Below, piece after piece: positions 1-58,591 of a stretch of 58,591 bases of DNA (position 1 is its first letter; each line of letters begins with the position of its first letter). This stretch comes from a virus. Location of the stretch: the IMG/VR virus record IMGVR_UViG_3300029624_000135, positions 1 to 58,591 of that record, one strand, 5' to 3'. A program made the translations under genes and the position numbers. The notes beneath the pieces are model-generated. The model saw only the letters and a list, made by a program, of their open reading frames with translations, did no database searches and was not told the DNA's origin.

Positions 1-55
1 AAAGCAAAAAGGTCTTTTGGGATAAGAAAAAGCTTTATATATTTGCACCCGCTTA

Positions 56-140
56 GGAGGAATGGCAGAGTGGTCGAATGCGGCAGTCTTGAAAACTGTT
101 GAGGGTCACACCTCCGGGGGTTCGAATCCCTCTTCCTCCG
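56..140 (+). tRNA. tRNA-Ser (anticodon TGA), prophage integration target
   Basis: The sequence folds as a serine tRNA: acceptor stem GGAGGAA with TTCCTCC, anticodon loop CTTGAAA with TGA at 90-92, a long variable arm and T loop TTCGAAT. The discriminator is G140 and no CCA is encoded. The last 21 bases belong to the attL core, so the phage supplies the 3' end after integration and leaves the gene intact. Confidence 0.97.
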
Positions 141-142
141 CT
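120..142. other. attL: attL core (23-bp direct repeat, left copy)
   Basis: The 23 bases from the T arm through two bases past the tRNA end recur exactly at 53921-53943. Flanking bases differ at both sides, so these are the limits of identity. Integration at the T-arm/acceptor part of a tRNA gene is usual for tyrosine integrases. Confidence 0.93.
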
Positions 143-153
143 ATATAACTTCG

Positions 154-180
154 AAAGCCCCTGTTTACGGGGCTTTTATT
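154..180 (+). terminator. Rho-independent terminator after tRNA-Ser
   Basis: An 8-bp stem AAAGCCCC/GGGGCTTT with a 7-base loop is followed by a T-rich stretch. It lies inside the phage side of attL, so the phage replaces the tRNA's terminator as well as its 3' end. Confidence 0.8.
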
Positions 181-185
181 TTTCA

Positions 186-205
186 GTTGAATATCTGGTT
201 GAATG
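186..205. other. Integrase arm-type repeats, left end
   Basis: GTTGAAT at 186-192 and GTTGAATG at 198-205 lie 12 bp apart. The same motif pair with the same 12-bp spacing occurs at the right end (53794-53813), 100-130 bp from the other core. This matches arm-binding sites of a tyrosine integrase. Binding is inferred. Confidence 0.6.
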
Positions 206-216
206 AAAGAACGTTT

Positions 217-663
217 TTAGATGATTCTAGTACGTCCTTTTATAATCCATGCAAGTGCGAAAACAGCAGCTATCCAAATCATCTTGTTGCCTATGGTATT
301 GGCCAGTTCAATGTTTGCTTCGCGCTCACTTTCTCTAACAGATTGCTCGTGCTCCCATTGACGTTGCCTTTCTTCACGCTCATTGACCTCTGGACAATTG
401 ATATCATCTTGGGTAATGTAGCCCTGTTCATCAAAGGTCTTTTTTGAAGTTGCTCCATTATCACCGGTATAGGTTTCAGTTTTGGATTTAGGGCGTTCGT
501 TTGGCTCCTTGGGCAATGTGATAAATATCTTGTCCCCTGGTGCGGTTCTGTCAATGGTCGAAGTCTCAAACCCTTTGAATTTATCTTCACTCTTGGAAAC
601 CTTTCGAGTGGACATGCATCCAGTAAGAAAGATGATTAATATGAGTATAAAATACTTTTTCAT
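217..663 (-). CDS. u-spanin-like lysis lipoprotein
   Basis: This 148-residue protein has an N-terminal lipoprotein signal with lipobox LTGC (Cys16), a charged, probably periplasmic middle (residues 20-120, with an E/R-rich helix) and a C-terminal transmembrane helix (about residues 128-140) with a basic tail. A lipid anchor at one end and a membrane helix at the other is the hallmark of unimolecular spanins, which join outer and inner membranes in the last step of lysis of Gram-negative hosts. It follows an endolysin (4-bp overlap) and two small membrane proteins, the expected lysis context. The family has almost no sequence conservation, so the call rests on architecture and place. It is the last gene before attL. 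Confidence 0.65.
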   Translation of the reverse strand: MKKYFILILIIFLTGCMSTRKVSKSEDKFKGFETSTIDRTAPGDKIFITLPKEPNERPKSKTETYTGDNGATSKKTFDEQGYITQDDINCPEVNEREERQRQWEHEQSVRESEREANIELANTIGNKMIWIAAVFALAWIIKGRTRII

Positions 664-1142
664 GGCTTAATTATCAATGGTCGTTGATCAGTATTCATAG
701 CTGCAACATGTACCCATCCGGGCGTAAAGGATAAATCCTCAAGGGTGTTTATTTTCCTCAAACGCCCGTTGGCAATCAATGTTTTCACATGAACCCATAG
801 CTCGGTAATCTTTCCATTCACGGGTTCCAAATCGTTCGCAGCTGCTAGCTTATGGGAAGAATAGAACGAACCATCCGGGTCATTTGGTGGCCTTAGACCC
901 CTACTGTCCAATCCCAAATCCAATCTATTGATATAGATACCGCTCTCATGCTTCAAGTACCAAGTGGAACGGATATAGTCCAAATCCCAAAGAACATCTG
1001 GGTCAAGCCTTAACCATGCGTTAAGCTCCCCAATATCGTTTATGATTTGAGGATGCACCAGTTCTTCTAATTTGTAGTACTTGGGCTTGAACATAATATC
1101 TACCAAAAAATTGCGTGGAAAGCTGCTCCGATAATGAACCAT
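660..1142 (-). CDS. Endolysin, peptidase M15-like
   Basis: The 160-residue product resembles M15 peptidases (D-Ala-D-Ala or L-Ala-D-Glu type), which cut peptidoglycan peptides using zinc. The pattern SSHKLAAAND (His97, Asp104) followed by GWVHV (His145) fits the H-x6-D ... H zinc site. The usual HxxGxAxD glycine is replaced here (HKLAAAND), a mild deviation. There is no signal peptide, so it would need a holin for release. A second in-frame ATG at residue 17 (position 1094) fits the domain start better than the first; neither has a clear Shine-Dalgarno. It sits between membrane proteins and the spanin-like gene, supporting a lysis role. Confidence 0.7.
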   Translation of the reverse strand: MVHYRSSFPRNFLVDIMFKPKYYKLEELVHPQIINDIGELNAWLRLDPDVLWDLDYIRSTWYLKHESGIYINRLDLGLDSRGLRPPNDPDGSFYSSHKLAAANDLEPVNGKITELWVHVKTLIANGRLRKINTLEDLSFTPGWVHVAAMNTDQRPLIIKP

Positions 1143-1185
1143 AACAAAGCCCTCATAAACTCCGGTAATTTATAATAAAACGCTA

Positions 1186-1425
1186 TCATTTCTTTTTTCT
1201 TTTTTTGAAGTTGTTCCAATGATTTCTAAAATTATAGGACATATCCTTTATCTCTTCCTCAAAAAAGTAAAGCAAAATCTTAATGGACAACGCTACGAAC
1301 AATGCCCATATAAAACTAAGCACATTTGCACCCAATCCCAAGAACGTAAAGAATGCCGTTACCGTTGGAACGAATTTTAATATGATTACTTCTATTGTGA
1401 TGTTTGCTATTCTATTCGGCATCAT
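1186..1425 (-). CDS. Holin-like small membrane protein
   Basis: The 79-residue protein has two predicted transmembrane stretches (about residues 15-32 and 36-54) and a lysine-rich cytoplasmic C-terminus ending KKRKKK. Size, topology and position just upstream of the endolysin fit a class II holin, which opens the inner membrane for the endolysin. There is no family-level match I can name. The start uses the first of two adjacent Met codons; the gene starts one base from the stop of the next upstream gene. Confidence 0.55.
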   Translation of the reverse strand: MMPNRIANITIEVIILKFVPTVTAFFTFLGLGANVLSFIWALFVALSIKILLYFFEEEIKDMSYNFRNHWNNFKKRKKK

Positions 1426-1426
1426 A

Positions 1427-1654
1427 TTACTTTGTATCTATACCCCTCGCCTTACGAACTATGTTCAAAATAGTAAGCGGTGAGAACATTAACAGAACAG
1501 AAGCGCAGAATACAACTATCTCAACTCCATTTTCACCCAATGAATCCGTTGCATATCTGTACACTTGAATTGCCAAGGTGATGAACCCTAAGAAAGCTAC
1601 CGCCCATTCCTGTAATCCGTACCTACCAAATTTGTTTTTTATAAAATCCGTCAT
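1427..1654 (-). CDS. Small membrane protein, holin or antiholin candidate
   Basis: This 75-residue protein has an amphipathic N-terminus and two hydrophobic helices (about residues 14-32 and 44-64) with a basic tail. It abuts the holin-like gene at 1186-1425. Two consecutive small membrane proteins next to an endolysin often form a holin/antiholin pair, but which is which cannot be told from sequence. An alternative is a membrane anchor unrelated to lysis timing. Confidence 0.5.
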   Translation of the reverse strand: MTDFIKNKFGRYGLQEWAVAFLGFITLAIQVYRYATDSLGENGVEIVVFCASVLLMFSPLTILNIVRKARGIDTK

Positions 1655-1696
1655 ATCAATTGCTTTTAATTCTTACCCAATTTCCGTTTATCCTTA

Positions 1697-3772
1697 TCAA
1701 TAATCGATTAAAATGAATTTTCCTTTTTTGATTCTTTTACCTGTTGGTGGTGACGGTACTGATGCTGCATTGACCGTAACGTTCATTACATCCGTAAAGC
1801 TGCCATCATCCGTGGTAATGGTCAAGGTTGCGGTTCCTTCATCGATTATAGCTCCCGCATTGCTCACAACGCCCGTATTGGAGGAAGATAGTGTGAAACC
1901 CTTATCGGTTGCATTGGATGGACTGAACGTATATGATAAATCCAAGAATCCACCTACTTGAACAATTTGGGCATCATTGTCCCAAACTATTCCAGTTACA
2001 TCAATCGGTGACTGTACTTCGTCAACTGAATTGATGAACATTTCTATGTTCGTGTAATTTACATCAAGGTCAAAATCTGCCGAATCATCGACATCTTCAT
2101 TAAGGCCATTGGCAATTTCCCAAGTATTTGGCATACCGTCATCGTCCGTGTCATAGCCAACAGGTCTAGTATTTTCTGGAATGTTATAATATAAAATACT
2201 TCTATCAGTTACATCTGGTCTGGTTGCTCCGTCACAAGTGACGCATGTTGCATTAATTGCATCATCTATGTATCTTGTAGCAATGGTATCAAGATAAACC
2301 TCATAAGTACCATCTGCGTTCAGGTATTTATTTGCTCCGACATCTGCAACAATGGAATCAAATGCCACTAAAGGGTTTTGTTCTGTGACGGGTATTCCAA
2401 GATTATCAAATCTTGACATTGTTCTCCAAGGGCTTTCAGAAGCTTGTCTATTTGGATTACCAGAGCTTTCAGGGTGTCTATAAACTACACCGGTCCAAGA
2501 AGTGTAATCTTTATCGTAGGTCTGTGAACTACCTTCCCATCTATTGTTATCGGTATATATTCTAAAATCATTTTCAGGAAACTCATAACTGAACAAATAC
2601 TCTCCAATATTAAGTGTGTGTCCTGATGGGTAAGAAGAACCCGAATACTTTCTAGCATAGTTACCGATATAGTTAACTTCCGCCTGATTATAAACAGTAG
2701 CCCCTCTAAAGTAATAGTTGTAATTAACGTTGTTTATTACTTCAAAAAAACCATTACCGTCCATATTTGGGAACCTATGCGAAGTATGTGTGTAAAGATT
2801 GTGATGGAAAGTATTTGTTCCTGCGTAGTTTCTTCTTGATGATGATGATGCTGCACTACCCGCTAATGAACCAGTCTGACTGTTCGTTATATGAGACCTT
2901 TGTATGGTCACATTTCCTTGTCGGTAATTATCATCCCAAACACTAAGAGCGGTAGTGTTGCCAGCAAATCTAAAATCACAATGATCAACAACAACACCAT
3001 CATTCCCATCAAGATATAAAGCTGCCCTAGTAGTCGCCGTTCCATCTCTGTACTGGTCAAATTCAAACCTCAAATACCTAATTATAATATTGGAACTTCT
3101 TTTTAGATATATTCCATAGCGGTGTCTTACTGTAATACCTCCTTCTGGTGCTGTTTGTCCGGCTATTGTTACATTGGGAGAAATAGCTAAGTCCCACATC
3201 GCATTTGTGTCGATAATTCCAGATACGTCAAAAACTATGATTCTTGGGTAATTTTCCATAAGTGCCCATCTTAGAGTTCCTGGGCTTCCATCATCAGCTA
3301 ATGATGTTACATGAAGAATCGTTCCACCACGACCCCCTGTTACAAGTGCCCCAGCTCCTTCCGCTCCCGGAAATGATGCAATAGGCAATTCTTCGGCAAT
3401 ATTGAACGTAGCAATTCCACCGGTCATAAATGTCCCATCGGATTCAACGTTATACCCTGTGCCAGATGTCAATGTCAATGTTACTTCTTGGGGACTTGGA
3501 ATGGAGGCATTCTTAGAAATAACAAGTTCTTTTTTGAACTCTCCCTCTAAAAATGAAATACTGCCACTGGATTGGTTTATGTAAGTATCATCTGATATGG
3601 TATAATTAATAGACAGCCCACCGCTAGGACAATATTCATCAGTCAACTTGAACTGTATGACCGCATCGGTAGTATTTGTGGCCCAATCGAACTTTGACTG
3701 TACTATTACAGTAGGTGTTTGGGCTACTACAGAAAAGCATATCAAAAAAAATAAATAGTTTATGGCCTTCAT
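1697..3772 (-). CDS. Secreted pectate-lyase-like polysaccharide lyase, tail module
   Basis: The 691-residue protein starts with a Sec signal peptide (residues 1-17, ending near VVAQ), then a Calx-beta-like domain (about 20-125), a right-handed beta-helix of the pectate lyase type (about 130-540; motifs GGRGG near 148, the IAGQTAPEGG strand-turn typical of bacterial pectate lyases, and a VDHCDF motif), a calcium-binding-like DTDDDGMPNTWE segment near 545-556, and a Big-type immunoglobulin domain to about 675. Such enzymes cleave uronic-acid polysaccharides by beta-elimination. Its start codon overlaps the stop of the fibre-like gene, so the two are translated together. It could be a virion depolymerase or an exoenzyme secreted by the lysogen; the signal peptide favours export, the place in the operon favours the virion. 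Confidence 0.75.
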   Translation of the reverse strand: MKAINYLFFLICFSVVAQTPTVIVQSKFDWATNTTDAVIQFKLTDEYCPSGGLSINYTISDDTYINQSSGSISFLEGEFKKELVISKNASIPSPQEVTLTLTSGTGYNVESDGTFMTGGIATFNIAEELPIASFPGAEGAGALVTGGRGGTILHVTSLADDGSPGTLRWALMENYPRIIVFDVSGIIDTNAMWDLAISPNVTIAGQTAPEGGITVRHRYGIYLKRSSNIIIRYLRFEFDQYRDGTATTRAALYLDGNDGVVVDHCDFRFAGNTTALSVWDDNYRQGNVTIQRSHITNSQTGSLAGSAASSSSRRNYAGTNTFHHNLYTHTSHRFPNMDGNGFFEVINNVNYNYYFRGATVYNQAEVNYIGNYARKYSGSSYPSGHTLNIGEYLFSYEFPENDFRIYTDNNRWEGSSQTYDKDYTSWTGVVYRHPESSGNPNRQASESPWRTMSRFDNLGIPVTEQNPLVAFDSIVADVGANKYLNADGTYEVYLDTIATRYIDDAINATCVTCDGATRPDVTDRSILYYNIPENTRPVGYDTDDDGMPNTWEIANGLNEDVDDSADFDLDVNYTNIEMFINSVDEVQSPIDVTGIVWDNDAQIVQVGGFLDLSYTFSPSNATDKGFTLSSSNTGVVSNAGAIIDEGTATLTITTDDGSFTDVMNVTVNAASVPSPPTGKRIKKGKFILIDY

Positions 3773-5127
3773 TACAAAACCTCTTTAACAGAATCAATAA
3801 TCACCTGAATTTCATTGCCGATTGCTCCTGCGCCATTAAAAGCGTCGGACATATATATTTTCGGATAAAGAATACCATTAGCCGAATTTGGAGTGAAATA
3901 TATATCATAAGGAGTCAGTGTATTTGTTAATACTATATCTGTTATCTGACTATCAAGTCCATCCCAATCGCTTATGCTAGCCTGACCTGAATTCAATGTG
4001 GTGTATCTAGCTCTAATGGTCATTTTGTATGTAGCGCCATCTGTTAACAAGCCCACAGAACCGCCAGATAAAAACGCAGTGATCCTTATATAATCACTGT
4101 TTCCATCAACAGCACTTGCCTGTATGATAAAACCACCGCTTCCATCACTTACAGATGCCAAATCTGTACTTGAACTTGATAATGCCTGAAAACCATCTGT
4201 AGAATCAGCATTGTTGTTACTGTTACCTGCACTAGCAAATGTCCATAATTCAGTACCTAATACCTCGCCAGTTACAGGCGTATAAGCCAACAAATCAGAT
4301 GGGTCTAAGACAATTACATCACCATTGCTTTTTATTCGTATTCCTAAAGTTTCTCCTTCTCCGCTTTGTGATTTATAATCGCCATTGTCAGTGCCTTCAA
4401 CAGCAAGAAACCCAGTGCCTTCAACAATAGCTTTGACAAATCCTCTTTCAGTTAAACTAGCTTTATTGACAGACATCACAACAGAATCGTTCGTTTGAAT
4501 ATTTATCACCCCCGCCTGTATGTCGGTGTCCGATAATGTAAAATCAGCGGTCTTAGTAATACCATCCGTGTCTATGTCCGAAGCATTGACATAAGAAATC
4601 GTGGCTTTGTTGGTGTATAAATCGTCGAGTGCATCTTTTGCCGTTGTTTGTCCGTTGTAAGGATACGGCACCTCTTCCGCTGTCTGATTATCTGTACCGC
4701 CCGAAAAAGAACTCATATCAATAGTTACAGTAGTGGCATCTGTCAACGTAAGAACCAGGTCGGTTCCCGATATTACACCTGAGGCTACATTTTCATTGTC
4801 CAGATATGATGAAAGGTCAACTGTCTCTGTACCACCATTTTCTAAAGTCAATGTTAGAATGTTAGATGTGATTGAGAAATCCGATATTTGTTGATTGTCA
4901 GTTCCACCTCCGCTATCGCAATCCACCCATCCAGCACCACCATCATTACATTTCCATTTTCCCTGAGTGGTATTGTAGACCTTATAAACTTCGTCAGAAT
5001 TAGAAGTATCAATGGCGTTCATTTGGGCATCCGTGTATTTTCCCCAACGCTGATAACCTACATACCTCTGTCCCATCACAGGCAAAGCGATGGCAAAAAA
5101 CATTATGGCCAATAAAAGCTTTTTCAT
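3772..5127 (-). CDS. Fibre-like protein with signal peptide and C-terminal carbohydrate-binding-like domain
   Basis: The 451-residue product has a clear signal peptide (residues 1-19, ending PVMGQ), repeated beta-rich segments of the form LTLTLENG-x-ETVDLSSY and LVLTLTDATTVTIDMSSF common in Bacteroidota surface and phage fibre proteins, and a C-terminal beta-sandwich (about 285-451) like carbohydrate-binding modules. It probably recognises or tethers to a surface glycan together with the lyase downstream. A cleavable signal on a tail fibre would be odd, because virions assemble in the cytoplasm. Receptor-binding protein and secreted adhesin are both open. Confidence 0.55.
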   Translation of the reverse strand: MKKLLLAIMFFAIALPVMGQRYVGYQRWGKYTDAQMNAIDTSNSDEVYKVYNTTQGKWKCNDGGAGWVDCDSGGGTDNQQISDFSITSNILTLTLENGGTETVDLSSYLDNENVASGVISGTDLVLTLTDATTVTIDMSSFSGGTDNQTAEEVPYPYNGQTTAKDALDDLYTNKATISYVNASDIDTDGITKTADFTLSDTDIQAGVINIQTNDSVVMSVNKASLTERGFVKAIVEGTGFLAVEGTDNGDYKSQSGEGETLGIRIKSNGDVIVLDPSDLLAYTPVTGEVLGTELWTFASAGNSNNNADSTDGFQALSSSSTDLASVSDGSGGFIIQASAVDGNSDYIRITAFLSGGSVGLLTDGATYKMTIRARYTTLNSGQASISDWDGLDSQITDIVLTNTLTPYDIYFTPNSANGILYPKIYMSDAFNGAGAIGNEIQVIIDSVKEVL

Positions 5128-5342
5128 TTCTTATCTATTTTGTAATTGATAATATCCTTATGGTTACCTGCTGAAACGGATATTTTGTTGTCAACAGTAA
5201 TTTTGTACTTAAGAGTGTTCCTTTCCAGTTTGTCCAACCTTTCCTCATATTCAGAAGTGAGTTTATAGATGTAATACTTGACACCAAAAAACACCGCAAC
5301 CAAAACTGCAATTGCCAATAGTATGAATAGTCCTGTGCTCAT
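5124..5342 (-). CDS. Small membrane-anchored coiled-coil protein
   Basis: A 72-residue protein with an N-terminal transmembrane helix (about residues 4-27) and a charged helical segment (about 30-50). It overlaps the next gene by 4 bp and its neighbour upstream by one base, so it is firmly in the late operon. I do not recognise the family. Possible roles are a lysis accessory factor or a membrane tether for the exported proteins that follow. Confidence 0.6.
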   Translation of the reverse strand: MSTGLFILLAIAVLVAVFFGVKYYIYKLTSEYEERLDKLERNTLKYKITVDNKISVSAGNHKDIINYKIDKK

Positions 5343-5695
5343 TATGCTGATCTTAGATAGGGTTCATCATGGTGGGCCTCAGTAGTAGCACCATCCGTAT
5401 TAACTCTGGCTATATACATATCTCCCCCAAAAAGAGAACCGCCCTTTGGGGCTATTACTATGTCATCGGTAAGTAATTGGTCTTTATCAACATTTGGAGT
5501 AAACCGTAGAACCATTACCCCGTTCAAAAAGAAAATCCTATCGGCCATTATTTTCAAAAGAGCACCTAGTTCCGCAATGGAGTTGAAACCATCCACACCA
5601 TGACTGGTTCTCGCATTAAGTTCCTTGATTATATCGGCACCTTCTTGTGCGGTATATTGCTGATTGTTCCATTCCCTTATTGCCGATTGCTCCAT
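5342..5695 (-). CDS. Hypothetical late-operon protein
   Basis: A 117-residue soluble protein with no signal peptide or membrane helix; it has a helical N-terminal half and a beta-rich C-terminal half. It lies between the tail-tip gene and the exported fibre-like gene, and shares one base with the gene after it. A role as a minor tail or fibre-assembly protein is a guess from position only. Confidence 0.6.
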   Translation of the reverse strand: MEQSAIREWNNQQYTAQEGADIIKELNARTSHGVDGFNSIAELGALLKIMADRIFFLNGVMVLRFTPNVDKDQLLTDDIVIAPKGGSLFGGDMYIARVNTDGATTEAHHDEPYLRSA

Positions 5696-5799
5696 ATTCG
5701 AAATTTTGATTCACGGAATTGATGTGGTCAATTTCTTTAAAAATGGAGTTGCCATAAAGCAATACGCCTTTGGCTTTCAATAGCTTCAATAGAATGGAA

Positions 5800-6009
5800 T
5801 CAAATGAGCTGCTGGAAGAAATACTCTTTTTCCCCTATAGTACAGAAGAATTCCCTTTCAGATTTGAACTTGTCGGAAAACCATCTGTCGGATTTACAAG
5901 ATGGTTCTATGTTCTTAAGCTGTCTATGAAACTCCTTGAAGTTTGTTTCAATGATGACCACCCTATTGTTGAGGCAGCATGAAAACAGCTTTTTTATCCT
6001 TTCGTTCAT
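5800..6009 (-). CDS. Hypothetical small protein
   Basis: A 69-residue ORF rich in Lys, Phe and Cys. It is on the coding strand of the late block, between the convergent lipoprotein gene (6201-6488) and the 5342-5695 gene. An overlapping ORF on the plus strand (5770-5982) competes; the minus ORF has the more protein-like composition and fits the operon direction. About 100 bases between its stop and the next gene carry no clear ORF. No family recognised. Confidence 0.4.
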   Translation of the reverse strand: MNERIKKLFSCCLNNRVVIIETNFKEFHRQLKNIEPSCKSDRWFSDKFKSEREFFCTIGEKEYFFQQLI

Positions 6010-6051
6010 GGTGCCAATTTACAGAATAAGCACTCATTATTGAAATTATTT

Positions 6052-6082
6052 TTGTTATTTCCGTTATAAGCACTTATATTTG
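6052..6082 (+). promoter_or_regulatory. Flavobacterial promoter with palindrome, drives 6201 lipoprotein
   Basis: TTG at 6052-6054 and TATATTTG at 6075-6082 are 20 bp apart, a full match to the flavobacterial consensus. A perfect palindrome TATAAG-CA-CTTATA (6065-6078) overlaps the -7 box, and ATAAGCACT recurs at about 6026-6034, suggesting an operator. The leader to the ATG at 6201 is about 110 bases with no other gene. Confidence 0.65.
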
Positions 6083-6200
6083 ATATATTAATCAGGCAGT
6101 GGTTTGCAAACTGACAATTTTTAATCCATTTATTAATCATTGTTGCCATAGCAATCTTTAAAATCAATAATCGCGGCCACTGCCTTAAAATATTGAACGA

Positions 6201-6488
6201 ATGAAACCCTTTATTTTAAATTTTGGCATCAAAACTTTAATAGTGATCATGCTTATTTTAGTTTCTTCATGTTGTGATGAACTTGGTACCATCGAAGAAT
6301 GCGATTGCTACTTCTATCCGGATACCACAAAAGTGTTCGATTCTGAGAATAACCTCATAGAAGAATTCAAAGGTGACCCAGATGAGCTTTACAATAAATG
6401 TGATTATAACGTGGACTCTTTAGCCGTCGGTAGGAAGATAGGTTCTAGGATTTTTGTTACTGGATACTCCACTATTTGTTTTAATTAA
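6201..6488 (+). CDS. Small lipoprotein, rightward cargo gene in late block
   Basis: The 95-residue protein has a hydrophobic signal (about residues 10-23) and a lipobox LVSSC before Cys24, then a Cys-rich, acidic exported part with CDCY. It is on the opposite strand to the tail genes, has its own promoter at 6052-6082 and ends right against the stop of the tail-tip gene. This independent layout is typical of a moron, a gene expressed from the prophage and often acting on the host surface (superinfection exclusion or fitness). No family recognised; the role is inferred from layout. Confidence 0.6.
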   Translation: MKPFILNFGIKTLIVIMLILVSSCCDELGTIEECDCYFYPDTTKVFDSENNLIEEFKGDPDELYNKCDYNVDSLAVGRKIGSRIFVTGYSTICFN

Positions 6489-9400
6489 TTACTTGTACAT
6501 TGACATGGATTGCCAGTAGGATCCATCATAAAGGAACATCATCACTTCACCAACACTTCCTATTCCTCTGGTTGATGACTTTGAACCTTTCCAGTTAATA
6601 TTTTTGCCATTTCCGTATACAATAACTCCACCACCTTCTGATCTCCACACATAGCACAATCTTCCTGTTATTGGGTCTGAAGGAAGATAAATGTTAACAC
6701 TCCCTCCTGTTGCGGTGCAAACTATAAATACGTGTGTGGTTATTGTGAAACTACCATTCAGTCTAAATGTTTGTAAAACCATTCTATTGGCCCAAAGACC
6801 ATGAAAATATCCACCATATGCTGGTGCAGGTGAACCATTTGTATTATTGGCCCTGCCAAAAACAGCAGCCAATGCAGCAATATCAGCATAGGCATAATCC
6901 GCTAGGTTACCGGTAACATCCGACAAAACACCTGCTTTTACCGTGTTGAATCCATCAGACCTCTGTTTTCCGGCAAATTCGACTTCAACACCATCTGAAG
7001 AAACTACCGTCCTTCCATCCGACTGAGAAGCGCCACCGTCATGCGTAGCAATTATTTCACCTGTTGTGCTATCAATCTTTATGGTTTGTTCCACTGTCAA
7101 GTTGGAACCCGATGCAGTATAAATTGTTCTTGGACTGACAAAGGTCATAATCCCATTTTCACCATCCAATCTGGTTCTTGGGCTTCCTCCGTATTGATTC
7201 TGGCTAACTATTTGCCCATTGTTTATGATAAAGTCGGCAATGTTTGCGGATTCGGCCAAAAGTAAATCAGTGGCCACGCTATCAAATTGAGCACCAAAGT
7301 TTTCCCAATTGCCAGAAATATAACTCGATTGTGTAGCCCCGTTGGTTCCGTTGTAAATCAAATGACTTGACCCTCTTTTGATTACGTCCCTTCTATTTGA
7401 ATTATTGTAGAATACATCAGTTTGCCAAGAGGTATAATCTCCTCTGAAAACTATAGCTGGGCCACTGTCTCCTTGTGGACCCGTAGCTCCATCATCACCT
7501 TTAGGGCCTTGTGGACCAGTATCCCCATCCAATCCGGTTGCTCCGGATACCAAAGCCACAAACCCTGTCAATCCTCCCGATGTGTTCTGAGCTTCTATTA
7601 CGCAAAGAAAACAATCCGTACCAACAAAACTTATGTTATAATCATTGTTTTGATTGTCGAATGCTTTCCACTCACCATTCACGATCCTGACACAAATAAA
7701 ATTGTTGTCGTTCATGTATGGCGAACTTGGAAATCTTGTCCCTGCAGTTGTAGCGGAATACATAATGTAGAATCTTCCAGATTCCCCCTCCCCGTAGGGT
7801 GTCAACACTTGGGTGCCATTAGAAAGGTTAAAGTTTATATCGTTGCCGTTGGGATGCGTGAACCTGGTAGCCTGTATTCTGACCTCACCAAGATTCGCAT
7901 TTCCATTGAAATCACTGTCCAAAGTGAATATGAAATCTCCCTTGCCCCCTATTTTGGCAGGTGCAATGTCAAGAGGAATAGCACCAAGCCCATCGATACC
8001 ATCCGCGCCATCGGTACCTGATGGTCCCTGACTTCCTGCAGGTGTATAAACCTCCCAATGAGTGGCATTCGTAGGTACCACTCCAGTTGTGGCCTGTTCC
8101 GTGATGTTTATGTACAATGTGTCATTGTAGAAAACCACATCGCCCACATAGTAGGATGTACCGTTGTTATAGTTGCTTTTGTAGTTGGGAATAACAATGT
8201 CATCACCTTGGGCAGTTTGTAAAATGGATCCTTTAATCGTCAATCTGTTCGGATTCGTAACGTTCCAGTCCAAGCTGCTGTCATCATCACCGATGAAGAA
8301 CTTACCGTTGTCCAAATCAAAGAAGTTCACACCATCAATGGACTGTATCCTACCGGTAGTGATGAACTTACCGTTTATGGTGGTTTGACCATAGGTCAAG
8401 CTAATGCCACGGACACCGTCCTGAACAGAATGTATGATACCGATTAGAAAGTAGTAATAGGTGGAACCTGAATCCACCTGAAACCGGTTTGATGTTGTAA
8501 CGAAATCACCTGTTGTACCGGTGCGTGAACATCTAGCATAGATATAATAAAATTGAGCATTATCGGAATGCGTCTTGGTGCTTCCCGAAAGATTCCATTC
8601 TTTGATGGTGTCCTCAATTAGGAAATGTACCAATACACCATTCCCAAAATTGGTTTTTGAAGGGTCACCTTGATAATTGGCTTCTATCAGAAGTTCACGT
8701 ATAATGAACTGCCTACTTTTTCCACCAACGGACAACATTGTGGTTTCAATGCTGAGTGGTTTAATCTTATCGGCCTCGAAATACCCATCAGGATCGAATA
8801 TGGATTCCCTCAGCTCATCAATGTCCTTTAGGTTTCTCCTTATTTGATTGTATTGCAATGTCCGATCCCTGCGCTCAATGATGAAATTGTTGTTCAGCTG
8901 CTTTTGATTGGACAATACCCTTGTGATGTAGCTCACCACTACCTTATCACCAACAGTAATCGAATACTGATAAGGATTGGCCAGACTCTGTGTCAGTTTC
9001 AATATCCTTGTCTGAAAGGTTAGGCCAAAATCATCATCCGTGATGGTGACCAAGTCCCCGACATTGAGTTGAATCAATTGCTCCCTCAAGTAAGGATAAT
9101 GTGGCACAATGGAATAAATGGCATTGGGGCTGCTGTTGTTTTCTAGATACTCATTGGCTTTTTGAGTCAGTTCTGATTCGGCATCATCAATGTACGATTG
9201 TGGCATTTCAATATCGTGTACCACATATTCATCCCCCACCTGAATTTGCTGTGTGGCATTTGGGAACAATCCACCATTGCCATCATCGTATTGGATGATT
9301 ACATATTGCTTGGTTGAATCATTGTACCCGGCAATCTCGAATTCGTAACCTGCCAATTGACCAGAGTTGAAAGTCACCTTGGCGGTAACTCCCGGCAACA

Positions 9401-10232
9401 ACTGATCATTGATGTTGAAATCCATGGCACTGTCAATAAAAGTAAACTCATCTCCTCCTAGTGCCGTGACAGTACCCAAACGTTTTGGATACACTTCATC
9501 AAAATTCACAACCCCCTCAATCACTCCGAACAAGTTGGTATTGTTCTCCAAAGGTGATATCCTGAGTTTTTTGGAACCATAAGCGTTGGTAATGTTCTTT
9601 TCGCCACCATAGGCATACAATCTTGTCACCAGGTCCCTGTCAGCAAATCGTTGTCTCTTGATATTCCTCAAACCTTGTTTGAACTGGAAGGTAAGTTCCG
9701 TGTCCACACCCACTTTGTCCACAAAATCAATTGTGGCACCATCTGAAGAAATCTCGAACTCAACATTGAATTCATTGACCATAGTTTGAAGTGCCAACAA
9801 GCAGTTAGAATTGGAAAAGGTCAAATCCAATGTTTCCGTATCCGGCAAGGTGCCGATTTGATAGAACTCGGATCCTGCCAATCGGTTCAGGTTGTTTATC
9901 AATAAGCTTGCAAAGGTTTGAAGGTCACCTCTTAAATTGAACTCAACATTCTCATCCAGAAGGTATAGCGCATTGATAAAACGATATTGTTCACTCTTGA
10001 AGGTGATATCGTATTGGATTTGGTTTGTTTGAGACTTATCAACGGAAGGCTCATCATAAATCGTGTATTTTTTGCCTTTCCAATTGATATAGTCTCCAAT
10101 CTGGAATTTATAATAGAACTCTAAAGTAAAGGTCGACTTAATGGTATCCTCGGCCATCAGCTCCTGTTGTAGGTAAGTTCCATTGTCCACCTCGATATCA
10201 ATAAATTCGCTATTTCCCCTGTATATTATCAT
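6489..10232 (-). CDS. Tail-tip / tail-associated protein with collagen-like linkers
   Basis: The 1247-residue protein follows the tape measure and distal tail genes, the usual place of the Tal or prophage-endopeptidase-tail protein that forms the tail tip and contacts the host. The N-terminal ~430 residues resemble a baseplate-hub (gp27/gp44-like) fold; the middle is beta-rich; two Gly-x-y collagen-like stretches (near residues 745-760 and 900-930, e.g. GPQGPKGDDG) act as flexible spacers; the C-terminus resembles fibre tips (nucleotide-independent beta structure with TGRLCYVWRS). It overlaps the distal tail gene by 4 bp. Whether an active endopeptidase is present cannot be decided. Confidence 0.75.
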   Translation of the reverse strand: MIIYRGNSEFIDIEVDNGTYLQQELMAEDTIKSTFTLEFYYKFQIGDYINWKGKKYTIYDEPSVDKSQTNQIQYDITFKSEQYRFINALYLLDENVEFNLRGDLQTFASLLINNLNRLAGSEFYQIGTLPDTETLDLTFSNSNCLLALQTMVNEFNVEFEISSDGATIDFVDKVGVDTELTFQFKQGLRNIKRQRFADRDLVTRLYAYGGEKNITNAYGSKKLRISPLENNTNLFGVIEGVVNFDEVYPKRLGTVTALGGDEFTFIDSAMDFNINDQLLPGVTAKVTFNSGQLAGYEFEIAGYNDSTKQYVIIQYDDGNGGLFPNATQQIQVGDEYVVHDIEMPQSYIDDAESELTQKANEYLENNSSPNAIYSIVPHYPYLREQLIQLNVGDLVTITDDDFGLTFQTRILKLTQSLANPYQYSITVGDKVVVSYITRVLSNQKQLNNNFIIERRDRTLQYNQIRRNLKDIDELRESIFDPDGYFEADKIKPLSIETTMLSVGGKSRQFIIRELLIEANYQGDPSKTNFGNGVLVHFLIEDTIKEWNLSGSTKTHSDNAQFYYIYARCSRTGTTGDFVTTSNRFQVDSGSTYYYFLIGIIHSVQDGVRGISLTYGQTTINGKFITTGRIQSIDGVNFFDLDNGKFFIGDDDSSLDWNVTNPNRLTIKGSILQTAQGDDIVIPNYKSNYNNGTSYYVGDVVFYNDTLYINITEQATTGVVPTNATHWEVYTPAGSQGPSGTDGADGIDGLGAIPLDIAPAKIGGKGDFIFTLDSDFNGNANLGEVRIQATRFTHPNGNDINFNLSNGTQVLTPYGEGESGRFYIMYSATTAGTRFPSSPYMNDNNFICVRIVNGEWKAFDNQNNDYNISFVGTDCFLCVIEAQNTSGGLTGFVALVSGATGLDGDTGPQGPKGDDGATGPQGDSGPAIVFRGDYTSWQTDVFYNNSNRRDVIKRGSSHLIYNGTNGATQSSYISGNWENFGAQFDSVATDLLLAESANIADFIINNGQIVSQNQYGGSPRTRLDGENGIMTFVSPRTIYTASGSNLTVEQTIKIDSTTGEIIATHDGGASQSDGRTVVSSDGVEVEFAGKQRSDGFNTVKAGVLSDVTGNLADYAYADIAALAAVFGRANNTNGSPAPAYGGYFHGLWANRMVLQTFRLNGSFTITTHVFIVCTATGGSVNIYLPSDPITGRLCYVWRSEGGGVIVYGNGKNINWKGSKSSTRGIGSVGEVMMFLYDGSYWQSMSMYK

Positions 10233-11107
10233 CGTTGAAAAATTCCGGTTCCAAAAAGATTGTACTCAAAAAGCGATTCCAGATATTTTCTGGTGTTACC
10301 TTCATAGAAAAGTCCTTTGGCAAAAAGAGTGTCGTCGAACAGCCCCAGTTGGCTCATGACGTTTAGTTTGATGCTGAAAGTGACCAATCCTCTTTTTACC
10401 GTTACCTTGAACCCGTCAGTAAAAAAGCAGGTGTACTCCACACCATTGTAAACCACCTTTCTCATATCCGGTGCTCCTAAAATGGACTTAAGGTCTTTTA
10501 ACCTATCGATATATCCATCAGTTTTGAGAACTGTGCATCGTATCTGCAGATATTTAAACGTTCTGAAATCAGTAAGCTCCTTTTTGGGATTGTAAGAAGT
10601 TTTCTTCGAGGTCTTCAAACTTGCCACATCGTCATAGAATTCCACTTTTTGAACCAAAACCCCAAAATCCCTAGCCAATGAATAACCATCAATCAATATG
10701 CCTGATCCGCCAATTGCGGCATTTACCGTTCTATCGACGTTTGTCTCAAATTCATCGAACACTAATCGATAGGTAACTATATTGTCATTTGGATGAAGTT
10801 TTTTATGGGCATCCTTGAACTTCACCTCTTGAGAGCCATAGATGTTTTGCAGAAACATGTATCCTTTATGTGATGTCAGTTCTGATATTGACTGCCTAAA
10901 AGATAAGCTTGTCAATCTTTGGTCGAACAATACCTCAATCACCAATTGCTTTGATTGCCAAAAAATATCATCCTCATGGACCAATGGTTCAATATGGTCG
11001 CCCCAATCATAATAGGTCTCTCCCAATCTTGCGGGCATATCCAAAAACCCAGTATGGATTATCGGGACAAACCCATAGTAGGAATATGGTTTTCCGTTTA
11101 TCATCAT
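10229..11107 (-). CDS. Distal tail protein (Dit-like)
   Basis: A 292-residue protein between the tape measure and tail-tip genes. Length and order match the distal tail (Dit) proteins of siphoviruses, which form a hexameric ring joining the tube to the tip complex. The N-terminal part contains beta-strand patterns (YSYYGFVPI) of Dit N-domains. It overlaps both neighbours by 4 bp, so translation is coupled. The call rests mainly on synteny. Confidence 0.65.
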   Translation of the reverse strand: MMINGKPYSYYGFVPIIHTGFLDMPARLGETYYDWGDHIEPLVHEDDIFWQSKQLVIEVLFDQRLTSLSFRQSISELTSHKGYMFLQNIYGSQEVKFKDAHKKLHPNDNIVTYRLVFDEFETNVDRTVNAAIGGSGILIDGYSLARDFGVLVQKVEFYDDVASLKTSKKTSYNPKKELTDFRTFKYLQIRCTVLKTDGYIDRLKDLKSILGAPDMRKVVYNGVEYTCFFTDGFKVTVKRGLVTFSIKLNVMSQLGLFDDTLFAKGLFYEGNTRKYLESLFEYNLFGTGIFQR

Positions 11108-14100
11108 AGCCCTTGGGATTCGGATTGATTAACTACGGACTGAATATCGGCCAGTATTCTCCTGATTGGCCCCAGTTCTTCCAAGAATGTATTGAAAGCT
11201 GTATTTGATGCAATTTGAGATAGGTATTCTGAACTTTGCTGAGCAATCTCTACGCCCTCCCTAACGTCCAGTCGGATACTGTTCAGTGTACCTGCTAAAA
11301 TATTTGCAGTCTCCTCGGTTATAGTGGATATGCTTCCAGCCAATCCTCTTTGCTGTCCACCTCCAACGGTACCACCTGCAATACCTGCTTCTTCCAAAAT
11401 ATTGTCAAGTGCTTCCAATTCCTCAACAGAATTTGAGAATATTGTTTCGGCCAAGTTTCTCAAAGTATTGATATCTCCTGCCGTCAAACCGTTGTCATCA
11501 CCTGCCAGTGCCCCGAACTGCTGAAAGAAATCATTTGATGCCTGTTCCAGGTATTTCAGTTTTAAGGCTTCAAACATTGCGTTTCGCATCATTTCCTCAA
11601 AGTCATTGGCGAAATCGGCAGCTGAACGCCGACCCTCTTTAAAACCATCAATGATACTATCGGCCAATGTTGTAGAAGTGGCCCCGGTATAGAGTTCATT
11701 GATTTCATTCTTAAGTTCTTCTACCCTGCGCCTAGCATCTTCGGCCTGTTGTTCCAGTTCTTCAAGTTTGGCAGGGTCGGTACCGGAGCCTGACCCTTTC
11801 TTACCAATAGTTATACCTAGTAGTTTTACCTGTTTTCTTGCTTCCAGTTCAGCCTCATATGCCAAATCTGCCTGACGTTCCAAATCTTCCAAATCCTTTA
11901 TGGCCTGCCTTCTACTGGTAACTTTGTCCTGACCTAGGCTTTTGGAGATTACATAGTCCAATTGATCTATTGCTTTTTCAAGGTCTTCGATTGCTGCCTC
12001 AAACTTTGCTGTATCAGAAACTACCTCGACGGTAATGGCGCTGTTCAAAATTTTAAGCGAGCCCTGTATAACATCCAATGGATTACCGGATGCTACCTGT
12101 GCCACACCTTCCGCCACTCCGGCCAACTGGTCAAGTAGTTGTGCAACATCGTCTTCACCGAATTTTCTGAACAATGATGAAGCTTCACCGAGTATGCTTG
12201 ATATTTGATTGATAGAATCTGCTGTGTTCTGTCCAATGGCTTCCTCGGCCTGTTGAATTTCACCTTTAAGTTCTATTATTTCTTCTGTTGTCGCTTTTTC
12301 ATATTTAAGCTTTTCCTTGAGTTTTGCAATGTGCTGACGAAGCTCCCTATTGTTCAAATCTGAGATTGTCCGAGTTAGGTCATCGTAAAGTCCTTTCTCC
12401 TCGTTCCTGTACTTTTCGGCAGCTCTTAGCTTTTCCTCTTCGGTTTTTATTTTTTGGGACAAAACCATACGTTCAGCATCGAATTGCGATTTTTCGTATG
12501 CCTCGTTCAGTTTTTGCAAACGTCTTTCAATCGCATTGATGGATTCGGTATCCACCTCAATATCCGTGACAATAGGCTTTATTTTTATTTCCAATGCCTC
12601 TACTGGTTCATTATCTCGTTGCAAAGGAATATTGGCATCAGCAGCTGCATTTATGATAGCGCGCTCCTGTTCAAAGTTTTTGGCATTTGCCAATTGGTCC
12701 ATTAAGAACTCACGGTAATTATCCCCCTCCTTTAGCAGGTTCTTGAAACGCTCATCCGCTTTGTCCTTGCCAATCTGGTTGATGTAGTTTTGGTATTCTT
12801 CGTACAGGTCTCGTCTTTTTTGGAGAAACTCCTGATAAGTCAATAAATCTGGATCATCATCCCCGTTCCCACCTGATCCGCCATCATCGCTGCCATCATC
12901 CCCGTTCCCAACTGTTTTTTTAAGGGTAATCCCCAAACGCTTGGCAAGTTCTTCTCGCTCACGCAAGAGGTCAGCACCTTTCTCTTCCTCAAAATTCAAT
13001 GATTTCTGAAGGGTAACAAGTTCGCTCAATTGAAAACCGAACTCAACCAAAGGATTGACCAACCTACCACCTCGAAGCTGATCATCGGTAAATTGTGAAA
13101 GTAAATCCCTTCCTTGTTCGGTCAAATCAGCATTGTCTTTAATGGTCTTACCTTCTCGTTCCGCAATTTTAACCAGTTGTTCTCGGACTTTGTCCTCTTG
13201 CTGCAACAATTGCAAACGCTTCTCTGCCGTATCCTCGTTTTGATCGGCTATTTTATTGTCTTGTCTTTGAAGGATTATCTTATTGATGAGCTGTTCATTT
13301 ATCTCACGAATGGAAGTGGTAAGGTTTTCATTACTCACTTTTTCGGCATCTATGTTGCTCAATAGATCCGGGTATTGCTGTTTCAATTCTTTTATCAAAG
13401 CAATCCTATCCTCATTGGAAGTATTTGAATCCTTGATTCGTGATTCCAGTTCCAACAATTTCAATCGCTCCTTCTCGAGGCTTTCTATTACCCTGTCCGC
13501 TGGTTCGAGTGCATCGTTAAAGAATTTAGCAATTCCAGAACTCAATTCCAGAACAGTGTCCCCAATACCTTTAGTGGTCGCTTTGATACGGTTTCTTAGA
13601 ATGGCCCATTGGTCAACATTCGATGAAGCCATTTCTTTGAAAGCCCTTTCCGTTGCTCCAATGGTCTCCTGATATGTTTCCAAGTCTTTATTGGCAGCTT
13701 GGGCATTTTTGCCCGCTACAGCTAGAATGGCCTGTACCCCTTCAATTCTTCCTATCTCACCTTGAATCAATGACTGGTTTCCTTCGAAGGTATCATAAAG
13801 AGCCTGCATATTCTCTTGCAAGGTTTTGGTACCGTCCAATCTTCCCGATTCGTTCAAACCAACAATGGCAGCCCTTATTTGGGTCATTGCCTGTGCCGTG
13901 GGCACACCTTGTTTTGTCAAAGAAGCGACCGTGGCCAATACCTCATTGAGTGGTATATTGGATGATGCAGCAATGGGACCAACCTGTGATATATTGGAAG
14001 AAAGTTCCCCGAAGGTCGTTTTACCTAGCCTTACGGTATTGAACAATGCATCGGCAACCTCTTCAGAATCCTCAACAGCAATATTAAAAGCATTGAGTAT

Positions 14101-14553
14101 GGTAGTGATACCATCAGCTGCAGTAATCGTATCAGTAACACCTGCGACCGCTGATTTAGCCGAAACCTCAAGAAGTTTGATTCCCTTTTCGCCATCATAT
14201 CCAGCAGATACGATTTGATAGTATGCCTTGGCCAAACGCTCTGGGCCATCGGGCGTGATTTTTGAAAGGTCGAATACAGATTTGGAAATACCGTCAAAGT
14301 CATCCTGAACGGCATCTGATATAGTGGCCACTTCCTTCATGGCCTTTTCAAAGTCCTTTGCCATATCATATGCGCCATTGGCAATAGTGGCAAATGCGGC
14401 TGTAGCGCCCAAGGCCAAAGCAGCAAAAGGATTTATTTTGGATACCTTTCCTGCCAATCCCTGTATAATCGAAACCGCATCCAATGCACCTGAGCGAAGT
14501 CCTGAATTATCCAGACCAGTTGCAAAGTACAGACTGTTATCTCCCTTGACCAT
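11104..14553 (-). CDS. Tail tape measure protein (TP901 family)
   Basis: The 1149-residue protein has a TP901-type tape-measure domain at about residues 60-330 (hallmarks: FEKAMKEVATISDA, LAKAYYQIVSAG, LTKQGVPTAQAMTQIRAAI), a hydrophobic segment near 45-62, long coiled coils (about 350-560 and 600-1000) and a Gly/Asp-rich linker near 555-570. Tape measures set tail length and are ejected during DNA delivery. At about 1.5 A per residue the tail would be some 150-170 nm. It is placed after the frameshifted chaperone gene, the conserved order in siphoviruses, although two other genes intervene here. Confidence 0.9.
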   Translation of the reverse strand: MVKGDNSLYFATGLDNSGLRSGALDAVSIIQGLAGKVSKINPFAALALGATAAFATIANGAYDMAKDFEKAMKEVATISDAVQDDFDGISKSVFDLSKITPDGPERLAKAYYQIVSAGYDGEKGIKLLEVSAKSAVAGVTDTITAADGITTILNAFNIAVEDSEEVADALFNTVRLGKTTFGELSSNISQVGPIAASSNIPLNEVLATVASLTKQGVPTAQAMTQIRAAIVGLNESGRLDGTKTLQENMQALYDTFEGNQSLIQGEIGRIEGVQAILAVAGKNAQAANKDLETYQETIGATERAFKEMASSNVDQWAILRNRIKATTKGIGDTVLELSSGIAKFFNDALEPADRVIESLEKERLKLLELESRIKDSNTSNEDRIALIKELKQQYPDLLSNIDAEKVSNENLTTSIREINEQLINKIILQRQDNKIADQNEDTAEKRLQLLQQEDKVREQLVKIAEREGKTIKDNADLTEQGRDLLSQFTDDQLRGGRLVNPLVEFGFQLSELVTLQKSLNFEEEKGADLLREREELAKRLGITLKKTVGNGDDGSDDGGSGGNGDDDPDLLTYQEFLQKRRDLYEEYQNYINQIGKDKADERFKNLLKEGDNYREFLMDQLANAKNFEQERAIINAAADANIPLQRDNEPVEALEIKIKPIVTDIEVDTESINAIERRLQKLNEAYEKSQFDAERMVLSQKIKTEEEKLRAAEKYRNEEKGLYDDLTRTISDLNNRELRQHIAKLKEKLKYEKATTEEIIELKGEIQQAEEAIGQNTADSINQISSILGEASSLFRKFGEDDVAQLLDQLAGVAEGVAQVASGNPLDVIQGSLKILNSAITVEVVSDTAKFEAAIEDLEKAIDQLDYVISKSLGQDKVTSRRQAIKDLEDLERQADLAYEAELEARKQVKLLGITIGKKGSGSGTDPAKLEELEQQAEDARRRVEELKNEINELYTGATSTTLADSIIDGFKEGRRSAADFANDFEEMMRNAMFEALKLKYLEQASNDFFQQFGALAGDDNGLTAGDINTLRNLAETIFSNSVEELEALDNILEEAGIAGGTVGGGQQRGLAGSISTITEETANILAGTLNSIRLDVREGVEIAQQSSEYLSQIASNTAFNTFLEELGPIRRILADIQSVVNQSESQGL

Positions 14554-14582
14554 TAAAACTTTGATTTTGACTAAAATTAGGT

Positions 14583-14611
14583 TTTGGTGTATCCGATTTC
14601 CTGTATCTTTA
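14583..14611 (+). promoter_or_regulatory. Possible promoter for the rightward gene at 14640
   Basis: TTTG at 14583-14586 and TATCTTTA at 14604-14611 are separated by 17 bp. The -7 box misses the final G of the flavobacterial consensus. It lies in the 86-bp gap between the divergent tape measure and cargo genes. Confidence 0.35.
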
Positions 14612-14639
14612 AAGCCACTTTCAATAGTTTCAACAGTTT

Positions 14640-15335
14640 ATGTACCGATTGGAGTTCAAGGAAAATCGTTCAAAATACTTCAAGGATGCGCTTGCATTTG
14701 CCTTGGAATTGGGTGGTTCTTTCTCGAATGGGATTGTAGTTCTCGAGATTCCTGAAGAAAGGCTGTTGGATGCCTATAGAATGATGCGTACATTGTTCGG
14801 TTTTATCCAAAATTGGAAGGGTACAACGGCATATTGGAACAATACTGAGGTACACCCCTATCAATTCATACTTCATGCCCACAGAATCAGCGAATGTGCC
14901 GATTTAAGGAATGATGACCTTAAGCATTGCCATATCAATGCCGATACCTTTGGGTGGGGATGCAAAAAAATAGATTTCATTTCCTACAACCTTACCGGTA
15001 GTGGAAACTATAAGGACAATCGTAGGTACTGGTACAACTATGGCCGATTTGACAACAATACCAGGTGGATAATCGATAAAGAGCTCATCAAGAAGAAACT
15101 CATTGAGTATGGCAGGAATAAAGCATTGTACCTATGCCCGTTCTATGATGAAATAAACATCAATATTGCCGTGGAGCAATTGCCTGATTTCATAGTGCCC
15201 GACAATATTACTTTCAAGATACACTTTGCCGAGACCTATTCCAATGGCCAGAAGGTAGAAATACCATCGAATATTAGGCACGTAACGGACAGGAACTATA
15301 CCAATGCAAGGGTATTGGGTGGAGTGAATATATAA
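14640..15335 (+). CDS. Uncharacterised cargo protein inside the tail operon
   Basis: A 231-residue soluble protein on the strand opposite the late genes, between the tape measure and a beta-helix protein. It has no signal peptide or membrane helix. A Cys/His cluster (about residues 82-104, with KHCH and GWGC) could bind a metal. Aromatic residues are abundant. It has its own possible promoter upstream and a hairpin (15365-15390) downstream, the typical layout of a moron. I do not recognise the family; phage defence or host-modifying roles are possible but unsupported by sequence. Confidence 0.65.
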   Translation: MYRLEFKENRSKYFKDALAFALELGGSFSNGIVVLEIPEERLLDAYRMMRTLFGFIQNWKGTTAYWNNTEVHPYQFILHAHRISECADLRNDDLKHCHINADTFGWGCKKIDFISYNLTGSGNYKDNRRYWYNYGRFDNNTRWIIDKELIKKKLIEYGRNKALYLCPFYDEININIAVEQLPDFIVPDNITFKIHFAETYSNGQKVEIPSNIRHVTDRNYTNARVLGGVNI

Positions 15336-15364
15336 TCCAAGAGATTTATTGTATATAATTTACC

Positions 15365-15390
15365 TGCAAAATTGGAAAAAACATTTTGCA
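15365..15390. terminator. Hairpin between convergent genes
   Basis: Inverted repeat TGCAAAAT/ATTTTGCA with a 10-base A-rich loop, followed by TTTT on the plus strand. It separates the rightward cargo gene from the end of a leftward gene and may act as a weak terminator in both directions. Confidence 0.45.
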
Positions 15391-15406
15391 TTTTAACACT
15401 TGAAAT

Positions 15407-15976
15407 TTATTGCTTCAATACATGCACATGACTGGTACCATTACACTCGGCTCCATCATGCAGTATCACATAGCTGAAGTTCTTCGCCAATGCAGCATAT
15501 TTCGACCAAGATTCTAGTTTACCATAACCCCTGACCTGTGATTTACAGTTATGGAAGGCATTTCCAACACAATCATTTATTTTCATATAACTGTTATGGT
15601 ACCCGGATACGAATGTGGAATCGTAGGCATCACATGAAGCCTTATCGAAAAGAACAACCCTTGAGTGACCCGTTGCCTTGATGTGGGCACTTCCAATGCC
15701 AATACACCTATCATTGTTACAAAGTACGTCCCCACTTGAATAAATCCTATGTGTGACCAGTTCCTCATAAGAGAACCATTCAAGAAGCTCTGCGGTTGAA
15801 ATCACTTCCATGTTGATCATCCATTCGATATTGTCCAAAAGAAGTTCCCATGCATCTTCTTCCTTGAAGTCATCCTTCAATTTCATTACCTTCCTCCAAA
15901 ATGGAGCGCAAAGGACGTTCTGGTCCACTGATTTTTCCTTTAATCTGTCAAATACGATGTTGAATGCTTTTTTCAT
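15407..15976 (-). CDS. Beta-helix repeat protein of unknown role
   Basis: The 189-residue product has a helical N-terminal half (about 1-75) and a C-terminal half built of short beta repeats around IKATGHSRVVLFDKAS and similar units, a pattern seen in small right-handed beta-helix proteins of Bacteroidota and their phages. Six Cys lie in the C-terminal half and it ends with SHVHV. It directly follows the chaperone -1 reading frame and precedes the tape measure block, so it may be a minor tail or regulatory protein. No specific function can be given. Confidence 0.55.
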   Translation of the reverse strand: MKKAFNIVFDRLKEKSVDQNVLCAPFWRKVMKLKDDFKEEDAWELLLDNIEWMINMEVISTAELLEWFSYEELVTHRIYSSGDVLCNNDRCIGIGSAHIKATGHSRVVLFDKASCDAYDSTFVSGYHNSYMKINDCVGNAFHNCKSQVRGYGKLESWSKYAALAKNFSYVILHDGAECNGTSHVHVLKQ

Positions 15977-16001
15977 TTTTTCATTTTTTCATTTTTCCCA
16001 T

Positions 16002-16618
16002 TATGAATGATGTGAAGTCTTTTGGTTCTTCTTTATTCTTGTCCTTTTCGGACTTATAACTCGGTGCACTGGATGCCAACAGCAATAGGTTCTGGAAAGA
16101 CATTTGTTTTGTTGCATATTCCCAATCAAGATGATAATGGTTACAAATGGAACCTACTAGCTGGTAGGGGTTGAATCGCTTAGCATCATCGGATTGCTCG
16201 CTTCGGCAATCTGGAAACAGCTCAAAAAAAAACTTGGGTTACACTTTAAGGCCGTTTCGTTCATTATTTTCAATAGGTCCACAATGGCCACGTTCTTCAA
16301 AATGAAATCGACCCACCATTTTGGATAGTTTGGTTTTTCATGGGAAAGCACACATATGATTTTGGCAATGGTCTCCTGGTACTCCATAGCTTCCTTCAAA
16401 TCGATGTTATCCATTTTTAGGATTTTCTCTGGGACATCAAACATCATGGAAGCACAAAGCCCAAGCACATAAGTGGATGGAGGTTTGATCGTAATGTTCA
16501 ATTCCTCATTTTCCTTCATGTCTTCGGGCAACATTTCATTGTTACGGACTTCAATTGTATAGGTGGTTGGATTCTGTACAAATGCGTTTATCAGTTTTTC
16601 TTTATTGTCCATAGGCAA
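16002..16618 (-). CDS. Tail assembly chaperone, -1 frameshift product (GT-like)
   Basis: Slippage of -1 on T-TTT-TTT (positions 16232-16226) joins codon 131 of the zero frame to an open -1 frame that runs from GAG at 16223 to TAA at 16004-16002, giving a 205-residue fusion. The extension (73 residues, beginning ELFPDC and containing NPYQLVGSIC, LDWEYATKQM and a Lys-rich tail) has normal protein composition, no start codon of its own near the junction, and ends 26 bases before the next gene. G/GT frameshifting is conserved in long-tailed phages. The site and open frame are seen directly; use of the shift is inferred. Confidence 0.75.
16157..16618 (-). CDS. Tail assembly chaperone, zero-frame product (G-like)
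   Basis: A 153-residue, mostly helical protein between the major tail protein and the tape measure, the place of lambda G-like tail chaperones that coat the tape measure during assembly. The run of nine T on the coding strand (16232-16224) near its end is a slippery site: after AGT-TTT-TTT the ribosome can slip to -1 and make the longer product described separately. Without slippage translation ends at 16157. Confidence 0.75.
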   Translation of the reverse strand: MPMDNKEKLINAFVQNPTTYTIEVRNNEMLPEDMKENEELNITIKPPSTYVLGLCASMMFDVPEKILKMDNIDLKEAMEYQETIAKIICVLSHEKPNYPKWWVDFILKNVAIVDLLKIMNETALKCNPSFFLSCFQIAEASNPMMLSDSTPTS

Positions 16619-16664
16619 AAAAAGCCCACGTGAATGGGCTTTGATTTTATTTGAAGTTCTATTT

Positions 16665-17192
16665 TTAGATTACGTCCTCTACACCCAATCTGTAAGGTGG
16701 GCCTACTTCTTCGGCTGCTGAAATTGGGTCGTTGGCCGTAATGGTCAAATCAACTGCAGGAAGTCCGTTTTTTGTGATAGTACCTTGGTGCCTTGCGGTC
16801 ACTTTAGCATATGCCATTTCCAAAACACCTCTTTTATCCTTCAAAGCGTTACCCTTCATTCTAAATGATAGATAGATGTCAGGAATAGTATTCGGTGCTT
16901 CCCATAGCCCATCGGTGCCATTTACTTCCCCTCCTGCCAACATGACCATTTGTGAAGGTGTTACCCCATACAATCTGGCAGTGACTTGGTTTGGTGAAGC
17001 TTCTCCGTTTACGGAAATATAGGCGTTACTTCCCTCTGTTGGGATGGTCTCTTCCGTAGGCTGTGAACCCTCAAGGTTCACGGAACCTACCTCTACATCT
17101 GGAAAGTTGGTAAGAACCGCTCCCATGATACCATCACCGGGTGCGCCCAACTCAAAAGATGAAATTCCTAAAAAATTATTTTCTTGTGACAT
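16665..17192 (-). CDS. Major tail tube protein
   Basis: A 175-residue beta-rich protein directly upstream of the tail chaperone pair and downstream of the head-tail connectors, the fixed place of the major tail protein in siphoviruses. Its length is typical of short tube subunits without an extra Ig domain. The sequence has strand-rich segments (e.g. VTARLYGVTPSQ, IYLSFRMKG) expected of tube proteins. Family name not assigned. Confidence 0.7.
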   Translation of the reverse strand: MSQENNFLGISSFELGAPGDGIMGAVLTNFPDVEVGSVNLEGSQPTEETIPTEGSNAYISVNGEASPNQVTARLYGVTPSQMVMLAGGEVNGTDGLWEAPNTIPDIYLSFRMKGNALKDKRGVLEMAYAKVTARHQGTITKNGLPAVDLTITANDPISAAEEVGPPYRLGVEDVI

Positions 17193-17194
17193 TG

Positions 17195-17593
17195 TCAGCT
17201 GTTTTTAAATGTTTTAAACTCAATGCGTATGTTGTTGAAATACATCAAATCCCTATCTTGATCTTTGAATACCCCTTTGTCATCGACTATATCGAACCTC
17301 ACACCATTCCCTTCCACATCATCAACCAAAGGTTCAACCAAATCGAATATCTCTTTAAACCTTAAAGCATTGGCCCTTCCAGATTTTAATCTGGGAACAT
17401 AAATGTTCAGGTTTATCAATCCGACCTGTAGGTACTGGTTTGGATTTGTCAGGCAGTTCAATGTGATATGCTCCATGTCATCATTGCCTCCACCGACCTC
17501 CCCTATCAGGATGTCTCCGGATATGTTGCTTTTCAATGGTTCCACATCAATCAACTTGTAGAGCTCAGATACTATTTTAATTCCCGATTTCAC
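17195..17593 (-). CDS. Tail completion / terminator-like protein
   Basis: A 132-residue protein between the HK97 gp10-like gene and the tail tube gene. Its position and size match tail terminator or completion proteins (gpU- or gp17-like) that cap the tube and bind the neck. It overlaps the upstream gene by 17 bp. Assigned by synteny. Confidence 0.5.
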   Translation of the reverse strand: MKSGIKIVSELYKLIDVEPLKSNISGDILIGEVGGGNDDMEHITLNCLTNPNQYLQVGLINLNIYVPRLKSGRANALRFKEIFDLVEPLVDDVEGNGVRFDIVDDKGVFKDQDRDLMYFNNIRIEFKTFKNS

Positions 17594-18011
17594 TTAAGAT
17601 TGATTTTATGTACTGTGCACCAGGTGCAGAGCCAGAGATTACATCATAGTTTTTAGCTTCGACATAAGCGGCATATTCCATTCCTGCCACTCCTATCAAT
17701 ACCCATCCTCTTGGATACTGGGTTGCTACCTCGTTCGCTACCTTCTGTCCTTGGTCCTTTCCTATTTGCCGACCTTCAAAATTCCTGTCAACTGCTTTTC
17801 CATCATGTAATATGATGTAGCCCACGGAACTTCTAAGGTTACCAGTCCTATCGGTGTAGTTTCCTGTAAGTCTGGCCTTATTGACAAACTCTTCGCCCAA
17901 GTACTGCAATGAGAGCAAAGATTTTTTCTCCTGCTCTTCCATAACACCATCCAGATAGTTCTGGACCTGTCTTCCAGTGAACAAAGCCCTGATTCCTTTT
18001 ATTCCAGCCAT
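17577..18011 (-). CDS. HK97 gp10-like neck/tail-completion protein
   Basis: This 144-residue protein has the pattern of HK97 gp10-like proteins: a helical N-terminus, then TGNYTDRTGNLRSSVGYIIL (residues about 50-69), the T-G-x-L-R-x-S core of the family, and a C-terminal GMEYAAYVE segment also common to it. These proteins link head and tail. It overlaps its neighbours on both sides. Confidence 0.75.
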   Translation of the reverse strand: MAGIKGIRALFTGRQVQNYLDGVMEEQEKKSLLSLQYLGEEFVNKARLTGNYTDRTGNLRSSVGYIILHDGKAVDRNFEGRQIGKDQGQKVANEVATQYPRGWVLIGVAGMEYAAYVEAKNYDVISGSAPGAQYIKSILSEIGN

Positions 18012-18355
18012 ATCTCACAATGTGTTTGATAATTGTGGAGCATGACAATCTCGAATATCTTTCCGTTGTACTTGAATGTTTGACCATCCACACTGAACGG
18101 TTTTAGTTCGCGGTTGTCTTCTTGGGAAATCAAATCCTCGGGAAACAATCCCTCTTCAATGAATTTCCTCAGCAGGTAATCAATGTTCTTGCAATAGAAC
18201 TTGGCCTTGTAGTCAATACCAGCACTTTTTCTTGCTGCAGGTTCGAACCTACCTTCAATGTCAAATTCTGCAGTTTCCTCGGTATTCAGTCCATCAGGTG
18301 CACTGACCTCGGTCACTATCATTATTTTGCCAGTATGTGGATATCTCTTAAGCAT
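17999..18355 (-). CDS. Head-closure-like connector protein
   Basis: A 118-residue beta-rich protein in the connector block between the capsid genes and the gp10-like gene. Position and size suggest a head-tail joining or head-closure protein. No motif identifies it further. It overlaps the upstream gene by 8 bp and the downstream one by 13 bp. Confidence 0.5.
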   Translation of the reverse strand: MLKRYPHTGKIMIVTEVSAPDGLNTEETAEFDIEGRFEPAARKSAGIDYKAKFYCKNIDYLLRKFIEEGLFPEDLISQEDNRELKPFSVDGQTFKYNGKIFEIVMLHNYQTHCEIWLE

Positions 18356-18674
18356 CTACGGAACTGATTCCAACATTAATGGGCGTTGGTCCAATTTCGT
18401 CAGCTTTAGGATCCTCATACTTGTTGTAAATGGCAAGAGCCCTATCCTTCAAGGTCTTTGTGTCGTACTTAACCGACAATTGTCCCTCCTTGAATTCAGG
18501 CAACATCGAAATGGTTACATAAAGGTCTGCCGAAACGAGTTCAACATCTTTCAAAGAACTTTCATCATATACAGCCGTCCCATCAACGGAACGGCCGATC
18601 AATGATGATTCAATATGATTTATCGGCACATTGGCCAATATTGGATTTGCTTGTATGGCTTCAAGGATGGTCAT
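18348..18674 (-). CDS. Head-tail connector (adaptor-like) protein
   Basis: A 108-residue protein directly downstream of the major capsid gene, overlapping it by one base. In siphoviruses this position is occupied by the adaptor (gp6/gp15-like) that binds the portal. The sequence is helical with a conserved-looking LKDRALAIYNKY segment. Assigned by place and size. Confidence 0.5.
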   Translation of the reverse strand: MTILEAIQANPILANVPINHIESSLIGRSVDGTAVYDESSLKDVELVSADLYVTISMLPEFKEGQLSVKYDTKTLKDRALAIYNKYEDPKADEIGPTPINVGISSVDA

Positions 18675-19951
18675 TAGACTCCAAGAGCAGTTTTCAAGGC
18701 TTCTTCATCCTCATCGGACAATGTATCAATCAACTTGATAAGGTCGGCATCCGTGATGTCTGAATCGACTTCATCATCCAATATGGTTTCAAGCTCAGAG
18801 ATAACTGTTGTTTTGGTCAAGTCTGATCCATAGATGGTAATGGTGGCATCACCTTCTATTTCTCCAGCATCAACCTCCAAGGATTCATTGGAATCCATAA
18901 TGAATATCGCATCCACGTTGTCCAATACCGGTACGGCCAATGCCTGTACGCTGGTATTCTCCTTCAATGGGTCGTTGGTACGGAAGATGGACCACAAGAT
19001 GAAATCATCAACGGTTGCATATTCCACATCCTTCACTGGACTGTCCTTTTCGGCAAGCTCACTCCAAGTAAGTGTTCCAAGGTCTGTAGAAGTGGTAAAC
19101 ACCACATTTCCACGTTGCCATGGCTCAACACTTGATTTCTGACCGTTTTTCTCTACCTGAACCACTTTATCGATAACGATGATGGTCAAGCCGTACTCCT
19201 CGGTAATGAACTCTTGAAGGTCTGCATTTTTAAGCCTGAAAAGGTTTGCAGATGGAATTCTTGAATATCCAGCAAAAGCATCTTTTACCTGAGCATTGGC
19301 CTTGAACTTATTGTATGTCACTTTGTCCATCCAAATGTATCTCAGGGCATAACCCATTTGTCTTGCCTTACTTGTGACATTCTCAATGTCATCGATAGGC
19401 CTGGCATCGGATTCTTTCCATGGCTCAACTACACCGAATTGGTTAGCAGCTGGCACACCAAAATCGATACGGATTCCGGTACCAGTGTTATCGGTTTCAT
19501 CGATTACGGTCACACCAGTGGATAAAGCCTGTAGGAACATGATGTCCAATCGCTCATAAACACCCTTGATGATGTCCACCCCATCTTGGAACAATTTCGC
19601 AACGATCTGCTTTTCCTTTTCGCCTCTGGCTTGTAGGTTCTTCAATTGTTGAAGCATCGATTCGTTCATCGATTTCTTCATACCCAATTTTGGAACCTCT
19701 CCTTCAGCGGAACTGTAAGAACCTCTCTTTTTCAATGGAAGAGGGGAATCAAGTGCTACGACATCGGCAGCAACAATGGATGTGTTGGTGCTCAATGAAG
19801 AGAATTTCATATCTGGGGAAAACTCCTTCTTAAGATATTTTGTGTGTTCATACACAACATCCTCGGGCTTCCCGTTTATCTTTTCAACAATCTTCTTGGC
19901 TACTCCACCAAGATATTTGCTTATGTAGTTTTTAAATATAGAAGCTACCAT
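18674..19951 (-). CDS. Major capsid protein (gpE-like family)
   Basis: A 425-residue protein with features of the major capsid protein E-like family: an N-terminal helical arm, a block of DVVALDSPLPLKKRGS followed by a long helix (KSMNESMLQQLKNLQARG) and a central domain with GVTVIDETDNTGTGIRIDFG and WMDKVTYNKFKAN. The last ~70 residues are acidic and helical (DEVDSDITDADLIKLID), an extension beyond the fold. It sits after decoration and scaffold genes, the usual order. No delta-domain protease was found nearby. Confidence 0.8.
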   Translation of the reverse strand: MVASIFKNYISKYLGGVAKKIVEKINGKPEDVVYEHTKYLKKEFSPDMKFSSLSTNTSIVAADVVALDSPLPLKKRGSYSSAEGEVPKLGMKKSMNESMLQQLKNLQARGEKEKQIVAKLFQDGVDIIKGVYERLDIMFLQALSTGVTVIDETDNTGTGIRIDFGVPAANQFGVVEPWKESDARPIDDIENVTSKARQMGYALRYIWMDKVTYNKFKANAQVKDAFAGYSRIPSANLFRLKNADLQEFITEEYGLTIIVIDKVVQVEKNGQKSSVEPWQRGNVVFTTSTDLGTLTWSELAEKDSPVKDVEYATVDDFILWSIFRTNDPLKENTSVQALAVPVLDNVDAIFIMDSNESLEVDAGEIEGDATITIYGSDLTKTTVISELETILDDEVDSDITDADLIKLIDTLSDEDEEALKTALGV

Positions 19952-19953
19952 AA

Positions 19954-20322
19954 TTATTCGCTAATAAATCGGATTAAACTCAAGGCTGTTTTCGCTCCTG
20001 CAGGTACAGCGTACTTGCAGTATGCTTCGTTCACGGTGCCTCTTACCATCACAGCTGCTTGAGGGTTATCCACACTCAAGGAAGCGACCAAAATACCTTT
20101 GTAGGTATGATCGGCTGGCAGGGTACCGTTTGTTGGCAGGGGTTTAAGGTTTCCGGTAGCATCCTCTTCGATGATAACATGGCCTGCGCTGATCTCAGAA
20201 TCGGCAAAACCAGTAACGTCAAGAGTACGTCCGCCCGTAATCCCCTCCAAATGATTGACAATGACTACCGAATCATTGGTAGTGTCAATGCTGGATTTTG
20301 AAGTTAAATTTGCTGTAGGCAT
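19954..20322 (-). CDS. Head decoration-like protein
   Basis: A 122-residue beta-rich protein two bases upstream of the major capsid gene. Position and the pattern DVTGFADSEISAGHVII ... YKGILVASL ... AVMVRGTVNEA resemble decoration proteins of the gpD/head-fibre type, which bind capsid threefold sites. Assigned by pattern and synteny. Confidence 0.6.
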   Translation of the reverse strand: MPTANLTSKSSIDTTNDSVVIVNHLEGITGGRTLDVTGFADSEISAGHVIIEEDATGNLKPLPTNGTLPADHTYKGILVASLSVDNPQAAVMVRGTVNEAYCKYAVPAGAKTALSLIRFISE

Positions 20323-20336
20323 GATTTAAATTTTTG

Positions 20337-21023
20337 TTAGACAATACTGTCAACAAGCTCATCAACCTCATCATCAGATGCTGTTTTATCATCGGTTGGG
20401 CCACCAGTTGGCAACCCTTTGAAAGATCCTCCGAAATCCTTACCTAAATCATCGAACTCCTCTTCCAACTCCTTGACCTGTTCTTCAAGTTTTTTATCAT
20501 CGTCCTTGATGATACGTGAAGCCCATTTCTTTTGAAGCTTTTCAGGAATCTTTGATTTTTTCAATGCCTCTGTAACCTGTTCAACCCACTCATCGGTTTC
20601 ATCCTTTTGCTTTAAGCTTTTGATGTCCTCTTTGAGTTCTTTCGCCCAGGCGGGCATATCCTTGTTAGACTTTTTGGAAATTCCATCGCCATCATCGTCG
20701 TCATCATCATCATCCGGGTCAGTAGTCTTTAAGAACTTCTTCTTGAATGTTTTGATGCCAGAGGTAACTTTACTATCGAATTTGGATTTCAAAGTTTTTG
20801 ACCCTTCAACAACTTGGTCAAACCCTTCTTCCTCTACGAATTCTGAAAATTCCTTGGAAGACAATAATTTTTTGAAGTCGATTTCTTCTTCTTCGTCTTG
20901 AGTTGATAATTCTTCGATTACCCCCTCGATTTGGTCTTCGGATTCAATTTTGATAAAATCTGCGAGACCCTCTTTAAGCCCTGCCTTTTTGAGTGCTTGC
21001 TTGAGTTTCTTTTTAAGATTCAT
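20337..21023 (-). CDS. Putative scaffold protein, acidic coiled coil
   Basis: The 228-residue protein is highly charged: a Lys-rich N-terminus, Glu/Asp-rich helices, a run of eight Asp near residues 103-110, and a coiled coil (about 120-195). It has no catalytic motif. Immediately upstream of decoration and capsid genes, this composition fits an internal scaffold that guides procapsid assembly. Scaffold proteins are poorly conserved, so the call rests on composition and order. Confidence 0.6.
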   Translation of the reverse strand: MNLKKKLKQALKKAGLKEGLADFIKIESEDQIEGVIEELSTQDEEEEIDFKKLLSSKEFSEFVEEEGFDQVVEGSKTLKSKFDSKVTSGIKTFKKKFLKTTDPDDDDDDDDGDGISKKSNKDMPAWAKELKEDIKSLKQKDETDEWVEQVTEALKKSKIPEKLQKKWASRIIKDDDKKLEEQVKELEEEFDDLGKDFGGSFKGLPTGGPTDDKTASDDEVDELVDSIV

Positions 21024-21104
21024 AGAACTTGTTTTCTCAAAAATATGTGAACACCGATTTTAAGAAGTGTAAATCGGTTCGCTATTTCAATAGCTTCAAC
21101 ATTT

Positions 21105-21434
21105 TCAAGAAACTAGGGAAGAATATACCGTCCTGCCCGTTGTGAAAGTCATCTCTGAAAGGTCATGGATTATCTCCTTCACATATGTGCCATCTTGGTT
21201 GTTAAGGATGTACCATTCATAGAAAAGCCTTCTTTTTTCGAGCATTCGCTTACTACGGTTTTTCATATTGTTCAATTTTTGATAGTAGGGAGTGGTTTTA
21301 AAGTATTCCTCGAACTCCTCATGGAGTTTGGTTATTTTTTGAAACTCAATGAACATTTCCTCAGGCGAGCAATCGAGTCCATAGGCATCTATATACCTTT
21401 GAGCGTTACTTAAGATATCCTCCCTAATATTCAC
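21105..21434 (-). CDS. Hypothetical helical head-module protein
   Basis: A 109-residue, helix-rich protein between the MuF-like gene (two bases apart) and the scaffold gene. It has no recognisable motif, signal or membrane helix. Its location suggests a minor head protein or regulator of assembly. An 80-base gap follows with no ORF. Confidence 0.55.
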   Translation of the reverse strand: MNIREDILSNAQRYIDAYGLDCSPEEMFIEFQKITKLHEEFEEYFKTTPYYQKLNNMKNRSKRMLEKRRLFYEWYILNNQDGTYVKEIIHDLSEMTFTTGRTVYSSLVS

Positions 21435-21436
21435 TT

Positions 21437-22477
21437 TTACTGTAGATTAAGTTTAAAACCCTCTTTGGTCTGTTTAAAATTGTCCTCAATGAAATATGGG
21501 GTTGAGTTCAATTTTTTCAATTTGTCTGCATTGTCGTTCAAAAACCTATTGGCCCTACCAGGTATCGTGCTAACAGGTTTGGGTAATTTCTTTGAAGTGT
21601 TGTTCAGGTATGCAATGAAATCCTTTTTTGACATCAGCTTGCTTGTGGTAAAACAAAGGCAGTTCGGATGCCAACCAACGAATTTGAATTCCTTCGGATA
21701 AAGCCCCTGCAGTTCATCACAAATATCATACTCTGGATGTGCTGGGCTAAGGTTTACCTGTACACCCAAAACGAATGGCAGGTTCTTCCTGCGCTCAACA
21801 TCGGATGCCCTATAGGCAATGTTGATTTCATTCCTTGCCAACCTCAATGCATTCTTGAAACTGGAACGATATACCCCAGTACCAGGATGATAGTTTTTGG
21901 CAGGGTCACTGAGCATCAGTTTTCCCGTTTCTGGATTCCTGAGCCTTCTGAACCTTTTGGTCGGCTGCTTCAGGTACCTCTGAATATCCCCTGATAGTTT
22001 AACTGCAGACCTTCCGGTGGTCAATCCCTCAGCAACGAAATAATCAAGCTGGGCACGTGTGGCCTCGGTTATGTTCCATACCCTTTGCGATAAAGTGAAC
22101 CCTCCCGATTTACGTTTAAGGAATGATTTAAAAGCCTCGGTATTTCTACTTAACATCGTGGCCTTTATGGATTCAGGTACATTGATTCCCTTGATATAAT
22201 TATCGACAAACTTGTCATTGTGGGAATCCGACATATCCCATGCCTTTTTTGTGGCATCAGATAAATGGTTGAACAGTATTTTGCGATACTTGGCCAATAC
22301 CTTGTCAACCTCTTTTTTGATTCTTTGGTTACGGTACCACAACTTAGATGACGAATTGACTTTGTACTTGCGTAAAACAGAAGCAAGCTCAGCGGACATG
22401 TTCGAGTATATCCGACTGAGCTGTCTTTCCTGTGATGTCAGGTACGCCAACAATATGTTGTGGTTTTCCTTTTCCAA
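21437..22477 (-). CDS. Minor head protein, MuF / SPP1 gp7-like
   Basis: The 346-residue protein carries the head-morphogenesis signature in its C-terminal third: an RNEINIAYR helix, then SPAHPEYDICDEL and GWHPNCLC, where Cys and His probably bind a metal. MuF/gp7 proteins ride in the head near the portal and help DNA delivery. The N-terminal ~200 residues are helical. It is located between portal and scaffold as expected. Confidence 0.85.
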   Translation of the reverse strand: MEKENHNILLAYLTSQERQLSRIYSNMSAELASVLRKYKVNSSSKLWYRNQRIKKEVDKVLAKYRKILFNHLSDATKKAWDMSDSHNDKFVDNYIKGINVPESIKATMLSRNTEAFKSFLKRKSGGFTLSQRVWNITEATRAQLDYFVAEGLTTGRSAVKLSGDIQRYLKQPTKRFRRLRNPETGKLMLSDPAKNYHPGTGVYRSSFKNALRLARNEINIAYRASDVERRKNLPFVLGVQVNLSPAHPEYDICDELQGLYPKEFKFVGWHPNCLCFTTSKLMSKKDFIAYLNNTSKKLPKPVSTIPGRANRFLNDNADKLKKLNSTPYFIEDNFKQTKEGFKLNLQ

Positions 22478-22478
22478 T

Positions 22479-22820
22479 TTACTTACCTAGCAAGGTTTTT
22501 TGTACGGATACCGGGTTCACTCCAAAGGTTCCTTGGGCTGATGGTTTCCATGGTCCCTTTTCACAAACTGTTCTTACAGTGAGCTGCTTGTCCCCTTTAT
22601 CGGTTTTTACCTTTACCGATACATCGTACATTACATCCGATTCCTTTTTAGTATCCCCAATTTCAAATGATTTGATTGGATTGGGAAGAAGCGACTGTAG
22701 CTTCTGGAACGTGTTCTGGGTGCGGTAAGTCAATTGACATTGCTCCAATAATTTTTTATAGTCCCCTTTCTTAAAGGCTTCCATAAAGTTTTTAACTGAT
22801 TCTTTGGCCTTGTTTTCCAT
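22479..22820 (-). CDS. NTF2-like hypothetical protein
   Basis: A 113-residue protein with an alpha-plus-beta pattern: KESVKNFMEAFKKGDYKKLLEQC followed by a four-strand curved sheet, like NTF2/SnoaL cone folds (similar to small Bacteroidota DUF4878-type proteins). It lies between portal and MuF-like genes. Role in the head is unknown; it shares one base with the next upstream gene. Confidence 0.5.
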   Translation of the reverse strand: MENKAKESVKNFMEAFKKGDYKKLLEQCQLTYRTQNTFQKLQSLLPNPIKSFEIGDTKKESDVMYDVSVKVKTDKGDKQLTVRTVCEKGPWKPSAQGTFGVNPVSVQKTLLGK

Positions 22821-23029
22821 TATATATTGATTTTAGTTACACGCTTTTTCTTGTGCGAACATCGCTTTGTGGATGCATAGTTCCCATTGCTGGGCCTGAA
22901 TCTATTTTTGGGTTTTTCATAGGCAATACCATAAACCTTCTCATTGATTTCCTCTACAGCCTTCCTGTAAGGTTTGCCACCGAACAGAACCCACTTCATT
23001 TTCATTGTGAATGCCTTGATTCTTTTCAT
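22820..23029 (-). CDS. Small basic hypothetical protein
   Basis: A 69-residue, strongly basic protein (KKKRVTK near its C-terminus) in the head module, overlapping both neighbours. Its charge suggests nucleic acid contact. Not recognised. Confidence 0.5.
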   Translation of the reverse strand: MKRIKAFTMKMKWVLFGGKPYRKAVEEINEKVYGIAYEKPKNRFRPSNGNYASTKRCSHKKKRVTKINI

Positions 23030-23478
23030 TGCTCACTTTTATCATACCTCATGTCTGGCTTTGGCATACTGTTCAACCGAGTCGCCTTGATTGTATTCCT
23101 GCCTTCCAGTATTGCCTTGCACACTCGGTGCCATCCATCACAAATGATTCCTTGGTCATCCAAAATGATGGGATGCTTCAAATCCGTATTCTCTACACGA
23201 TTGCAGTGATGTATGAAATCATCAAACGACATTGTTTCTCCCCATGCACCACCACTCAAGTTGATACCAGCCAACGGCATATCGAAAAAAGGAAACTTCT
23301 TGGAGTGTTGAATCAACTTCAAAGTGCTCCACCTGGCATTGCCATCATCAAACTCATTTTCATGAAGTTCAATTCCATCGACAGGAACAACAGGTGGTTG
23401 CTCCACATTCATTTCACAGCTAATGGCCTCATATTCCTTTACTTCCACGAATTCAAAACCTTCTCCCTTTATTGGCAT
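23026..23478 (-). CDS. ParB/sulfiredoxin-fold-like protein
   Basis: The 150-residue protein ends with HPIILDDQGIICDGWHRV followed by a helix and ATRL, the D-G-x-H-R pattern of ParB-type N-terminal domains (usual G-x-H-R). No DNA-binding HTH domain follows. ParB-like folds bind or hydrolyse CTP or act as nucleases. It lies between portal and a small basic gene, an unusual place for such a domain. Its role in packaging or injection is unknown. Confidence 0.6.
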   Translation of the reverse strand: MPIKGEGFEFVEVKEYEAISCEMNVEQPPVVPVDGIELHENEFDDGNARWSTLKLIQHSKKFPFFDMPLAGINLSGGAWGETMSFDDFIHHCNRVENTDLKHPIILDDQGIICDGWHRVCKAILEGRNTIKATRLNSMPKPDMRYDKSEQ

Positions 23479-23480
23479 CC

Positions 23481-24848
23481 CTAAACGTTTAATGTTCCAC
23501 CCAAAACCTCAGACTCACGCTTTGATTCTTCGGTAAGATTATCCTCTTCCTGTTTGATATCATCCACCAAAGGATTGTTCTTCATGGCAGTTTTTTGGCT
23601 CATTACCTGCTTGCCTCCACTGGCCTCGGTCAGTATCTCAATGGTTTCTTTAAGGTTTTGAGGTAGTATGCTCGTGAATTGTATGTCTACTTCAAGTTCT
23701 TCAGAAACAGTATTCTCTCCTTTGAGAATATTGTTCATTCCAGCCTTCATGATATTGATGGCACGGCTTACCACGGTAACATAATCGCCCATGTCCCATT
23801 TTGCTTTGATAATGGAACCAAAGAACAACAGTTCCAATGCCACTCCGGATATGCTGCCCAGACCTTTAACGGAATCATAGGTCAGGTCGGGAGTGTCGGT
23901 CATGCCATAAATCAATCCTTTATTGGTGTCCAATTCCATTTTTGTGGATTCCGGTGCATGGTCCCATGACAGTACATCTAGGTCGGCCTCAATGATATTT
24001 CCTTTGTCAGTTTCGATAACATCAAGTTTGATGATTTTACCTGTATCATCCTTTTTAGGAAATGATTTCACACCTCCCTTGGCCTTGTACATCGGTGCTC
24101 CGAAATAATCATTGGTATCGGCCCACTTGGAGAACCGCATCTCGAATCTGTCTATCAACTGTACAACCTCCCACCATTCAGGTTTATCCTGAGACAAATA
24201 CACTACTGGTATCTTCCCGAATGGGTTTTCTTGTGGGTATCCTTCAACTGGCTCCCATTTGGAACCATCCCCTTTGCTGAGAATCACTTTATCCTTTGTC
24301 CATACATACAGGTACTTCACATCCTTTTCTCCTTCACGTGCGGTGTATTCCCATCCAAAGGCCACCATATCCCCATATGCATCAATAACTGGGAAAACCT
24401 TTCCATTGTCATTTGACAGCACTCTAGCTTTCAAATAAGGATCCTCCCCTTCTTTTTTGACATGGAAGAAAACCAAACTTGCTTCCGTCTCGGATTTTGA
24501 AGTTTTACAGAAATCCAATAGCAGCTGGTTCATTCTCAACTTCCCCCAAATTTGACTGACTTTTGATATATCATCTGTCTCATCCTTTGACACCAACTTG
24601 ACAGGACTTCCAAAAAGGAAAGATGCAGCGCTCTTAACGATTTTACGCTGGAAAGGAATGGCTATCTTGGTAACTGGAATTACCTCGTTTTTGACAACCT
24701 TGTCCTTTCTCTTGCCCACTTGGGTATCTCGGATATCACGCTCGTTGTTGTATTCACGTGCGTAATCAGGCACACCTTTCTTGGCCGTGAATGATTCATA
24801 GGCCTTGGTGATGTCACCCGATTCTATCAATGCTAATAGTTCTTCCAT
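23481..24848 (-). CDS. Portal protein (SPP1 gp6-like)
   Basis: The 455-residue protein matches SPP1-type portals in length and pattern: KIAIPFQRKIVKSAASFLFG and later FEMRFSKWADTNDYFG, a stem-like region, and a helical C-terminal crown. Portals form the dodecameric ring through which DNA enters the head. It lies 9 bp downstream of the large terminase, the standard order. Confidence 0.88.
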   Translation of the reverse strand: MEELLALIESGDITKAYESFTAKKGVPDYAREYNNERDIRDTQVGKRKDKVVKNEVIPVTKIAIPFQRKIVKSAASFLFGSPVKLVSKDETDDISKVSQIWGKLRMNQLLLDFCKTSKSETEASLVFFHVKKEGEDPYLKARVLSNDNGKVFPVIDAYGDMVAFGWEYTAREGEKDVKYLYVWTKDKVILSKGDGSKWEPVEGYPQENPFGKIPVVYLSQDKPEWWEVVQLIDRFEMRFSKWADTNDYFGAPMYKAKGGVKSFPKKDDTGKIIKLDVIETDKGNIIEADLDVLSWDHAPESTKMELDTNKGLIYGMTDTPDLTYDSVKGLGSISGVALELLFFGSIIKAKWDMGDYVTVVSRAINIMKAGMNNILKGENTVSEELEVDIQFTSILPQNLKETIEILTEASGGKQVMSQKTAMKNNPLVDDIKQEEDNLTEESKRESEVLGGTLNV

Positions 24849-24857
24849 AATTTTTAT

Positions 24858-26348
24858 TTATAACAGCCCTAGATCGTCGGCATTGACCTCCGATTCATGG
24901 ACTTGATTACCTTGTGTTTCTTTTTCTATGATACCGGTCAGTACATCTGGTGCATCATCAAAATCATTCGCCTTGAACATCTTTTTGAACTTTGTAATGT
25001 GTTTGTACATAATTGGGTCCTTGATATGCCAGCTTTCTGGGAAAACAATACAATTGTTGACCGTGGCAGAATTTGAATAGACTCTCGCCTCCTTATTGTC
25101 GCTTTGATGGAATGAATCGTATTCCACCCTATGGTCATCGACCAACTTCTTCACGTTCCGATAAAAGCCTTTTCCACCATTATTGCTCTCGATATGGGCT
25201 TTCCTGACCCTGTTCTTTTTAATTAAGTTGGCGGTCATTGGCTCCGTTACATCCATCCCTTTGTCAGTGTACACCCAGTCGAGTATGTAATAGTGTGGGT
25301 CATTGTCATCCAATGGAACACCATAGTTGATGCTGCATAGGTAATTGTCCCCGCTATCTGCCGTATCGGTGTAGTTCTTGATGGTCTTGAACTTGGGCAC
25401 CTTCCTGTAAGTCTTGAAAGGTTTTGGATACATCAACCCTTCTTTGTTCTGTGGGTCTCCTTGATAAAGACAATCGAACTTATCCGGGTCCTTTGCCCTA
25501 GTAGCTTCCAGTTTCTTCAATGAATGCCTATATGGCCACAAAGGCTCCCCTTCTTCCCTTGGATCGATTTTATTGGGCTTTCCCTCCTTGATGGCCTGAA
25601 AGTTTATCATCAGAAACTGGCCATGGTCCAATCGTGAAATCACATCATCCAAATCTTCGGTACCATCGTAGTGGACCACGAAACCTTTTTCATCCAACAT
25701 TGCGATAAGGTCGGATTCGCTCCACCTGGTGAACGTGATAAGAACCTGCGAATCATTGTGAAGCCTTGAATCGGATACGGTAATGTACCAATCCCAAACA
25801 GCTTTTTGGGTCACTGGAGAATTACCATCCTTCCATCCCTTGTAAAGGTCATCCAGAATAAGAATATCAACAGGGTCTCCCGTCAATGGACCATCTACAC
25901 CTACAAACTTCATGGAACCATCCGAATTGAGCGATTCCCTTTCCATATTTGTGTTTGATTTTGCCTTAGTGGAACCGCGCTCAGGATATGCCACATGTGG
26001 AAATATATTCCTGTACGATGGCTCTCGGATGATATTGATTATCTCCCTACCGAACTTCTGCGCCTTGGTTGCCGAATAGCTGACAATGGCCATCTTTTCA
26101 TCTGGCCTGATACCTGAAATGAAAGCAGGTAATCTCCTGGTACTTGCTTCGGATTTTCCGTGCTGTGGTGGCATGGAAGAAATAAGGTTCTTTATATCCC
26201 CTTTTGCGAACCGGTTTAAAATGTCATAGAACGTTTTATGAAACCACTCTGGAACAAACTTGTCGAAAGTGGCCATTGTGAACTCAAAAAGATTGTCCTG
26301 TCTGATGAGCCTTTCAAGTTCAATAATCTCTTCATTCGTCAGACTCAT
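24858..26348 (-). CDS. terL: Terminase large subunit
   Basis: The 496-residue motor has a Walker A variant PPQHGKS (residues 60-66), Walker B LILDD (163-167), a coupling TFTRW segment (about 205-209), and a C-terminal RNase H-like nuclease with Asp in DTADSG (328), Glu in HIESN (385-389) and DDAPDVLTG (464-472). It cuts concatemeric DNA and pumps it into the head. It overlaps the small subunit by 17 bp. Motifs indicate an active enzyme; packaging type (pac or cos) cannot be told. Confidence 0.93.
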   Translation of the reverse strand: MSLTNEEIIELERLIRQDNLFEFTMATFDKFVPEWFHKTFYDILNRFAKGDIKNLISSMPPQHGKSEASTRRLPAFISGIRPDEKMAIVSYSATKAQKFGREIINIIREPSYRNIFPHVAYPERGSTKAKSNTNMERESLNSDGSMKFVGVDGPLTGDPVDILILDDLYKGWKDGNSPVTQKAVWDWYITVSDSRLHNDSQVLITFTRWSESDLIAMLDEKGFVVHYDGTEDLDDVISRLDHGQFLMINFQAIKEGKPNKIDPREEGEPLWPYRHSLKKLEATRAKDPDKFDCLYQGDPQNKEGLMYPKPFKTYRKVPKFKTIKNYTDTADSGDNYLCSINYGVPLDDNDPHYYILDWVYTDKGMDVTEPMTANLIKKNRVRKAHIESNNGGKGFYRNVKKLVDDHRVEYDSFHQSDNKEARVYSNSATVNNCIVFPESWHIKDPIMYKHITKFKKMFKANDFDDAPDVLTGIIEKETQGNQVHESEVNADDLGLL

Positions 26349-26829
26349 TCATTTTTTTCTTCAATGCAGCAATTCTTGCCTTTCGGTCTTCTTCATTCAA
26401 AACAAGAGCTTCACCTCCTGTTGTATGATCAATGTTCTTGGAATCCCTCCACTTATCAGGTTGCCTGTTCTTTAACCAGAATATCTGTGCGGTTGGGTCT
26501 GGAACAACTGTCTTAGTTGTTTGTGTGGTTTTGATGATACCTTGATTTGGGTCGTTCTCAGTCTTGCTTTCAGTGTATTGATATCCAATGGCACGTTGGA
26601 ACAGCTTTTGGGCAACTTCACTGTCTGCAATTTCCTTTCCTTTTCTTAGGGACTCCGAAAACTTCGGAAATTTGATTTTCCATAAGTTGATCGTGGATTC
26701 TGCTACCTCAAAGAAATCTGCCATTTGCTTATCGGTAAATCCAGCCAAAGAAAGTTTGTAAGCTTGTTCATTGAAGCTTGGGTCGTACTTCGTTGGCCTA
26801 CCCCCTTTATCTTTTTCCCCTTCTTCCAT
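26332..26829 (-). CDS. terS: Terminase small subunit
   Basis: The 165-residue protein has a helix-turn-helix at about residues 27-55 (LSLAGFTDKQMADFFEVAEST), a central coiled region and a C-terminal segment with PDTAQIFWLKNR-like sequence (DPTAQIFWLKNRQP), characteristic of small terminases that recognise packaging sites. It directly precedes terL with overlap. Confidence 0.88.
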   Translation of the reverse strand: MEEGEKDKGGRPTKYDPSFNEQAYKLSLAGFTDKQMADFFEVAESTINLWKIKFPKFSESLRKGKEIADSEVAQKLFQRAIGYQYTESKTENDPNQGIIKTTQTTKTVVPDPTAQIFWLKNRQPDKWRDSKNIDHTTGGEALVLNEEDRKARIAALKKKMNESDE

Positions 26830-26831
26830 TT

Positions 26832-27179
26832 CTATGAATATTTGTACCTGAAACCCTGAAATCCTTTTTTGACTTCATAGGGTCTTGGTAGTTTTTCAAA
26901 ATCAATAAGGGTTATCCAGTGATTTGAGTGCATTGAAGAACCATCCGAGAATTCTTTGGTACCTGCGCCCATGTGATCAACAAATCTTGCTCTCCACCTA
27001 ACCCTGTTTCCGATAACTATGTAAACCCATTGAAAGTCCCTCTTAGGTTTAAATGGGAGTCTCCACCAAAAGAACCATCCATTATCACCTTTGCACATCA
27101 GGAAGTTTTCAATCTGTTCCCGATATGGTTTTTCCGATAATTGTTCTTTTCCAAGAGTTACATAGATATCAGCTATCAT
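26832..27179 (-). CDS. Hypothetical protein of the terminase operon
   Basis: A 115-residue protein rich in Trp and aromatic residues (GWFFWWRLPF, VRWRARFVDHMG), with an alternating strand pattern that recalls small RNA/DNA-binding barrels (PUA/EVE-like), but I cannot establish the family. It overlaps the coiled-coil gene by 11 bp and ends 3 bp before terS. Confidence 0.55.
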   Translation of the reverse strand: MIADIYVTLGKEQLSEKPYREQIENFLMCKGDNGWFFWWRLPFKPKRDFQWVYIVIGNRVRWRARFVDHMGAGTKEFSDGSSMHSNHWITLIDFEKLPRPYEVKKGFQGFRYKYS

Positions 27180-27387
27180 CAGTTTCCAACAGTCCCTCGG
27201 CTAAATCGATGATAGTCTCATCTTCTTCAATTTTAGCCTTCAATTCGACAAACTGTTGTTTCTGGTTTGATGAAGCTTGATTTTTGTCTACCAACAATTC
27301 CAGGTCCTTGAGTTTGTCCTTGTGACGGCTCAATCTACTTTTGAGTACATCGATGAGTGCCATAAGTCTGTTCCTATAATTTACCAT
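27169..27387 (-). CDS. Small coiled-coil protein, first gene of the late operon
   Basis: A 72-residue, almost wholly helical, charged protein. The ATG at 27387 is preferred; the longer reading would need TTG at 27411. It begins the run of late genes, and the 130 bp upstream (to the tRNA) carries no ORF. Function unknown; small helical proteins here can help the small terminase. Confidence 0.5.
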   Translation of the reverse strand: MVNYRNRLMALIDVLKSRLSRHKDKLKDLELLVDKNQASSNQKQQFVELKAKIEEDETIIDLAEGLLETDDS

Positions 27388-27463
27388 TGTTGGGTTTTTG
27401 AAGTCCAACAATATAGTTAATAATTAATTTCTTTGGCCCTAGCTATCGGTTTGATCAGAACCG

Positions 27464-27482
27464 AAAGAACATTCATTGGTAA
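27464..27482. repeat. Inverted repeat upstream of the late operon
   Basis: TCGGTT and AACCGA flank a 7-base centre in the gap between the tRNA gene and the late operon. It may be an operator for late-gene control. No clean flavobacterial promoter box was found here, which would fit an activated promoter. Confidence 0.35.
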
Positions 27483-27543
27483 ATTTTGTACTTCAACCTA
27501 TCAATGAATTCTCCTTTCACTAGGGCACTCTCTCTAATTGTTG

Positions 27544-27616
27544 TAGCGGGGGCAGGACTCGAACCTGCGACCTCCGGGACATGAACCCAGCGAGCTACCA
27601 ACTGCTCTACCCCACG
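27544..27616 (-). tRNA. tRNA-fMet, initiator type (anticodon CAT), phage-encoded
   Basis: The 73-base gene folds as a tRNA with anticodon CAT (27581-27583). It carries the three marks of bacterial initiators: a mismatched 1-72 pair (C1 and T72), the GGG/CCC block at 29-31/39-41 next to the loop, and A11-T24 in the D stem. There is a T3-G70 wobble, and the loop is TTCATGT instead of the usual TCATAA-like form. The discriminator is A73; CCA is not encoded. It lies between the ParB-methyltransferase and the late operon. An elongator Met tRNA would be expected to have a paired 1-72 and no GGG/CCC run. Confidence 0.85.
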
Positions 27617-27640
27617 ATTTTCAGCATTGTAAATAGAATA

Positions 27641-28969
27641 TCATTTACCCTTGCTTTTTTTATTGATAATCCAATCCTCGTTTGAGATATCGGCACCGTT
27701 CTTTATTACTTTGACCTCCTTGTCGTTTGCACGGCAATAAGCCACGTATCTTTTCACTATGGCATCACAGAACTTAGGATCCATTTCCATCAGTTTTGCA
27801 ATACGATTGGATTGCTCACAACCCATCATGGTCGAACCACTGCCTCCGAACAAATCCAATACAATAAAACCACGCAATGAATGCTTTTTCAATGCACGTT
27901 CCGAAAGTCGGATAGGTTTTTGGGTCGGATGGATATATGTGTTCGTTTTATCGCGGTTCTCGTACCATACATCCATGGCATCACGATAGTCCTCGTAATT
28001 GAGTGCAAAAACATCCTTCAGGTTATTGATGCCTTGGGCAATAAAATGCTTCTTTCCTTTCTTCCAACCGAACAGACAAGGTTCATAACATCTATGGTAA
28101 TCTTGGCCCATTCCGAATACCATTGATTCCTTTAGCCAAATCAGGTTTTGGGAAATATGCCATTTAGTGTTCAGGAATGCAGTGGAATTGAGTGGATAGT
28201 TCTTGGATGCGTACCACCAATATATGGGACAATCATCGGTAGAATGCTTATGCAGATTATTCAGTACGTCCGTATAGAACTTTATGCAATCGGAATCGGA
28301 CTGGTTGTCATTGAATATCTTTCCACCATCCCCTCCGTACTTGGACGAGTTATATGAATTCCCATTTGCGGAATGATAATCCACGTTGTATGGTGGGTCG
28401 GTAAATATCAGCTGTGCTTTTTTACCTGCCATAAGGGTTGATACATCCTCTGGGCTTGTGGAATCCCCACACAACAATGTATGGTCCCCTAAATGATAGA
28501 TGTCCCCTTTTTGGGTCACTGGTTTCTCGGGAAGATCCACCTGATAGTCATCCTCTTCCAGTTTGACATCATCAGTGAAAACGTTGAGTTGAAAATCCTC
28601 GAATCCGATTTCCTTTAGTTCGAACATCTCGAAATCAAAGTCCAGGAGTTTATCAATATCCCATTGGCCACGGTGGAGGTTGTCCTGAAGCATTCTTTTG
28701 TCCTGTACCTTGGCTGGAATGTCGTGCTCCACAAAACAGGATATTTCTTTTTGGCCCAATTCTTTGCAAGCCTTTACACGTTGGGTACCTGCGTAACAGA
28801 TATGTTCACCATCCTTAAGGTTAATCAGCGGTGGCCGTTGCAATAGGAACTGAGGGTCGCTTTTGATGTCCTCTTTTAGTTTATCGAACTCCGAGTTATC
28901 AATGGTCCTTGGATTCTTTTCCAAAAGGGTGATATCATCAATGGCCAATATGGTCAGCTCCGGGGTCAT
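27641..28969 (-). CDS. ParB-domain DNA methyltransferase (adenine N6 or cytosine N4)
   Basis: The 442-residue enzyme joins an N-terminal ParB/sulfiredoxin-like domain (about 1-125, YAGTQRVKAC in place of GxHR) to a beta-class amino-methyltransferase with DPPY at 191-194 and the SAM-binding FGGSGS at 374-379. DPPY enzymes methylate adenine N6 in most cases. Phage copies usually protect their DNA from host restriction. No paired restriction enzyme is seen, although a VRR-NUC nuclease overlaps its start by 4 bp. Both catalytic motifs are intact. Confidence 0.88.
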   Translation of the reverse strand: MTPELTILAIDDITLLEKNPRTIDNSEFDKLKEDIKSDPQFLLQRPPLINLKDGEHICYAGTQRVKACKELGQKEISCFVEHDIPAKVQDKRMLQDNLHRGQWDIDKLLDFDFEMFELKEIGFEDFQLNVFTDDVKLEEDDYQVDLPEKPVTQKGDIYHLGDHTLLCGDSTSPEDVSTLMAGKKAQLIFTDPPYNVDYHSANGNSYNSSKYGGDGGKIFNDNQSDSDCIKFYTDVLNNLHKHSTDDCPIYWWYASKNYPLNSTAFLNTKWHISQNLIWLKESMVFGMGQDYHRCYEPCLFGWKKGKKHFIAQGINNLKDVFALNYEDYRDAMDVWYENRDKTNTYIHPTQKPIRLSERALKKHSLRGFIVLDLFGGSGSTMMGCEQSNRIAKLMEMDPKFCDAIVKRYVAYCRANDKEVKVIKNGADISNEDWIINKKSKGK

Positions 28970-29352
28970 CCGAGATAGTTGTCGATTAGTTCCTTGGCCG
29001 AATCAAAATCGTAAACGATGGCAGTCTCCCAATTCTGTTCGTTGAGGGCTGATAGGCACTTGATTTGATTGTCCGTGGGTTTGTTCGGCTTTATCTTTAG
29101 TTCAAGGGCCAGCCCAACCCTGAGCGGTTGCTTTAGGGATATGGGCTTCGTATGGAAAATGAGCAAATCTGGAATGCCGGGTGTCATTCTCAGTTTTTTG
29201 GCCTTGAACTGTTCGAATTTGGTTCTTTTGCCCTCGTTGTGGGGATGGGTGTACAGGGTTTTTGGGTACTGAAGGTCAAGGTAATCGCATATAGCGATTT
29301 GCAGTTTGTCCTCTTTTGTGAGGTATTTATCAAATGGATTGACCCTTCCCAT
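28966..29352 (-). CDS. VRR-NUC domain nuclease
   Basis: The 128-residue protein is a stand-alone VRR-NUC domain (PD-(D/E)XK fold): GIPDLLIF (the catalytic Asp), then LALELKI (E-x-K) and a helix beginning NQIKCLSAL. Such phage nucleases act on branched or single-strand junction DNA. Its ATG lies about 5 bases from the -7 box of a strong promoter (29357-29364), so the mRNA is probably leaderless or nearly so. It is the first gene of a unit leading to the methyltransferase. Confidence 0.85.
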   Translation of the reverse strand: MGRVNPFDKYLTKEDKLQIAICDYLDLQYPKTLYTHPHNEGKRTKFEQFKAKKLRMTPGIPDLLIFHTKPISLKQPLRVGLALELKIKPNKPTDNQIKCLSALNEQNWETAIVYDFDSAKELIDNYLG

Positions 29353-29356
29353 GAAT

Positions 29357-29395
29357 CAAATATATTCACAAAGGAAGTATTATGCAAGTATTATG
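29357..29395 (-). promoter_or_regulatory. Flavobacterial promoter with repressor-type operator, middle unit
   Basis: On the minus strand TTG (29387-29385) and TATATTTG (29364-29357) are 20 bp apart. Around the TTG lie two AATACTT repeats 11 bp apart. The same repeats and boxes at the same distances occur at the early promoter (50055-50098). This suggests that the phage repressor controls both. The 58-bp gap between flanking genes is wholly taken by this site. Confidence 0.75.
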
Positions 29396-29410
29396 TTAGT
29401 AATCTGGGGT

Positions 29411-29839
29411 TTATTCCTTGACTAATTTAATCTCTGGATCAGATATTACTTTCTGGATTCTTTCCTCAAAGAAACTACCATCCCCTGCCTTGAACCTACA
29501 TGAAATGGTGAAGTCAGTAGGGGAGTCCACATTTGTTGCCCGAATATCGAACAGAATATAGATTTTTTCATCAACCATGTACTTCTGGCCAATGCATACT
29601 TCAGGTAGGTATTCTTTTTTACTATCATCGGAGGCTTTCTTGTGTTCTTTCACTATATCCTGTAATGTTTTCCTGATTGGCAAATCGGTTAAACCGGAAG
29701 CAATTTCTAGAGAAACCAACATTACTGATTCCATTTCAGCGCGTGTCAATAATCCATTTGTATCTTGAATTTTTATGCTATCAAAAAGAATGGATTTACA
29801 CCATACCTTTGCTATTGTGGATAATACTTTGTGATTCAT
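29411..29839 (-). CDS. Hypothetical early protein
   Basis: A 142-residue protein with an N-terminal helical half and a beta-rich C-terminal half (VCIGQKYMVDEKIYILFDIR). It ends 16 bases before the middle promoter, so it is probably the last gene of the early operon. No family recognised. Confidence 0.6.
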   Translation of the reverse strand: MNHKVLSTIAKVWCKSILFDSIKIQDTNGLLTRAEMESVMLVSLEIASGLTDLPIRKTLQDIVKEHKKASDDSKKEYLPEVCIGQKYMVDEKIYILFDIRATNVDSPTDFTISCRFKAGDGSFFEERIQKVISDPEIKLVKE

Positions 29840-29842
29840 AGT

Positions 29843-30166
29843 TTAGATGATTTCCTTTAGTCTTGTTTTGGCAGCAACGATTCCAGCTTTATACTCCATG
29901 ATTCTGTTTGTTGCCGATGCTCTTATCACTGACTGAATGTATTTCTTGATATCCTGAATATCATTTTGGGTCAAAGAGTCGCTTTCAAAGGTTAAGGATG
30001 TACGATTATTGCATTGTTCATAAATATCAATTTTACCATTATCTGAAACTGATTCCATTTTTGATATCATCTTATTGTACCTTGATATTTCTATTGAGCA
30101 CAAGTGCACAGTTGCTTTATCAAACAGGAAGTTTACCTCCATATTTGCATCTATTTTTACTTTCAT
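29843..30166 (-). CDS. Hypothetical early protein
   Basis: A 107-residue alpha/beta protein, 3 bases upstream of the next gene. No motif recognised; the N-terminal half has a strand pattern and the C-terminal half is helical. Confidence 0.6.
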   Translation of the reverse strand: MKVKIDANMEVNFLFDKATVHLCSIEISRYNKMISKMESVSDNGKIDIYEQCNNRTSLTFESDSLTQNDIQDIKKYIQSVIRASATNRIMEYKAGIVAAKTRLKEII

Positions 30167-30187
30167 ATGGTCATTTTGTTTTTAGGG

Positions 30188-30319
30188 TTAGTCATCATAC
30201 CATGAATTACCGCAAGTTGTACATACCTTGACTTCTTTTTCGGCTCTTGTGAGTGCATCAAAACATATAGGACAAAAGCCTTCATCCAATGCTTTTTGTT
30301 GTTCACGATTTAATTCCAT
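30188..30319 (-). CDS. Zinc-ribbon micro-protein
   Basis: A 43-residue ORF with two CxxC knuckles (FCPICF and VCTTCG) separated by about 17 residues, a minimal zinc ribbon. It lies in the early operon in a gap otherwise empty, in the operon direction. Small zinc ribbons of phages often bind nucleic acid or a polymerase subunit; here no target can be named. Confidence 0.65.
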   Translation of the reverse strand: MELNREQQKALDEGFCPICFDALTRAEKEVKVCTTCGNSWYDD

Positions 30320-30333
30320 ATCTGTTATATTGG

Positions 30334-30507
30334 TTAATCTTCAAAATATTGTTCAGCTTCTTGTTCGGTATCGTACAATGGGGTTTGCCCTTGATGGGAC
30401 ATGACACACCAACCACCGTTTCCAAATTTCATTGCGGGTGCCCACTTGATGTTCCCATCATTATCCTTTACTTGGGTGGCACCATATTTGATTTTTACAG
30501 CGTTCAT
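30334..30507 (-). CDS. Hypothetical 57-residue early protein
   Basis: A small ORF starting 2 bases after the stop of the ASCH-like gene and ending 15 bases before the zinc-ribbon ORF. It has a beta-rich pattern (KWAPAMKFGNGGWCVMSHQG) and an acidic C-terminal tail. Tight spacing and composition support a real gene. Function unknown. Confidence 0.6.
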   Translation of the reverse strand: MNAVKIKYGATQVKDNDGNIKWAPAMKFGNGGWCVMSHQGQTPLYDTEQEAEQYFED

Positions 30508-30508
30508 A

Positions 30509-31057
30509 TCAATACCTTAAATCAGTCCAATGGATTATCTTGCCGGAAAAGTCTTTGTCGAACCATTGGAAGAACTGTTCGACTGAATCAAATCCATCAT
30601 TAATGGCCAATGTTTCTAAGTCATTTGTGATATTATAAATATCATCAAGTCCGTGATGGAAAGCATCCCCGAACCAAGCCCCATCAATAAATACTTGTAC
30701 AAAACCAGGAGCATGATCAATTTGAATCTTCTGAACCCCGGTACATTTGATTGTTGGGGCAAATTGGAATCGCTGTGGCGTTCGATTATTGATGGCGGGA
30801 TGTATAAGGTTCCCCTCTTTCCATCTGTCCTTTGAATCAGACCTGAAAGTGTGAACTTTTGGTTCTAAATCTGGGTTACTGAACACATCCCATTTTAAAC
30901 TGTCCCCAAGATGGTAGTTAATGGTTCCATCAGCACCTAACCACTCATCACGTATATCAGAATCTTGAAAAGGATAACCTTTCAATATTTTTTCCATGAA
31001 AAGTGTCTCCCCACCTCCCATGTGCTTGGGCCATTTTGTACTGAATGCTAGTGTCAT
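30509..31057 (-). CDS. ASCH-like domain protein
   Basis: The 182-residue protein contains the pattern KVHTFRSDSKDRWKEGN followed by strands and KCTGVQKIQI, like ASCH-domain (PUA-related) proteins where H-T-x-R and W-x-x-G are conserved. ASCH proteins bind RNA or hydrolyse modified nucleosides such as N4-acetylcytidine. The N-terminal segment FSTKWPKHMGGGETLF fits the first strand and helix. Common in phages of Bacteroidota; exact activity is unknown. Confidence 0.6.
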   Translation of the reverse strand: MTLAFSTKWPKHMGGGETLFMEKILKGYPFQDSDIRDEWLGADGTINYHLGDSLKWDVFSNPDLEPKVHTFRSDSKDRWKEGNLIHPAINNRTPQRFQFAPTIKCTGVQKIQIDHAPGFVQVFIDGAWFGDAFHHGLDDIYNITNDLETLAINDGFDSVEQFFQWFDKDFSGKIIHWTDLRY

Positions 31058-31075
31058 ATTATAATTTTTGTGTGC

Positions 31076-32056
31076 TTAAAATAGAAGGTCATCGTTATCC
31101 TTTGATTTAGGCTCTTCCTCCTCCTCATATTCATTGAAAACCCTGTCAATTATCTCTGAAACATAATTGTAGGTCATTTTTTCAGGTGCAATATTTGTCA
31201 GTGCTTCCAATAGCAATGAGAAATAAGCTATATCCACTCCTATCAGTTGCTCCTGAAGAACAATAGGGTCTTTCAAATCCAATTCAGCGACCTGCCAAAG
31301 AATCTTGAGATATGTACCTGCGGATATTGTGAAACCACGTCCCAAAAACTTCTTTGTCCTGATTATAGAGGTCAATGGATACTTCGAACCAATGTAAATG
31401 AGCTCTTTAGTAAGCAATGCCTCCATGGCTGATGACCTCAATACCAATTCCCGTTTTCCATCTTTATTGTGGAAATAGCTTGTTGCGTGTGCAAAGTCAT
31501 AGTTTTCGTGAATCTTTTCTGCATCCCCAAAAAACCTGATTACCAATTGAATGTCATCGGATAGCGTAATTGCATTTTCGGTTAAATAAATTGGCTGAAA
31601 AGTTTCCTCTTTAGGGGGTTCGCTTTCTTTGCAATTTCTTGGATCAGATTTTCTCCAAAATCCAATGTGTGGAATGAATATTTTGACTCTATGCTCATCC
31701 CATCTTTTCAATCCATCAGAAAACATAGACCATTTCGTGGCATCCTGCTTATTAGCATAATCCTTGGATGGAATCTCTTTACTGTCCACCACTTCTATAA
31801 TTGAATCAGAAATAGTATTCCTGTAAACTTTGTTGATTTGATTGACGTAGTAGTCTGAAACCAATTTTACGGTATCAATCGACTTGAAATAGATGTCAAA
31901 GTCGTTGACTTTCTCTTTTAGCAGCATTGATGCTATACTACCACCTGTTACTATAAAATCTTTTCTACATGCGTTTCTGACTTTCTCATCAGTGATACTG
32001 TCAATCCACGCATCAATCTTTTTGGAAAGTACTTTTTTAATTGTTTTAGTTTTCAT
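31076..32056 (-). CDS. Nucleotidyltransferase-fold protein
   Basis: The 326-residue protein shows the polymerase-beta-type signature VTGGSIASMLL with DFDIYF (GG(S) at 38-40, D-x-D at 52-54), so an active nucleotidyltransferase is likely. A later block, DDIQLVIRFFGDAEKIHENYDFAHATSYF, is shared by a phage family of unknown substrate. It overlaps an upstream HTH gene by 4 bp; HTH plus nucleotidyltransferase pairs also occur as toxin-antitoxin systems. tRNA or nucleotide modification is also possible. Confidence 0.7.
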   Translation of the reverse strand: MKTKTIKKVLSKKIDAWIDSITDEKVRNACRKDFIVTGGSIASMLLKEKVNDFDIYFKSIDTVKLVSDYYVNQINKVYRNTISDSIIEVVDSKEIPSKDYANKQDATKWSMFSDGLKRWDEHRVKIFIPHIGFWRKSDPRNCKESEPPKEETFQPIYLTENAITLSDDIQLVIRFFGDAEKIHENYDFAHATSYFHNKDGKRELVLRSSAMEALLTKELIYIGSKYPLTSIIRTKKFLGRGFTISAGTYLKILWQVAELDLKDPIVLQEQLIGVDIAYFSLLLEALTNIAPEKMTYNYVSEIIDRVFNEYEEEEEPKSKDNDDLLF

Positions 32057-32271
32057 TTTATCGATTTAATTAAATACCTGTTCATATCTGTTCCCATCCA
32101 ATTGACCACCTTTAAAAAAGATTCTAAAGTCAATGGTTTCTTTGCCTTGATTCGGCTCCCTGTCATACGACTGATGCCAATTTCAGTACAGATCGTATGT
32201 AGATGTTTCATTTCGGAAAATTGCTTCTTCTCCACATCCATTAGGAATACATCGTAATTGAATAAACTCAC
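32053..32271 (-). CDS. Small HTH protein
   Basis: A 72-residue protein with an XRE-like pattern (LHTICTEIGISRMTGSRIKAKK ... TLESFLKVVNWMG). It begins with GTG at 32271, overlapping the stop of the previous ORF, and ends inside the start of the nucleotidyltransferase gene. It may be an antitoxin-like partner or a small regulator. Confidence 0.6.
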   Translation of the reverse strand: MSLFNYDVFLMDVEKKQFSEMKHLHTICTEIGISRMTGSRIKAKKPLTLESFLKVVNWMGTDMNRYLIKSIK

Positions 32272-32411
32272 TGACCATTCTTTATTTTTTCATATTCCTT
32301 TTCTCCTGGTCGGGCATACACCTCTTTTCGCTTTGTAGAGAAAAACCTTGGTGTGAGATTGTTGTGGAAATTCATTTCAGACATCCATATTCTTCCAGTG
32401 AAAAGAAGCAT
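32268..32411 (-). CDS. Hypothetical 47-residue protein
   Basis: A short ORF whose TGA stop overlaps the GTG start of the HTH gene (shared GTGA), a coupling seen in real operon genes. The product is basic with RKEVYARPGEKEYEKI. Not recognised. Confidence 0.5.
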   Translation of the reverse strand: MLLFTGRIWMSEMNFHNNLTPRFFSTKRKEVYARPGEKEYEKIKNGQ

Positions 32412-32426
32412 CAACCTTTCCCAAAA

Positions 32427-32552
32427 TCATAGCCTCCAACAGGTGATGATCGTATCACATTCATCACCAACCCTCAAAGCTGGCAATGTTTGATACTGTT
32501 CTTGATTTTCAGCGAAACGGACGTTCACGTCCTTAAATTCAATTGATTTCAT
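32427..32552 (-). CDS. Hypothetical 41-residue protein
   Basis: A short ORF starting within the end of the YopX-like gene (4-bp overlap). The product contains RVGDECDTIITCWRL at the C-terminus. Overlap and composition support it; function unknown. Confidence 0.5.
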   Translation of the reverse strand: MKSIEFKDVNVRFAENQEQYQTLPALRVGDECDTIITCWRL

Positions 32553-32941
32553 ATTTCTGTTTTAATTTGATTCTCATAAATGTTGCCTACTATCTCGTAG
32601 TCAAAATCTCTTAGTTCAGTCCAAAGGGCATCACAATAGGATTTATCCTGTTCAGATGATAAATCCACGCACCACTGGCCGGTTGTTTCATTCCAAAAAA
32701 CTTGTAACCTTGATTGAGTTTTCTTGCCATCAACCATACTCCAGTATCCAATTTGATGACCGTCATATATATCCTTTCCATTCTTGTCCTTAAATCCCGT
32801 GAATTCAAGCCAAACCAAATCATCTGAACTAAATGCTTGCAATTGATGACATATTTGTGTGCCTCTTTGGGTCAACCTGAATGCATCAAGGAACATTCTG
32901 TTTTTCTTTTTATCCCATACGTTAAATTTCAGCTGTCTCAT
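32549..32941 (-). CDS. YopX family protein
   Basis: The 130-residue protein has the YopX signature: KFNVWDKKKNRMF at the start, TGFKDKNGKDIYDGHQI in the middle, and DYEIVGNIYEN at the end. YopX proteins are very common in phages of Firmicutes and Bacteroidota and have no known function. It forms part of the early operon. Confidence 0.85.
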   Translation of the reverse strand: MRQLKFNVWDKKKNRMFLDAFRLTQRGTQICHQLQAFSSDDLVWLEFTGFKDKNGKDIYDGHQIGYWSMVDGKKTQSRLQVFWNETTGQWCVDLSSEQDKSYCDALWTELRDFDYEIVGNIYENQIKTEI

Positions 32942-32951
32942 TGCTTTTATT

Positions 32952-33110
32952 TTAGAATAATGTTAGTTGTACTTCCTTTGTTACTTCCTCACGCACTATC
33001 TTAAATGAATTGGTCCACAGGTCATGTCTTTCGTAGGGGAACTTTATCAAAATCTTGTTCCCGAACATCCATTGAATGATATGATGGTTATATGTGTGAG
33101 GACTTCCCAT
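32952..33110 (-). CDS. Hypothetical 52-residue protein
   Basis: A short ORF whose ATG shares a base with the TGA of the Dcm-like gene. The product has FGNKILIKFPYERHDLWTN. Coupled position supports a real gene; no family recognised. Confidence 0.5.
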   Translation of the reverse strand: MGSPHTYNHHIIQWMFGNKILIKFPYERHDLWTNSFKIVREEVTKEVQLTLF

Positions 33111-34831
33111 CAAGCTGCCAATTCAAAATGTTTCTTCAATGCCCTGTAATTGCTTTCAACAAGTGCTTGGGCCATTACCGGTACCACAGCATTTCCAATG
33201 AATTTCTTTTGATCTGTCTTGGTACCCTTTAACTTGTAATTCTCTGGGAATCCCTGAATCCTTAACAGTTCGGGAATGTTCAACATCCGCATCTTGATAT
33301 CGGATATCTGGTATGCTGCCATAAACTCCTTTATCTTAATGGTCATAGGACTATCATCCTCAAAAACGACTATCCCAAAAAAATTTGTTTGCTCCGAATG
33401 GACCAAGTACAATGGCTTTTTGTCTTGCCTAGCTATGATTGTGGGAGCAGCCCTTTCAATTGACCTTCCTTTATTTGAATATTGGTTATCCACCAACCAT
33501 TTTGTTGGAGTTACCAAATAATGCTGATGCCTTGATGCCGTTACCGTTCTGTTGGGTTCTTCGATATCGCTCCCAACATTATTAAAATTGGTATCCATTA
33601 TCCAAGGTTTTGCAGAAACCAAGTTCAGTTTTGGATTGGCCGTTACGGTTCCTGATGGATTATCGATATCCGATGGTTTGGATTGGCCATATTGTTGATC
33701 AATGAACTGGGTAGTTACCAAATTCGATTTTGGATTTCCTGTTACCGTTGGTGCAGGATTATCGATGCTCGAGTGTATCCCTCCCCCTGAATAGTTGTTC
33801 ATGAAGAAATTGACATCCACTTTTGACACTCTGTCCTTAGTGGTTATTGTTGGACTCGGTTCTTTTGGGCTATGAACCCCACCATTACCATAGTACGTAT
33901 TCAAGAAAACAGCTTTGACTTTATTATGGTTTGGGGTTGTAGTAATCGTTCTAGTGGCCGAATCCATACTCCACACCTTAGCTTTAGGACTACCTCCATG
34001 GTTATGGTATAAGAATTCATCATCTCCATTAGCCACGAACTTCTCCAATCCAGCATAAATCCTTTTCAAAGTGTTCTCGGACAAAGGTTTTTTTCTTTCA
34101 AAAATGGAAACACCTTCATCATCTAAATCCAATACCTCACGAACAGGCTTCCATTTCTTCAAATTGTTCTCGAACATTCCGGAATCTTTGGAAACTTTTT
34201 TCGAGTGTGTCTGTTCTGGCCAGCTTATAGGCATTCCTTTTTTTGCGAACTGTCCAAAATACCTAAGCCTTGAAGTATATGCTCCATAATCAGCAGCGTT
34301 CAATAACCTGAAATCATAGGAATATCCTTTCTCTTGGATAGCATTGCACCATCTCACATAATCCCGTCCGTTCTTTCTGGAAATTGGCCTACCCCTCTCA
34401 TCCAACGGCCCCCATGCCATGAATTCGCGAACATTCTCAATATGGATATAGTCAGGGTCCAGAATATCGATGTACATGTGCAGACTTTCTGCAAGCGTCC
34501 TGCTATCGGCATCCCTTGGAAGTCCTCCCTTAGCCTTGGAGTAGTTGGTGCATTCCAACGATGCCCAAATATTGATAATGCAACCGGGATCCTCTTTTCG
34601 TAGTTTAGTGACCAAATTCAATAATCTCAAAACCACCTTTTTATCCCTCACATCCTCGGTCAAATGAAGACAATCCGGATGGTTCTCTTTATGGCTTTCG
34701 ATTGCTCCCTTGTCATGGTTTACGCAAGCGATAACTTTAGCGTTGGCATTCGCTAAATGAATACCTGTAGTTGTTCCACCTGCCCCACAGAACAAATCAA
34801 TCCAATAAACGTTAGGTTGTTTTTCCATCAT
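33110..34831 (-). CDS. DNA (cytosine-5-)methyltransferase with repeat-built target domain
   Basis: The 573-residue enzyme has motif I DLFCGAGG (12-19), a catalytic Cys95 in LECTNYS (replacing the common PC-Q), ENVREF (133-138, motif VI), and C-terminal RIQGFP (524-529) and FIGNAVVP (544-551). Residues ~275-478, where the target recognition domain should be, consist of about six ~34-residue repeats ending in P-x-P-T-(I/V)-T. It methylates cytosine C5, most likely to protect phage DNA. No restriction partner is present. It begins 6 bases downstream of the preceding gene. Confidence 0.88.
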   Translation of the reverse strand: MMEKQPNVYWIDLFCGAGGTTTGIHLANANAKVIACVNHDKGAIESHKENHPDCLHLTEDVRDKKVVLRLLNLVTKLRKEDPGCIINIWASLECTNYSKAKGGLPRDADSRTLAESLHMYIDILDPDYIHIENVREFMAWGPLDERGRPISRKNGRDYVRWCNAIQEKGYSYDFRLLNAADYGAYTSRLRYFGQFAKKGMPISWPEQTHSKKVSKDSGMFENNLKKWKPVREVLDLDDEGVSIFERKKPLSENTLKRIYAGLEKFVANGDDEFLYHNHGGSPKAKVWSMDSATRTITTTPNHNKVKAVFLNTYYGNGGVHSPKEPSPTITTKDRVSKVDVNFFMNNYSGGGIHSSIDNPAPTVTGNPKSNLVTTQFIDQQYGQSKPSDIDNPSGTVTANPKLNLVSAKPWIMDTNFNNVGSDIEEPNRTVTASRHQHYLVTPTKWLVDNQYSNKGRSIERAAPTIIARQDKKPLYLVHSEQTNFFGIVVFEDDSPMTIKIKEFMAAYQISDIKMRMLNIPELLRIQGFPENYKLKGTKTDQKKFIGNAVVPVMAQALVESNYRALKKHFELAA

Positions 34832-34836
34832 GCTGA

Positions 34837-35454
34837 TTATTTACGTCTTTTAAACTTCTGGTTAAACACATCTTTACCCAAATCAGCTATCGCCTCGGTA
34901 ACGTTCTTGTATCCAAGATCCTTGGAAAATTTCAGTTTTCTGGAATAGGTGTCGGTTTTTTCATCCAGTTTAGGCTTTTCCTGTTCTTCTGTTTTAGTCA
35001 AATCGGGGTTTTCCTTACAGGACCACATGAAGGGTCTTGCCGACCTATCCACATCAACCCATCCATGTTCATGAATTCTCTCAAGTATTGAAAGCACATG
35101 ATGAAGTGCACAGTTGTGCTCTGATTCTTCATTGTATTTTCTAACAATATCCCCTGCACATGATGGTTTGCCCATCTTTTCAAGGACATTGAATATGGTC
35201 AGGTCTGCAGGTATTATGTACGTACCATCTTTTGAAAAACGTGCCTTTGTAAAATCAGTTTTACGTTTTCTGGGTTTTCGTTTACCATTATTGGGTGTCT
35301 TTTTATCCGCATCGGGCTTCTCACTAGAATCTCCTTTGATTTTCATACATGCCTTGGCTATGCTATATGCTCGTTGTGCCAAGAAGTCACTCTCTAGCGC
35401 ACTTCCTGCGGTTCCTTTTATAGCTGATAATGCAAATTGGTCCAATTCGTTCAT
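34837..35454 (-). CDS. Hypothetical winged-helix-like protein
   Basis: The 205-residue protein has a Lys/Arg-rich linker (KKTPNNGKRKPRKRK, about 51-65), then a winged-helix-like segment (about 80-140: NVLEKMGKPSCAGDIVRKYN ... VLSILERIHEHGWVDVD). It overlaps the helicase-methyltransferase gene by 4 bp, so it may serve as its DNA-binding partner. Not a named family. Confidence 0.55.
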   Translation of the reverse strand: MNELDQFALSAIKGTAGSALESDFLAQRAYSIAKACMKIKGDSSEKPDADKKTPNNGKRKPRKRKTDFTKARFSKDGTYIIPADLTIFNVLEKMGKPSCAGDIVRKYNEESEHNCALHHVLSILERIHEHGWVDVDRSARPFMWSCKENPDLTKTEEQEKPKLDEKTDTYSRKLKFSKDLGYKNVTEAIADLGKDVFNQKFKRRK

Positions 35455-38108
35455 ACTGCTGTTTTTTCGGTTTCGATTAAATCAAATAATGTGGGCATGG
35501 TTACTTTGGCCTCTGCAGCTTTGCAGTAACCGACACCATCCAAGAAATAACTAGGGCTCAATTCCACTCCATATCCATATCTCCCTTTTAGTATTGCCCT
35601 GTACGGTACCGTTCCAATTCCTGAGAAGTAATCCAGAACAATGTCCCCGGGGTTGCTCATCTGTTCGATGACCCTGTCCACAATATCAAACTGCAGTGGG
35701 CACAGGTGCATTTCCTTTCCTTTGCTCCATTGGGAACTGTTCAATGTCAACATTCGGGTTACATCACTCCAAACTTCATCGCTCCAGCTCTGTGGCTGCA
35801 ATAACATGAATGAAGTGGGAAGTTTTCCCTTGGCATCCAATGTCTCCCCTATTTTCACATGGTGCTCAAAGTCATATACTTCATTCAATGAGTAATTCTT
35901 GAATGACTTGAAAATTTTTTCATGCTCAAGGTTTGCCAGTTCGTCTGGCTTTAGGCACCTATCCCCTGATGACCTTGTGAAACCATGCGCATCTATTTGC
36001 CAGCGGGAACGGGAATATCCTGTCCCAATGACCGCGGTTCTATATTCTCGCTGTCCTTTTTCAAGGCCATCGCCCCACGGAACATGCTTGCCATTTTCAT
36101 CGATTACAAGTGGTTTATCCTTTTCAATCGGTATATCGGCATAACTGTTTGATGTGTCCGTTGGCGGTTTCCTGAACAGCAAAAGGTATTCGGGCATCCC
36201 TACTCCCATCTTTGAACCATCCTTACATTGCTCGGTCCATCCCAATCTATAAGTCTGGTTATTCTCGCGTACAACATCCGTGACAATAGTCTTCATTCCG
36301 ATATATGAAAAACCGTGCTTGGTGAAATGTTTGATGGTGTCCAAATGGAATGGATAAACGGTCTGGAAACCAAGCCCGGTCAATCCGCTGGGGATAATCC
36401 TGTCCTTGACATGAATGGCAGCTATCCGTCCAGGCATCAAAGTCCTGAACACTTCTGGGGTGGAATAATCCATCTGTTTGAAGAATTCTTCGTTGCTGTC
36501 CGAATGACCGTAATCCGAATAATTTGGCGAATACTCGTACTGTGTGGCAAAAGGTATCGAGGTCAACACCAGACCAACGCTATTGCTTTTGATACGTGGC
36601 AATTCATCCACATTGTCATTGTTGACCATAGTGTAGAGTTCCCCTTTTGATTCCACACGGTCCACTCCCATCTTGCGTTCTAGCAGCTTGGCCATTTCTT
36701 GATGGGAAAGACCATACTTTTTGATAATATCAGTCATCTTTTTTACCATTTTATCGTGGTTTGCCCACTTACGTTCCAATTGTTTTCTGATTCGTCTTTC
36801 GGCCTCTGTATAGATTAGGTCAATCCTGACCTCTTTGGTCTGCAGGAATCTTTGAAGCCTGTGAACTGATTGTATGAAGTCGTTGAACTTGAATCCTATG
36901 CCCAGATATATTCCCCAATTGCAATGTCTCTGGAAATTGCAACCAGACCCTGCTATTATGGGTTTTGCGGCAAGTTCTTGGAATTTACCGTCCGAAAAAT
37001 CAACAATGCATTGCTCCCGTTTTTCGTGGTCCTGTGATCCATATATGCTCACAACATCATCAATGGATTTTTCGATTTCCTTCCTTTCCGACTCCAAATC
37101 GTGCCAAAGTATCCGATGTGCTTTAGGATCTTCCTTACGCAATTCCATCATTTTGGCCACTCGCAAGTGAAGAGTATCCCTTTTTTCGCGTGCGGAATCT
37201 TGGATTCCCATAGCTGCATCCTTAAACATTTTGACCTGACCGTCCTTTTCGGTACCTGCCATGGAATGGTCCGTCTCTATTTCGTGCCAGTTCACATTCA
37301 ATGGTGGTAATACATAGCCATCATCATCTTTAGGGTCACCTGTTATATCCGATGGTTTGCTCACGAACAATGCCCATGATGCTACCCACAACCAGAATTC
37401 TTCTTCTTTATGGGGGTGAAGTGTCAATTTATCGGCCTTCGTGGAATCCCTTTTAAAGAATCGGGTCTTGGCCTGTGATACATCCATCTGCCCCAAGAAA
37501 TCTGCATAGGCCAGTAGTTCAATATAATCGTTTGGTGATGGCGTGGCCGTGGCAACGAAGCGATAAGGCACCCCTTCCTCACCCCTCCTGTTACCGTTCG
37601 GCCCACCGTCACCTGTGAACAACCGCATGAATTCCCTAAATGTTTTTGAACCACCAAGTCCGCGCAATACGGAAGCTTCGTCCAAGGAAGCCACCTCAAA
37701 CAATCTCGGGTCCAGTTTACCGTCCCTTATGCTCTCATAGTTGGTCAGGTAAATACCATCACCGTCAATTTCTTCGTTTCTACGTATGAACTTTGGCTCC
37801 CTTCCCCATTTCAGTATTTTAATTGCATCCCTTTTGAATTCCTGACGAACTCCCAATGGACAAACGATCAAACCTTTTCCGCGGGTCTTCGTAAGTACTA
37901 TCCTGACGGCTTCCAATTGCGTTACGGTCTTGTGAAGGCCAAATGATGCAAAGCATGCCCGTTTGCCACCCTCCACCATCCACTTCACCATCATTCGGTT
38001 GTGAGGCTTCAAAAGCTTTGAAACCTCGGCCATGTTTACGGAAAACCCGGTCTTCTCGGATAGTTTAATTTTGCTTTTTAGAAATTCGTTGTATTCCATT
38101 TTCGTCAA
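35451..38108 (-). CDS. SF2 helicase - DNA methyltransferase fusion
   Basis: The 885-residue protein has an N-terminal SNF2-like helicase (about 20-450): Walker A position GLHKT (57-61, H in place of G), LDEAS (142-146), ATATPSPND (186-194) and a motif VI-like HRLQRF (416-421). The C-terminal half is an amino-methyltransferase with TSIPF (516-520, in place of TSPPY) and FSGIGT (828-833). Such fusions are known in phages and may methylate as they move on DNA. Both key motifs deviate from consensus, so ATPase and target specificity are uncertain. It overlaps the next gene and starts one base after the HTH gene. Confidence 0.85.
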   Translation of the reverse strand: MTKMEYNEFLKSKIKLSEKTGFSVNMAEVSKLLKPHNRMMVKWMVEGGKRACFASFGLHKTVTQLEAVRIVLTKTRGKGLIVCPLGVRQEFKRDAIKILKWGREPKFIRRNEEIDGDGIYLTNYESIRDGKLDPRLFEVASLDEASVLRGLGGSKTFREFMRLFTGDGGPNGNRRGEEGVPYRFVATATPSPNDYIELLAYADFLGQMDVSQAKTRFFKRDSTKADKLTLHPHKEEEFWLWVASWALFVSKPSDITGDPKDDDGYVLPPLNVNWHEIETDHSMAGTEKDGQVKMFKDAAMGIQDSAREKRDTLHLRVAKMMELRKEDPKAHRILWHDLESERKEIEKSIDDVVSIYGSQDHEKREQCIVDFSDGKFQELAAKPIIAGSGCNFQRHCNWGIYLGIGFKFNDFIQSVHRLQRFLQTKEVRIDLIYTEAERRIRKQLERKWANHDKMVKKMTDIIKKYGLSHQEMAKLLERKMGVDRVESKGELYTMVNNDNVDELPRIKSNSVGLVLTSIPFATQYEYSPNYSDYGHSDSNEEFFKQMDYSTPEVFRTLMPGRIAAIHVKDRIIPSGLTGLGFQTVYPFHLDTIKHFTKHGFSYIGMKTIVTDVVRENNQTYRLGWTEQCKDGSKMGVGMPEYLLLFRKPPTDTSNSYADIPIEKDKPLVIDENGKHVPWGDGLEKGQREYRTAVIGTGYSRSRWQIDAHGFTRSSGDRCLKPDELANLEHEKIFKSFKNYSLNEVYDFEHHVKIGETLDAKGKLPTSFMLLQPQSWSDEVWSDVTRMLTLNSSQWSKGKEMHLCPLQFDIVDRVIEQMSNPGDIVLDYFSGIGTVPYRAILKGRYGYGVELSPSYFLDGVGYCKAAEAKVTMPTLFDLIETEKTAV

Positions 38109-38270
38109 TTATTCATATTTTGAATGATGCCTTTCGGTTATATATCTCCTTACTCTTTCACGCCCAATCCCCGTAACCTTTGCTATATTGTTTACCGAGT
38201 TGTTCTGTAGCACATCGAACCAATACAACGCTTCATCTTTTGCCACAGGGTACATATCCTTATCCTTCAT
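38109..38270 (-). CDS. Small HTH protein
   Basis: A 53-residue ORF ending directly against the helicase-methyltransferase start. It has a helix-turn-helix pattern NSVNNIAKVTGIGRERVRRYI, like resolvase or small phage regulators. Tight packing supports it. Confidence 0.6.
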   Translation of the reverse strand: MKDKDMYPVAKDEALYWFDVLQNNSVNNIAKVTGIGRERVRRYITERHHSKYE

Positions 38271-38523
38271 GAAGTTCACTTTTTGGCATTATATTTTTTT
38301 CGTAAATATTTTGGTAGAGTTCCTCGATCTTCTCTTGCCAATCCTTTTTTCTAGGGTGATACTTTTGGGTTCCCTTTTTGATTTTTATGACATCACATTT
38401 TTTAAACCTCGAGGTTTTGTTGTATTCAATTTCAAGTAAATACATGCCATGCTTTACCACTGGATAAATCCTTACCCCTGCCTTATTGCACTCTGAGATG
38501 ATATGTGAGATAAACTTGTTCAA
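38260..38523 (-). CDS. Hypothetical early protein
   Basis: An 87-residue basic protein with an N-terminal helix and a strand-rich middle (GMYLLEIEYNKTSRF), overlapping dnaB by 4 bp. No recognised family. Confidence 0.6.
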   Translation of the reverse strand: MNKFISHIISECNKAGVRIYPVVKHGMYLLEIEYNKTSRFKKCDVIKIKKGTQKYHPRKKDWQEKIEELYQNIYEKNIMPKSELHEG

Positions 38524-39998
38524 AATGGCAAATCATCGTTATCATGTTCTGGTAAATCAAATGCCTCTGCAGCGCTTACCGGGACCAAGTCCGGTTCCTG
38601 TTCTTCCAAATCCGAGAAAAGTGTGTACTTAGCCTCAAATCCAACCCTATTCCTCACCAATCCTCCATTCCTGTTCTTTGCAACGATATATTCGCATTCT
38701 CCTTGAGTTGGAACATTGTTGTATTCATCCCATTGATCGATATTGTAGTACTCTGGCCGATATAGGAACATTACCATATCGGCATCCTGTTCTATGGCTC
38801 CGGACTCCCTGAGATCGCTCAATTGTGGCCTTTTGTTGCCTCCACGTGTCTCAACAGCCCTTGACAGCTGTGATAATGCTATCACTGGTATTTTTAAATC
38901 ACCTGATATTTTTTTCAGACCTCTTGATATTTTTGAAATTTCCTGCTCACGGTTACCCCCCTTGGAACCTATCGATGCCGTCATCAACTGTAGATAATCC
39001 ACGACCAATAATCCAATGTTGTGTTTACGCTTTAAAATTTTCGCTTTTATCTGAAGTTCATCAATGGAAAGTGAAGAAGTATCGTCAATGTGGATTGGCA
39101 TTTTTTGGAAATCCTTCGAAATTGGCTCCAATACATTCAGGTCTTGGTCACTCAAACCGTGTACGTTGAATTTGTCCCCAGGTATCCTAGCTTTCATGGA
39201 CAAGATTCTATCAATGAGCTTGGCGCTGCTCATTTCAAGAGAAAATATACAAACAGGTGTTTTGTTCTCTGCAGCGTGCAAAGCAATTGTCAAAGCAAAA
39301 CTTGTCTTTCCCATTCCTGGTCTAGCTGCCAATATTATCAGCTCTTCATCCCTGAACCCCCCGGTTCTTCTGGTAAGTTTTTTGAACGGTGTTTCAAGAC
39401 CCGGTTTTATCTCACCCTTGTAAATCTTTCTGCCTTTTTCAATTTGCGCAATTACGGTTTCACCAAATGAAGATTCAGTTTTCTTTATTGCACTTTCGGT
39501 AACCGAGTTCAAATTGTCGTAGGTCTGGTCCAACAAATCGAACACATCGGCATCCTCTTTGTAGGCGTTCTCAATGGACTCATTTGAAACCCTGATCAAA
39601 CTACGCTGTATGTATTTCTGGAGAATGATCCTTGAATGAAATTCAATGTGCGCACTTGATGAAACCTTTTGTGTCAACTGAACCAATGCCATGTCCCCTC
39701 CAATGGATTCCAGTTTTCCTTTGGACTTTAAATTTTTGGAAACCGTCAACAAATCAATGGGTTCGTTGTTCTTGAAAAGATTATGGATGCTCTCAAATAT
39801 TTGCTGGTGGGCATCTTTGTAAAAAGCATCCTTGAACATAAACTCCATTATCTCAAAAGAACCGCGCTCATCGATCATCAATGCACCAAGGACAGCTTCT
39901 TCCATGTCCAATGCCTGTGGCGGAATCTTTCCGATGTTGATCAATCCACTTTTGTAGGATGAATTCGAAAGTTTGTTATGTTGCTCAGTTTTTACCAT
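38520..39998 (-). CDS. dnaB: Replicative DNA helicase DnaB
   Basis: The 492-residue protein has the DnaB N-terminal domain (PPQALDMEEAVLGALMID, residues 26-43) and RecA-type C-terminal domain with Walker A ARPGMGKTS (225-233), Walker B VVDYLQLM (332-339) and a DLRESGAIEQDAD motif (about 395-407). It unwinds DNA at the phage fork. It overlaps the replisome organizer by one base, suggesting that the latter loads it. Length is normal and no intein is present here. Confidence 0.95.
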   Translation of the reverse strand: MVKTEQHNKLSNSSYKSGLINIGKIPPQALDMEEAVLGALMIDERGSFEIMEFMFKDAFYKDAHQQIFESIHNLFKNNEPIDLLTVSKNLKSKGKLESIGGDMALVQLTQKVSSSAHIEFHSRIILQKYIQRSLIRVSNESIENAYKEDADVFDLLDQTYDNLNSVTESAIKKTESSFGETVIAQIEKGRKIYKGEIKPGLETPFKKLTRRTGGFRDEELIILAARPGMGKTSFALTIALHAAENKTPVCIFSLEMSSAKLIDRILSMKARIPGDKFNVHGLSDQDLNVLEPISKDFQKMPIHIDDTSSLSIDELQIKAKILKRKHNIGLLVVDYLQLMTASIGSKGGNREQEISKISRGLKKISGDLKIPVIALSQLSRAVETRGGNKRPQLSDLRESGAIEQDADMVMFLYRPEYYNIDQWDEYNNVPTQGECEYIVAKNRNGGLVRNRVGFEAKYTLFSDLEEQEPDLVPVSAAEAFDLPEHDNDDLPF

Positions 39999-40861
39999 TA
40001 TCCGATTGGGATTCTACTTGTCGTGTTGTTGTTTTGGTTTGATGATTTACTGGTTTGAGGTATTGATTGCACATACTTCTCGAACTTGTCCGACCTGCTT
40101 ATGAACTCCAGAGTCAGGAACTTTGGATTCTCGATATGGTATGGATCCTGACTGCAGTTTTTAATGGCAATGAGAATTTGTTGTCTGGAATAACCCTCTT
40201 TTAGTCTTGCCCTAATCTGCCTTTTGGCCTTATCAGGAACAACCCTAGCCTTTTTACCAGTTATTTCATTGAATTTTTGGAGAAGCAATTCCCAATCTAT
40301 TTTTGGGTTTTTAGAATTTGAATTCTCGCTTGAATCCCCTTTAGGGGGTTTGGGGGTATTTTTCTTTTCTTTAGTATACTCTTCTTTACTTTGTGGTTTT
40401 ACGGAACCTTCACTTTCACTTTTTGATGGTTTATGGTTACTTTTTGAGGGTTTACGTATCCCTAAACTCTCTAAAAGGATGAACAATGATTTTTTGTTGA
40501 TACATTCATTTAACCTTTTTTTGTAGGCATCTTTTATGCTTTCAACAAATTTTTCGTTGAATAATATTCTGTTTTCAACCCAAAGTTTCTCATCAAATTC
40601 ACGAAGTCTTATCAAGTCATCTATGATACTTTCCAACAAATCTTCGCTCACCATACATCTATCAGATAAGAACATGACCTGAACTTCATCAGAGAGGTTC
40701 AAATAATGATAATCGGTATTTCCCAATTCCTCCAAAATCTTGAACCATACAGCATATCCATCATTGCCGTATTTCTTTTCCAGATAACTCATCTTTTTAC
40801 TGTGCTTCACCGGATGAGGAAAGTATTCCACCTTATTTCTTTGGGGTCTGGCCATAATCAA
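39998..40861 (-). CDS. Replisome organizer (Lin1244/Lin1753-like N-domain)
   Basis: The 287-residue protein has an N-terminal DUF4373/Lin1244-like winged-helix domain (about 10-110: FPHPVKHSKKMSYLEKKYGNDGY, FKILEELGNTDYHYL), a low-complexity Ser/Lys/Pro linker (about 140-185) and a DnaD-like C-terminal segment (about 188-260). Such proteins bind the phage origin and recruit the helicase. The 287-residue length is typical. It is followed by dnaB. Confidence 0.75.
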   Translation of the reverse strand: MIMARPQRNKVEYFPHPVKHSKKMSYLEKKYGNDGYAVWFKILEELGNTDYHYLNLSDEVQVMFLSDRCMVSEDLLESIIDDLIRLREFDEKLWVENRILFNEKFVESIKDAYKKRLNECINKKSLFILLESLGIRKPSKSNHKPSKSESEGSVKPQSKEEYTKEKKNTPKPPKGDSSENSNSKNPKIDWELLLQKFNEITGKKARVVPDKAKRQIRARLKEGYSRQQILIAIKNCSQDPYHIENPKFLTLEFISRSDKFEKYVQSIPQTSKSSNQNNNTTSRIPIG

Positions 40862-43584
40862 TCTTTGATATTAAATAGTCCCATCATATTGTCCACAAAG
40901 GACATTTCCATGGTGTCCGTGGCCCCGGTTATCGTATTGGCCACGTGTCTTTTTTCCTGAATCATTTTATAGAGGTCTTCGTCAACGGTGTTGTTTCCAA
41001 GGAAGTAGGTGCACATCACATTGTTCTTTTGACCAATACGGTGTGCCCTGTCCTCACATTGAACACAATCGGCATATGTCCATGGGTATTCCACGAATGC
41101 CACCCTAGAAGAAGCTGTTAAAGTGATACCCACACCTGCAGCCTTTATATTGCATATAATGAGCTTTGTATCATCATCGTTCTGAAATGCATCGATAGCC
41201 TCTTGTTTCTTTTGGGAATTGTCCCGACCTGTTACCGTTACAGCTTTTGGAAACTCCCTTAGCAGCTCATCAACAATCGAATGGAGCACACAGAACACAA
41301 TCAATTTTTCCCCTGAATCATTGACCTCACGAATGAATTCCTTTACCTCATTGAGTTTTCCCAATGCGGAAATCCTTTTCAACTCACCCATCTTGACCAT
41401 TATCTCCCCGCGCATTTTTTTGGCAATCTCCTTGTCGCTGCAACCGCTTTCCTTGAGGTATTGTTCGAATTCGTGGAACGCTTTGTTGTACTCTTTTCTA
41501 GTTGTAATGTCACATAGGATGGTCTGGCGCTGCTTGTCGGGAAGATCTTTTGCAACATCCTTCTTCTCCCTTCGGAAAAAACAGTATTTGTTGATCAGAT
41601 AGTTAAGTTCTTTTAGGTTGGCAGCACCGGAACCACCCTCACAATACCTCGCCAAAAATCCTTTTCTGCCACCAAATTGGTTGTGTCTTCCAAGAATGGC
41701 CAATTGTGGGAACAGGTCGATGGGTTTATTGACCACAGAGGTACCGGTTAGCAGAATCACATATTCCTTTCCGTGGGCAATCCTAAGAACCAATTTGGAC
41801 TGTTGGGTCTTGATATCCTTGCACCGATGGGATTCATCCACAATTATGGATTTGAACAAATTGATGTTGGGATTCATTTTGATTTGATCCGAACGCCTGA
41901 GCTTCCCTTTTGGCGGCATATATTCCACAAAGAACTTTTTTAGGCTCTCAAAATTTGTGATAAAGGCATCGGCCACTCCCATCTGGTGAAAATTCGGCCA
42001 AGTGGTTTTATTGGAATTGTCAAGAATCATGGCCTTTAGATCGGTCCATTCCTCGAACTCGCGCTCCCAAGTGGTTTTCATGGCTGCTGGACATATTACC
42101 AGAGTAGGAAATACATCGTATCCTTTAAGGGATAATGCCAATAGTGTTGAAATCGACTGTATGGTGTTATGCGTAGGTACATAGTGATTGGTCAAATAGA
42201 TACAATCCTTATTACTTACTGAAATACATACATGCTCATGCTTTCCAACCTTTTCAACTTTTGAAATGTATCTTGAAGTGAATTTTCTTTTACGTTTCCA
42301 ACATTGGTTCAGTTTATCAGTCAATGTGAATGGAAAAAAATCTGATTTGATGCTTACTTGGTACTCCAATCCTTTTTCACCCCTATCATATTCTCTTACC
42401 CTCACTAAACCTCCAAGGCTTTGAACCAACTCAGAAATACCATCCACCAAACCACTCGACATTGTATGGTAAGTAATTCTGTTTCTCCTGGCAGAACCAT
42501 CTGTATCCATAAGGCCCATCAATAATTCCTTTCTTTGCTCAACGCTTGCCTGTAAGTATTCAATCGGAACAAATTTGTCCTTGCTATGGACATTTATACC
42601 TAACCTTTTTATTTCCTTTTGAAAGGGATTTGCTTTAGTTGTTCCAGTTTGGGTGATGTAATATTGAGGACAATCAGGATGTCTATTGATATAAACTTTT
42701 AAGTTATCCGGAAGCAAGGATTCAATCCTATTTTTAATTTCCATTTGATGATCAGGAATACTGATGCATGGTGTCTTCCCTGTCATACAACCATCACCAA
42801 GTAGGCAACCCATAATGTACGGGTGGATGATAAAATGCTTGTTCTGGTATTCAACCGGTGAAATTGAAGGCAATTCCCATTTTAAAATTGGTTTAGCACC
42901 GTATGCCACCCGTTTCGGATTGGATTTGTATTCAATGCCTTGTTCCAATAATTCTTTAAGGGTTTTATTGGTCCATCCTTTTCCTCTTCTTCGTCTATTT
43001 TGGTCCCTTACTATCCATAAGTGCTCCAAATTGCAATCAACATGAAATCCATCATTGAAGTGAACTCTATAAGTTTCATTTTCACTTTGTGGAAATACTC
43101 CAGTTACTTTTTGAGTTTTACCATCAAGTCCAAACACTAAATCACCAATTTTGATATCGCCAAATGTTTTCCATCCTTGGGGTGTAGCAATCTTTGAATA
43201 AACAGGTTGTGCTTTACCAAGCCCCTGTTCGTCCCCATTGATAAATCTTTTAAGCTGCATACCCCTAGCTACTCCCTTACCTTGGTATTCGCGAAGCTGA
43301 AAGCCTTTAGGATGTGATAGAGGAAGCTCCAAATCCAATTCTGGAAGCTCAGGCAACTCCCCTATCTCAATCCTTTGTGAATTATCAACTTTAATGACCT
43401 CGGCCCTGCAACGCTTGGCCAGTTCATTGACTAAATCACGATGTGCTATAGGAACCCTCCAAACCTTTTTGTTTGGATTCCACCTTCTTTCCGGTAGTTC
43501 TTTTACCATGGCAAGATTTCTCTTGGTGTAGTGGTTAAAGGGCACCGTAATGTTAAACTCTGAATTCAATTCAACTATCTGCAT
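40858..43584 (-). CDS. SNF2/HARP-type helicase interrupted by an intein
   Basis: The 908-residue precursor has an N-terminal HARP-like domain (residues ~15-65: RRWNPNKKVWRVP), SNF2 helicase motifs and an intein of 349 residues (125-473) between GLGK (121-124) and T474 of Walker A. After splicing a 559-residue helicase remains, with DESH (motif II), LLTGTSVVN (III) and QCEDRAHRIGQ (VI). SMARCAL1-like helicases anneal or remodel forks. The enzyme is inactive until the intein is excised. It overlaps the organizer by 4 bp. Confidence 0.92.
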   Translation of the reverse strand: MQIVELNSEFNITVPFNHYTKRNLAMVKELPERRWNPNKKVWRVPIAHRDLVNELAKRCRAEVIKVDNSQRIEIGELPELPELDLELPLSHPKGFQLREYQGKGVARGMQLKRFINGDEQGLGKAQPVYSKIATPQGWKTFGDIKIGDLVFGLDGKTQKVTGVFPQSENETYRVHFNDGFHVDCNLEHLWIVRDQNRRRRGKGWTNKTLKELLEQGIEYKSNPKRVAYGAKPILKWELPSISPVEYQNKHFIIHPYIMGCLLGDGCMTGKTPCISIPDHQMEIKNRIESLLPDNLKVYINRHPDCPQYYITQTGTTKANPFQKEIKRLGINVHSKDKFVPIEYLQASVEQRKELLMGLMDTDGSARRNRITYHTMSSGLVDGISELVQSLGGLVRVREYDRGEKGLEYQVSIKSDFFPFTLTDKLNQCWKRKRKFTSRYISKVEKVGKHEHVCISVSNKDCIYLTNHYVPTHNTIQSISTLLALSLKGYDVFPTLVICPAAMKTTWEREFEEWTDLKAMILDNSNKTTWPNFHQMGVADAFITNFESLKKFFVEYMPPKGKLRRSDQIKMNPNINLFKSIIVDESHRCKDIKTQQSKLVLRIAHGKEYVILLTGTSVVNKPIDLFPQLAILGRHNQFGGRKGFLARYCEGGSGAANLKELNYLINKYCFFRREKKDVAKDLPDKQRQTILCDITTRKEYNKAFHEFEQYLKESGCSDKEIAKKMRGEIMVKMGELKRISALGKLNEVKEFIREVNDSGEKLIVFCVLHSIVDELLREFPKAVTVTGRDNSQKKQEAIDAFQNDDDTKLIICNIKAAGVGITLTASSRVAFVEYPWTYADCVQCEDRAHRIGQKNNVMCTYFLGNNTVDEDLYKMIQEKRHVANTITGATDTMEMSFVDNMMGLFNIKD
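42166..43212 (-). other. Intein with LAGLIDADG endonuclease (Ala1, Asn349, Thr+1)
   Basis: The 349-residue intein starts AQPVYSKIATPQGW (block A, Ala1 in place of Cys/Ser), has block B VDCNLEHLW, dodecapeptide endonuclease motifs GCLLGDGCM and LLMGLMDTDGSA, block F-like YQVSIKS and a block G of VPTHN followed by Thr. Ala1 inteins use the +1 nucleophile directly (class 2). The splice junction restores GLGK-T. It is a complete homing intein in a phage gene. Confidence 0.92.
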
Positions 43585-43593
43585 GTGAAATAT

Positions 43594-44166
43594 CTATTCA
43601 GATTCAACAGCACCGGCACTCACTTCAATGCCCTTGGATTTCATATCACTGACAAAACCGTCAAAGAGGTCACCTTGATCACTTGGGGCATGCTTGCCGT
43701 TGATATATTCATTGATTTCCACTTTCACCACTTCAATGGCTTCGGAAAGTTCACGGCAATATTTGTAATGCTTATCATCCCATTTGACCTTTGGTGATGT
43801 CCATTTGATGTTGGAACCTCGTTCCAAAAGCCTGGTACCAGATATTTCAACTCCCTCGGTTTCTCCATTGCCAACAACCTTGAATTGGTTCACCTGGTAT
43901 TTCTGCTTCAACGGATGGTCCTCTTCCGCATCAAAACCATTTTGAATAAGCTTATTAGCCTCCTTTTCTGTGATTTGCTCCGATATGAGTGCGAAATGGG
44001 GTATGAGGTTGTTGAATGCATCAACAAGGTCTTGGTGCACTGCACCGTCCGAACTTGTGTTGACAACATCGCGTTTAGGATTGTCCCCTTCGGTTGTTTG
44101 GATATATGAGTATCCAAGTGAGGACAATCCCTTAAAGTTTCCTGATACAATTTCAATTGATTTCAT
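43594..44166 (-). CDS. Conserved phage hypothetical protein
   Basis: A 190-residue protein of a kind often found next to recombination and DUF1351-like genes in phages of Bacteroidota (N-terminus MKSIEIVSGNFKGLSS; middle SGTRLLERGSNIKWTSPKVKW). Located 10 bases upstream of the helicase start. A role in DNA repair or recombination is inferred only from company. Confidence 0.6.
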   Translation of the reverse strand: MKSIEIVSGNFKGLSSLGYSYIQTTEGDNPKRDVVNTSSDGAVHQDLVDAFNNLIPHFALISEQITEKEANKLIQNGFDAEEDHPLKQKYQVNQFKVVGNGETEGVEISGTRLLERGSNIKWTSPKVKWDDKHYKYCRELSEAIEVVKVEINEYINGKHAPSDQGDLFDGFVSDMKSKGIEVSAGAVESE

Positions 44167-44186
44167 AAAGTTTTATTTATTTTGGA

Positions 44187-45392
44187 TTACTTAATTGATT
44201 TCGTTTCATTGACAGCCCATTTTTTAAATGCCTTGAACTTTGCATCTATCTCAAGGATTTTGTTTACTGCCTCGATATCCATTCCAGACTCATTGATTTC
44301 AGGTATGGAAAATGAGTTGACCCAATTGGTTATTTTTTGTTTTTGAGGTGCCAATGCTGCTTTTCTATCAGCTTCTTCCTTGGCCTGCTTTTCAGCTTGA
44401 ATGCGCCTGTTTTCAGCTTCCTCAGCATCTTTCTTCTTTTTCAGTTCAGCCTCAATACGCGCCTTTTCCTCTCGCTCTTTTTTGAGTTTGGCATCAGCTT
44501 TCTTTTTTCTTTCAATTGCTGATTCAATATCCTTTTGATATTCAGTAAACTCACCTTCTGTAAAATTTCCTAGCTGCTCAGGGTATACAGACCATACATC
44601 CTTGAGGACAAAGTCATATCCCTGCTTTTTAAAACCATACTTTTCAGTGAGAATACTCCCTCTATCCTCAATTCTTTTAAGCCAAGCATCTCTCTCATCC
44701 TTCTCCTTGGCAATCTTTTCCTGTTCGGCACGTTCCTTTTCCTCAGCTTCCTTTTTTAATCGCTCATTTTCCTTTCTGATTCGTTCCCTTTCTTCAGATT
44801 CAGCTTTTTCTTTTGCGATTCGTTCTTTTTCCAATCTTTCCTTTTCAGCCTTGTCCAAATCGAATAGCCTTTTAGCTTTGGATAGTTCTGCATTGAACAT
44901 TTCATTGTCCATTTTCCTCAAATCCAAGGAGTGTATTTGGCAGAATTCTTGGTACGGCAACAATTGATCAATACGGTCTTTTTCAATTTTATCAAGGCGC
45001 TCAGCTTCTTTCCTTTCTGCAAACTTTTCCTTTTCTTCAAGCTTCGACTCTAGATTTTTAAAAGTGGCCTCAACCATTTGAAATGACTTGAGCCAAAGTT
45101 TATCCTCCAACTGGAAGTCAGCCATTTTAGCTTTGACCTCATTTCTTTTTTCAGTAACTAATTTTTTACATTCAATACGTTGATTTTTCAATGTCAATCT
45201 TGCCTCTCTGGCCATTTTCATTTTACCAGTTTCAGTGACATCTTTTATTTGAAGTGTCTGGATTGTATCATTCCATTCATTTGCTTTTTCAAAAAAGCTG
45301 CCCAAGGTTTTGGAGATTAATTCTCCTTTTGATTTTTCGATTCCAGATTCCTGTACTACGGTTGATAATTCTGTTGTGTTTAATGCTTCCAT
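44187..45392 (-). CDS. Phage coiled-coil protein (DUF1351-like)
   Basis: The 401-residue protein is almost wholly helical: an N-terminal conserved part (about 1-110: GIEKSKGELISKTLGSFF ... REARLTLKNQRIECKKLV) followed by long Glu/Lys-rich coiled coils (about 110-215 and 290-355). This organisation matches a phage family usually next to annealing proteins. It may organise the recombination or replication complex. Function unproven. Confidence 0.65.
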   Translation of the reverse strand: MEALNTTELSTVVQESGIEKSKGELISKTLGSFFEKANEWNDTIQTLQIKDVTETGKMKMAREARLTLKNQRIECKKLVTEKRNEVKAKMADFQLEDKLWLKSFQMVEATFKNLESKLEEKEKFAERKEAERLDKIEKDRIDQLLPYQEFCQIHSLDLRKMDNEMFNAELSKAKRLFDLDKAEKERLEKERIAKEKAESEERERIRKENERLKKEAEEKERAEQEKIAKEKDERDAWLKRIEDRGSILTEKYGFKKQGYDFVLKDVWSVYPEQLGNFTEGEFTEYQKDIESAIERKKKADAKLKKEREEKARIEAELKKKKDAEEAENRRIQAEKQAKEEADRKAALAPQKQKITNWVNSFSIPEINESGMDIEAVNKILEIDAKFKAFKKWAVNETKSIK

Positions 45393-45402
45393 TTTGTTTT
45401 AA

Positions 45403-45816
45403 TTAGAAATATTGTTCTACGTTGTCGATGATATCCTGTTTATCGAAGTTGAAGTGCTCCACTATTACATCCAGAACCCTCGAATACAGTTCCCCAAATT
45501 CATACTCTGACATACTGCCAAAACTGATGCTCTTTGCCTCCCTCTGCTGAACCCCGTCCAAATCGAACCATTCATCATAAAACCCTGCAGCTATTATCAA
45601 ATCCTTTCGAAGTCTATCAGGGTTGGTGTATCGCTCTTGGTTCTCAAAGAGCATGTTGATCAGTGCAAAGAATTTCCTGTGAAACTTCAAGTTCCTAGGC
45701 TGCTTTACATCACATTGGTAAACTTCTCCCACCTTTAGTTTTTTGACCTTGTCATAATCCGAGTTATGGGCCACTTTGAACGAGTTGTTGAGTTGTTTTA
45801 CCACAAATAGCTTCAT
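45403..45816 (-). CDS. DUF1367-like protein
   Basis: The 137-residue protein has the pattern KVGEVYQCDVKQPRN and KFHRKFFALINMLFENQE, shared with DUF1367 phage proteins of lambda-type recombination regions (NinB neighbours). It overlaps the zinc-finger gene by 4 bp. Function unknown; association with recombination is by family context. Confidence 0.7.
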   Translation of the reverse strand: MKLFVVKQLNNSFKVAHNSDYDKVKKLKVGEVYQCDVKQPRNLKFHRKFFALINMLFENQERYTNPDRLRKDLIIAAGFYDEWFDLDGVQQREAKSISFGSMSEYEFGELYSRVLDVIVEHFNFDKQDIIDNVEQYF

Positions 45817-46277
45817 ACCTCAGTGAATTCTGATTTTACCGTTTCTATGTCCACACCTCCATTCTTCAACCTTTGATACATAGCTTGGGACCAAACCTTG
45901 ACCTCTTTACATGTTTTAAGAGAGAACATCCCTATATGGGTGTATTCTTCCGGTGTTCCCAAATAATCCGATAACCATTCATACAGTTCGCCCCTTTTTA
46001 CAAATCCTCTTTTCCAAATTCTGTCAAAGTGCTTATGAGCTTCCTTCTTCGCCACCCTAAGGCTTTGTTTTGCCAACCTCCCCAATGGAACACCATTGTC
46101 GTGAGTTCCTACATAGCTATCGCACCGGGGATAGTTCTTGCATGCAATGATCACCCTGTTACTGAAGGTTCTTCCATATATCTGCAGTTCACTCATCATT
46201 TTGGTTTCACTTTTGCAGTATGGGCAAATCTTCCCAGTGTAGACATCTACTTGGTATGGTGTGAGGGTATCGCACAT
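45813..46277 (-). CDS. Zinc-finger DUF3268-like protein
   Basis: The 154-residue protein has a four-Cys zinc knuckle (ICPYC ... CKNYPRCDSYVGTHDNG), then PLGRLAKQSLRVAKKEAHKHFD and WLSDYLG, matching the DUF3268 zinc-finger family common in phages. It probably binds nucleic acid. Located in the recombination section of the early operon. Confidence 0.75.
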   Translation of the reverse strand: MCDTLTPYQVDVYTGKICPYCKSETKMMSELQIYGRTFSNRVIIACKNYPRCDSYVGTHDNGVPLGRLAKQSLRVAKKEAHKHFDRIWKRGFVKRGELYEWLSDYLGTPEEYTHIGMFSLKTCKEVKVWSQAMYQRLKNGGVDIETVKSEFTEV

Positions 46278-46282
46278 TGGAT

Positions 46283-47035
46283 TTAATCCAGTTTTATTCC
46301 TGTGATTTCCTCAAATACTGAAGAATCAAAATTTGGAAGTGATCTCAGTAGTGATTTGTCGTGTTCAGAAGCTGTATCAAAAGCGTTTTTCCAAGCCTCC
46401 TTATAACTGAAAACCTTAAGGTATCCGTCACATACATATGCCTTTGAATGAATCTTCTTTTCCTCATCTGTCATGTCACTGAACCAAATCCATTTTGTTG
46501 TATTTAATTCATAAATGAAACCTGGCTTTTCTGCATTTTCCCAATCAGATTTTTTACATGGTTTATTGAAGACTAGGATTGTGTCAGGAACAACGGAATT
46601 GAAAAATCCGTTGTTTCCGTCGCCACTATTCCAGTCGCCACTATTCCCGTAGCCACTATTCCTAGAGCCACTATTCCAGTCGCCACTATTCCTAGAGCCA
46701 CTATTCCAGTCGCCACTATTCCAGTCGCCACTATTCCAGTCGCCACTATTCCTAGAGCCACTATTCCTAGAGCCACTATTCCCGTAGCCACTATTCCCGT
46801 AGCCCGTGTTGTCGTTTCCTGAATTCAACAAATTCAGGAAAACGACACCAAAGTGCTCCAAGGATTCCTGGTCACTCAATAATTTATTCTCATAGCACCA
46901 TGAAAGGTTATCATTAATGACTTGTTTTAACTCATCATAATTCTCAGCTTTCAACGCCTTTTTATATTGATCTGAGCATGCCCGTAATTCCTTTGCTCTA
47001 TTGAGTATACATTCTTTTGCTTTGATAAAATCCAT
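46283..47035 (-). CDS. Pentapeptide-array protein
   Basis: The 250-residue protein has a helical N-terminus (1-75), an array of N-S-G-x-x pentapeptides (about 78-143; units GDW, GYG and GSR) and a C-terminal ~105-residue domain. Such arrays fold as right-handed quadrilateral beta-helices, and some relatives mimic DNA and inhibit gyrase, but other members have different roles. It shares one base with the next gene upstream. Its early expression suits a host-takeover or protection role, but this is inferred. Confidence 0.75.
46623..46802 (-). repeat. 15-bp tandem repeat array (12 units, three variants)
   Basis: Twelve perfect-length 15-bp units on the plus strand all start CCACTATTC and end in one of three 6-base tails (CAGTCG five times, CCGTAG three times, CTAGAG four times). 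No other base differs. The array codes for NSG-x-x pentapeptides, so gain or loss of units keeps the frame. Confidence 0.95.
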
Positions 47036-47478
47036 TATTTTTTCTGCTTTAGGATGATTGATGATTTTCGATAGGACACTTCAGGAAGAACAATCTCTTC
47101 TCCATCCTCAGTAGCAGTCAGCATTCCTTTTTCCTTGGAAATGAAAGCTTGCTTGTGAACCTCTTCACATTCCTTCATTTGTTTTTTAAGTGAGTCCCAT
47201 TCAGGAATATGGTTGTACTTGAAGGTTCGACCTCCATTTCTGATTTCAATGTCCCATCCCTTGAATCCTTCGGGATGCTCTTTGGATGCTTCCTCTATTT
47301 GATCGAAATAAGTGTCTTTGAAAGATTTGGCAATTGCCAATGTCTGTTCCAGACTTTTTCTTTCTTCCTCCATTCTAATTAGGGCATCAAGGTGTCCCAG
47401 TTCTCCATTTTCTACTTGATGAATCATACTCATCATTTCATCCTGCATTTGAACATGCATATCTTTTGTTGTAATCAT
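47035..47478 (-). CDS. Helical phage protein, recombination neighbourhood
   Basis: The 147-residue protein is mainly helical with a charged N-terminus ([20 protein letters not shown], coiled coil). The C-terminal part is beta-rich. It lies between the annealing protein and the pentapeptide-array gene. No family assigned. Confidence 0.6.
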
Positions 47479-47481
47479 GAT

Positions 47482-48336
47482 TTAAGATTTTTGTGGTTGG
47501 AATTTTAATACTTCGTTCAAGGCTTCTTCCGTGGCCTTGCTGACTTTGTAGTGCTTTTTCACTTGCTTAACTTCAGTGATGGTGCCAGTATTGATGCCTT
47601 TTAGCACATTGAGCCATTCACGGGTAAAGTCCTTTCCGGACATTTTGTTAAGCCAAGGTTTCCCTTGATCAGAATCGCGATTGGTGCCATTGGAATTTCC
47701 TGATGGTTTCGCTGCATTTTGGTTTGAAGTTCCGTTTGTAGGTCTCTGGGCAGTTTGCTGATTAGCACTACCGTTCGTTTTGGAACTGGAATCATACCTT
47801 AGTTTACCGTTCTGATCGGTTCCTACCAGTTTCAGGACTTTTCCACCCTTGAACTCAACAGACCACTTCCATTCCTTGATTTTCAGTTTCCAAGTGGCCC
47901 GGGCCTTCTTTTTGCCCTGGTATTCTTTGACATCGAACTCATCGGGGTTGAGCTTGACTTGAATCAAAGGGTATTCATACAATTCCCGTCCGATCCCCCA
48001 ACGGAAACCAGCGCGTTTAAAGGCATCACTGGCACGTCCCTTTTGCTTTTCAGTGTTGGATTCAACTCCAACATCCTGTCTCCAAATCCATTCATTTTCA
48101 ATCTTGATTCCAATGGAACAGAACAACTGTCCATCGATCAATTCATACTTGTCCTGCCAATTGGTTCCACAAACATCATCCAATCGGTTCATATCCACTC
48201 TGGCATCCTTGTATGGGATGATTGTGGCGTACCCACCAGTGTTAATGGACTGGACCCGAAAGTCCACTTCCTCAATTTTTAATGGCTCTTTCAGCCTGTT
48301 TAGGATTTTTTCCATAATTTTGACTTCTATATTCAA
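47482..48336 (-). CDS. Rad52/22-type single-strand annealing protein
   Basis: The 284-residue protein has the Rad52-like core at about 14-150: EEVDFRVQSIN, YKDARVDMNRLDDVCG, WRQDVGVESNTEKQKGRASDAFKRAGFRWGIGRELY. These residues form the ssDNA-binding groove of Rad52/Sak-type annealing proteins. A Ser/Asn/Gln-rich linker (about 183-222) leads to a short C-terminal domain. It anneals phage DNA ends during recombination. No exonuclease partner was recognised in the operon. Start at 48336 could also be the internal ATG at residue 8. Confidence 0.88.
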   Translation of the reverse strand: MNIEVKIMEKILNRLKEPLKIEEVDFRVQSINTGGYATIIPYKDARVDMNRLDDVCGTNWQDKYELIDGQLFCSIGIKIENEWIWRQDVGVESNTEKQKGRASDAFKRAGFRWGIGRELYEYPLIQVKLNPDEFDVKEYQGKKKARATWKLKIKEWKWSVEFKGGKVLKLVGTDQNGKLRYDSSSKTNGSANQQTAQRPTNGTSNQNAAKPSGNSNGTNRDSDQGKPWLNKMSGKDFTREWLNVLKGINTGTITEVKQVKKHYKVSKATEEALNEVLKFQPQKS

Positions 48337-48353
48337 CTATCTGTTAATGAATT

Positions 48354-48377
48354 GCCCTGTTAGCGCAGGGCTTTTTT
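48354..48377 (+). terminator. Terminator facing against the early operon
   Basis: A perfect 6-bp stem GCCCTG/CAGGGC with a 6-base loop is followed by six T on the plus strand (48372-48377). The genes around run on the minus strand, so it would stop rightward, i.e. antisense, transcription. It lies in the 39-bp gap between the HTH and annealing genes. Confidence 0.6.
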
Positions 48378-48693
48378 ATGCTTCCAGTTTTCCCCTGAAA
48401 TCCTCAAGGTCCAATCGTGTGATGATATAGTCCCTTCCTGATTTCAATGCTTTTAATTTGTGGACAATACCGCCCACCCTTTTCCCTTTGATGATGTACC
48501 GAATCAAGGTCACCTTGCTTACTCCAAGTTTTAAGGAAGCGTCTTTGGTGCCGAGCTTCTCATCACGCATCTTTTCTTCCTTGTATTTTTCAACGGCACG
48601 ATCGGCTGCAAATCCGGATACCTTCTCAATAAGTTTGTCCATGTAGTCCATACGCATTGTTATTGTGTTCCCCACTATAGAATAATCACTCAT
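48376..48693 (-). CDS. Excisionase/MerR-like HTH protein
   Basis: The 105-residue protein contains LGTKDASLKLGVSKVTLIRYI and KGKRVGG, the HTH-17 pattern of excisionase and small phage regulators. It is early in the leftward operon, so it could act as excisionase or regulator; it lies 5 kb from the integrase, which leaves excisionase unproven. It overlaps its upstream neighbour by 4 bp. Confidence 0.7.
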   Translation of the reverse strand: MSDYSIVGNTITMRMDYMDKLIEKVSGFAADRAVEKYKEEKMRDEKLGTKDASLKLGVSKVTLIRYIIKGKRVGGIVHKLKALKSGRDYIITRLDLEDFRGKLEA

Positions 48694-48917
48694 ACCCCTA
48701 GTACTTTACCTTGGTTCTCATGTTGAAGTTTCATAGCATTTAGGAATATCTCATGTAAACGTTCCAAGTTTTGCTCAGGAACCTTTCCGTTATAGAGCCA
48801 GTGCTGTCTAAAGTATACACTGCTCTCCAAGCCAAACTCGTTCATGGCAGCTTGTTCAGCCTTTTTTTTTGTTTCAGAGGACATCATGTCCCACAGTTCC
48901 TTAATATTCGATATCAT
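48690..48917 (-). CDS. Hypothetical small early protein
   Basis: A 75-residue helical protein with 4-bp overlaps at both ends. The pattern WDMMSSETKKKAEQAAMNEFG suggests a small helical bundle. Not recognised. Confidence 0.6.
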   Translation of the reverse strand: MISNIKELWDMMSSETKKKAEQAAMNEFGLESSVYFRQHWLYNGKVPEQNLERLHEIFLNAMKLQHENQGKVLGV

Positions 48918-49225
48918 TGTGTAATTGCTTTGAAATAATCGATGTTATAATCCCTTCCGGTAACCTTTTTGTACATTGGAAGAATGACAGCGGAAATGGC
49001 TTTTTGTCTTGATTCGGATGTAGATTCGTTCTCCATTTCGTCTAAATATTTTGCGATGAAATCGACAATGTTCATCTTGAAGAAATCATTCTTCATCCAA
49101 ACTGACACATACAGATTTCGTTGTGCCTTCCAGAATATCTCCGGATACACCTCTTGAATCCTCCCTGTCAGGTTGTTGTTTTGCTGCGATGAAAGGCTTC
49201 TCAGCCACTTTAAAAAAGTCTTCAT
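48914..49225 (-). CDS. Hypothetical early protein
   Basis: A 103-residue helical protein; ATG overlaps the stop of the small membrane ORF upstream. It has a basic N-terminus. No family recognised. Confidence 0.6.
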   Translation of the reverse strand: MKTFLKWLRSLSSQQNNNLTGRIQEVYPEIFWKAQRNLYVSVWMKNDFFKMNIVDFIAKYLDEMENESTSESRQKAISAVILPMYKKVTGRDYNIDYFKAITQ

Positions 49226-49335
49226 ACTCTTTCATTTTTGTTTTGGTCTTTAAGTGTTATATTGAAGAAGAACATACCCACCATTCTTGCGATGATGTAA
49301 AAAGCTATTAGCAATATGTCCTTCCAGATTTCCAT
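49222..49335 (-). CDS. Membrane micro-protein
   Basis: A 37-residue ORF with one transmembrane helix (about residues 6-24) and a polar tail. Its TGA overlaps the ATG of the next gene. It lies in a gap otherwise empty. A role in early membrane takeover or superinfection block is possible only by analogy. Confidence 0.55.
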   Translation of the reverse strand: MEIWKDILLIAFYIIARMVGMFFFNITLKDQNKNERV

Positions 49336-49338
49336 TTT

Positions 49339-49719
49339 TTAATACCATTTTCCATACATGGCACCGGGATGCCCGTATATCATTTCATCAACATCTTCCT
49401 TCATGGCCAATGCTTCTTGATTTCTTTTCTCTTCCTCCAACTTCTGGATTCTCTTTACCTCGTTTTGTATCAATTGATTCATGCAATAGATTTGCATTTC
49501 CGTTGGCTCAAAAGATACCCACTCCCCATTCTTCATTTTTCCAAACTCATCAACTATGAGATCGTGACCTTCAACCTGGTTGCCATAGAAACTGATGGAG
49601 TAGTCATGGTTCCTTGCCATAAACCCTACAGTTCCCAAATCATCCCCTGTATCACACTCGATACCGTCCATTACGGATTCAAAAACACTTTGTTCTATGT
49701 TTTGAATTTTTCCCATCAC
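49339..49719 (-). CDS. Hypothetical early protein
   Basis: A 126-residue protein with a beta-rich N-terminal half (DYSISFYGNQVEGHDLIVDEF) and a helical C-terminal half. It overlaps its upstream neighbour by 4 bp. No family recognised. Confidence 0.6.
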   Translation of the reverse strand: MMGKIQNIEQSVFESVMDGIECDTGDDLGTVGFMARNHDYSISFYGNQVEGHDLIVDEFGKMKNGEWVSFEPTEMQIYCMNQLIQNEVKRIQKLEEEKRNQEALAMKEDVDEMIYGHPGAMYGKWY

Positions 49720-50021
49720 TTCTTTTGGATTTTTTGAAGAGTCAATGCTTTTACCACTTCTATTGTATTATCAATGGGCACGGCATAACCATCAAGGTTC
49801 CTCACTTTGAGGTTATCAATTGATATTGTGGTGATTCCTACACCGTTAAATACTTCTTCTGAATAGGTTAGGTCGAAAACCAGTAGGACAGGATGCCCTG
49901 TGCTCAATATTGATTCTGTTTCAACTCCTTTTAGGACCAAAAAACTTTCACCTTTGGTCAAATCGACCCAAATAGTTGGGATTTGTTCGATTTGTACCTG
50001 TAATAATTCCAAGGTTTCCAT
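49716..50021 (-). CDS. First gene of the early operon, hypothetical
   Basis: The ORF is open from 50057, but the -7 promoter box (50055-50062) covers that start, so the ATG at 50021 is preferred, leaving 101 residues with a start METLELL. The product is beta-rich without motifs. It is the promoter-proximal early gene. Confidence 0.65.
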   Translation of the reverse strand: METLELLQVQIEQIPTIWVDLTKGESFLVLKGVETESILSTGHPVLLVFDLTYSEEVFNGVGITTISIDNLKVRNLDGYAVPIDNTIEVVKALTLQKIQKK

Positions 50022-50054
50022 ATATTTGGGCTTTCGTGTTATTGTTATACAACA

Positions 50055-50098
50055 CAAATATATATACTATGAAAGTATTGTGCAAGTATTTTGATAGT
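50055..50098 (-). promoter_or_regulatory. Early promoter with direct-repeat operator
   Basis: On the minus strand TTG (50085-50083) and TATATTTG (50062-50055) are 20 bp apart, the flavobacterial consensus. Two AATACTT repeats 11 bp apart surround the TTG, with CTATC and a third, weaker copy beside them. The XRE repressor gene diverges from the same region. The motif recurs at 29357-29395. Confidence 0.8.
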
Positions 50099-50603
50099 TT
50101 TACGGAATTATTTTTTAAGTAAATTCGATTCTAGTTTGGATACATTAGGATATAGACTTCAGAAATTGATTGATTCCAAGGGCATTACACCCTATGAGGT
50201 CAGTAAGGAAACAGGTGTTCCCGAATCTACATTGAGTAGAATTTTAACAAAAGGGTCCAAACCCAATAAAAAGAATCGCGATAAACTTGCTGATTACTTT
50301 CAAGTATCCCCGGAATACTTGCTAACGGGCTATGAGAGTATTTCCCTTATAAAGGACAACATTAAAATTGATGATAGCCTTTTTGACCGTAAAGAAGAAT
50401 TTAGGTCGATTGTGTTCTATATGAGCGAGAACATGGAAAAGTTGATGCAGGATGAAGTTTTCAAAATGTTTATTGATAGGATAAAATCAGAGGGAAGAGC
50501 CGAGTTAAGGGTAGAATTGGCCAAAGAATTTGATGCAGAAGCAGAAAAGGAAAAGTCAATAATAAAAAACAGCCTATCACAAGAGGAAAGCAATAGCAAA
50601 TAA
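50091..50603 (+). CDS. XRE-family repressor (CI-like)
   Basis: The 170-residue ORF has an XRE HTH at about 20-75 (LQKLIDSKGITPYEVSKETG, PESTLSRILTKG, VSPEYLLTG) and a helical C-terminal part (about 95-165) without a LexA-type peptidase; so it would not be cleaved like lambda CI. It is the only rightward gene at the early control region and is the probable lysogeny repressor. The ORF opens with TTG at 50091; a later TTG near 50136 is an alternative start, because the first lies in the operator. Confidence 0.85.
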   Translation: MIVLRNYFLSKFDSSLDTLGYRLQKLIDSKGITPYEVSKETGVPESTLSRILTKGSKPNKKNRDKLADYFQVSPEYLLTGYESISLIKDNIKIDDSLFDRKEEFRSIVFYMSENMEKLMQDEVFKMFIDRIKSEGRAELRVELAKEFDAEAEKEKSIIKNSLSQEESNSK

Positions 50604-50614
50604 CCAGACTCCAA

Positions 50615-50875
50615 CTAAGATATCCTCAGCAATCCTACTTCCAAAGCTTCGTTGTTGGTCAAATGATTACCTTCTTCCACCTTGTTTCTTATAGACCTTA
50701 CCTTAACATAATTATCTGTTGAATGTTTTAGCCTGACAACGCTCATTGATTCTTTTTCACGGGCATTTTCCAGAGACTCCTTTAAATCCCTAAGAGCTTT
50801 ATAATAAGAACTGTTCGACAGCCTTTGAAGATTGCTGTCGATATTACCTTTATTTTTTTTATTTTTACTGGACAT
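50615..50875 (-). CDS. Hypothetical helical protein of the immunity region
   Basis: The ATG at 50875 is chosen, giving 86 residues; a longer frame would run into the upstream gene. The product is helical, basic and Ser/Asn-rich (KALRDLKESLENARE). It is the last gene of the unit with the four-helix membrane protein and faces the repressor. Not recognised. Confidence 0.5.
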   Translation of the reverse strand: MSSKNKKNKGNIDSNLQRLSNSSYYKALRDLKESLENAREKESMSVVRLKHSTDNYVKVRSIRNKVEEGNHLTNNEALEVGLLRIS

Positions 50876-50882
50876 TTTAATT

Positions 50883-51641
50883 TTATTCAGCAATTTCCTC
50901 AGCCTTGTCATATAATCTGGTATCAAATTCTTTACTATCTTTTTTAACCTGCTCCTGGTATTCTTCATTGTAGAGGTCCTTTCCAATAGCGCGCTTCAAT
51001 TGCCTCATATAATGAACTTCCTTTATTTCAACAAAGAACTCTATTACGCTCTCACGTAGCTTTTTCAATTTCGAAACCTCATTGAACCATCCATTAACCA
51101 GTATCCTAGTTGCAATTGTTGATAGAACCGAAATGATTACAATGGACAGATAGTACATATACCTTGGGAAATCACCACCAGTCTTATATGCCCATATCGT
51201 CCAAACTATAAAGTAAAGGGCGGTAAACTCGAAAAATGTACCAGCGACCATAAATCCAGTCCTGAAATTTCGTTGAGTAATGTGCTTTGCAGAAAAAAGC
51301 AAGAACAGGGATGCAACGAACAATGATACTGGAAGTCCTACAGCGAACATAAACCTACGCTGGTTTGTAAAGCCCAAGAATTTATACTTCTCTTTGAGCT
51401 CAACCTTTTTGGCCCTATAATCGTCAACACTAATTGAACCGTTTTCAAAATCTACTTCCAACTGAAGCTTTTCAGGTGCAGTTTTAGGATAGATTATATG
51501 AACAAAAGGTGCTATGGCTCCAGCCGTAGCACCTAATATCAATAAAAATAAAATAAGTCTCTTCTTAACCGTTACCCCTATCGTCTGGATCCTCCACCTC
51601 GTCAGGGTCGACTGTTTGTAATTCTGGTTCTGATTCTCCAT
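50883..51641 (-). CDS. Four-helix membrane protein of the immunity region
   Basis: The 252-residue protein has four predicted membrane helices (about 27-48, 98-118, 128-152 and 159-182), a short periplasmic loop, and a charged helical C-terminus (about 185-252). Its place between repressor and integrase suits a gene expressed in the lysogen, such as a superinfection-exclusion factor; no family is recognised. Its reading frame overlaps the end of a lipoprotein ORF by 77 bp in another frame. The start at 51641 is the only Met available before the first membrane helix. Confidence 0.65.
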   Translation of the reverse strand: MENQNQNYKQSTLTRWRIQTIGVTVKKRLILFLLILGATAGAIAPFVHIIYPKTAPEKLQLEVDFENGSISVDDYRAKKVELKEKYKFLGFTNQRRFMFAVGLPVSLFVASLFLLFSAKHITQRNFRTGFMVAGTFFEFTALYFIVWTIWAYKTGGDFPRYMYYLSIVIISVLSTIATRILVNGWFNEVSKLKKLRESVIEFFVEIKEVHYMRQLKRAIGKDLYNEEYQEQVKKDSKEFDTRLYDKAEEIAE

Positions 51642-51741
51642 ATTGAATTATCTCTACTTGTTCATCTGTGGATTCCACTTCACAGGATTGAAAAACTACT
51701 GTTGCTACAATTAGCGCCAAAAGATAAACTAACTTTTTCAT
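51565..51741 (-). CDS. Small acidic lipoprotein of the immunity region
   Basis: A 58-residue protein with a signal peptide and lipobox VFQSC (Cys20), then an acidic tail (DPDEVEDPDD). Its 3' third overlaps the four-helix gene out of frame. A short exported lipoprotein beside a membrane protein in an immunity region is a common exclusion-type layout. No homologue is known to me. Confidence 0.65.
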   Translation of the reverse strand: MKKLVYLLALIVATVVFQSCEVESTDEQVEIIQYGESEPELQTVDPDEVEDPDDRGNG

Positions 51742-51796
51742 GATTTTAAGATTAAATGGTTTATAAATGAACCTTAATCTACCTTAAAATCAGATG

Positions 51797-51828
51797 CTTG
51801 ATGAAAGACTTGCCAATCTTTTATCAAG
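51797..51828. repeat. 12-bp inverted repeat in the divergent gap
   Basis: Arms of 12 bp (CTTGATGAAAGA and TCTTTTATCAAG, one G-T pair) with an 8-base loop lie between the lipoprotein start (51741) and the rightward secreted-protein gene (52020). The rest of this 278-bp gap shows no ORF or clear promoter box. It may be an operator or a transcript hairpin. Confidence 0.45.
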
Positions 51829-52019
51829 AAGTTTATGAACATTTGAGCGCACAAGATAATAGGATTATTTTAAATTCGCATTGAGTGAAAGCCATATAAA
51901 AACTATGGAAAAACCCCAATTGGTGGTGGTTGTCGAAAAAGCAGTACATATAGTCGATGGCTTAATGTTAAAATTTTACGAAAGAGAAAACCATCAATAT
52001 TTTTTTTGACATTTACTAC

Positions 52020-52544
52020 ATGAAAAAAATACTTTTTACCATCATTTTACTATCATTCAACCTTTTGTTTTCACAAGAACTAATAAAAACAACAACCGAT
52101 GAATTCACAGGTAGTATTGAAATATCGACTAGTTGGGAGGTTCTTTTCAGAAAAGGCATGACCCCAAGTGTCTGTAAATACCGTTTCAACAATGTCGATG
52201 GAAAACTGAGGCTCGAGGTTAGATTGGTTGTTAATGGAGGGGAAGTCTTCGCTGTGGATGAAACCATGGCCATTTCCTTTTTGATGGATAATAAAGAAGT
52301 TGTGGAATTTTATCCTAATGGTGTATTCATCGCTAAAAAAGGAGGTGCATCCGATGGTTTTATCGGGTCTAGTAGATGGGGTGCAACGATATATTACCAA
52401 CCATCATCTAACGAAGCATTTAATCTATTGTCAATAGGTACCGTGAAGAAAGTACGTCTCCATACCGACATTGGGTATGTTGAGGACAAATTGAAATCAA
52501 AAGAACAGGAAACTTTGTCCAGGAGCATTTCGCTTATTCTCTAA
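52020..52544 (+). CDS. Secreted protein next to the integrase
   Basis: The 174-residue protein has a signal peptide (1-18, ending LLFSQE) and a mature part with a beta-rich fold and no lipobox. Mature residues 60-115 contain alternating strands. It ends convergent with the integrase (4-bp overlap). Being outside the lytic operons, it is likely expressed in lysogeny. No family is recognised. Confidence 0.65.
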   Translation: MKKILFTIILLSFNLLFSQELIKTTTDEFTGSIEISTSWEVLFRKGMTPSVCKYRFNNVDGKLRLEVRLVVNGGEVFAVDETMAISFLMDNKEVVEFYPNGVFIAKKGGASDGFIGSSRWGATIYYQPSSNEAFNLLSIGTVKKVRLHTDIGYVEDKLKSKEQETLSRSISLIL

Positions 52545-53776
52545 CCCCAAACCTTTTTCATGCTTTCCTCAACGGTTCGCATGTTGGTTTTTTTGTACTT
52601 CATCAAGGTTTTTGGGTCCCGAATACCGGTAACCTTCATTATGATGTGGTCGGGCATTCCTTTTTCTGATGAAAGTGTAATAAATGTTCTTCTTGCTGTG
52701 TGGCTTCCCACCATCTGATACTTTTTGTAATAAAGAACCTTTTTTTGGTTTCCGCGGTAAACTGTCTCCTTCACCTTTTCCTTGATTCCTGCATCATGGC
52801 ATACTGTTTTTACATGCACATTAAACTTCTGTTCGCTGATTTTGGGAAGCTTCCATTCATACTTTTCCAACAATGCCAGTAACTTATTATGAAGGGGAAT
52901 AAAGCTCTCGTACTCGGTTTTTTCAGCTTTCTTAATGATCATATCACCAACAACATCTGCTTTCTCAAAAACCGAATAATCGGAAAAACGCTGGCCACTA
53001 TAAATACCGATAAGAAACAAGTCCCTTACCCTTTCTAAGGAATCACGCTTTGGTTCCAGTTCCTCCAGCATTCGAACCTCCGAAGCTGTTAAATGCACAT
53101 CCTCTGGTTGGTATTTCTTGACAGGGTTCTTAAGCTTGTCCATATTAAGGTTATGGTGCTTTCCCTGGGCCCAGTTCAAGAAGGTGAACAGGAAGTTGAT
53201 ATTACGATGTAGCGTGTTGTCGTTATGGGGCTTAAATGGCTTCTTTTTGATTTTCCTTAGAAATCCACAATACCTGTCAATCCAATCCTCATCTATATCA
53301 TCCAGACTGAATCCACCATTATGCCCAATGAAGTATTCAATTTTCAACTTTAGGTTGCTGTATTTTTGATTCCATGAGTACGACTGGCCACCAGAACGGT
53401 TCTTGGAGTCGATGAAATCTTGAATGGCATCCACTGGACCAAGTTTCTTCCTTTGGGATTTTGATTTGCCCTTGAAGTGTTTGTCAAATTCACTTTTAAG
53501 TAAATCCTTGGATAGCTTCAGTTCTCGAGTCTGCGAATCACGAATCAATGATTCAAGAAAATCGGCATACTTGGATAGGACCAGTCCGATATGTTTGTTC
53601 TGTTGTCCAGCCGAACCCCTCATGGCCAATGGCATCCTGTTCTCAAAACTCCAATGCTTAGGCGCAATCTTTTGACCGGTACTGTACTTAAAATACTTTT
53701 TCTCATCTTTGATGTAGTAAACCAAGATGATCAATGTCTCTTTTTCGAATTTCGGTTGTTTTAGAAAGAAGTACAT
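52541..53776 (-). CDS. int: Phage integrase (tyrosine recombinase)
   Basis: The 411-residue recombinase has an arm-binding N-terminal domain (about 1-95), a SAM-like core-binding domain (about 110-215) and a catalytic domain with Arg263 (YSGQRFSDY), HTARR (His359, Arg362) and Tyr394 (LMKYKKT). The usual second His (LGH) is Ile-Arg here (GIRD). It is next to attR and arm-type repeats. It catalyses integration into tRNA-Ser. Confidence 0.9.
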   Translation of the reverse strand: MYFFLKQPKFEKETLIILVYYIKDEKKYFKYSTGQKIAPKHWSFENRMPLAMRGSAGQQNKHIGLVLSKYADFLESLIRDSQTRELKLSKDLLKSEFDKHFKGKSKSQRKKLGPVDAIQDFIDSKNRSGGQSYSWNQKYSNLKLKIEYFIGHNGGFSLDDIDEDWIDRYCGFLRKIKKKPFKPHNDNTLHRNINFLFTFLNWAQGKHHNLNMDKLKNPVKKYQPEDVHLTASEVRMLEELEPKRDSLERVRDLFLIGIYSGQRFSDYSVFEKADVVGDMIIKKAEKTEYESFIPLHNKLLALLEKYEWKLPKISEQKFNVHVKTVCHDAGIKEKVKETVYRGNQKKVLYYKKYQMVGSHTARRTFITLSSEKGMPDHIIMKVTGIRDPKTLMKYKKTNMRTVEESMKKVWG

Positions 53777-53813
53777 TCAACAAATATAAAATAGTTGAAT
53801 GTATAGTTGAATG
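53774..53813. other. Integrase arm-type repeats, right end
   Basis: GTTGAATG at 53794-53801 and 53806-53813, 12 bp apart, plus an inverted copy CATTCAAC at 53774-53781. The spacing matches the left end. Between these and attR (to 53920) lie AT-rich inverted copies of TATTAATAGT; no gene is seen in 53777-53920. Confidence 0.6.
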
Positions 53814-53920
53814 AAAAATAGTATTAATAGTTGCGTTTTCGTTTCAATAAGGACTATTAATATTGTAAAAATATAGTTTTGATAGTATTTTGAAACGTTT
53901 TTGAAAAGATAAAAAATATA

Positions 53921-53943
53921 GTTCGAATCCCTCTTCCTCCGCT
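53921..53943. other. attR: attR core (23-bp direct repeat, right copy)
   Basis: Exact copy of the 3' end of tRNA-Ser (120-142) without the rest of the tRNA. It marks the right end of the prophage and is 145 bp from the integrase start. Confidence 0.93.
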
Positions 53944-53966
53944 GAGAAATAACATCTCAACACATT

Positions 53967-53999
53967 AAACCCTGTAAATCAACAATTTACAGGGTTTTT
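53967..53999 (+). terminator. Terminator after attR
   Basis: A 13-bp perfect stem AAACCCTGTAAAT/ATTTACAGGGTTT with a 5-base loop and T-run. It may be the original tRNA-Ser terminator or the end of the second element. Confidence 0.8.
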
Positions 54000-54191
54000 T
54001 ATTTTTTATGATATCAAATAATATCATTTGAAACCATACTTAATAGTGCCCCTTTCGGTGCCCCCTATAGCAACTTCAAAAAGGGGCACCTAATCGCATA
54101 TATTATTCTGTTTATCAAGTATTTACAATAAACTCCTTTTAAATTTTTTTTCATAATTTCAAGGTGTTTAATGTTAAATTAGGTGCCACTT

Positions 54192-55421
54192 ATGGTTTCT
54201 CTTCTATTCTATCTCAGGAAATATAAAAAAGATCGTGTTGGCCGGTCAACTATTTATGTCAGAATTACAATTGATGGCAAGCGTTCGGAATTCAGTACTG
54301 GACGCAAGATACACCCCAGTATATGGGACGCGGCGTATGGCAAAGCAATAGGTTTTTCCCAGGAAATAAGGCTATTGAATTCGTATTTAAGCAAAATACG
54401 CACTGACCTTTACCGACATGCGGAGATAGTGAGAGATCGAGATCAAACACTTACCGCGGTGTCACTTAAGGAGTCTTATTTGGGATTGGACAAGCCCAGT
54501 AAAATGCTTTTGGAGATATTTCAAGAACACAATGACAGAGTTAATGAACTGGTAGGAAAAGATTTCGCCCCCGGTACAGCAGAACGATACAGAACAGCAA
54601 AAAGTCATTTGGCCGAATATTTACAGATTGAACTTCGAAAGAAAGATATACCCGTTGTGGATGTGAATCATTCCTTTATTTCCGGTTTCGAATATTATCT
54701 AAAGACAAAAAGAAAGTGCAGCCATAACACGGCCATCAAATATGTGGTGAACTTTAAAAAGATTATTAGAATTGCCTATGCCAATGGTTGGATCAAAACT
54801 GACCCCTTTGCCAATTGGAAAGCACGATTGAAAACGGTCGAGCGGGAATTCCTGACTGATGAAGAGCTTCAACGACTGATGCACCATTCTTTTACTAATG
54901 AACGATTGGAGCATGTAAGGGATTGTTTTGTTTTCTGTTGCTTTACCGGATTAGCCTATGCTGATGTAAAAAAACTGACCCATGATGATTTTGTGATAGG
55001 GATTGACGGAGATCTTTGGATCAACACCAAACGGACCAAGACAAAAACAAAAAGTAACATTCCCGTTCTTCCAACAGCATTGATGATTCTCGAAAAGTAC
55101 GAGCACAGCCCTTTACTTGCAGACAAAAAGGTACTGCCTGTGTTGACCAATCAAAAGATGAATGCTTATTTAAAGGAAATAGCGGATCTAAGCGGAATCA
55201 ATAAACACCTGACCACTCATTTGGCCAGACATACTTTTGCGACCACCGTGACACTTTCCAATGGCGTCTCCATTGAGTCTGTAAGCAAGATGCTGGGGCA
55301 CAAATCACTCCGAACCACGCAACATTATGCAAAAATATTGAACCGAAAGGTCAGTGAAGATATGCAATTGTTAAAAAAGAAATTGAGCTTTCAAGAAAAG
55401 ATCAAGTCAAAAAACGCTTAA
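54192..55421 (+). CDS. Tyrosine recombinase, IntDOT-like (lacks Arg-I)
   Basis: The ATG at 54192 is preferred over GTG at 54183. The 409-residue protein has an arm-binding domain (about 1-75), SAM-like domain (about 105-205) and catalytic domain with TGLAYADV where Arg-I should be (Ala), HLARH (His-x-x-Arg), LGHKS and the Tyr in QHYAKI. Conjugative-element integrases such as IntDOT also lack the first Arg. It probably integrates the second element. Its orientation points away from attR. Confidence 0.88.
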   Translation: MVSLLFYLRKYKKDRVGRSTIYVRITIDGKRSEFSTGRKIHPSIWDAAYGKAIGFSQEIRLLNSYLSKIRTDLYRHAEIVRDRDQTLTAVSLKESYLGLDKPSKMLLEIFQEHNDRVNELVGKDFAPGTAERYRTAKSHLAEYLQIELRKKDIPVVDVNHSFISGFEYYLKTKRKCSHNTAIKYVVNFKKIIRIAYANGWIKTDPFANWKARLKTVEREFLTDEELQRLMHHSFTNERLEHVRDCFVFCCFTGLAYADVKKLTHDDFVIGIDGDLWINTKRTKTKTKSNIPVLPTALMILEKYEHSPLLADKKVLPVLTNQKMNAYLKEIADLSGINKHLTTHLARHTFATTVTLSNGVSIESVSKMLGHKSLRTTQHYAKILNRKVSEDMQLLKKKLSFQEKIKSKNA

Positions 55422-55433
55422 ACCTTTTGCCCC

Positions 55434-55742
55434 TTGATATTGGCCCTTGTAGAAACATATCAGGAAGAAGAGAATCCAGAAATTTCGTTAGAGCACCGAA
55501 AATTGCTCGATCAGCGTTTGGCCGACCACATAGCTGATCCAGAAGCCGGAAAAGATTGGAAAATCCTAAAATCTGGGCTACACAAGAAATATGGCCTTAA
55601 CAAAGGGGTTTCCGGAAAACCCCTGATGCATTATGTAAATTTCCTTATTTCACAGGGGTTAACATGGTATGAAGTACAAATGGGAAACAAAAAATTAGTG
55701 CGGTTTTTTAAGCCGGTAATATCTTGTTCATTTTTTGACTGA
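55434..55742 (+). CDS. Possible antitoxin-toxin remnant
   Basis: A 102-residue ORF with a weak TTG start. The N-terminal half (ISLEHRKLLDQRLADHIADP, then W and KYG) resembles addiction-module antitoxins. The C-terminal half contains TWYEVQMGNKKLVRFF, similar to part of a ParE-like toxin, but it is too short for a complete toxin. This may be a fused and decayed pair. It sits 12 bp downstream of the integrase. Confidence 0.4.
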   Translation: MILALVETYQEEENPEISLEHRKLLDQRLADHIADPEAGKDWKILKSGLHKKYGLNKGVSGKPLMHYVNFLISQGLTWYEVQMGNKKLVRFFKPVISCSFFD

Positions 55743-55784
55743 TAGGTCGTATTCAAATAGAAATTAATAAAATCACCATTAAAG

Positions 55785-57122
55785 TCACTTAATCTGTTTT
55801 CCCTTTTCCGTTAACCTATATCGTTGCTTACTGCTTTTCGGTTTATCCGGGATTGTCATTTCAATCAATTTTGCATCAATTGCCGGCTGTAAATAATTAT
55901 ATAAAAATGTTGGACGATGCCTCATGTCTAACTTTGTCATTAATTCTGCCGTTGTAGTTTCATCCCTACCCATTACAGAAAGTAATTTTGAAACTTGTTC
56001 GGTAACTTGTTCGGTAACTTGTTCGGTAACTTGTTCGGTGATTTTTTCAGAAGAAGGAAAAGTCATTCTGGTAAAGTTATCCATAAACCGGAAACATTCC
56101 TTTCCGTAACTCTTTAAAATCCGTGGAACGCCAGAGCCCAGTTGCTCTACCAAATCCAAATCCCTGTATATACGCATTAGCTCCTTATTCCTCGGCATAG
56201 AAACGCCTTCAAAAAAATCTTCTTTGCTAAGTCCGTCCGGTAAGGAACCGGCAGATGTTATTTCAATCCTGTCGTCAAATATTTCAAACTTAGGTGGTAC
56301 TTCTCGGGTGTAGTCGTTATGTACTATGGCATTATATATAGCTTCACGCAAGGCTACAGGATTCCATAACTTTCGCTCAATACGTTCTTTTGATGTAATG
56401 GTCGCAAAAGTTGTATTTTCTACTGCAATTTTATCCAGTACACTTTTTGTGGCCTTAATGAGCGAGCAATATCCATATTCATTATTTTCAAGAAGGTCTA
56501 CCCGATCTAGGCCTTTATATTTAGCAACTTTAATAGATACATTGTTCACATCTGCTAAAAGGTAGGCTGCATAGTTAAGGAAACCGTCTTCGGTAAGTAG
56601 TTCTAGATTCTTTTTAAACTGTTTGTTAAGAGGTTTACCATTCTCCTGATAATAGATATGTAGCTGCTCAAAACTTAAGTCCTGACGATGCGATTTTATT
56701 TTTCCTATTGAATTACGGGTACGGCTGGCGAAAAGTTTATCAATCATAGCTTGCGGCATGGGTTCGGCCGCTGTGCCTACACGAATAAAACAGCCTTTTT
56801 CGGTCATGCCGTATTTCTTTTTGAAATAGGGCTTTTCACTTCCACCGGCAACAATAATTTTGATAATGTCTTTACCGTCACGTTCTTCAGCCACTACATC
56901 AAATAAACCCATGGCAGAAGGAGCAATATTGTTTTTGATACGGTCTTTGATTTTAAGCATATCACCGTCAACATCATCTACACCAAGTACTTTCCCATGC
57001 TTATCAATGCCAAAGTAAATTAACCCGCCTTCCAAATAATTGAGGAAAGCAATCACTTCCTTTTCCAAATCCAGGTCTCTGGTTAATTTTTCTTTGTATT
57101 CTATTCTGTTTGTTTCAGACAT
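55785..57122 (-). CDS. AlbA_2 (Schlafen-type) regulator, RecG-like annotation family
   Basis: With the ATG at 57122 the product has 445 residues: an AlbA_2 DNA/RNA-binding domain (about 1-115, LNYLEGGLIYFGIDKHG), a middle region, an HATPase-like section (LREAIYNAIVHNDY), TEQV repeats (four units near 385-400) and a winged-helix end. Such proteins, often named RecG, act as regulators or defence factors. An upstream ATG at 57161 is less likely. Its promoter region holds a palindrome. Confidence 0.8.
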   Translation of the reverse strand: MSETNRIEYKEKLTRDLDLEKEVIAFLNYLEGGLIYFGIDKHGKVLGVDDVDGDMLKIKDRIKNNIAPSAMGLFDVVAEERDGKDIIKIIVAGGSEKPYFKKKYGMTEKGCFIRVGTAAEPMPQAMIDKLFASRTRNSIGKIKSHRQDLSFEQLHIYYQENGKPLNKQFKKNLELLTEDGFLNYAAYLLADVNNVSIKVAKYKGLDRVDLLENNEYGYCSLIKATKSVLDKIAVENTTFATITSKERIERKLWNPVALREAIYNAIVHNDYTREVPPKFEIFDDRIEITSAGSLPDGLSKEDFFEGVSMPRNKELMRIYRDLDLVEQLGSGVPRILKSYGKECFRFMDNFTRMTFPSSEKITEQVTEQVTEQVTEQVSKLLSVMGRDETTTAELMTKLDMRHRPTFLYNYLQPAIDAKLIEMTIPDKPKSSKQRYRLTEKGKQIK

Positions 57123-57153
57123 TATCAGTGATTTGATGTAAAAATAATCTTTT

Positions 57154-57175
57154 ATATACACCTACTAGGGTATAT
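57154..57175 (-). promoter_or_regulatory. Operator-like palindrome before the AlbA_2 gene
   Basis: ATATAC and GTATAT flank the smaller palindrome CCTACTAGG, with one extra base on the left. It lies 32-53 bases upstream of the ATG at 57122 and could be an autoregulatory site. Confidence 0.5.
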
Positions 57176-57189
57176 GTTTTAATCAATAG

Positions 57190-57520
57190 AATTCCCCAAG
57201 GCTCTGCCTCGGGTGTAGTAAAGGAAATGTTTGAAAAACGGATGGTTTTTTAAAAAATGATAACATATTGTTCCGTTGAATACCTCGTGGGCTTGCTCCG
57301 AGGATTATTTATTACCAAACAACAGCCATCCCCCGGAGGTATTCACAAAATTAGATTTCAATTCTAAGTCTGATTAAAGTAGTTATTAAGGGGGGCTAAG
57401 GTTTATGGGGAGACCACTTGTCCCCAAATCCCTTACCCCAACTTCAGCGCTCGGATCCTATCCTATTTTTGTAGCAGTTCGGAAAGAAAAGCGTATAACA
57501 AAAATAGGATAGGGCGCTGT
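57190..57520. other. Non-coding stretch with strong inverted repeats
   Basis: This 330-bp gap has no ORF. It holds a GAATACCTC/GAGGTATTC inverted repeat (57278-57286 and 57336-57344) with an inner CCTCG/CGAGG hairpin, a G-rich/C-rich hairpin near 57389-57440 and a 16-bp perfect inverted repeat (57457-57472 and 57498-57513) with AGCGC/GCGCT outside. These are the kind of structures found in oriT or regulatory RNA; a bidirectional terminator is another option. Confidence 0.55.
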
Positions 57521-57521
57521 C

Positions 57522-57977
57522 CTACTTTTTGCCTTCTACCTCCAGCCATTCTTGGTAGAGTTCCTTTGCCCCTGGGCTATGGTCAAGGAATGTTCCGTAA
57601 TGTTCCATGACATTGTCCCGCCCTTTAATATATGCGGCCTCTTCTTTCTTGGAGATCCTTGATACCTGATAGATGGAAAAACCAAGGACCAACAGGACCG
57701 TGACCAACAACCCCCAAGTAAGTTTTATGGCCCAGCTGGGCAAGGTAATGGACCGCTCGACTTTATGAAGAATCCTTCCCATCAATCTTTGTTGTTCCTC
57801 AATGTTGGTTTTTTGGTTGTTGCCGTACTCCTTTAGAAGCGCATTTAACTCGCTGGTATCTGGCCTTAATGGAAGGTTCTGCAAATTTTCATGCACCTTT
57901 TCCAAACGGCCGATGCTCTTCTCAAAGCCGTTGATCTCCTCGGTCAACAGTTCCGCTATTTCATCCAGTTTTGCCAT
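57522..57977 (-). CDS. Coiled-coil membrane mobilization accessory protein
   Basis: The 151-residue protein has a helical coiled-coil N-terminus (about 1-75), a transmembrane helix (about 85-107) and a helical C-terminus. Proteins of this layout often follow relaxase genes in mobilizable elements of Bacteroidota. It lies 10 bases after the relaxase. No named family. Confidence 0.65.
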   Translation of the reverse strand: MAKLDEIAELLTEEINGFEKSIGRLEKVHENLQNLPLRPDTSELNALLKEYGNNQKTNIEEQQRLMGRILHKVERSITLPSWAIKLTWGLLVTVLLVLGFSIYQVSRISKKEEAAYIKGRDNVMEHYGTFLDHSPGAKELYQEWLEVEGKK

Positions 57978-57987
57978 TTCGTTGTGT

Positions 57988-58590
57988 TTATATTCCTATT
58001 CCTGTGTCCCTGACCACTTTTATGGCCAGTTTGATGGTCTTCTTTATGATGGTCTGGGCCAGAGTTGTTGGGACATTCACGGTCTTGCCCAAAAGTTGCA
58101 TGCTCTTGTCCTTGGCCATTCGTTGTGCCATGTTCCTTTCAAAATTCATTTGACGGGCGATTCTGCCCATGGACATGGACCGGTGCACTTCGCTTCCCTT
58201 TAGGTTGGTTCCCTTATGCTCAAAACGGAAGCCCTGCAGTTGGTTCTGCCTATTGATGCTCGGGATGACCTTTACATTGTTCTGCTCCATGGACTTGATG
58301 TACTGGTCAAAGTCCCTTGGCCGTTCCTTGGCCATGACCTTTTCATGGATCTTTTGTATTTCAGAGCGGACATGTTGCATCCGGTACAGTTTTTCCTGCT
58401 GTACCTCCTTCACCGTGGTCAGATCCATTTGTTTGGCCACCCGTTCCGCTACTTGTTGGCTCCGCTTTCCGATAAAGCTGTCATTGTAGGCCTTGCCCTG
58501 AAAGTTTATCCGGTTGGCATACAGATGGACGTGCACGTGCTCCTTGTCCCGGTGGACAAAGGCAACGGCCTGGTGCTGCTTGAGGTTCAT
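57988..58590 (-). CDS. Relaxase / mobilization nuclease, C-terminal part
   Basis: The visible 200 residues begin in the window edge. HVHVHLYANRI (about 18-28) is the metal-binding H-x-H-x-H-x3-N-R motif of the HUH relaxase superfamily (MobP/MobV-like). A coiled-coil basic region follows. The nicking Tyr and the N-terminal part must lie outside the window, so the Met at 58590 is probably internal. It initiates transfer by nicking at oriT. Confidence 0.85.
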   Translation of the reverse strand: MNLKQHQAVAFVHRDKEHVHVHLYANRINFQGKAYNDSFIGKRSQQVAERVAKQMDLTTVKEVQQEKLYRMQHVRSEIQKIHEKVMAKERPRDFDQYIKSMEQNNVKVIPSINRQNQLQGFRFEHKGTNLKGSEVHRSMSMGRIARQMNFERNMAQRMAKDKSMQLLGKTVNVPTTLAQTIIKKTIKLAIKVVRDTGIGI

Positions 58591-58591
58591 T

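Follow-up and report, generated by a model that had tools for sequence, protein, structure and literature searches.

In actinobacteriophages, tRNAs carried by the phage can underlie tRNA-dependent lysogeny, in which the phage supplies a tRNA in place of the host tRNA that its integration disrupts (PMC10865867), and for other phage tRNAs, mutations in the anticodon loop have been proposed to serve nuclease evasion (van den Berg 2023, PMC10264068). The initiator tRNA is itself a nuclease target: in Shigella and Salmonella, VapC cleaves tRNA-fMet at the A38-C39 bond (cited in PMC4105405). In Sinorhizobium meliloti, a lone tRNA-Met(CAU) or tRNA-fMet(CAU) is often found in prophages of the phiLM21-like group (PMC12429752). 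Our own survey recovered at least 120 IMG/VR contigs matching a pattern that combines the initiator D arm with CAT, and initiator-type tRNAs are present in named phages, including Stenotrophomonas QDWS359 (where the gene is annotated as tRNA-fMet), Variovorax VBv52, Pseudomonas PaMx74 and D3, and Cellulophaga phi4:1, the tRNA of which scores about equally as initiator and elongator. Given these contigs, named phages, and published lone tRNAs, the phage-borne initiator described below is not very unusual, contrary to what an earlier note on this DNA had assumed. Phage initiator tRNAs are already known, and it is the change in the anticodon loop that stands out in the present family.

The window, that is, the whole stretch of DNA analyzed here (58,591 bases, an IMG/VR virus record), contains an integrated temperate phage, ~53.8 kb long, of a flavobacterium. 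The limits of the prophage can be placed at ~120-53943 because a pair of exact repeats lies at a tRNA-Ser gene, with an integrase beside the right copy:

56-141, plus strand: tRNA-Ser(UGA) gene of the host, complete at the left-hand junction of attachment (ARAGORN, Rfam)
120-142, plus strand: attachment repeat (23 bp, exact), left copy, which is the 3' end of tRNA-Ser
53921-53943, plus strand: attachment repeat (23 bp, exact), right copy
52541-53776, minus strand: tyrosine integrase of the prophage, adjoining the right attachment repeat

Apart from the host tRNA-Ser, the initiator is the sole tRNA of the prophage, and in the records of intact relatives (G006 and G013), the initiator is likewise the only tRNA that appears to be the phage's own. 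Because the phage's sole tRNA is an initiator, codon supply does not obviously fit. Integration at a tRNA gene brings to mind the tRNA-dependent lysogeny known in actinobacteriophages, but the attachment site is tRNA-Ser(UGA), an isotype other than that of the phage tRNA, the core measures 23 bp rather than the short ~10 bp typical of that mechanism, and tRNA-Ser is complete, having been rebuilt. With tRNA-Ser as the attachment site, the phage tRNA is not a stand-in for a gene that integration disrupted, and this explanation, to which we assign next to no probability, is ruled out.

Several other features of the window are worth recording. The segment to the right of the attachment repeat (53944-58591) is a separate mobile island beside the prophage; it encodes another tyrosine integrase (54183-55421) as well as a relaxase resembling MobA/VirD2 (57988-58590). 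A gene at 46283-47035 (minus strand) contains a tandem 15-bp repeat encoding N-S-G-x-x pentapeptides. The SNF2-type helicase at 40858-43584 (minus strand) carries an intein-like insert of ~349 residues (approximately residues 126-474) with a LAGLIDADG domain, which sits within the Walker A motif GLGK/T and is absent in relatives L012, L274, and L282. A relative of this insert (28% identity) is found in L009 at 5032-6069, right at the start of the match to the terminase large subunit, which itself begins only at residue 53; L009 thus possibly has an intein in its terminase.

ARAGORN identified the tRNA-Met(CAT) gene at 27543-27616 on the minus strand, and a search against all Rfam families returned the tRNA family at the same place (56.3 bits, E 1.7e-9). 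The sequence, 5' to 3', is CGTGGGGTAGAGCAGTTGGTAGCTCGCTGGGTTCATGTCCCGGAGGTCGCAGGTTCGAGTCCTGCCCCCGCTAC, and its main features are as follows:

27543-27616, minus strand: phage initiator tRNA gene, tRNA-fMet(CAU); C74 is encoded and the full CCA is not, as in host initiators
27545-27616, minus strand: acceptor-stem ends, where C1 (27616) and U72 (27545) face each other without pairing, as they do in host initiators
27593-27607, minus strand: D arm, in which A11 (27606) and U24 (27593) form the initiator pair; this pair is C11-G24 in host elongator Met and Ile2
27576-27588, minus strand: anticodon stem-loop, G29-G31 (27586-27588) paired with C39-C41 (27576-27578)
27579-27585, minus strand: anticodon loop, positions 32-38, UUCAUGU (CUCAUAA in host initiators), with the anticodon CAU at 27581-27583

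The tRNA that the earlier note had described from C1xU72, A11-U24, and the GGG/CCC run, leaving the strand unstated, is therefore real and intact. The sequence features that mark bacterial initiators are all present: positions 1 and 72 form no Watson-Crick pair, A11-U24 occupies the D stem, and 29-41, 30-40, and 31-39 are G-C pairs, although these last are not all kept in relatives L008, L018, L013, and L007. The loop CUCAUAA, a conserved host feature that is not part of the initiator definition, is replaced by UUCAUGU.

To assign identity, we used three covariance models (initiator, elongator Met, and Ile2) built from Flavobacteriaceae chromosomal genes only, with phage sequences excluded. 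The window tRNA scored 93.2 bits with the initiator model, compared to 69.4 bits for elongator Met and 52.4 bits for Ile2; in the same order of models, a control host initiator scored 106.3, 72.8, and 66.6 bits, and a control host elongator scored 67.4, 104.3, and 66.0 bits. This comparison, of the kind that the earlier note had named as able to refute its reading, came out in favor of the initiator and rules out an elongator-Met or Ile2 identity. Consistently, when set against the full tRNA complement of a single related host genome, the window tRNA best matched the host initiator (81% identity), with elongator Met at 69%. It is thus nearly certain, judging from sequence, that the gene encodes tRNA-fMet. 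With the chromosomal initiator of Flavobacteriaceae it has in common C1xU72, A11-U24, GGG/CCC, and the ...CTAC end; it differs in the loop, in the change of C3 to U, and in the pairs 27-43 (U-A to C-G) and 28-42 (C-G or U-A to U-G). C1, U72, and the ...CTAC end recur in each of the 13 distinct initiators sampled from Flavobacteriaceae, which rules out that C1xU72 is a phage-made departure from C1xA72, this mismatch being the norm in the hosts.

The gene lies between the middle and late genes, as the earlier note had observed, with a DNA methylase upstream and the terminase genes downstream:

27641-28969, minus strand: N6/N4 DNA methylase with a ParB-like N-terminal part, 24 bases upstream of the tRNA
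27169-27411, minus strand: small, conserved ORF that lies beyond the tRNA on its downstream side, with relatives in L003, L004, L008, L009, L013, and L018
26332-26829, minus strand: terminase small subunit (phrog_309)
24858-26348, minus strand: terminase large subunit, used as the query for relatives

In the direction of transcription, the tRNA is followed by the small conserved ORF, the small and large terminase subunits, and the portal gene. Past the tRNA and ahead of the terminase operon, the stretch at 27425-27525 (minus strand) folds into a strong three-way hairpin (-27.7 kcal/mol, z -3.4, equaled by no shuffle), which is not obviously common to the relatives that were folded. A gap of merely 24 bases from the methylase stop to the tRNA, with the terminase operon following, would suit a processing mark, that is, a site of RNase P and RNase Z cleavage that divides a single transcript into its middle and late portions. 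In L018 and L013, however, the tRNA precedes the methylase gene, and for such a purpose any tRNA would do, leaving the retained initiator marks unexplained, so that we regard this role as very unlikely. The same location, just ahead of the terminase and late operon, together with the initiator being the only tRNA carried, fits a role in dosage, with the tRNA raising the initiator supply during heavy late translation and no nuclease involved. This account does not explain why the loop departs from the host sequence, and the relation between base -1 and base 37, examined as a sign of extended codon-anticodon pairing, gave no consistent signal: base -1 before start codons is a pyrimidine in 54% of cases in the window and in 38% in relatives that lack the tRNA (uncorrected p 0.045), and the corresponding values are p 0.49 for phages with U37 and p 0.13 for those with A37. 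Hence, we consider dosage quite unlikely, and the specific suggestion of the earlier note, that the tRNA boosts weak or leaderless late starts, found no specific support.

Terminase searches yielded two sets of related loci. Upstream of the terminase, an intact initiator-like tRNA was found in L008, L034, and L018, which with the window makes four intact copies, and two damaged ones, in L007, which has lost its D arm (56.5 bits), and in L013, which has a bulged acceptor stem and U31-G39; among the other family loci scanned with the initiator model, none contained an initiator-like tRNA, and most terminase relatives are without the gene. In L008, as in the window, the tRNA comes after the methylase gene. 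This pattern of intact, damaged, and absent copies indicates that the tRNA holds to one region, that it comes and goes there, and that it decays at times. Two more Bacteroidota prophages, outside the terminase family (G172 and G229), also carry an initiator-like tRNA.

In the hosts, the anticodon loop is conserved. CTCATAA is found in 13/13 distinct Flavobacteriaceae initiators, and a search of 395 Bacteroidota genomes for the initiator D-arm pattern with CAT gave 94 matches, 90 of which have this loop. The four exceptions comprise two partial copies in G228, a match in G511 that is not a tRNA, and the G229 prophage; G228 and G511 were accordingly ruled out as variant-loop initiators, being partial copies and a chance match, respectively. 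In G228 (contig C31, 69000-70300; L268), a complete initiator gene is adjoined by two partial copies that end just past the anticodon loop, as is characteristic of a site where an element inserts. Phage copies, by contrast with the host loop, read TTCATGT in the window, CTCATTA in L008 and L034, and TTCATAA in L018, and the two prophages outside the family have TTCATAT (G172) and CTCATAT (G229). The earlier note had pointed to the difference at positions 37-38, which is indeed present, and position 32 (C to U) also departs from host initiators. The T32 change alone is mild, because host elongator Met has T32 too; T37 and G37 are absent from every host CAU tRNA sampled, and base 38 is changed in the window, with A38 kept in L008, L034, and L018. 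An exact search of IMG/VR with the window's anticodon arm returned no match.

All four intact family copies thus depart from the host loop at position 32, 37, or 38. These copies were found via the terminase rather than by tRNA sequence; the copy in the G229 prophage, which came to light through its variant loop, does not enter the main statistic for that reason. Compared with the host, 6/12 cells differ at positions 32, 37, and 38, versus 1/40 at the other unpaired positions (Fisher p 2.8e-4, a value from few sequences that overstates independence because the copies share ancestry, and that serves as a guide rather than a probability). The main rival to nuclease resistance is relaxed drift, under which a captured host initiator of little or no benefit would be drifting and being lost, with positions 32, 37, and 38 changing first because they are less bound by the fold. 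The patchy presence among relatives, the decayed L007 copy, the bulged acceptor of L013, and the variation of the changed bases between copies (G37, U37, U32) all agree with drift. Conversely, the intact copies keep the acceptor mismatch, A11-U24, U33, CAU, and the T loop; their stems vary in sequence yet stay paired despite two-sided changes, except for A31xC39 in L018; and the other unpaired positions are hardly altered. On balance, drift appears rather unlikely.

The viral initiator-like tRNAs at large bear on both readings. Among the matches listed, 94/119, Cellulophaga phage phi4:1 included, retain CTCATAA, which, along with the lack of the gene in most terminase relatives, argues against nuclease evasion, and 85/120 loci have no other tRNA within the stretch examined. 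Pairing was analyzed for the 112 listed tRNAs with a standard T arm (pattern loci L106-L225), from contigs whose hosts may include phyla with other initiators. Every anticodon-stem pair is 96-100% paired in this set despite wide sequence change, which speaks against drift. Pair 29-41 is A-T in 58, G-C in 34, and T-A in 20 of these 112; 30-40 is G-C in 110 and 31-39 in 94. The Bacteroidota chromosomal matches all carry GGG, the window keeps all three G-C pairs, and cultured phages of Streptococcus, Xanthomonas, and Cellulophaga also show the 29-41 change. The ribosome reads pairs 30-40 and 29-41 via A1339 and G1338 (PMC11497404), and the pair retained in the viral tRNAs, 30-40, is one that it reads directly through these contacts. 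Common loss of the 29-41 G-C pair with retention of 30-40 in phages constitutes a natural experiment on the ribosome's requirements for an initiator. In a separate observation, C33 takes the place of the near-universal U33 (loop CCCATAA) in L297 and L302 (Pseudomonas aeruginosa phages D3 and Haboob) and in L301 (Janthinobacterium phage Donnerlittchen).

The explanation we favor, tentatively and with somewhat less than even confidence, is that the gene provides a working initiator tRNA of a temperate flavobacterial phage, derived from a flavobacterial initiator, with a loop that resists anticodon nucleases; the resistance step taken on its own is similarly tentative. Most likely, the tRNA would be read through from the methylase and middle operon and then processed, after which a host enzyme would add CCA and the tRNA would be charged with Met. 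The C1xU72 end would permit formylation, and G29-31/C39-41 would support use in the P site. The benefit would most likely arise upon removal of the host initiator, when the phage copy could sustain initiation: with bases 32, 37, and 38 altered, next to the bond that VapC-type anticodon nucleases cut (38-39), it would survive. In L008, L034, and L018, which keep A38, resistance would have to act through position 37 or 32. Toxins besides VapC also act on initiator tRNA, and PIN-domain proteins, which have the VapC fold, occur in 3/4 related host genomes tested. A search for known defense genes among ten less clear window proteins yielded only weak partial Argonaute-type matches, to a gene outside the prophage. 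The proposal of the earlier note that the tRNA replaces a host fMet tRNA cut by nucleases is plausible and draws support from the loop, the changes being concentrated next to the A38-C39 bond; we infer the replacement itself. A broader possibility, which we consider doubtful, is that a flavobacterial phage lineage keeps a lone initiator whose loop has repeatedly changed to survive cleavage of host tRNA-fMet, with initiator-directed anticodon nucleases acting as an antiphage defense in Bacteroidota. For the question of why phages carry tRNAs, a lone initiator that comes and goes, with loop changes, offers a direct test.

Among the known systems, QDWS359, VBv52, PaMx74, D3, and phi4:1 have CAU tRNAs with an initiator-type acceptor and D arm, like the window; unlike it, phi4:1 has the loop CTCATAA and a second tRNA (Gly) alongside, the D3 tRNA has C33, and QDWS359 additionally carries tRNA-Ile. 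The phiLM21-like prophages, as characterized in the relevant sections of PMC12429752, are likewise temperate, ~53 kb long, and integrated in tRNA genes (Ser, Lys, Leu, and Pro), with the host tRNA restored and hence no tRNA-dependent lysogeny; they differ in that their host phylum is unrelated to that of the window, and those sections leave anticodon-loop changes undiscussed. The phage tRNAs for which evasion of VapC, PrrC, and colicins was proposed resemble the window tRNA in that the loop differs from the host near the cut site, but the phages in that study generally avoided tRNA-fMet, whereas the window phage carries tRNA-fMet alone (van den Berg 2023, PMC10264068). If the broader possibility above is correct, this family would exemplify defense-driven change in a tRNA class that phages were reported to avoid.
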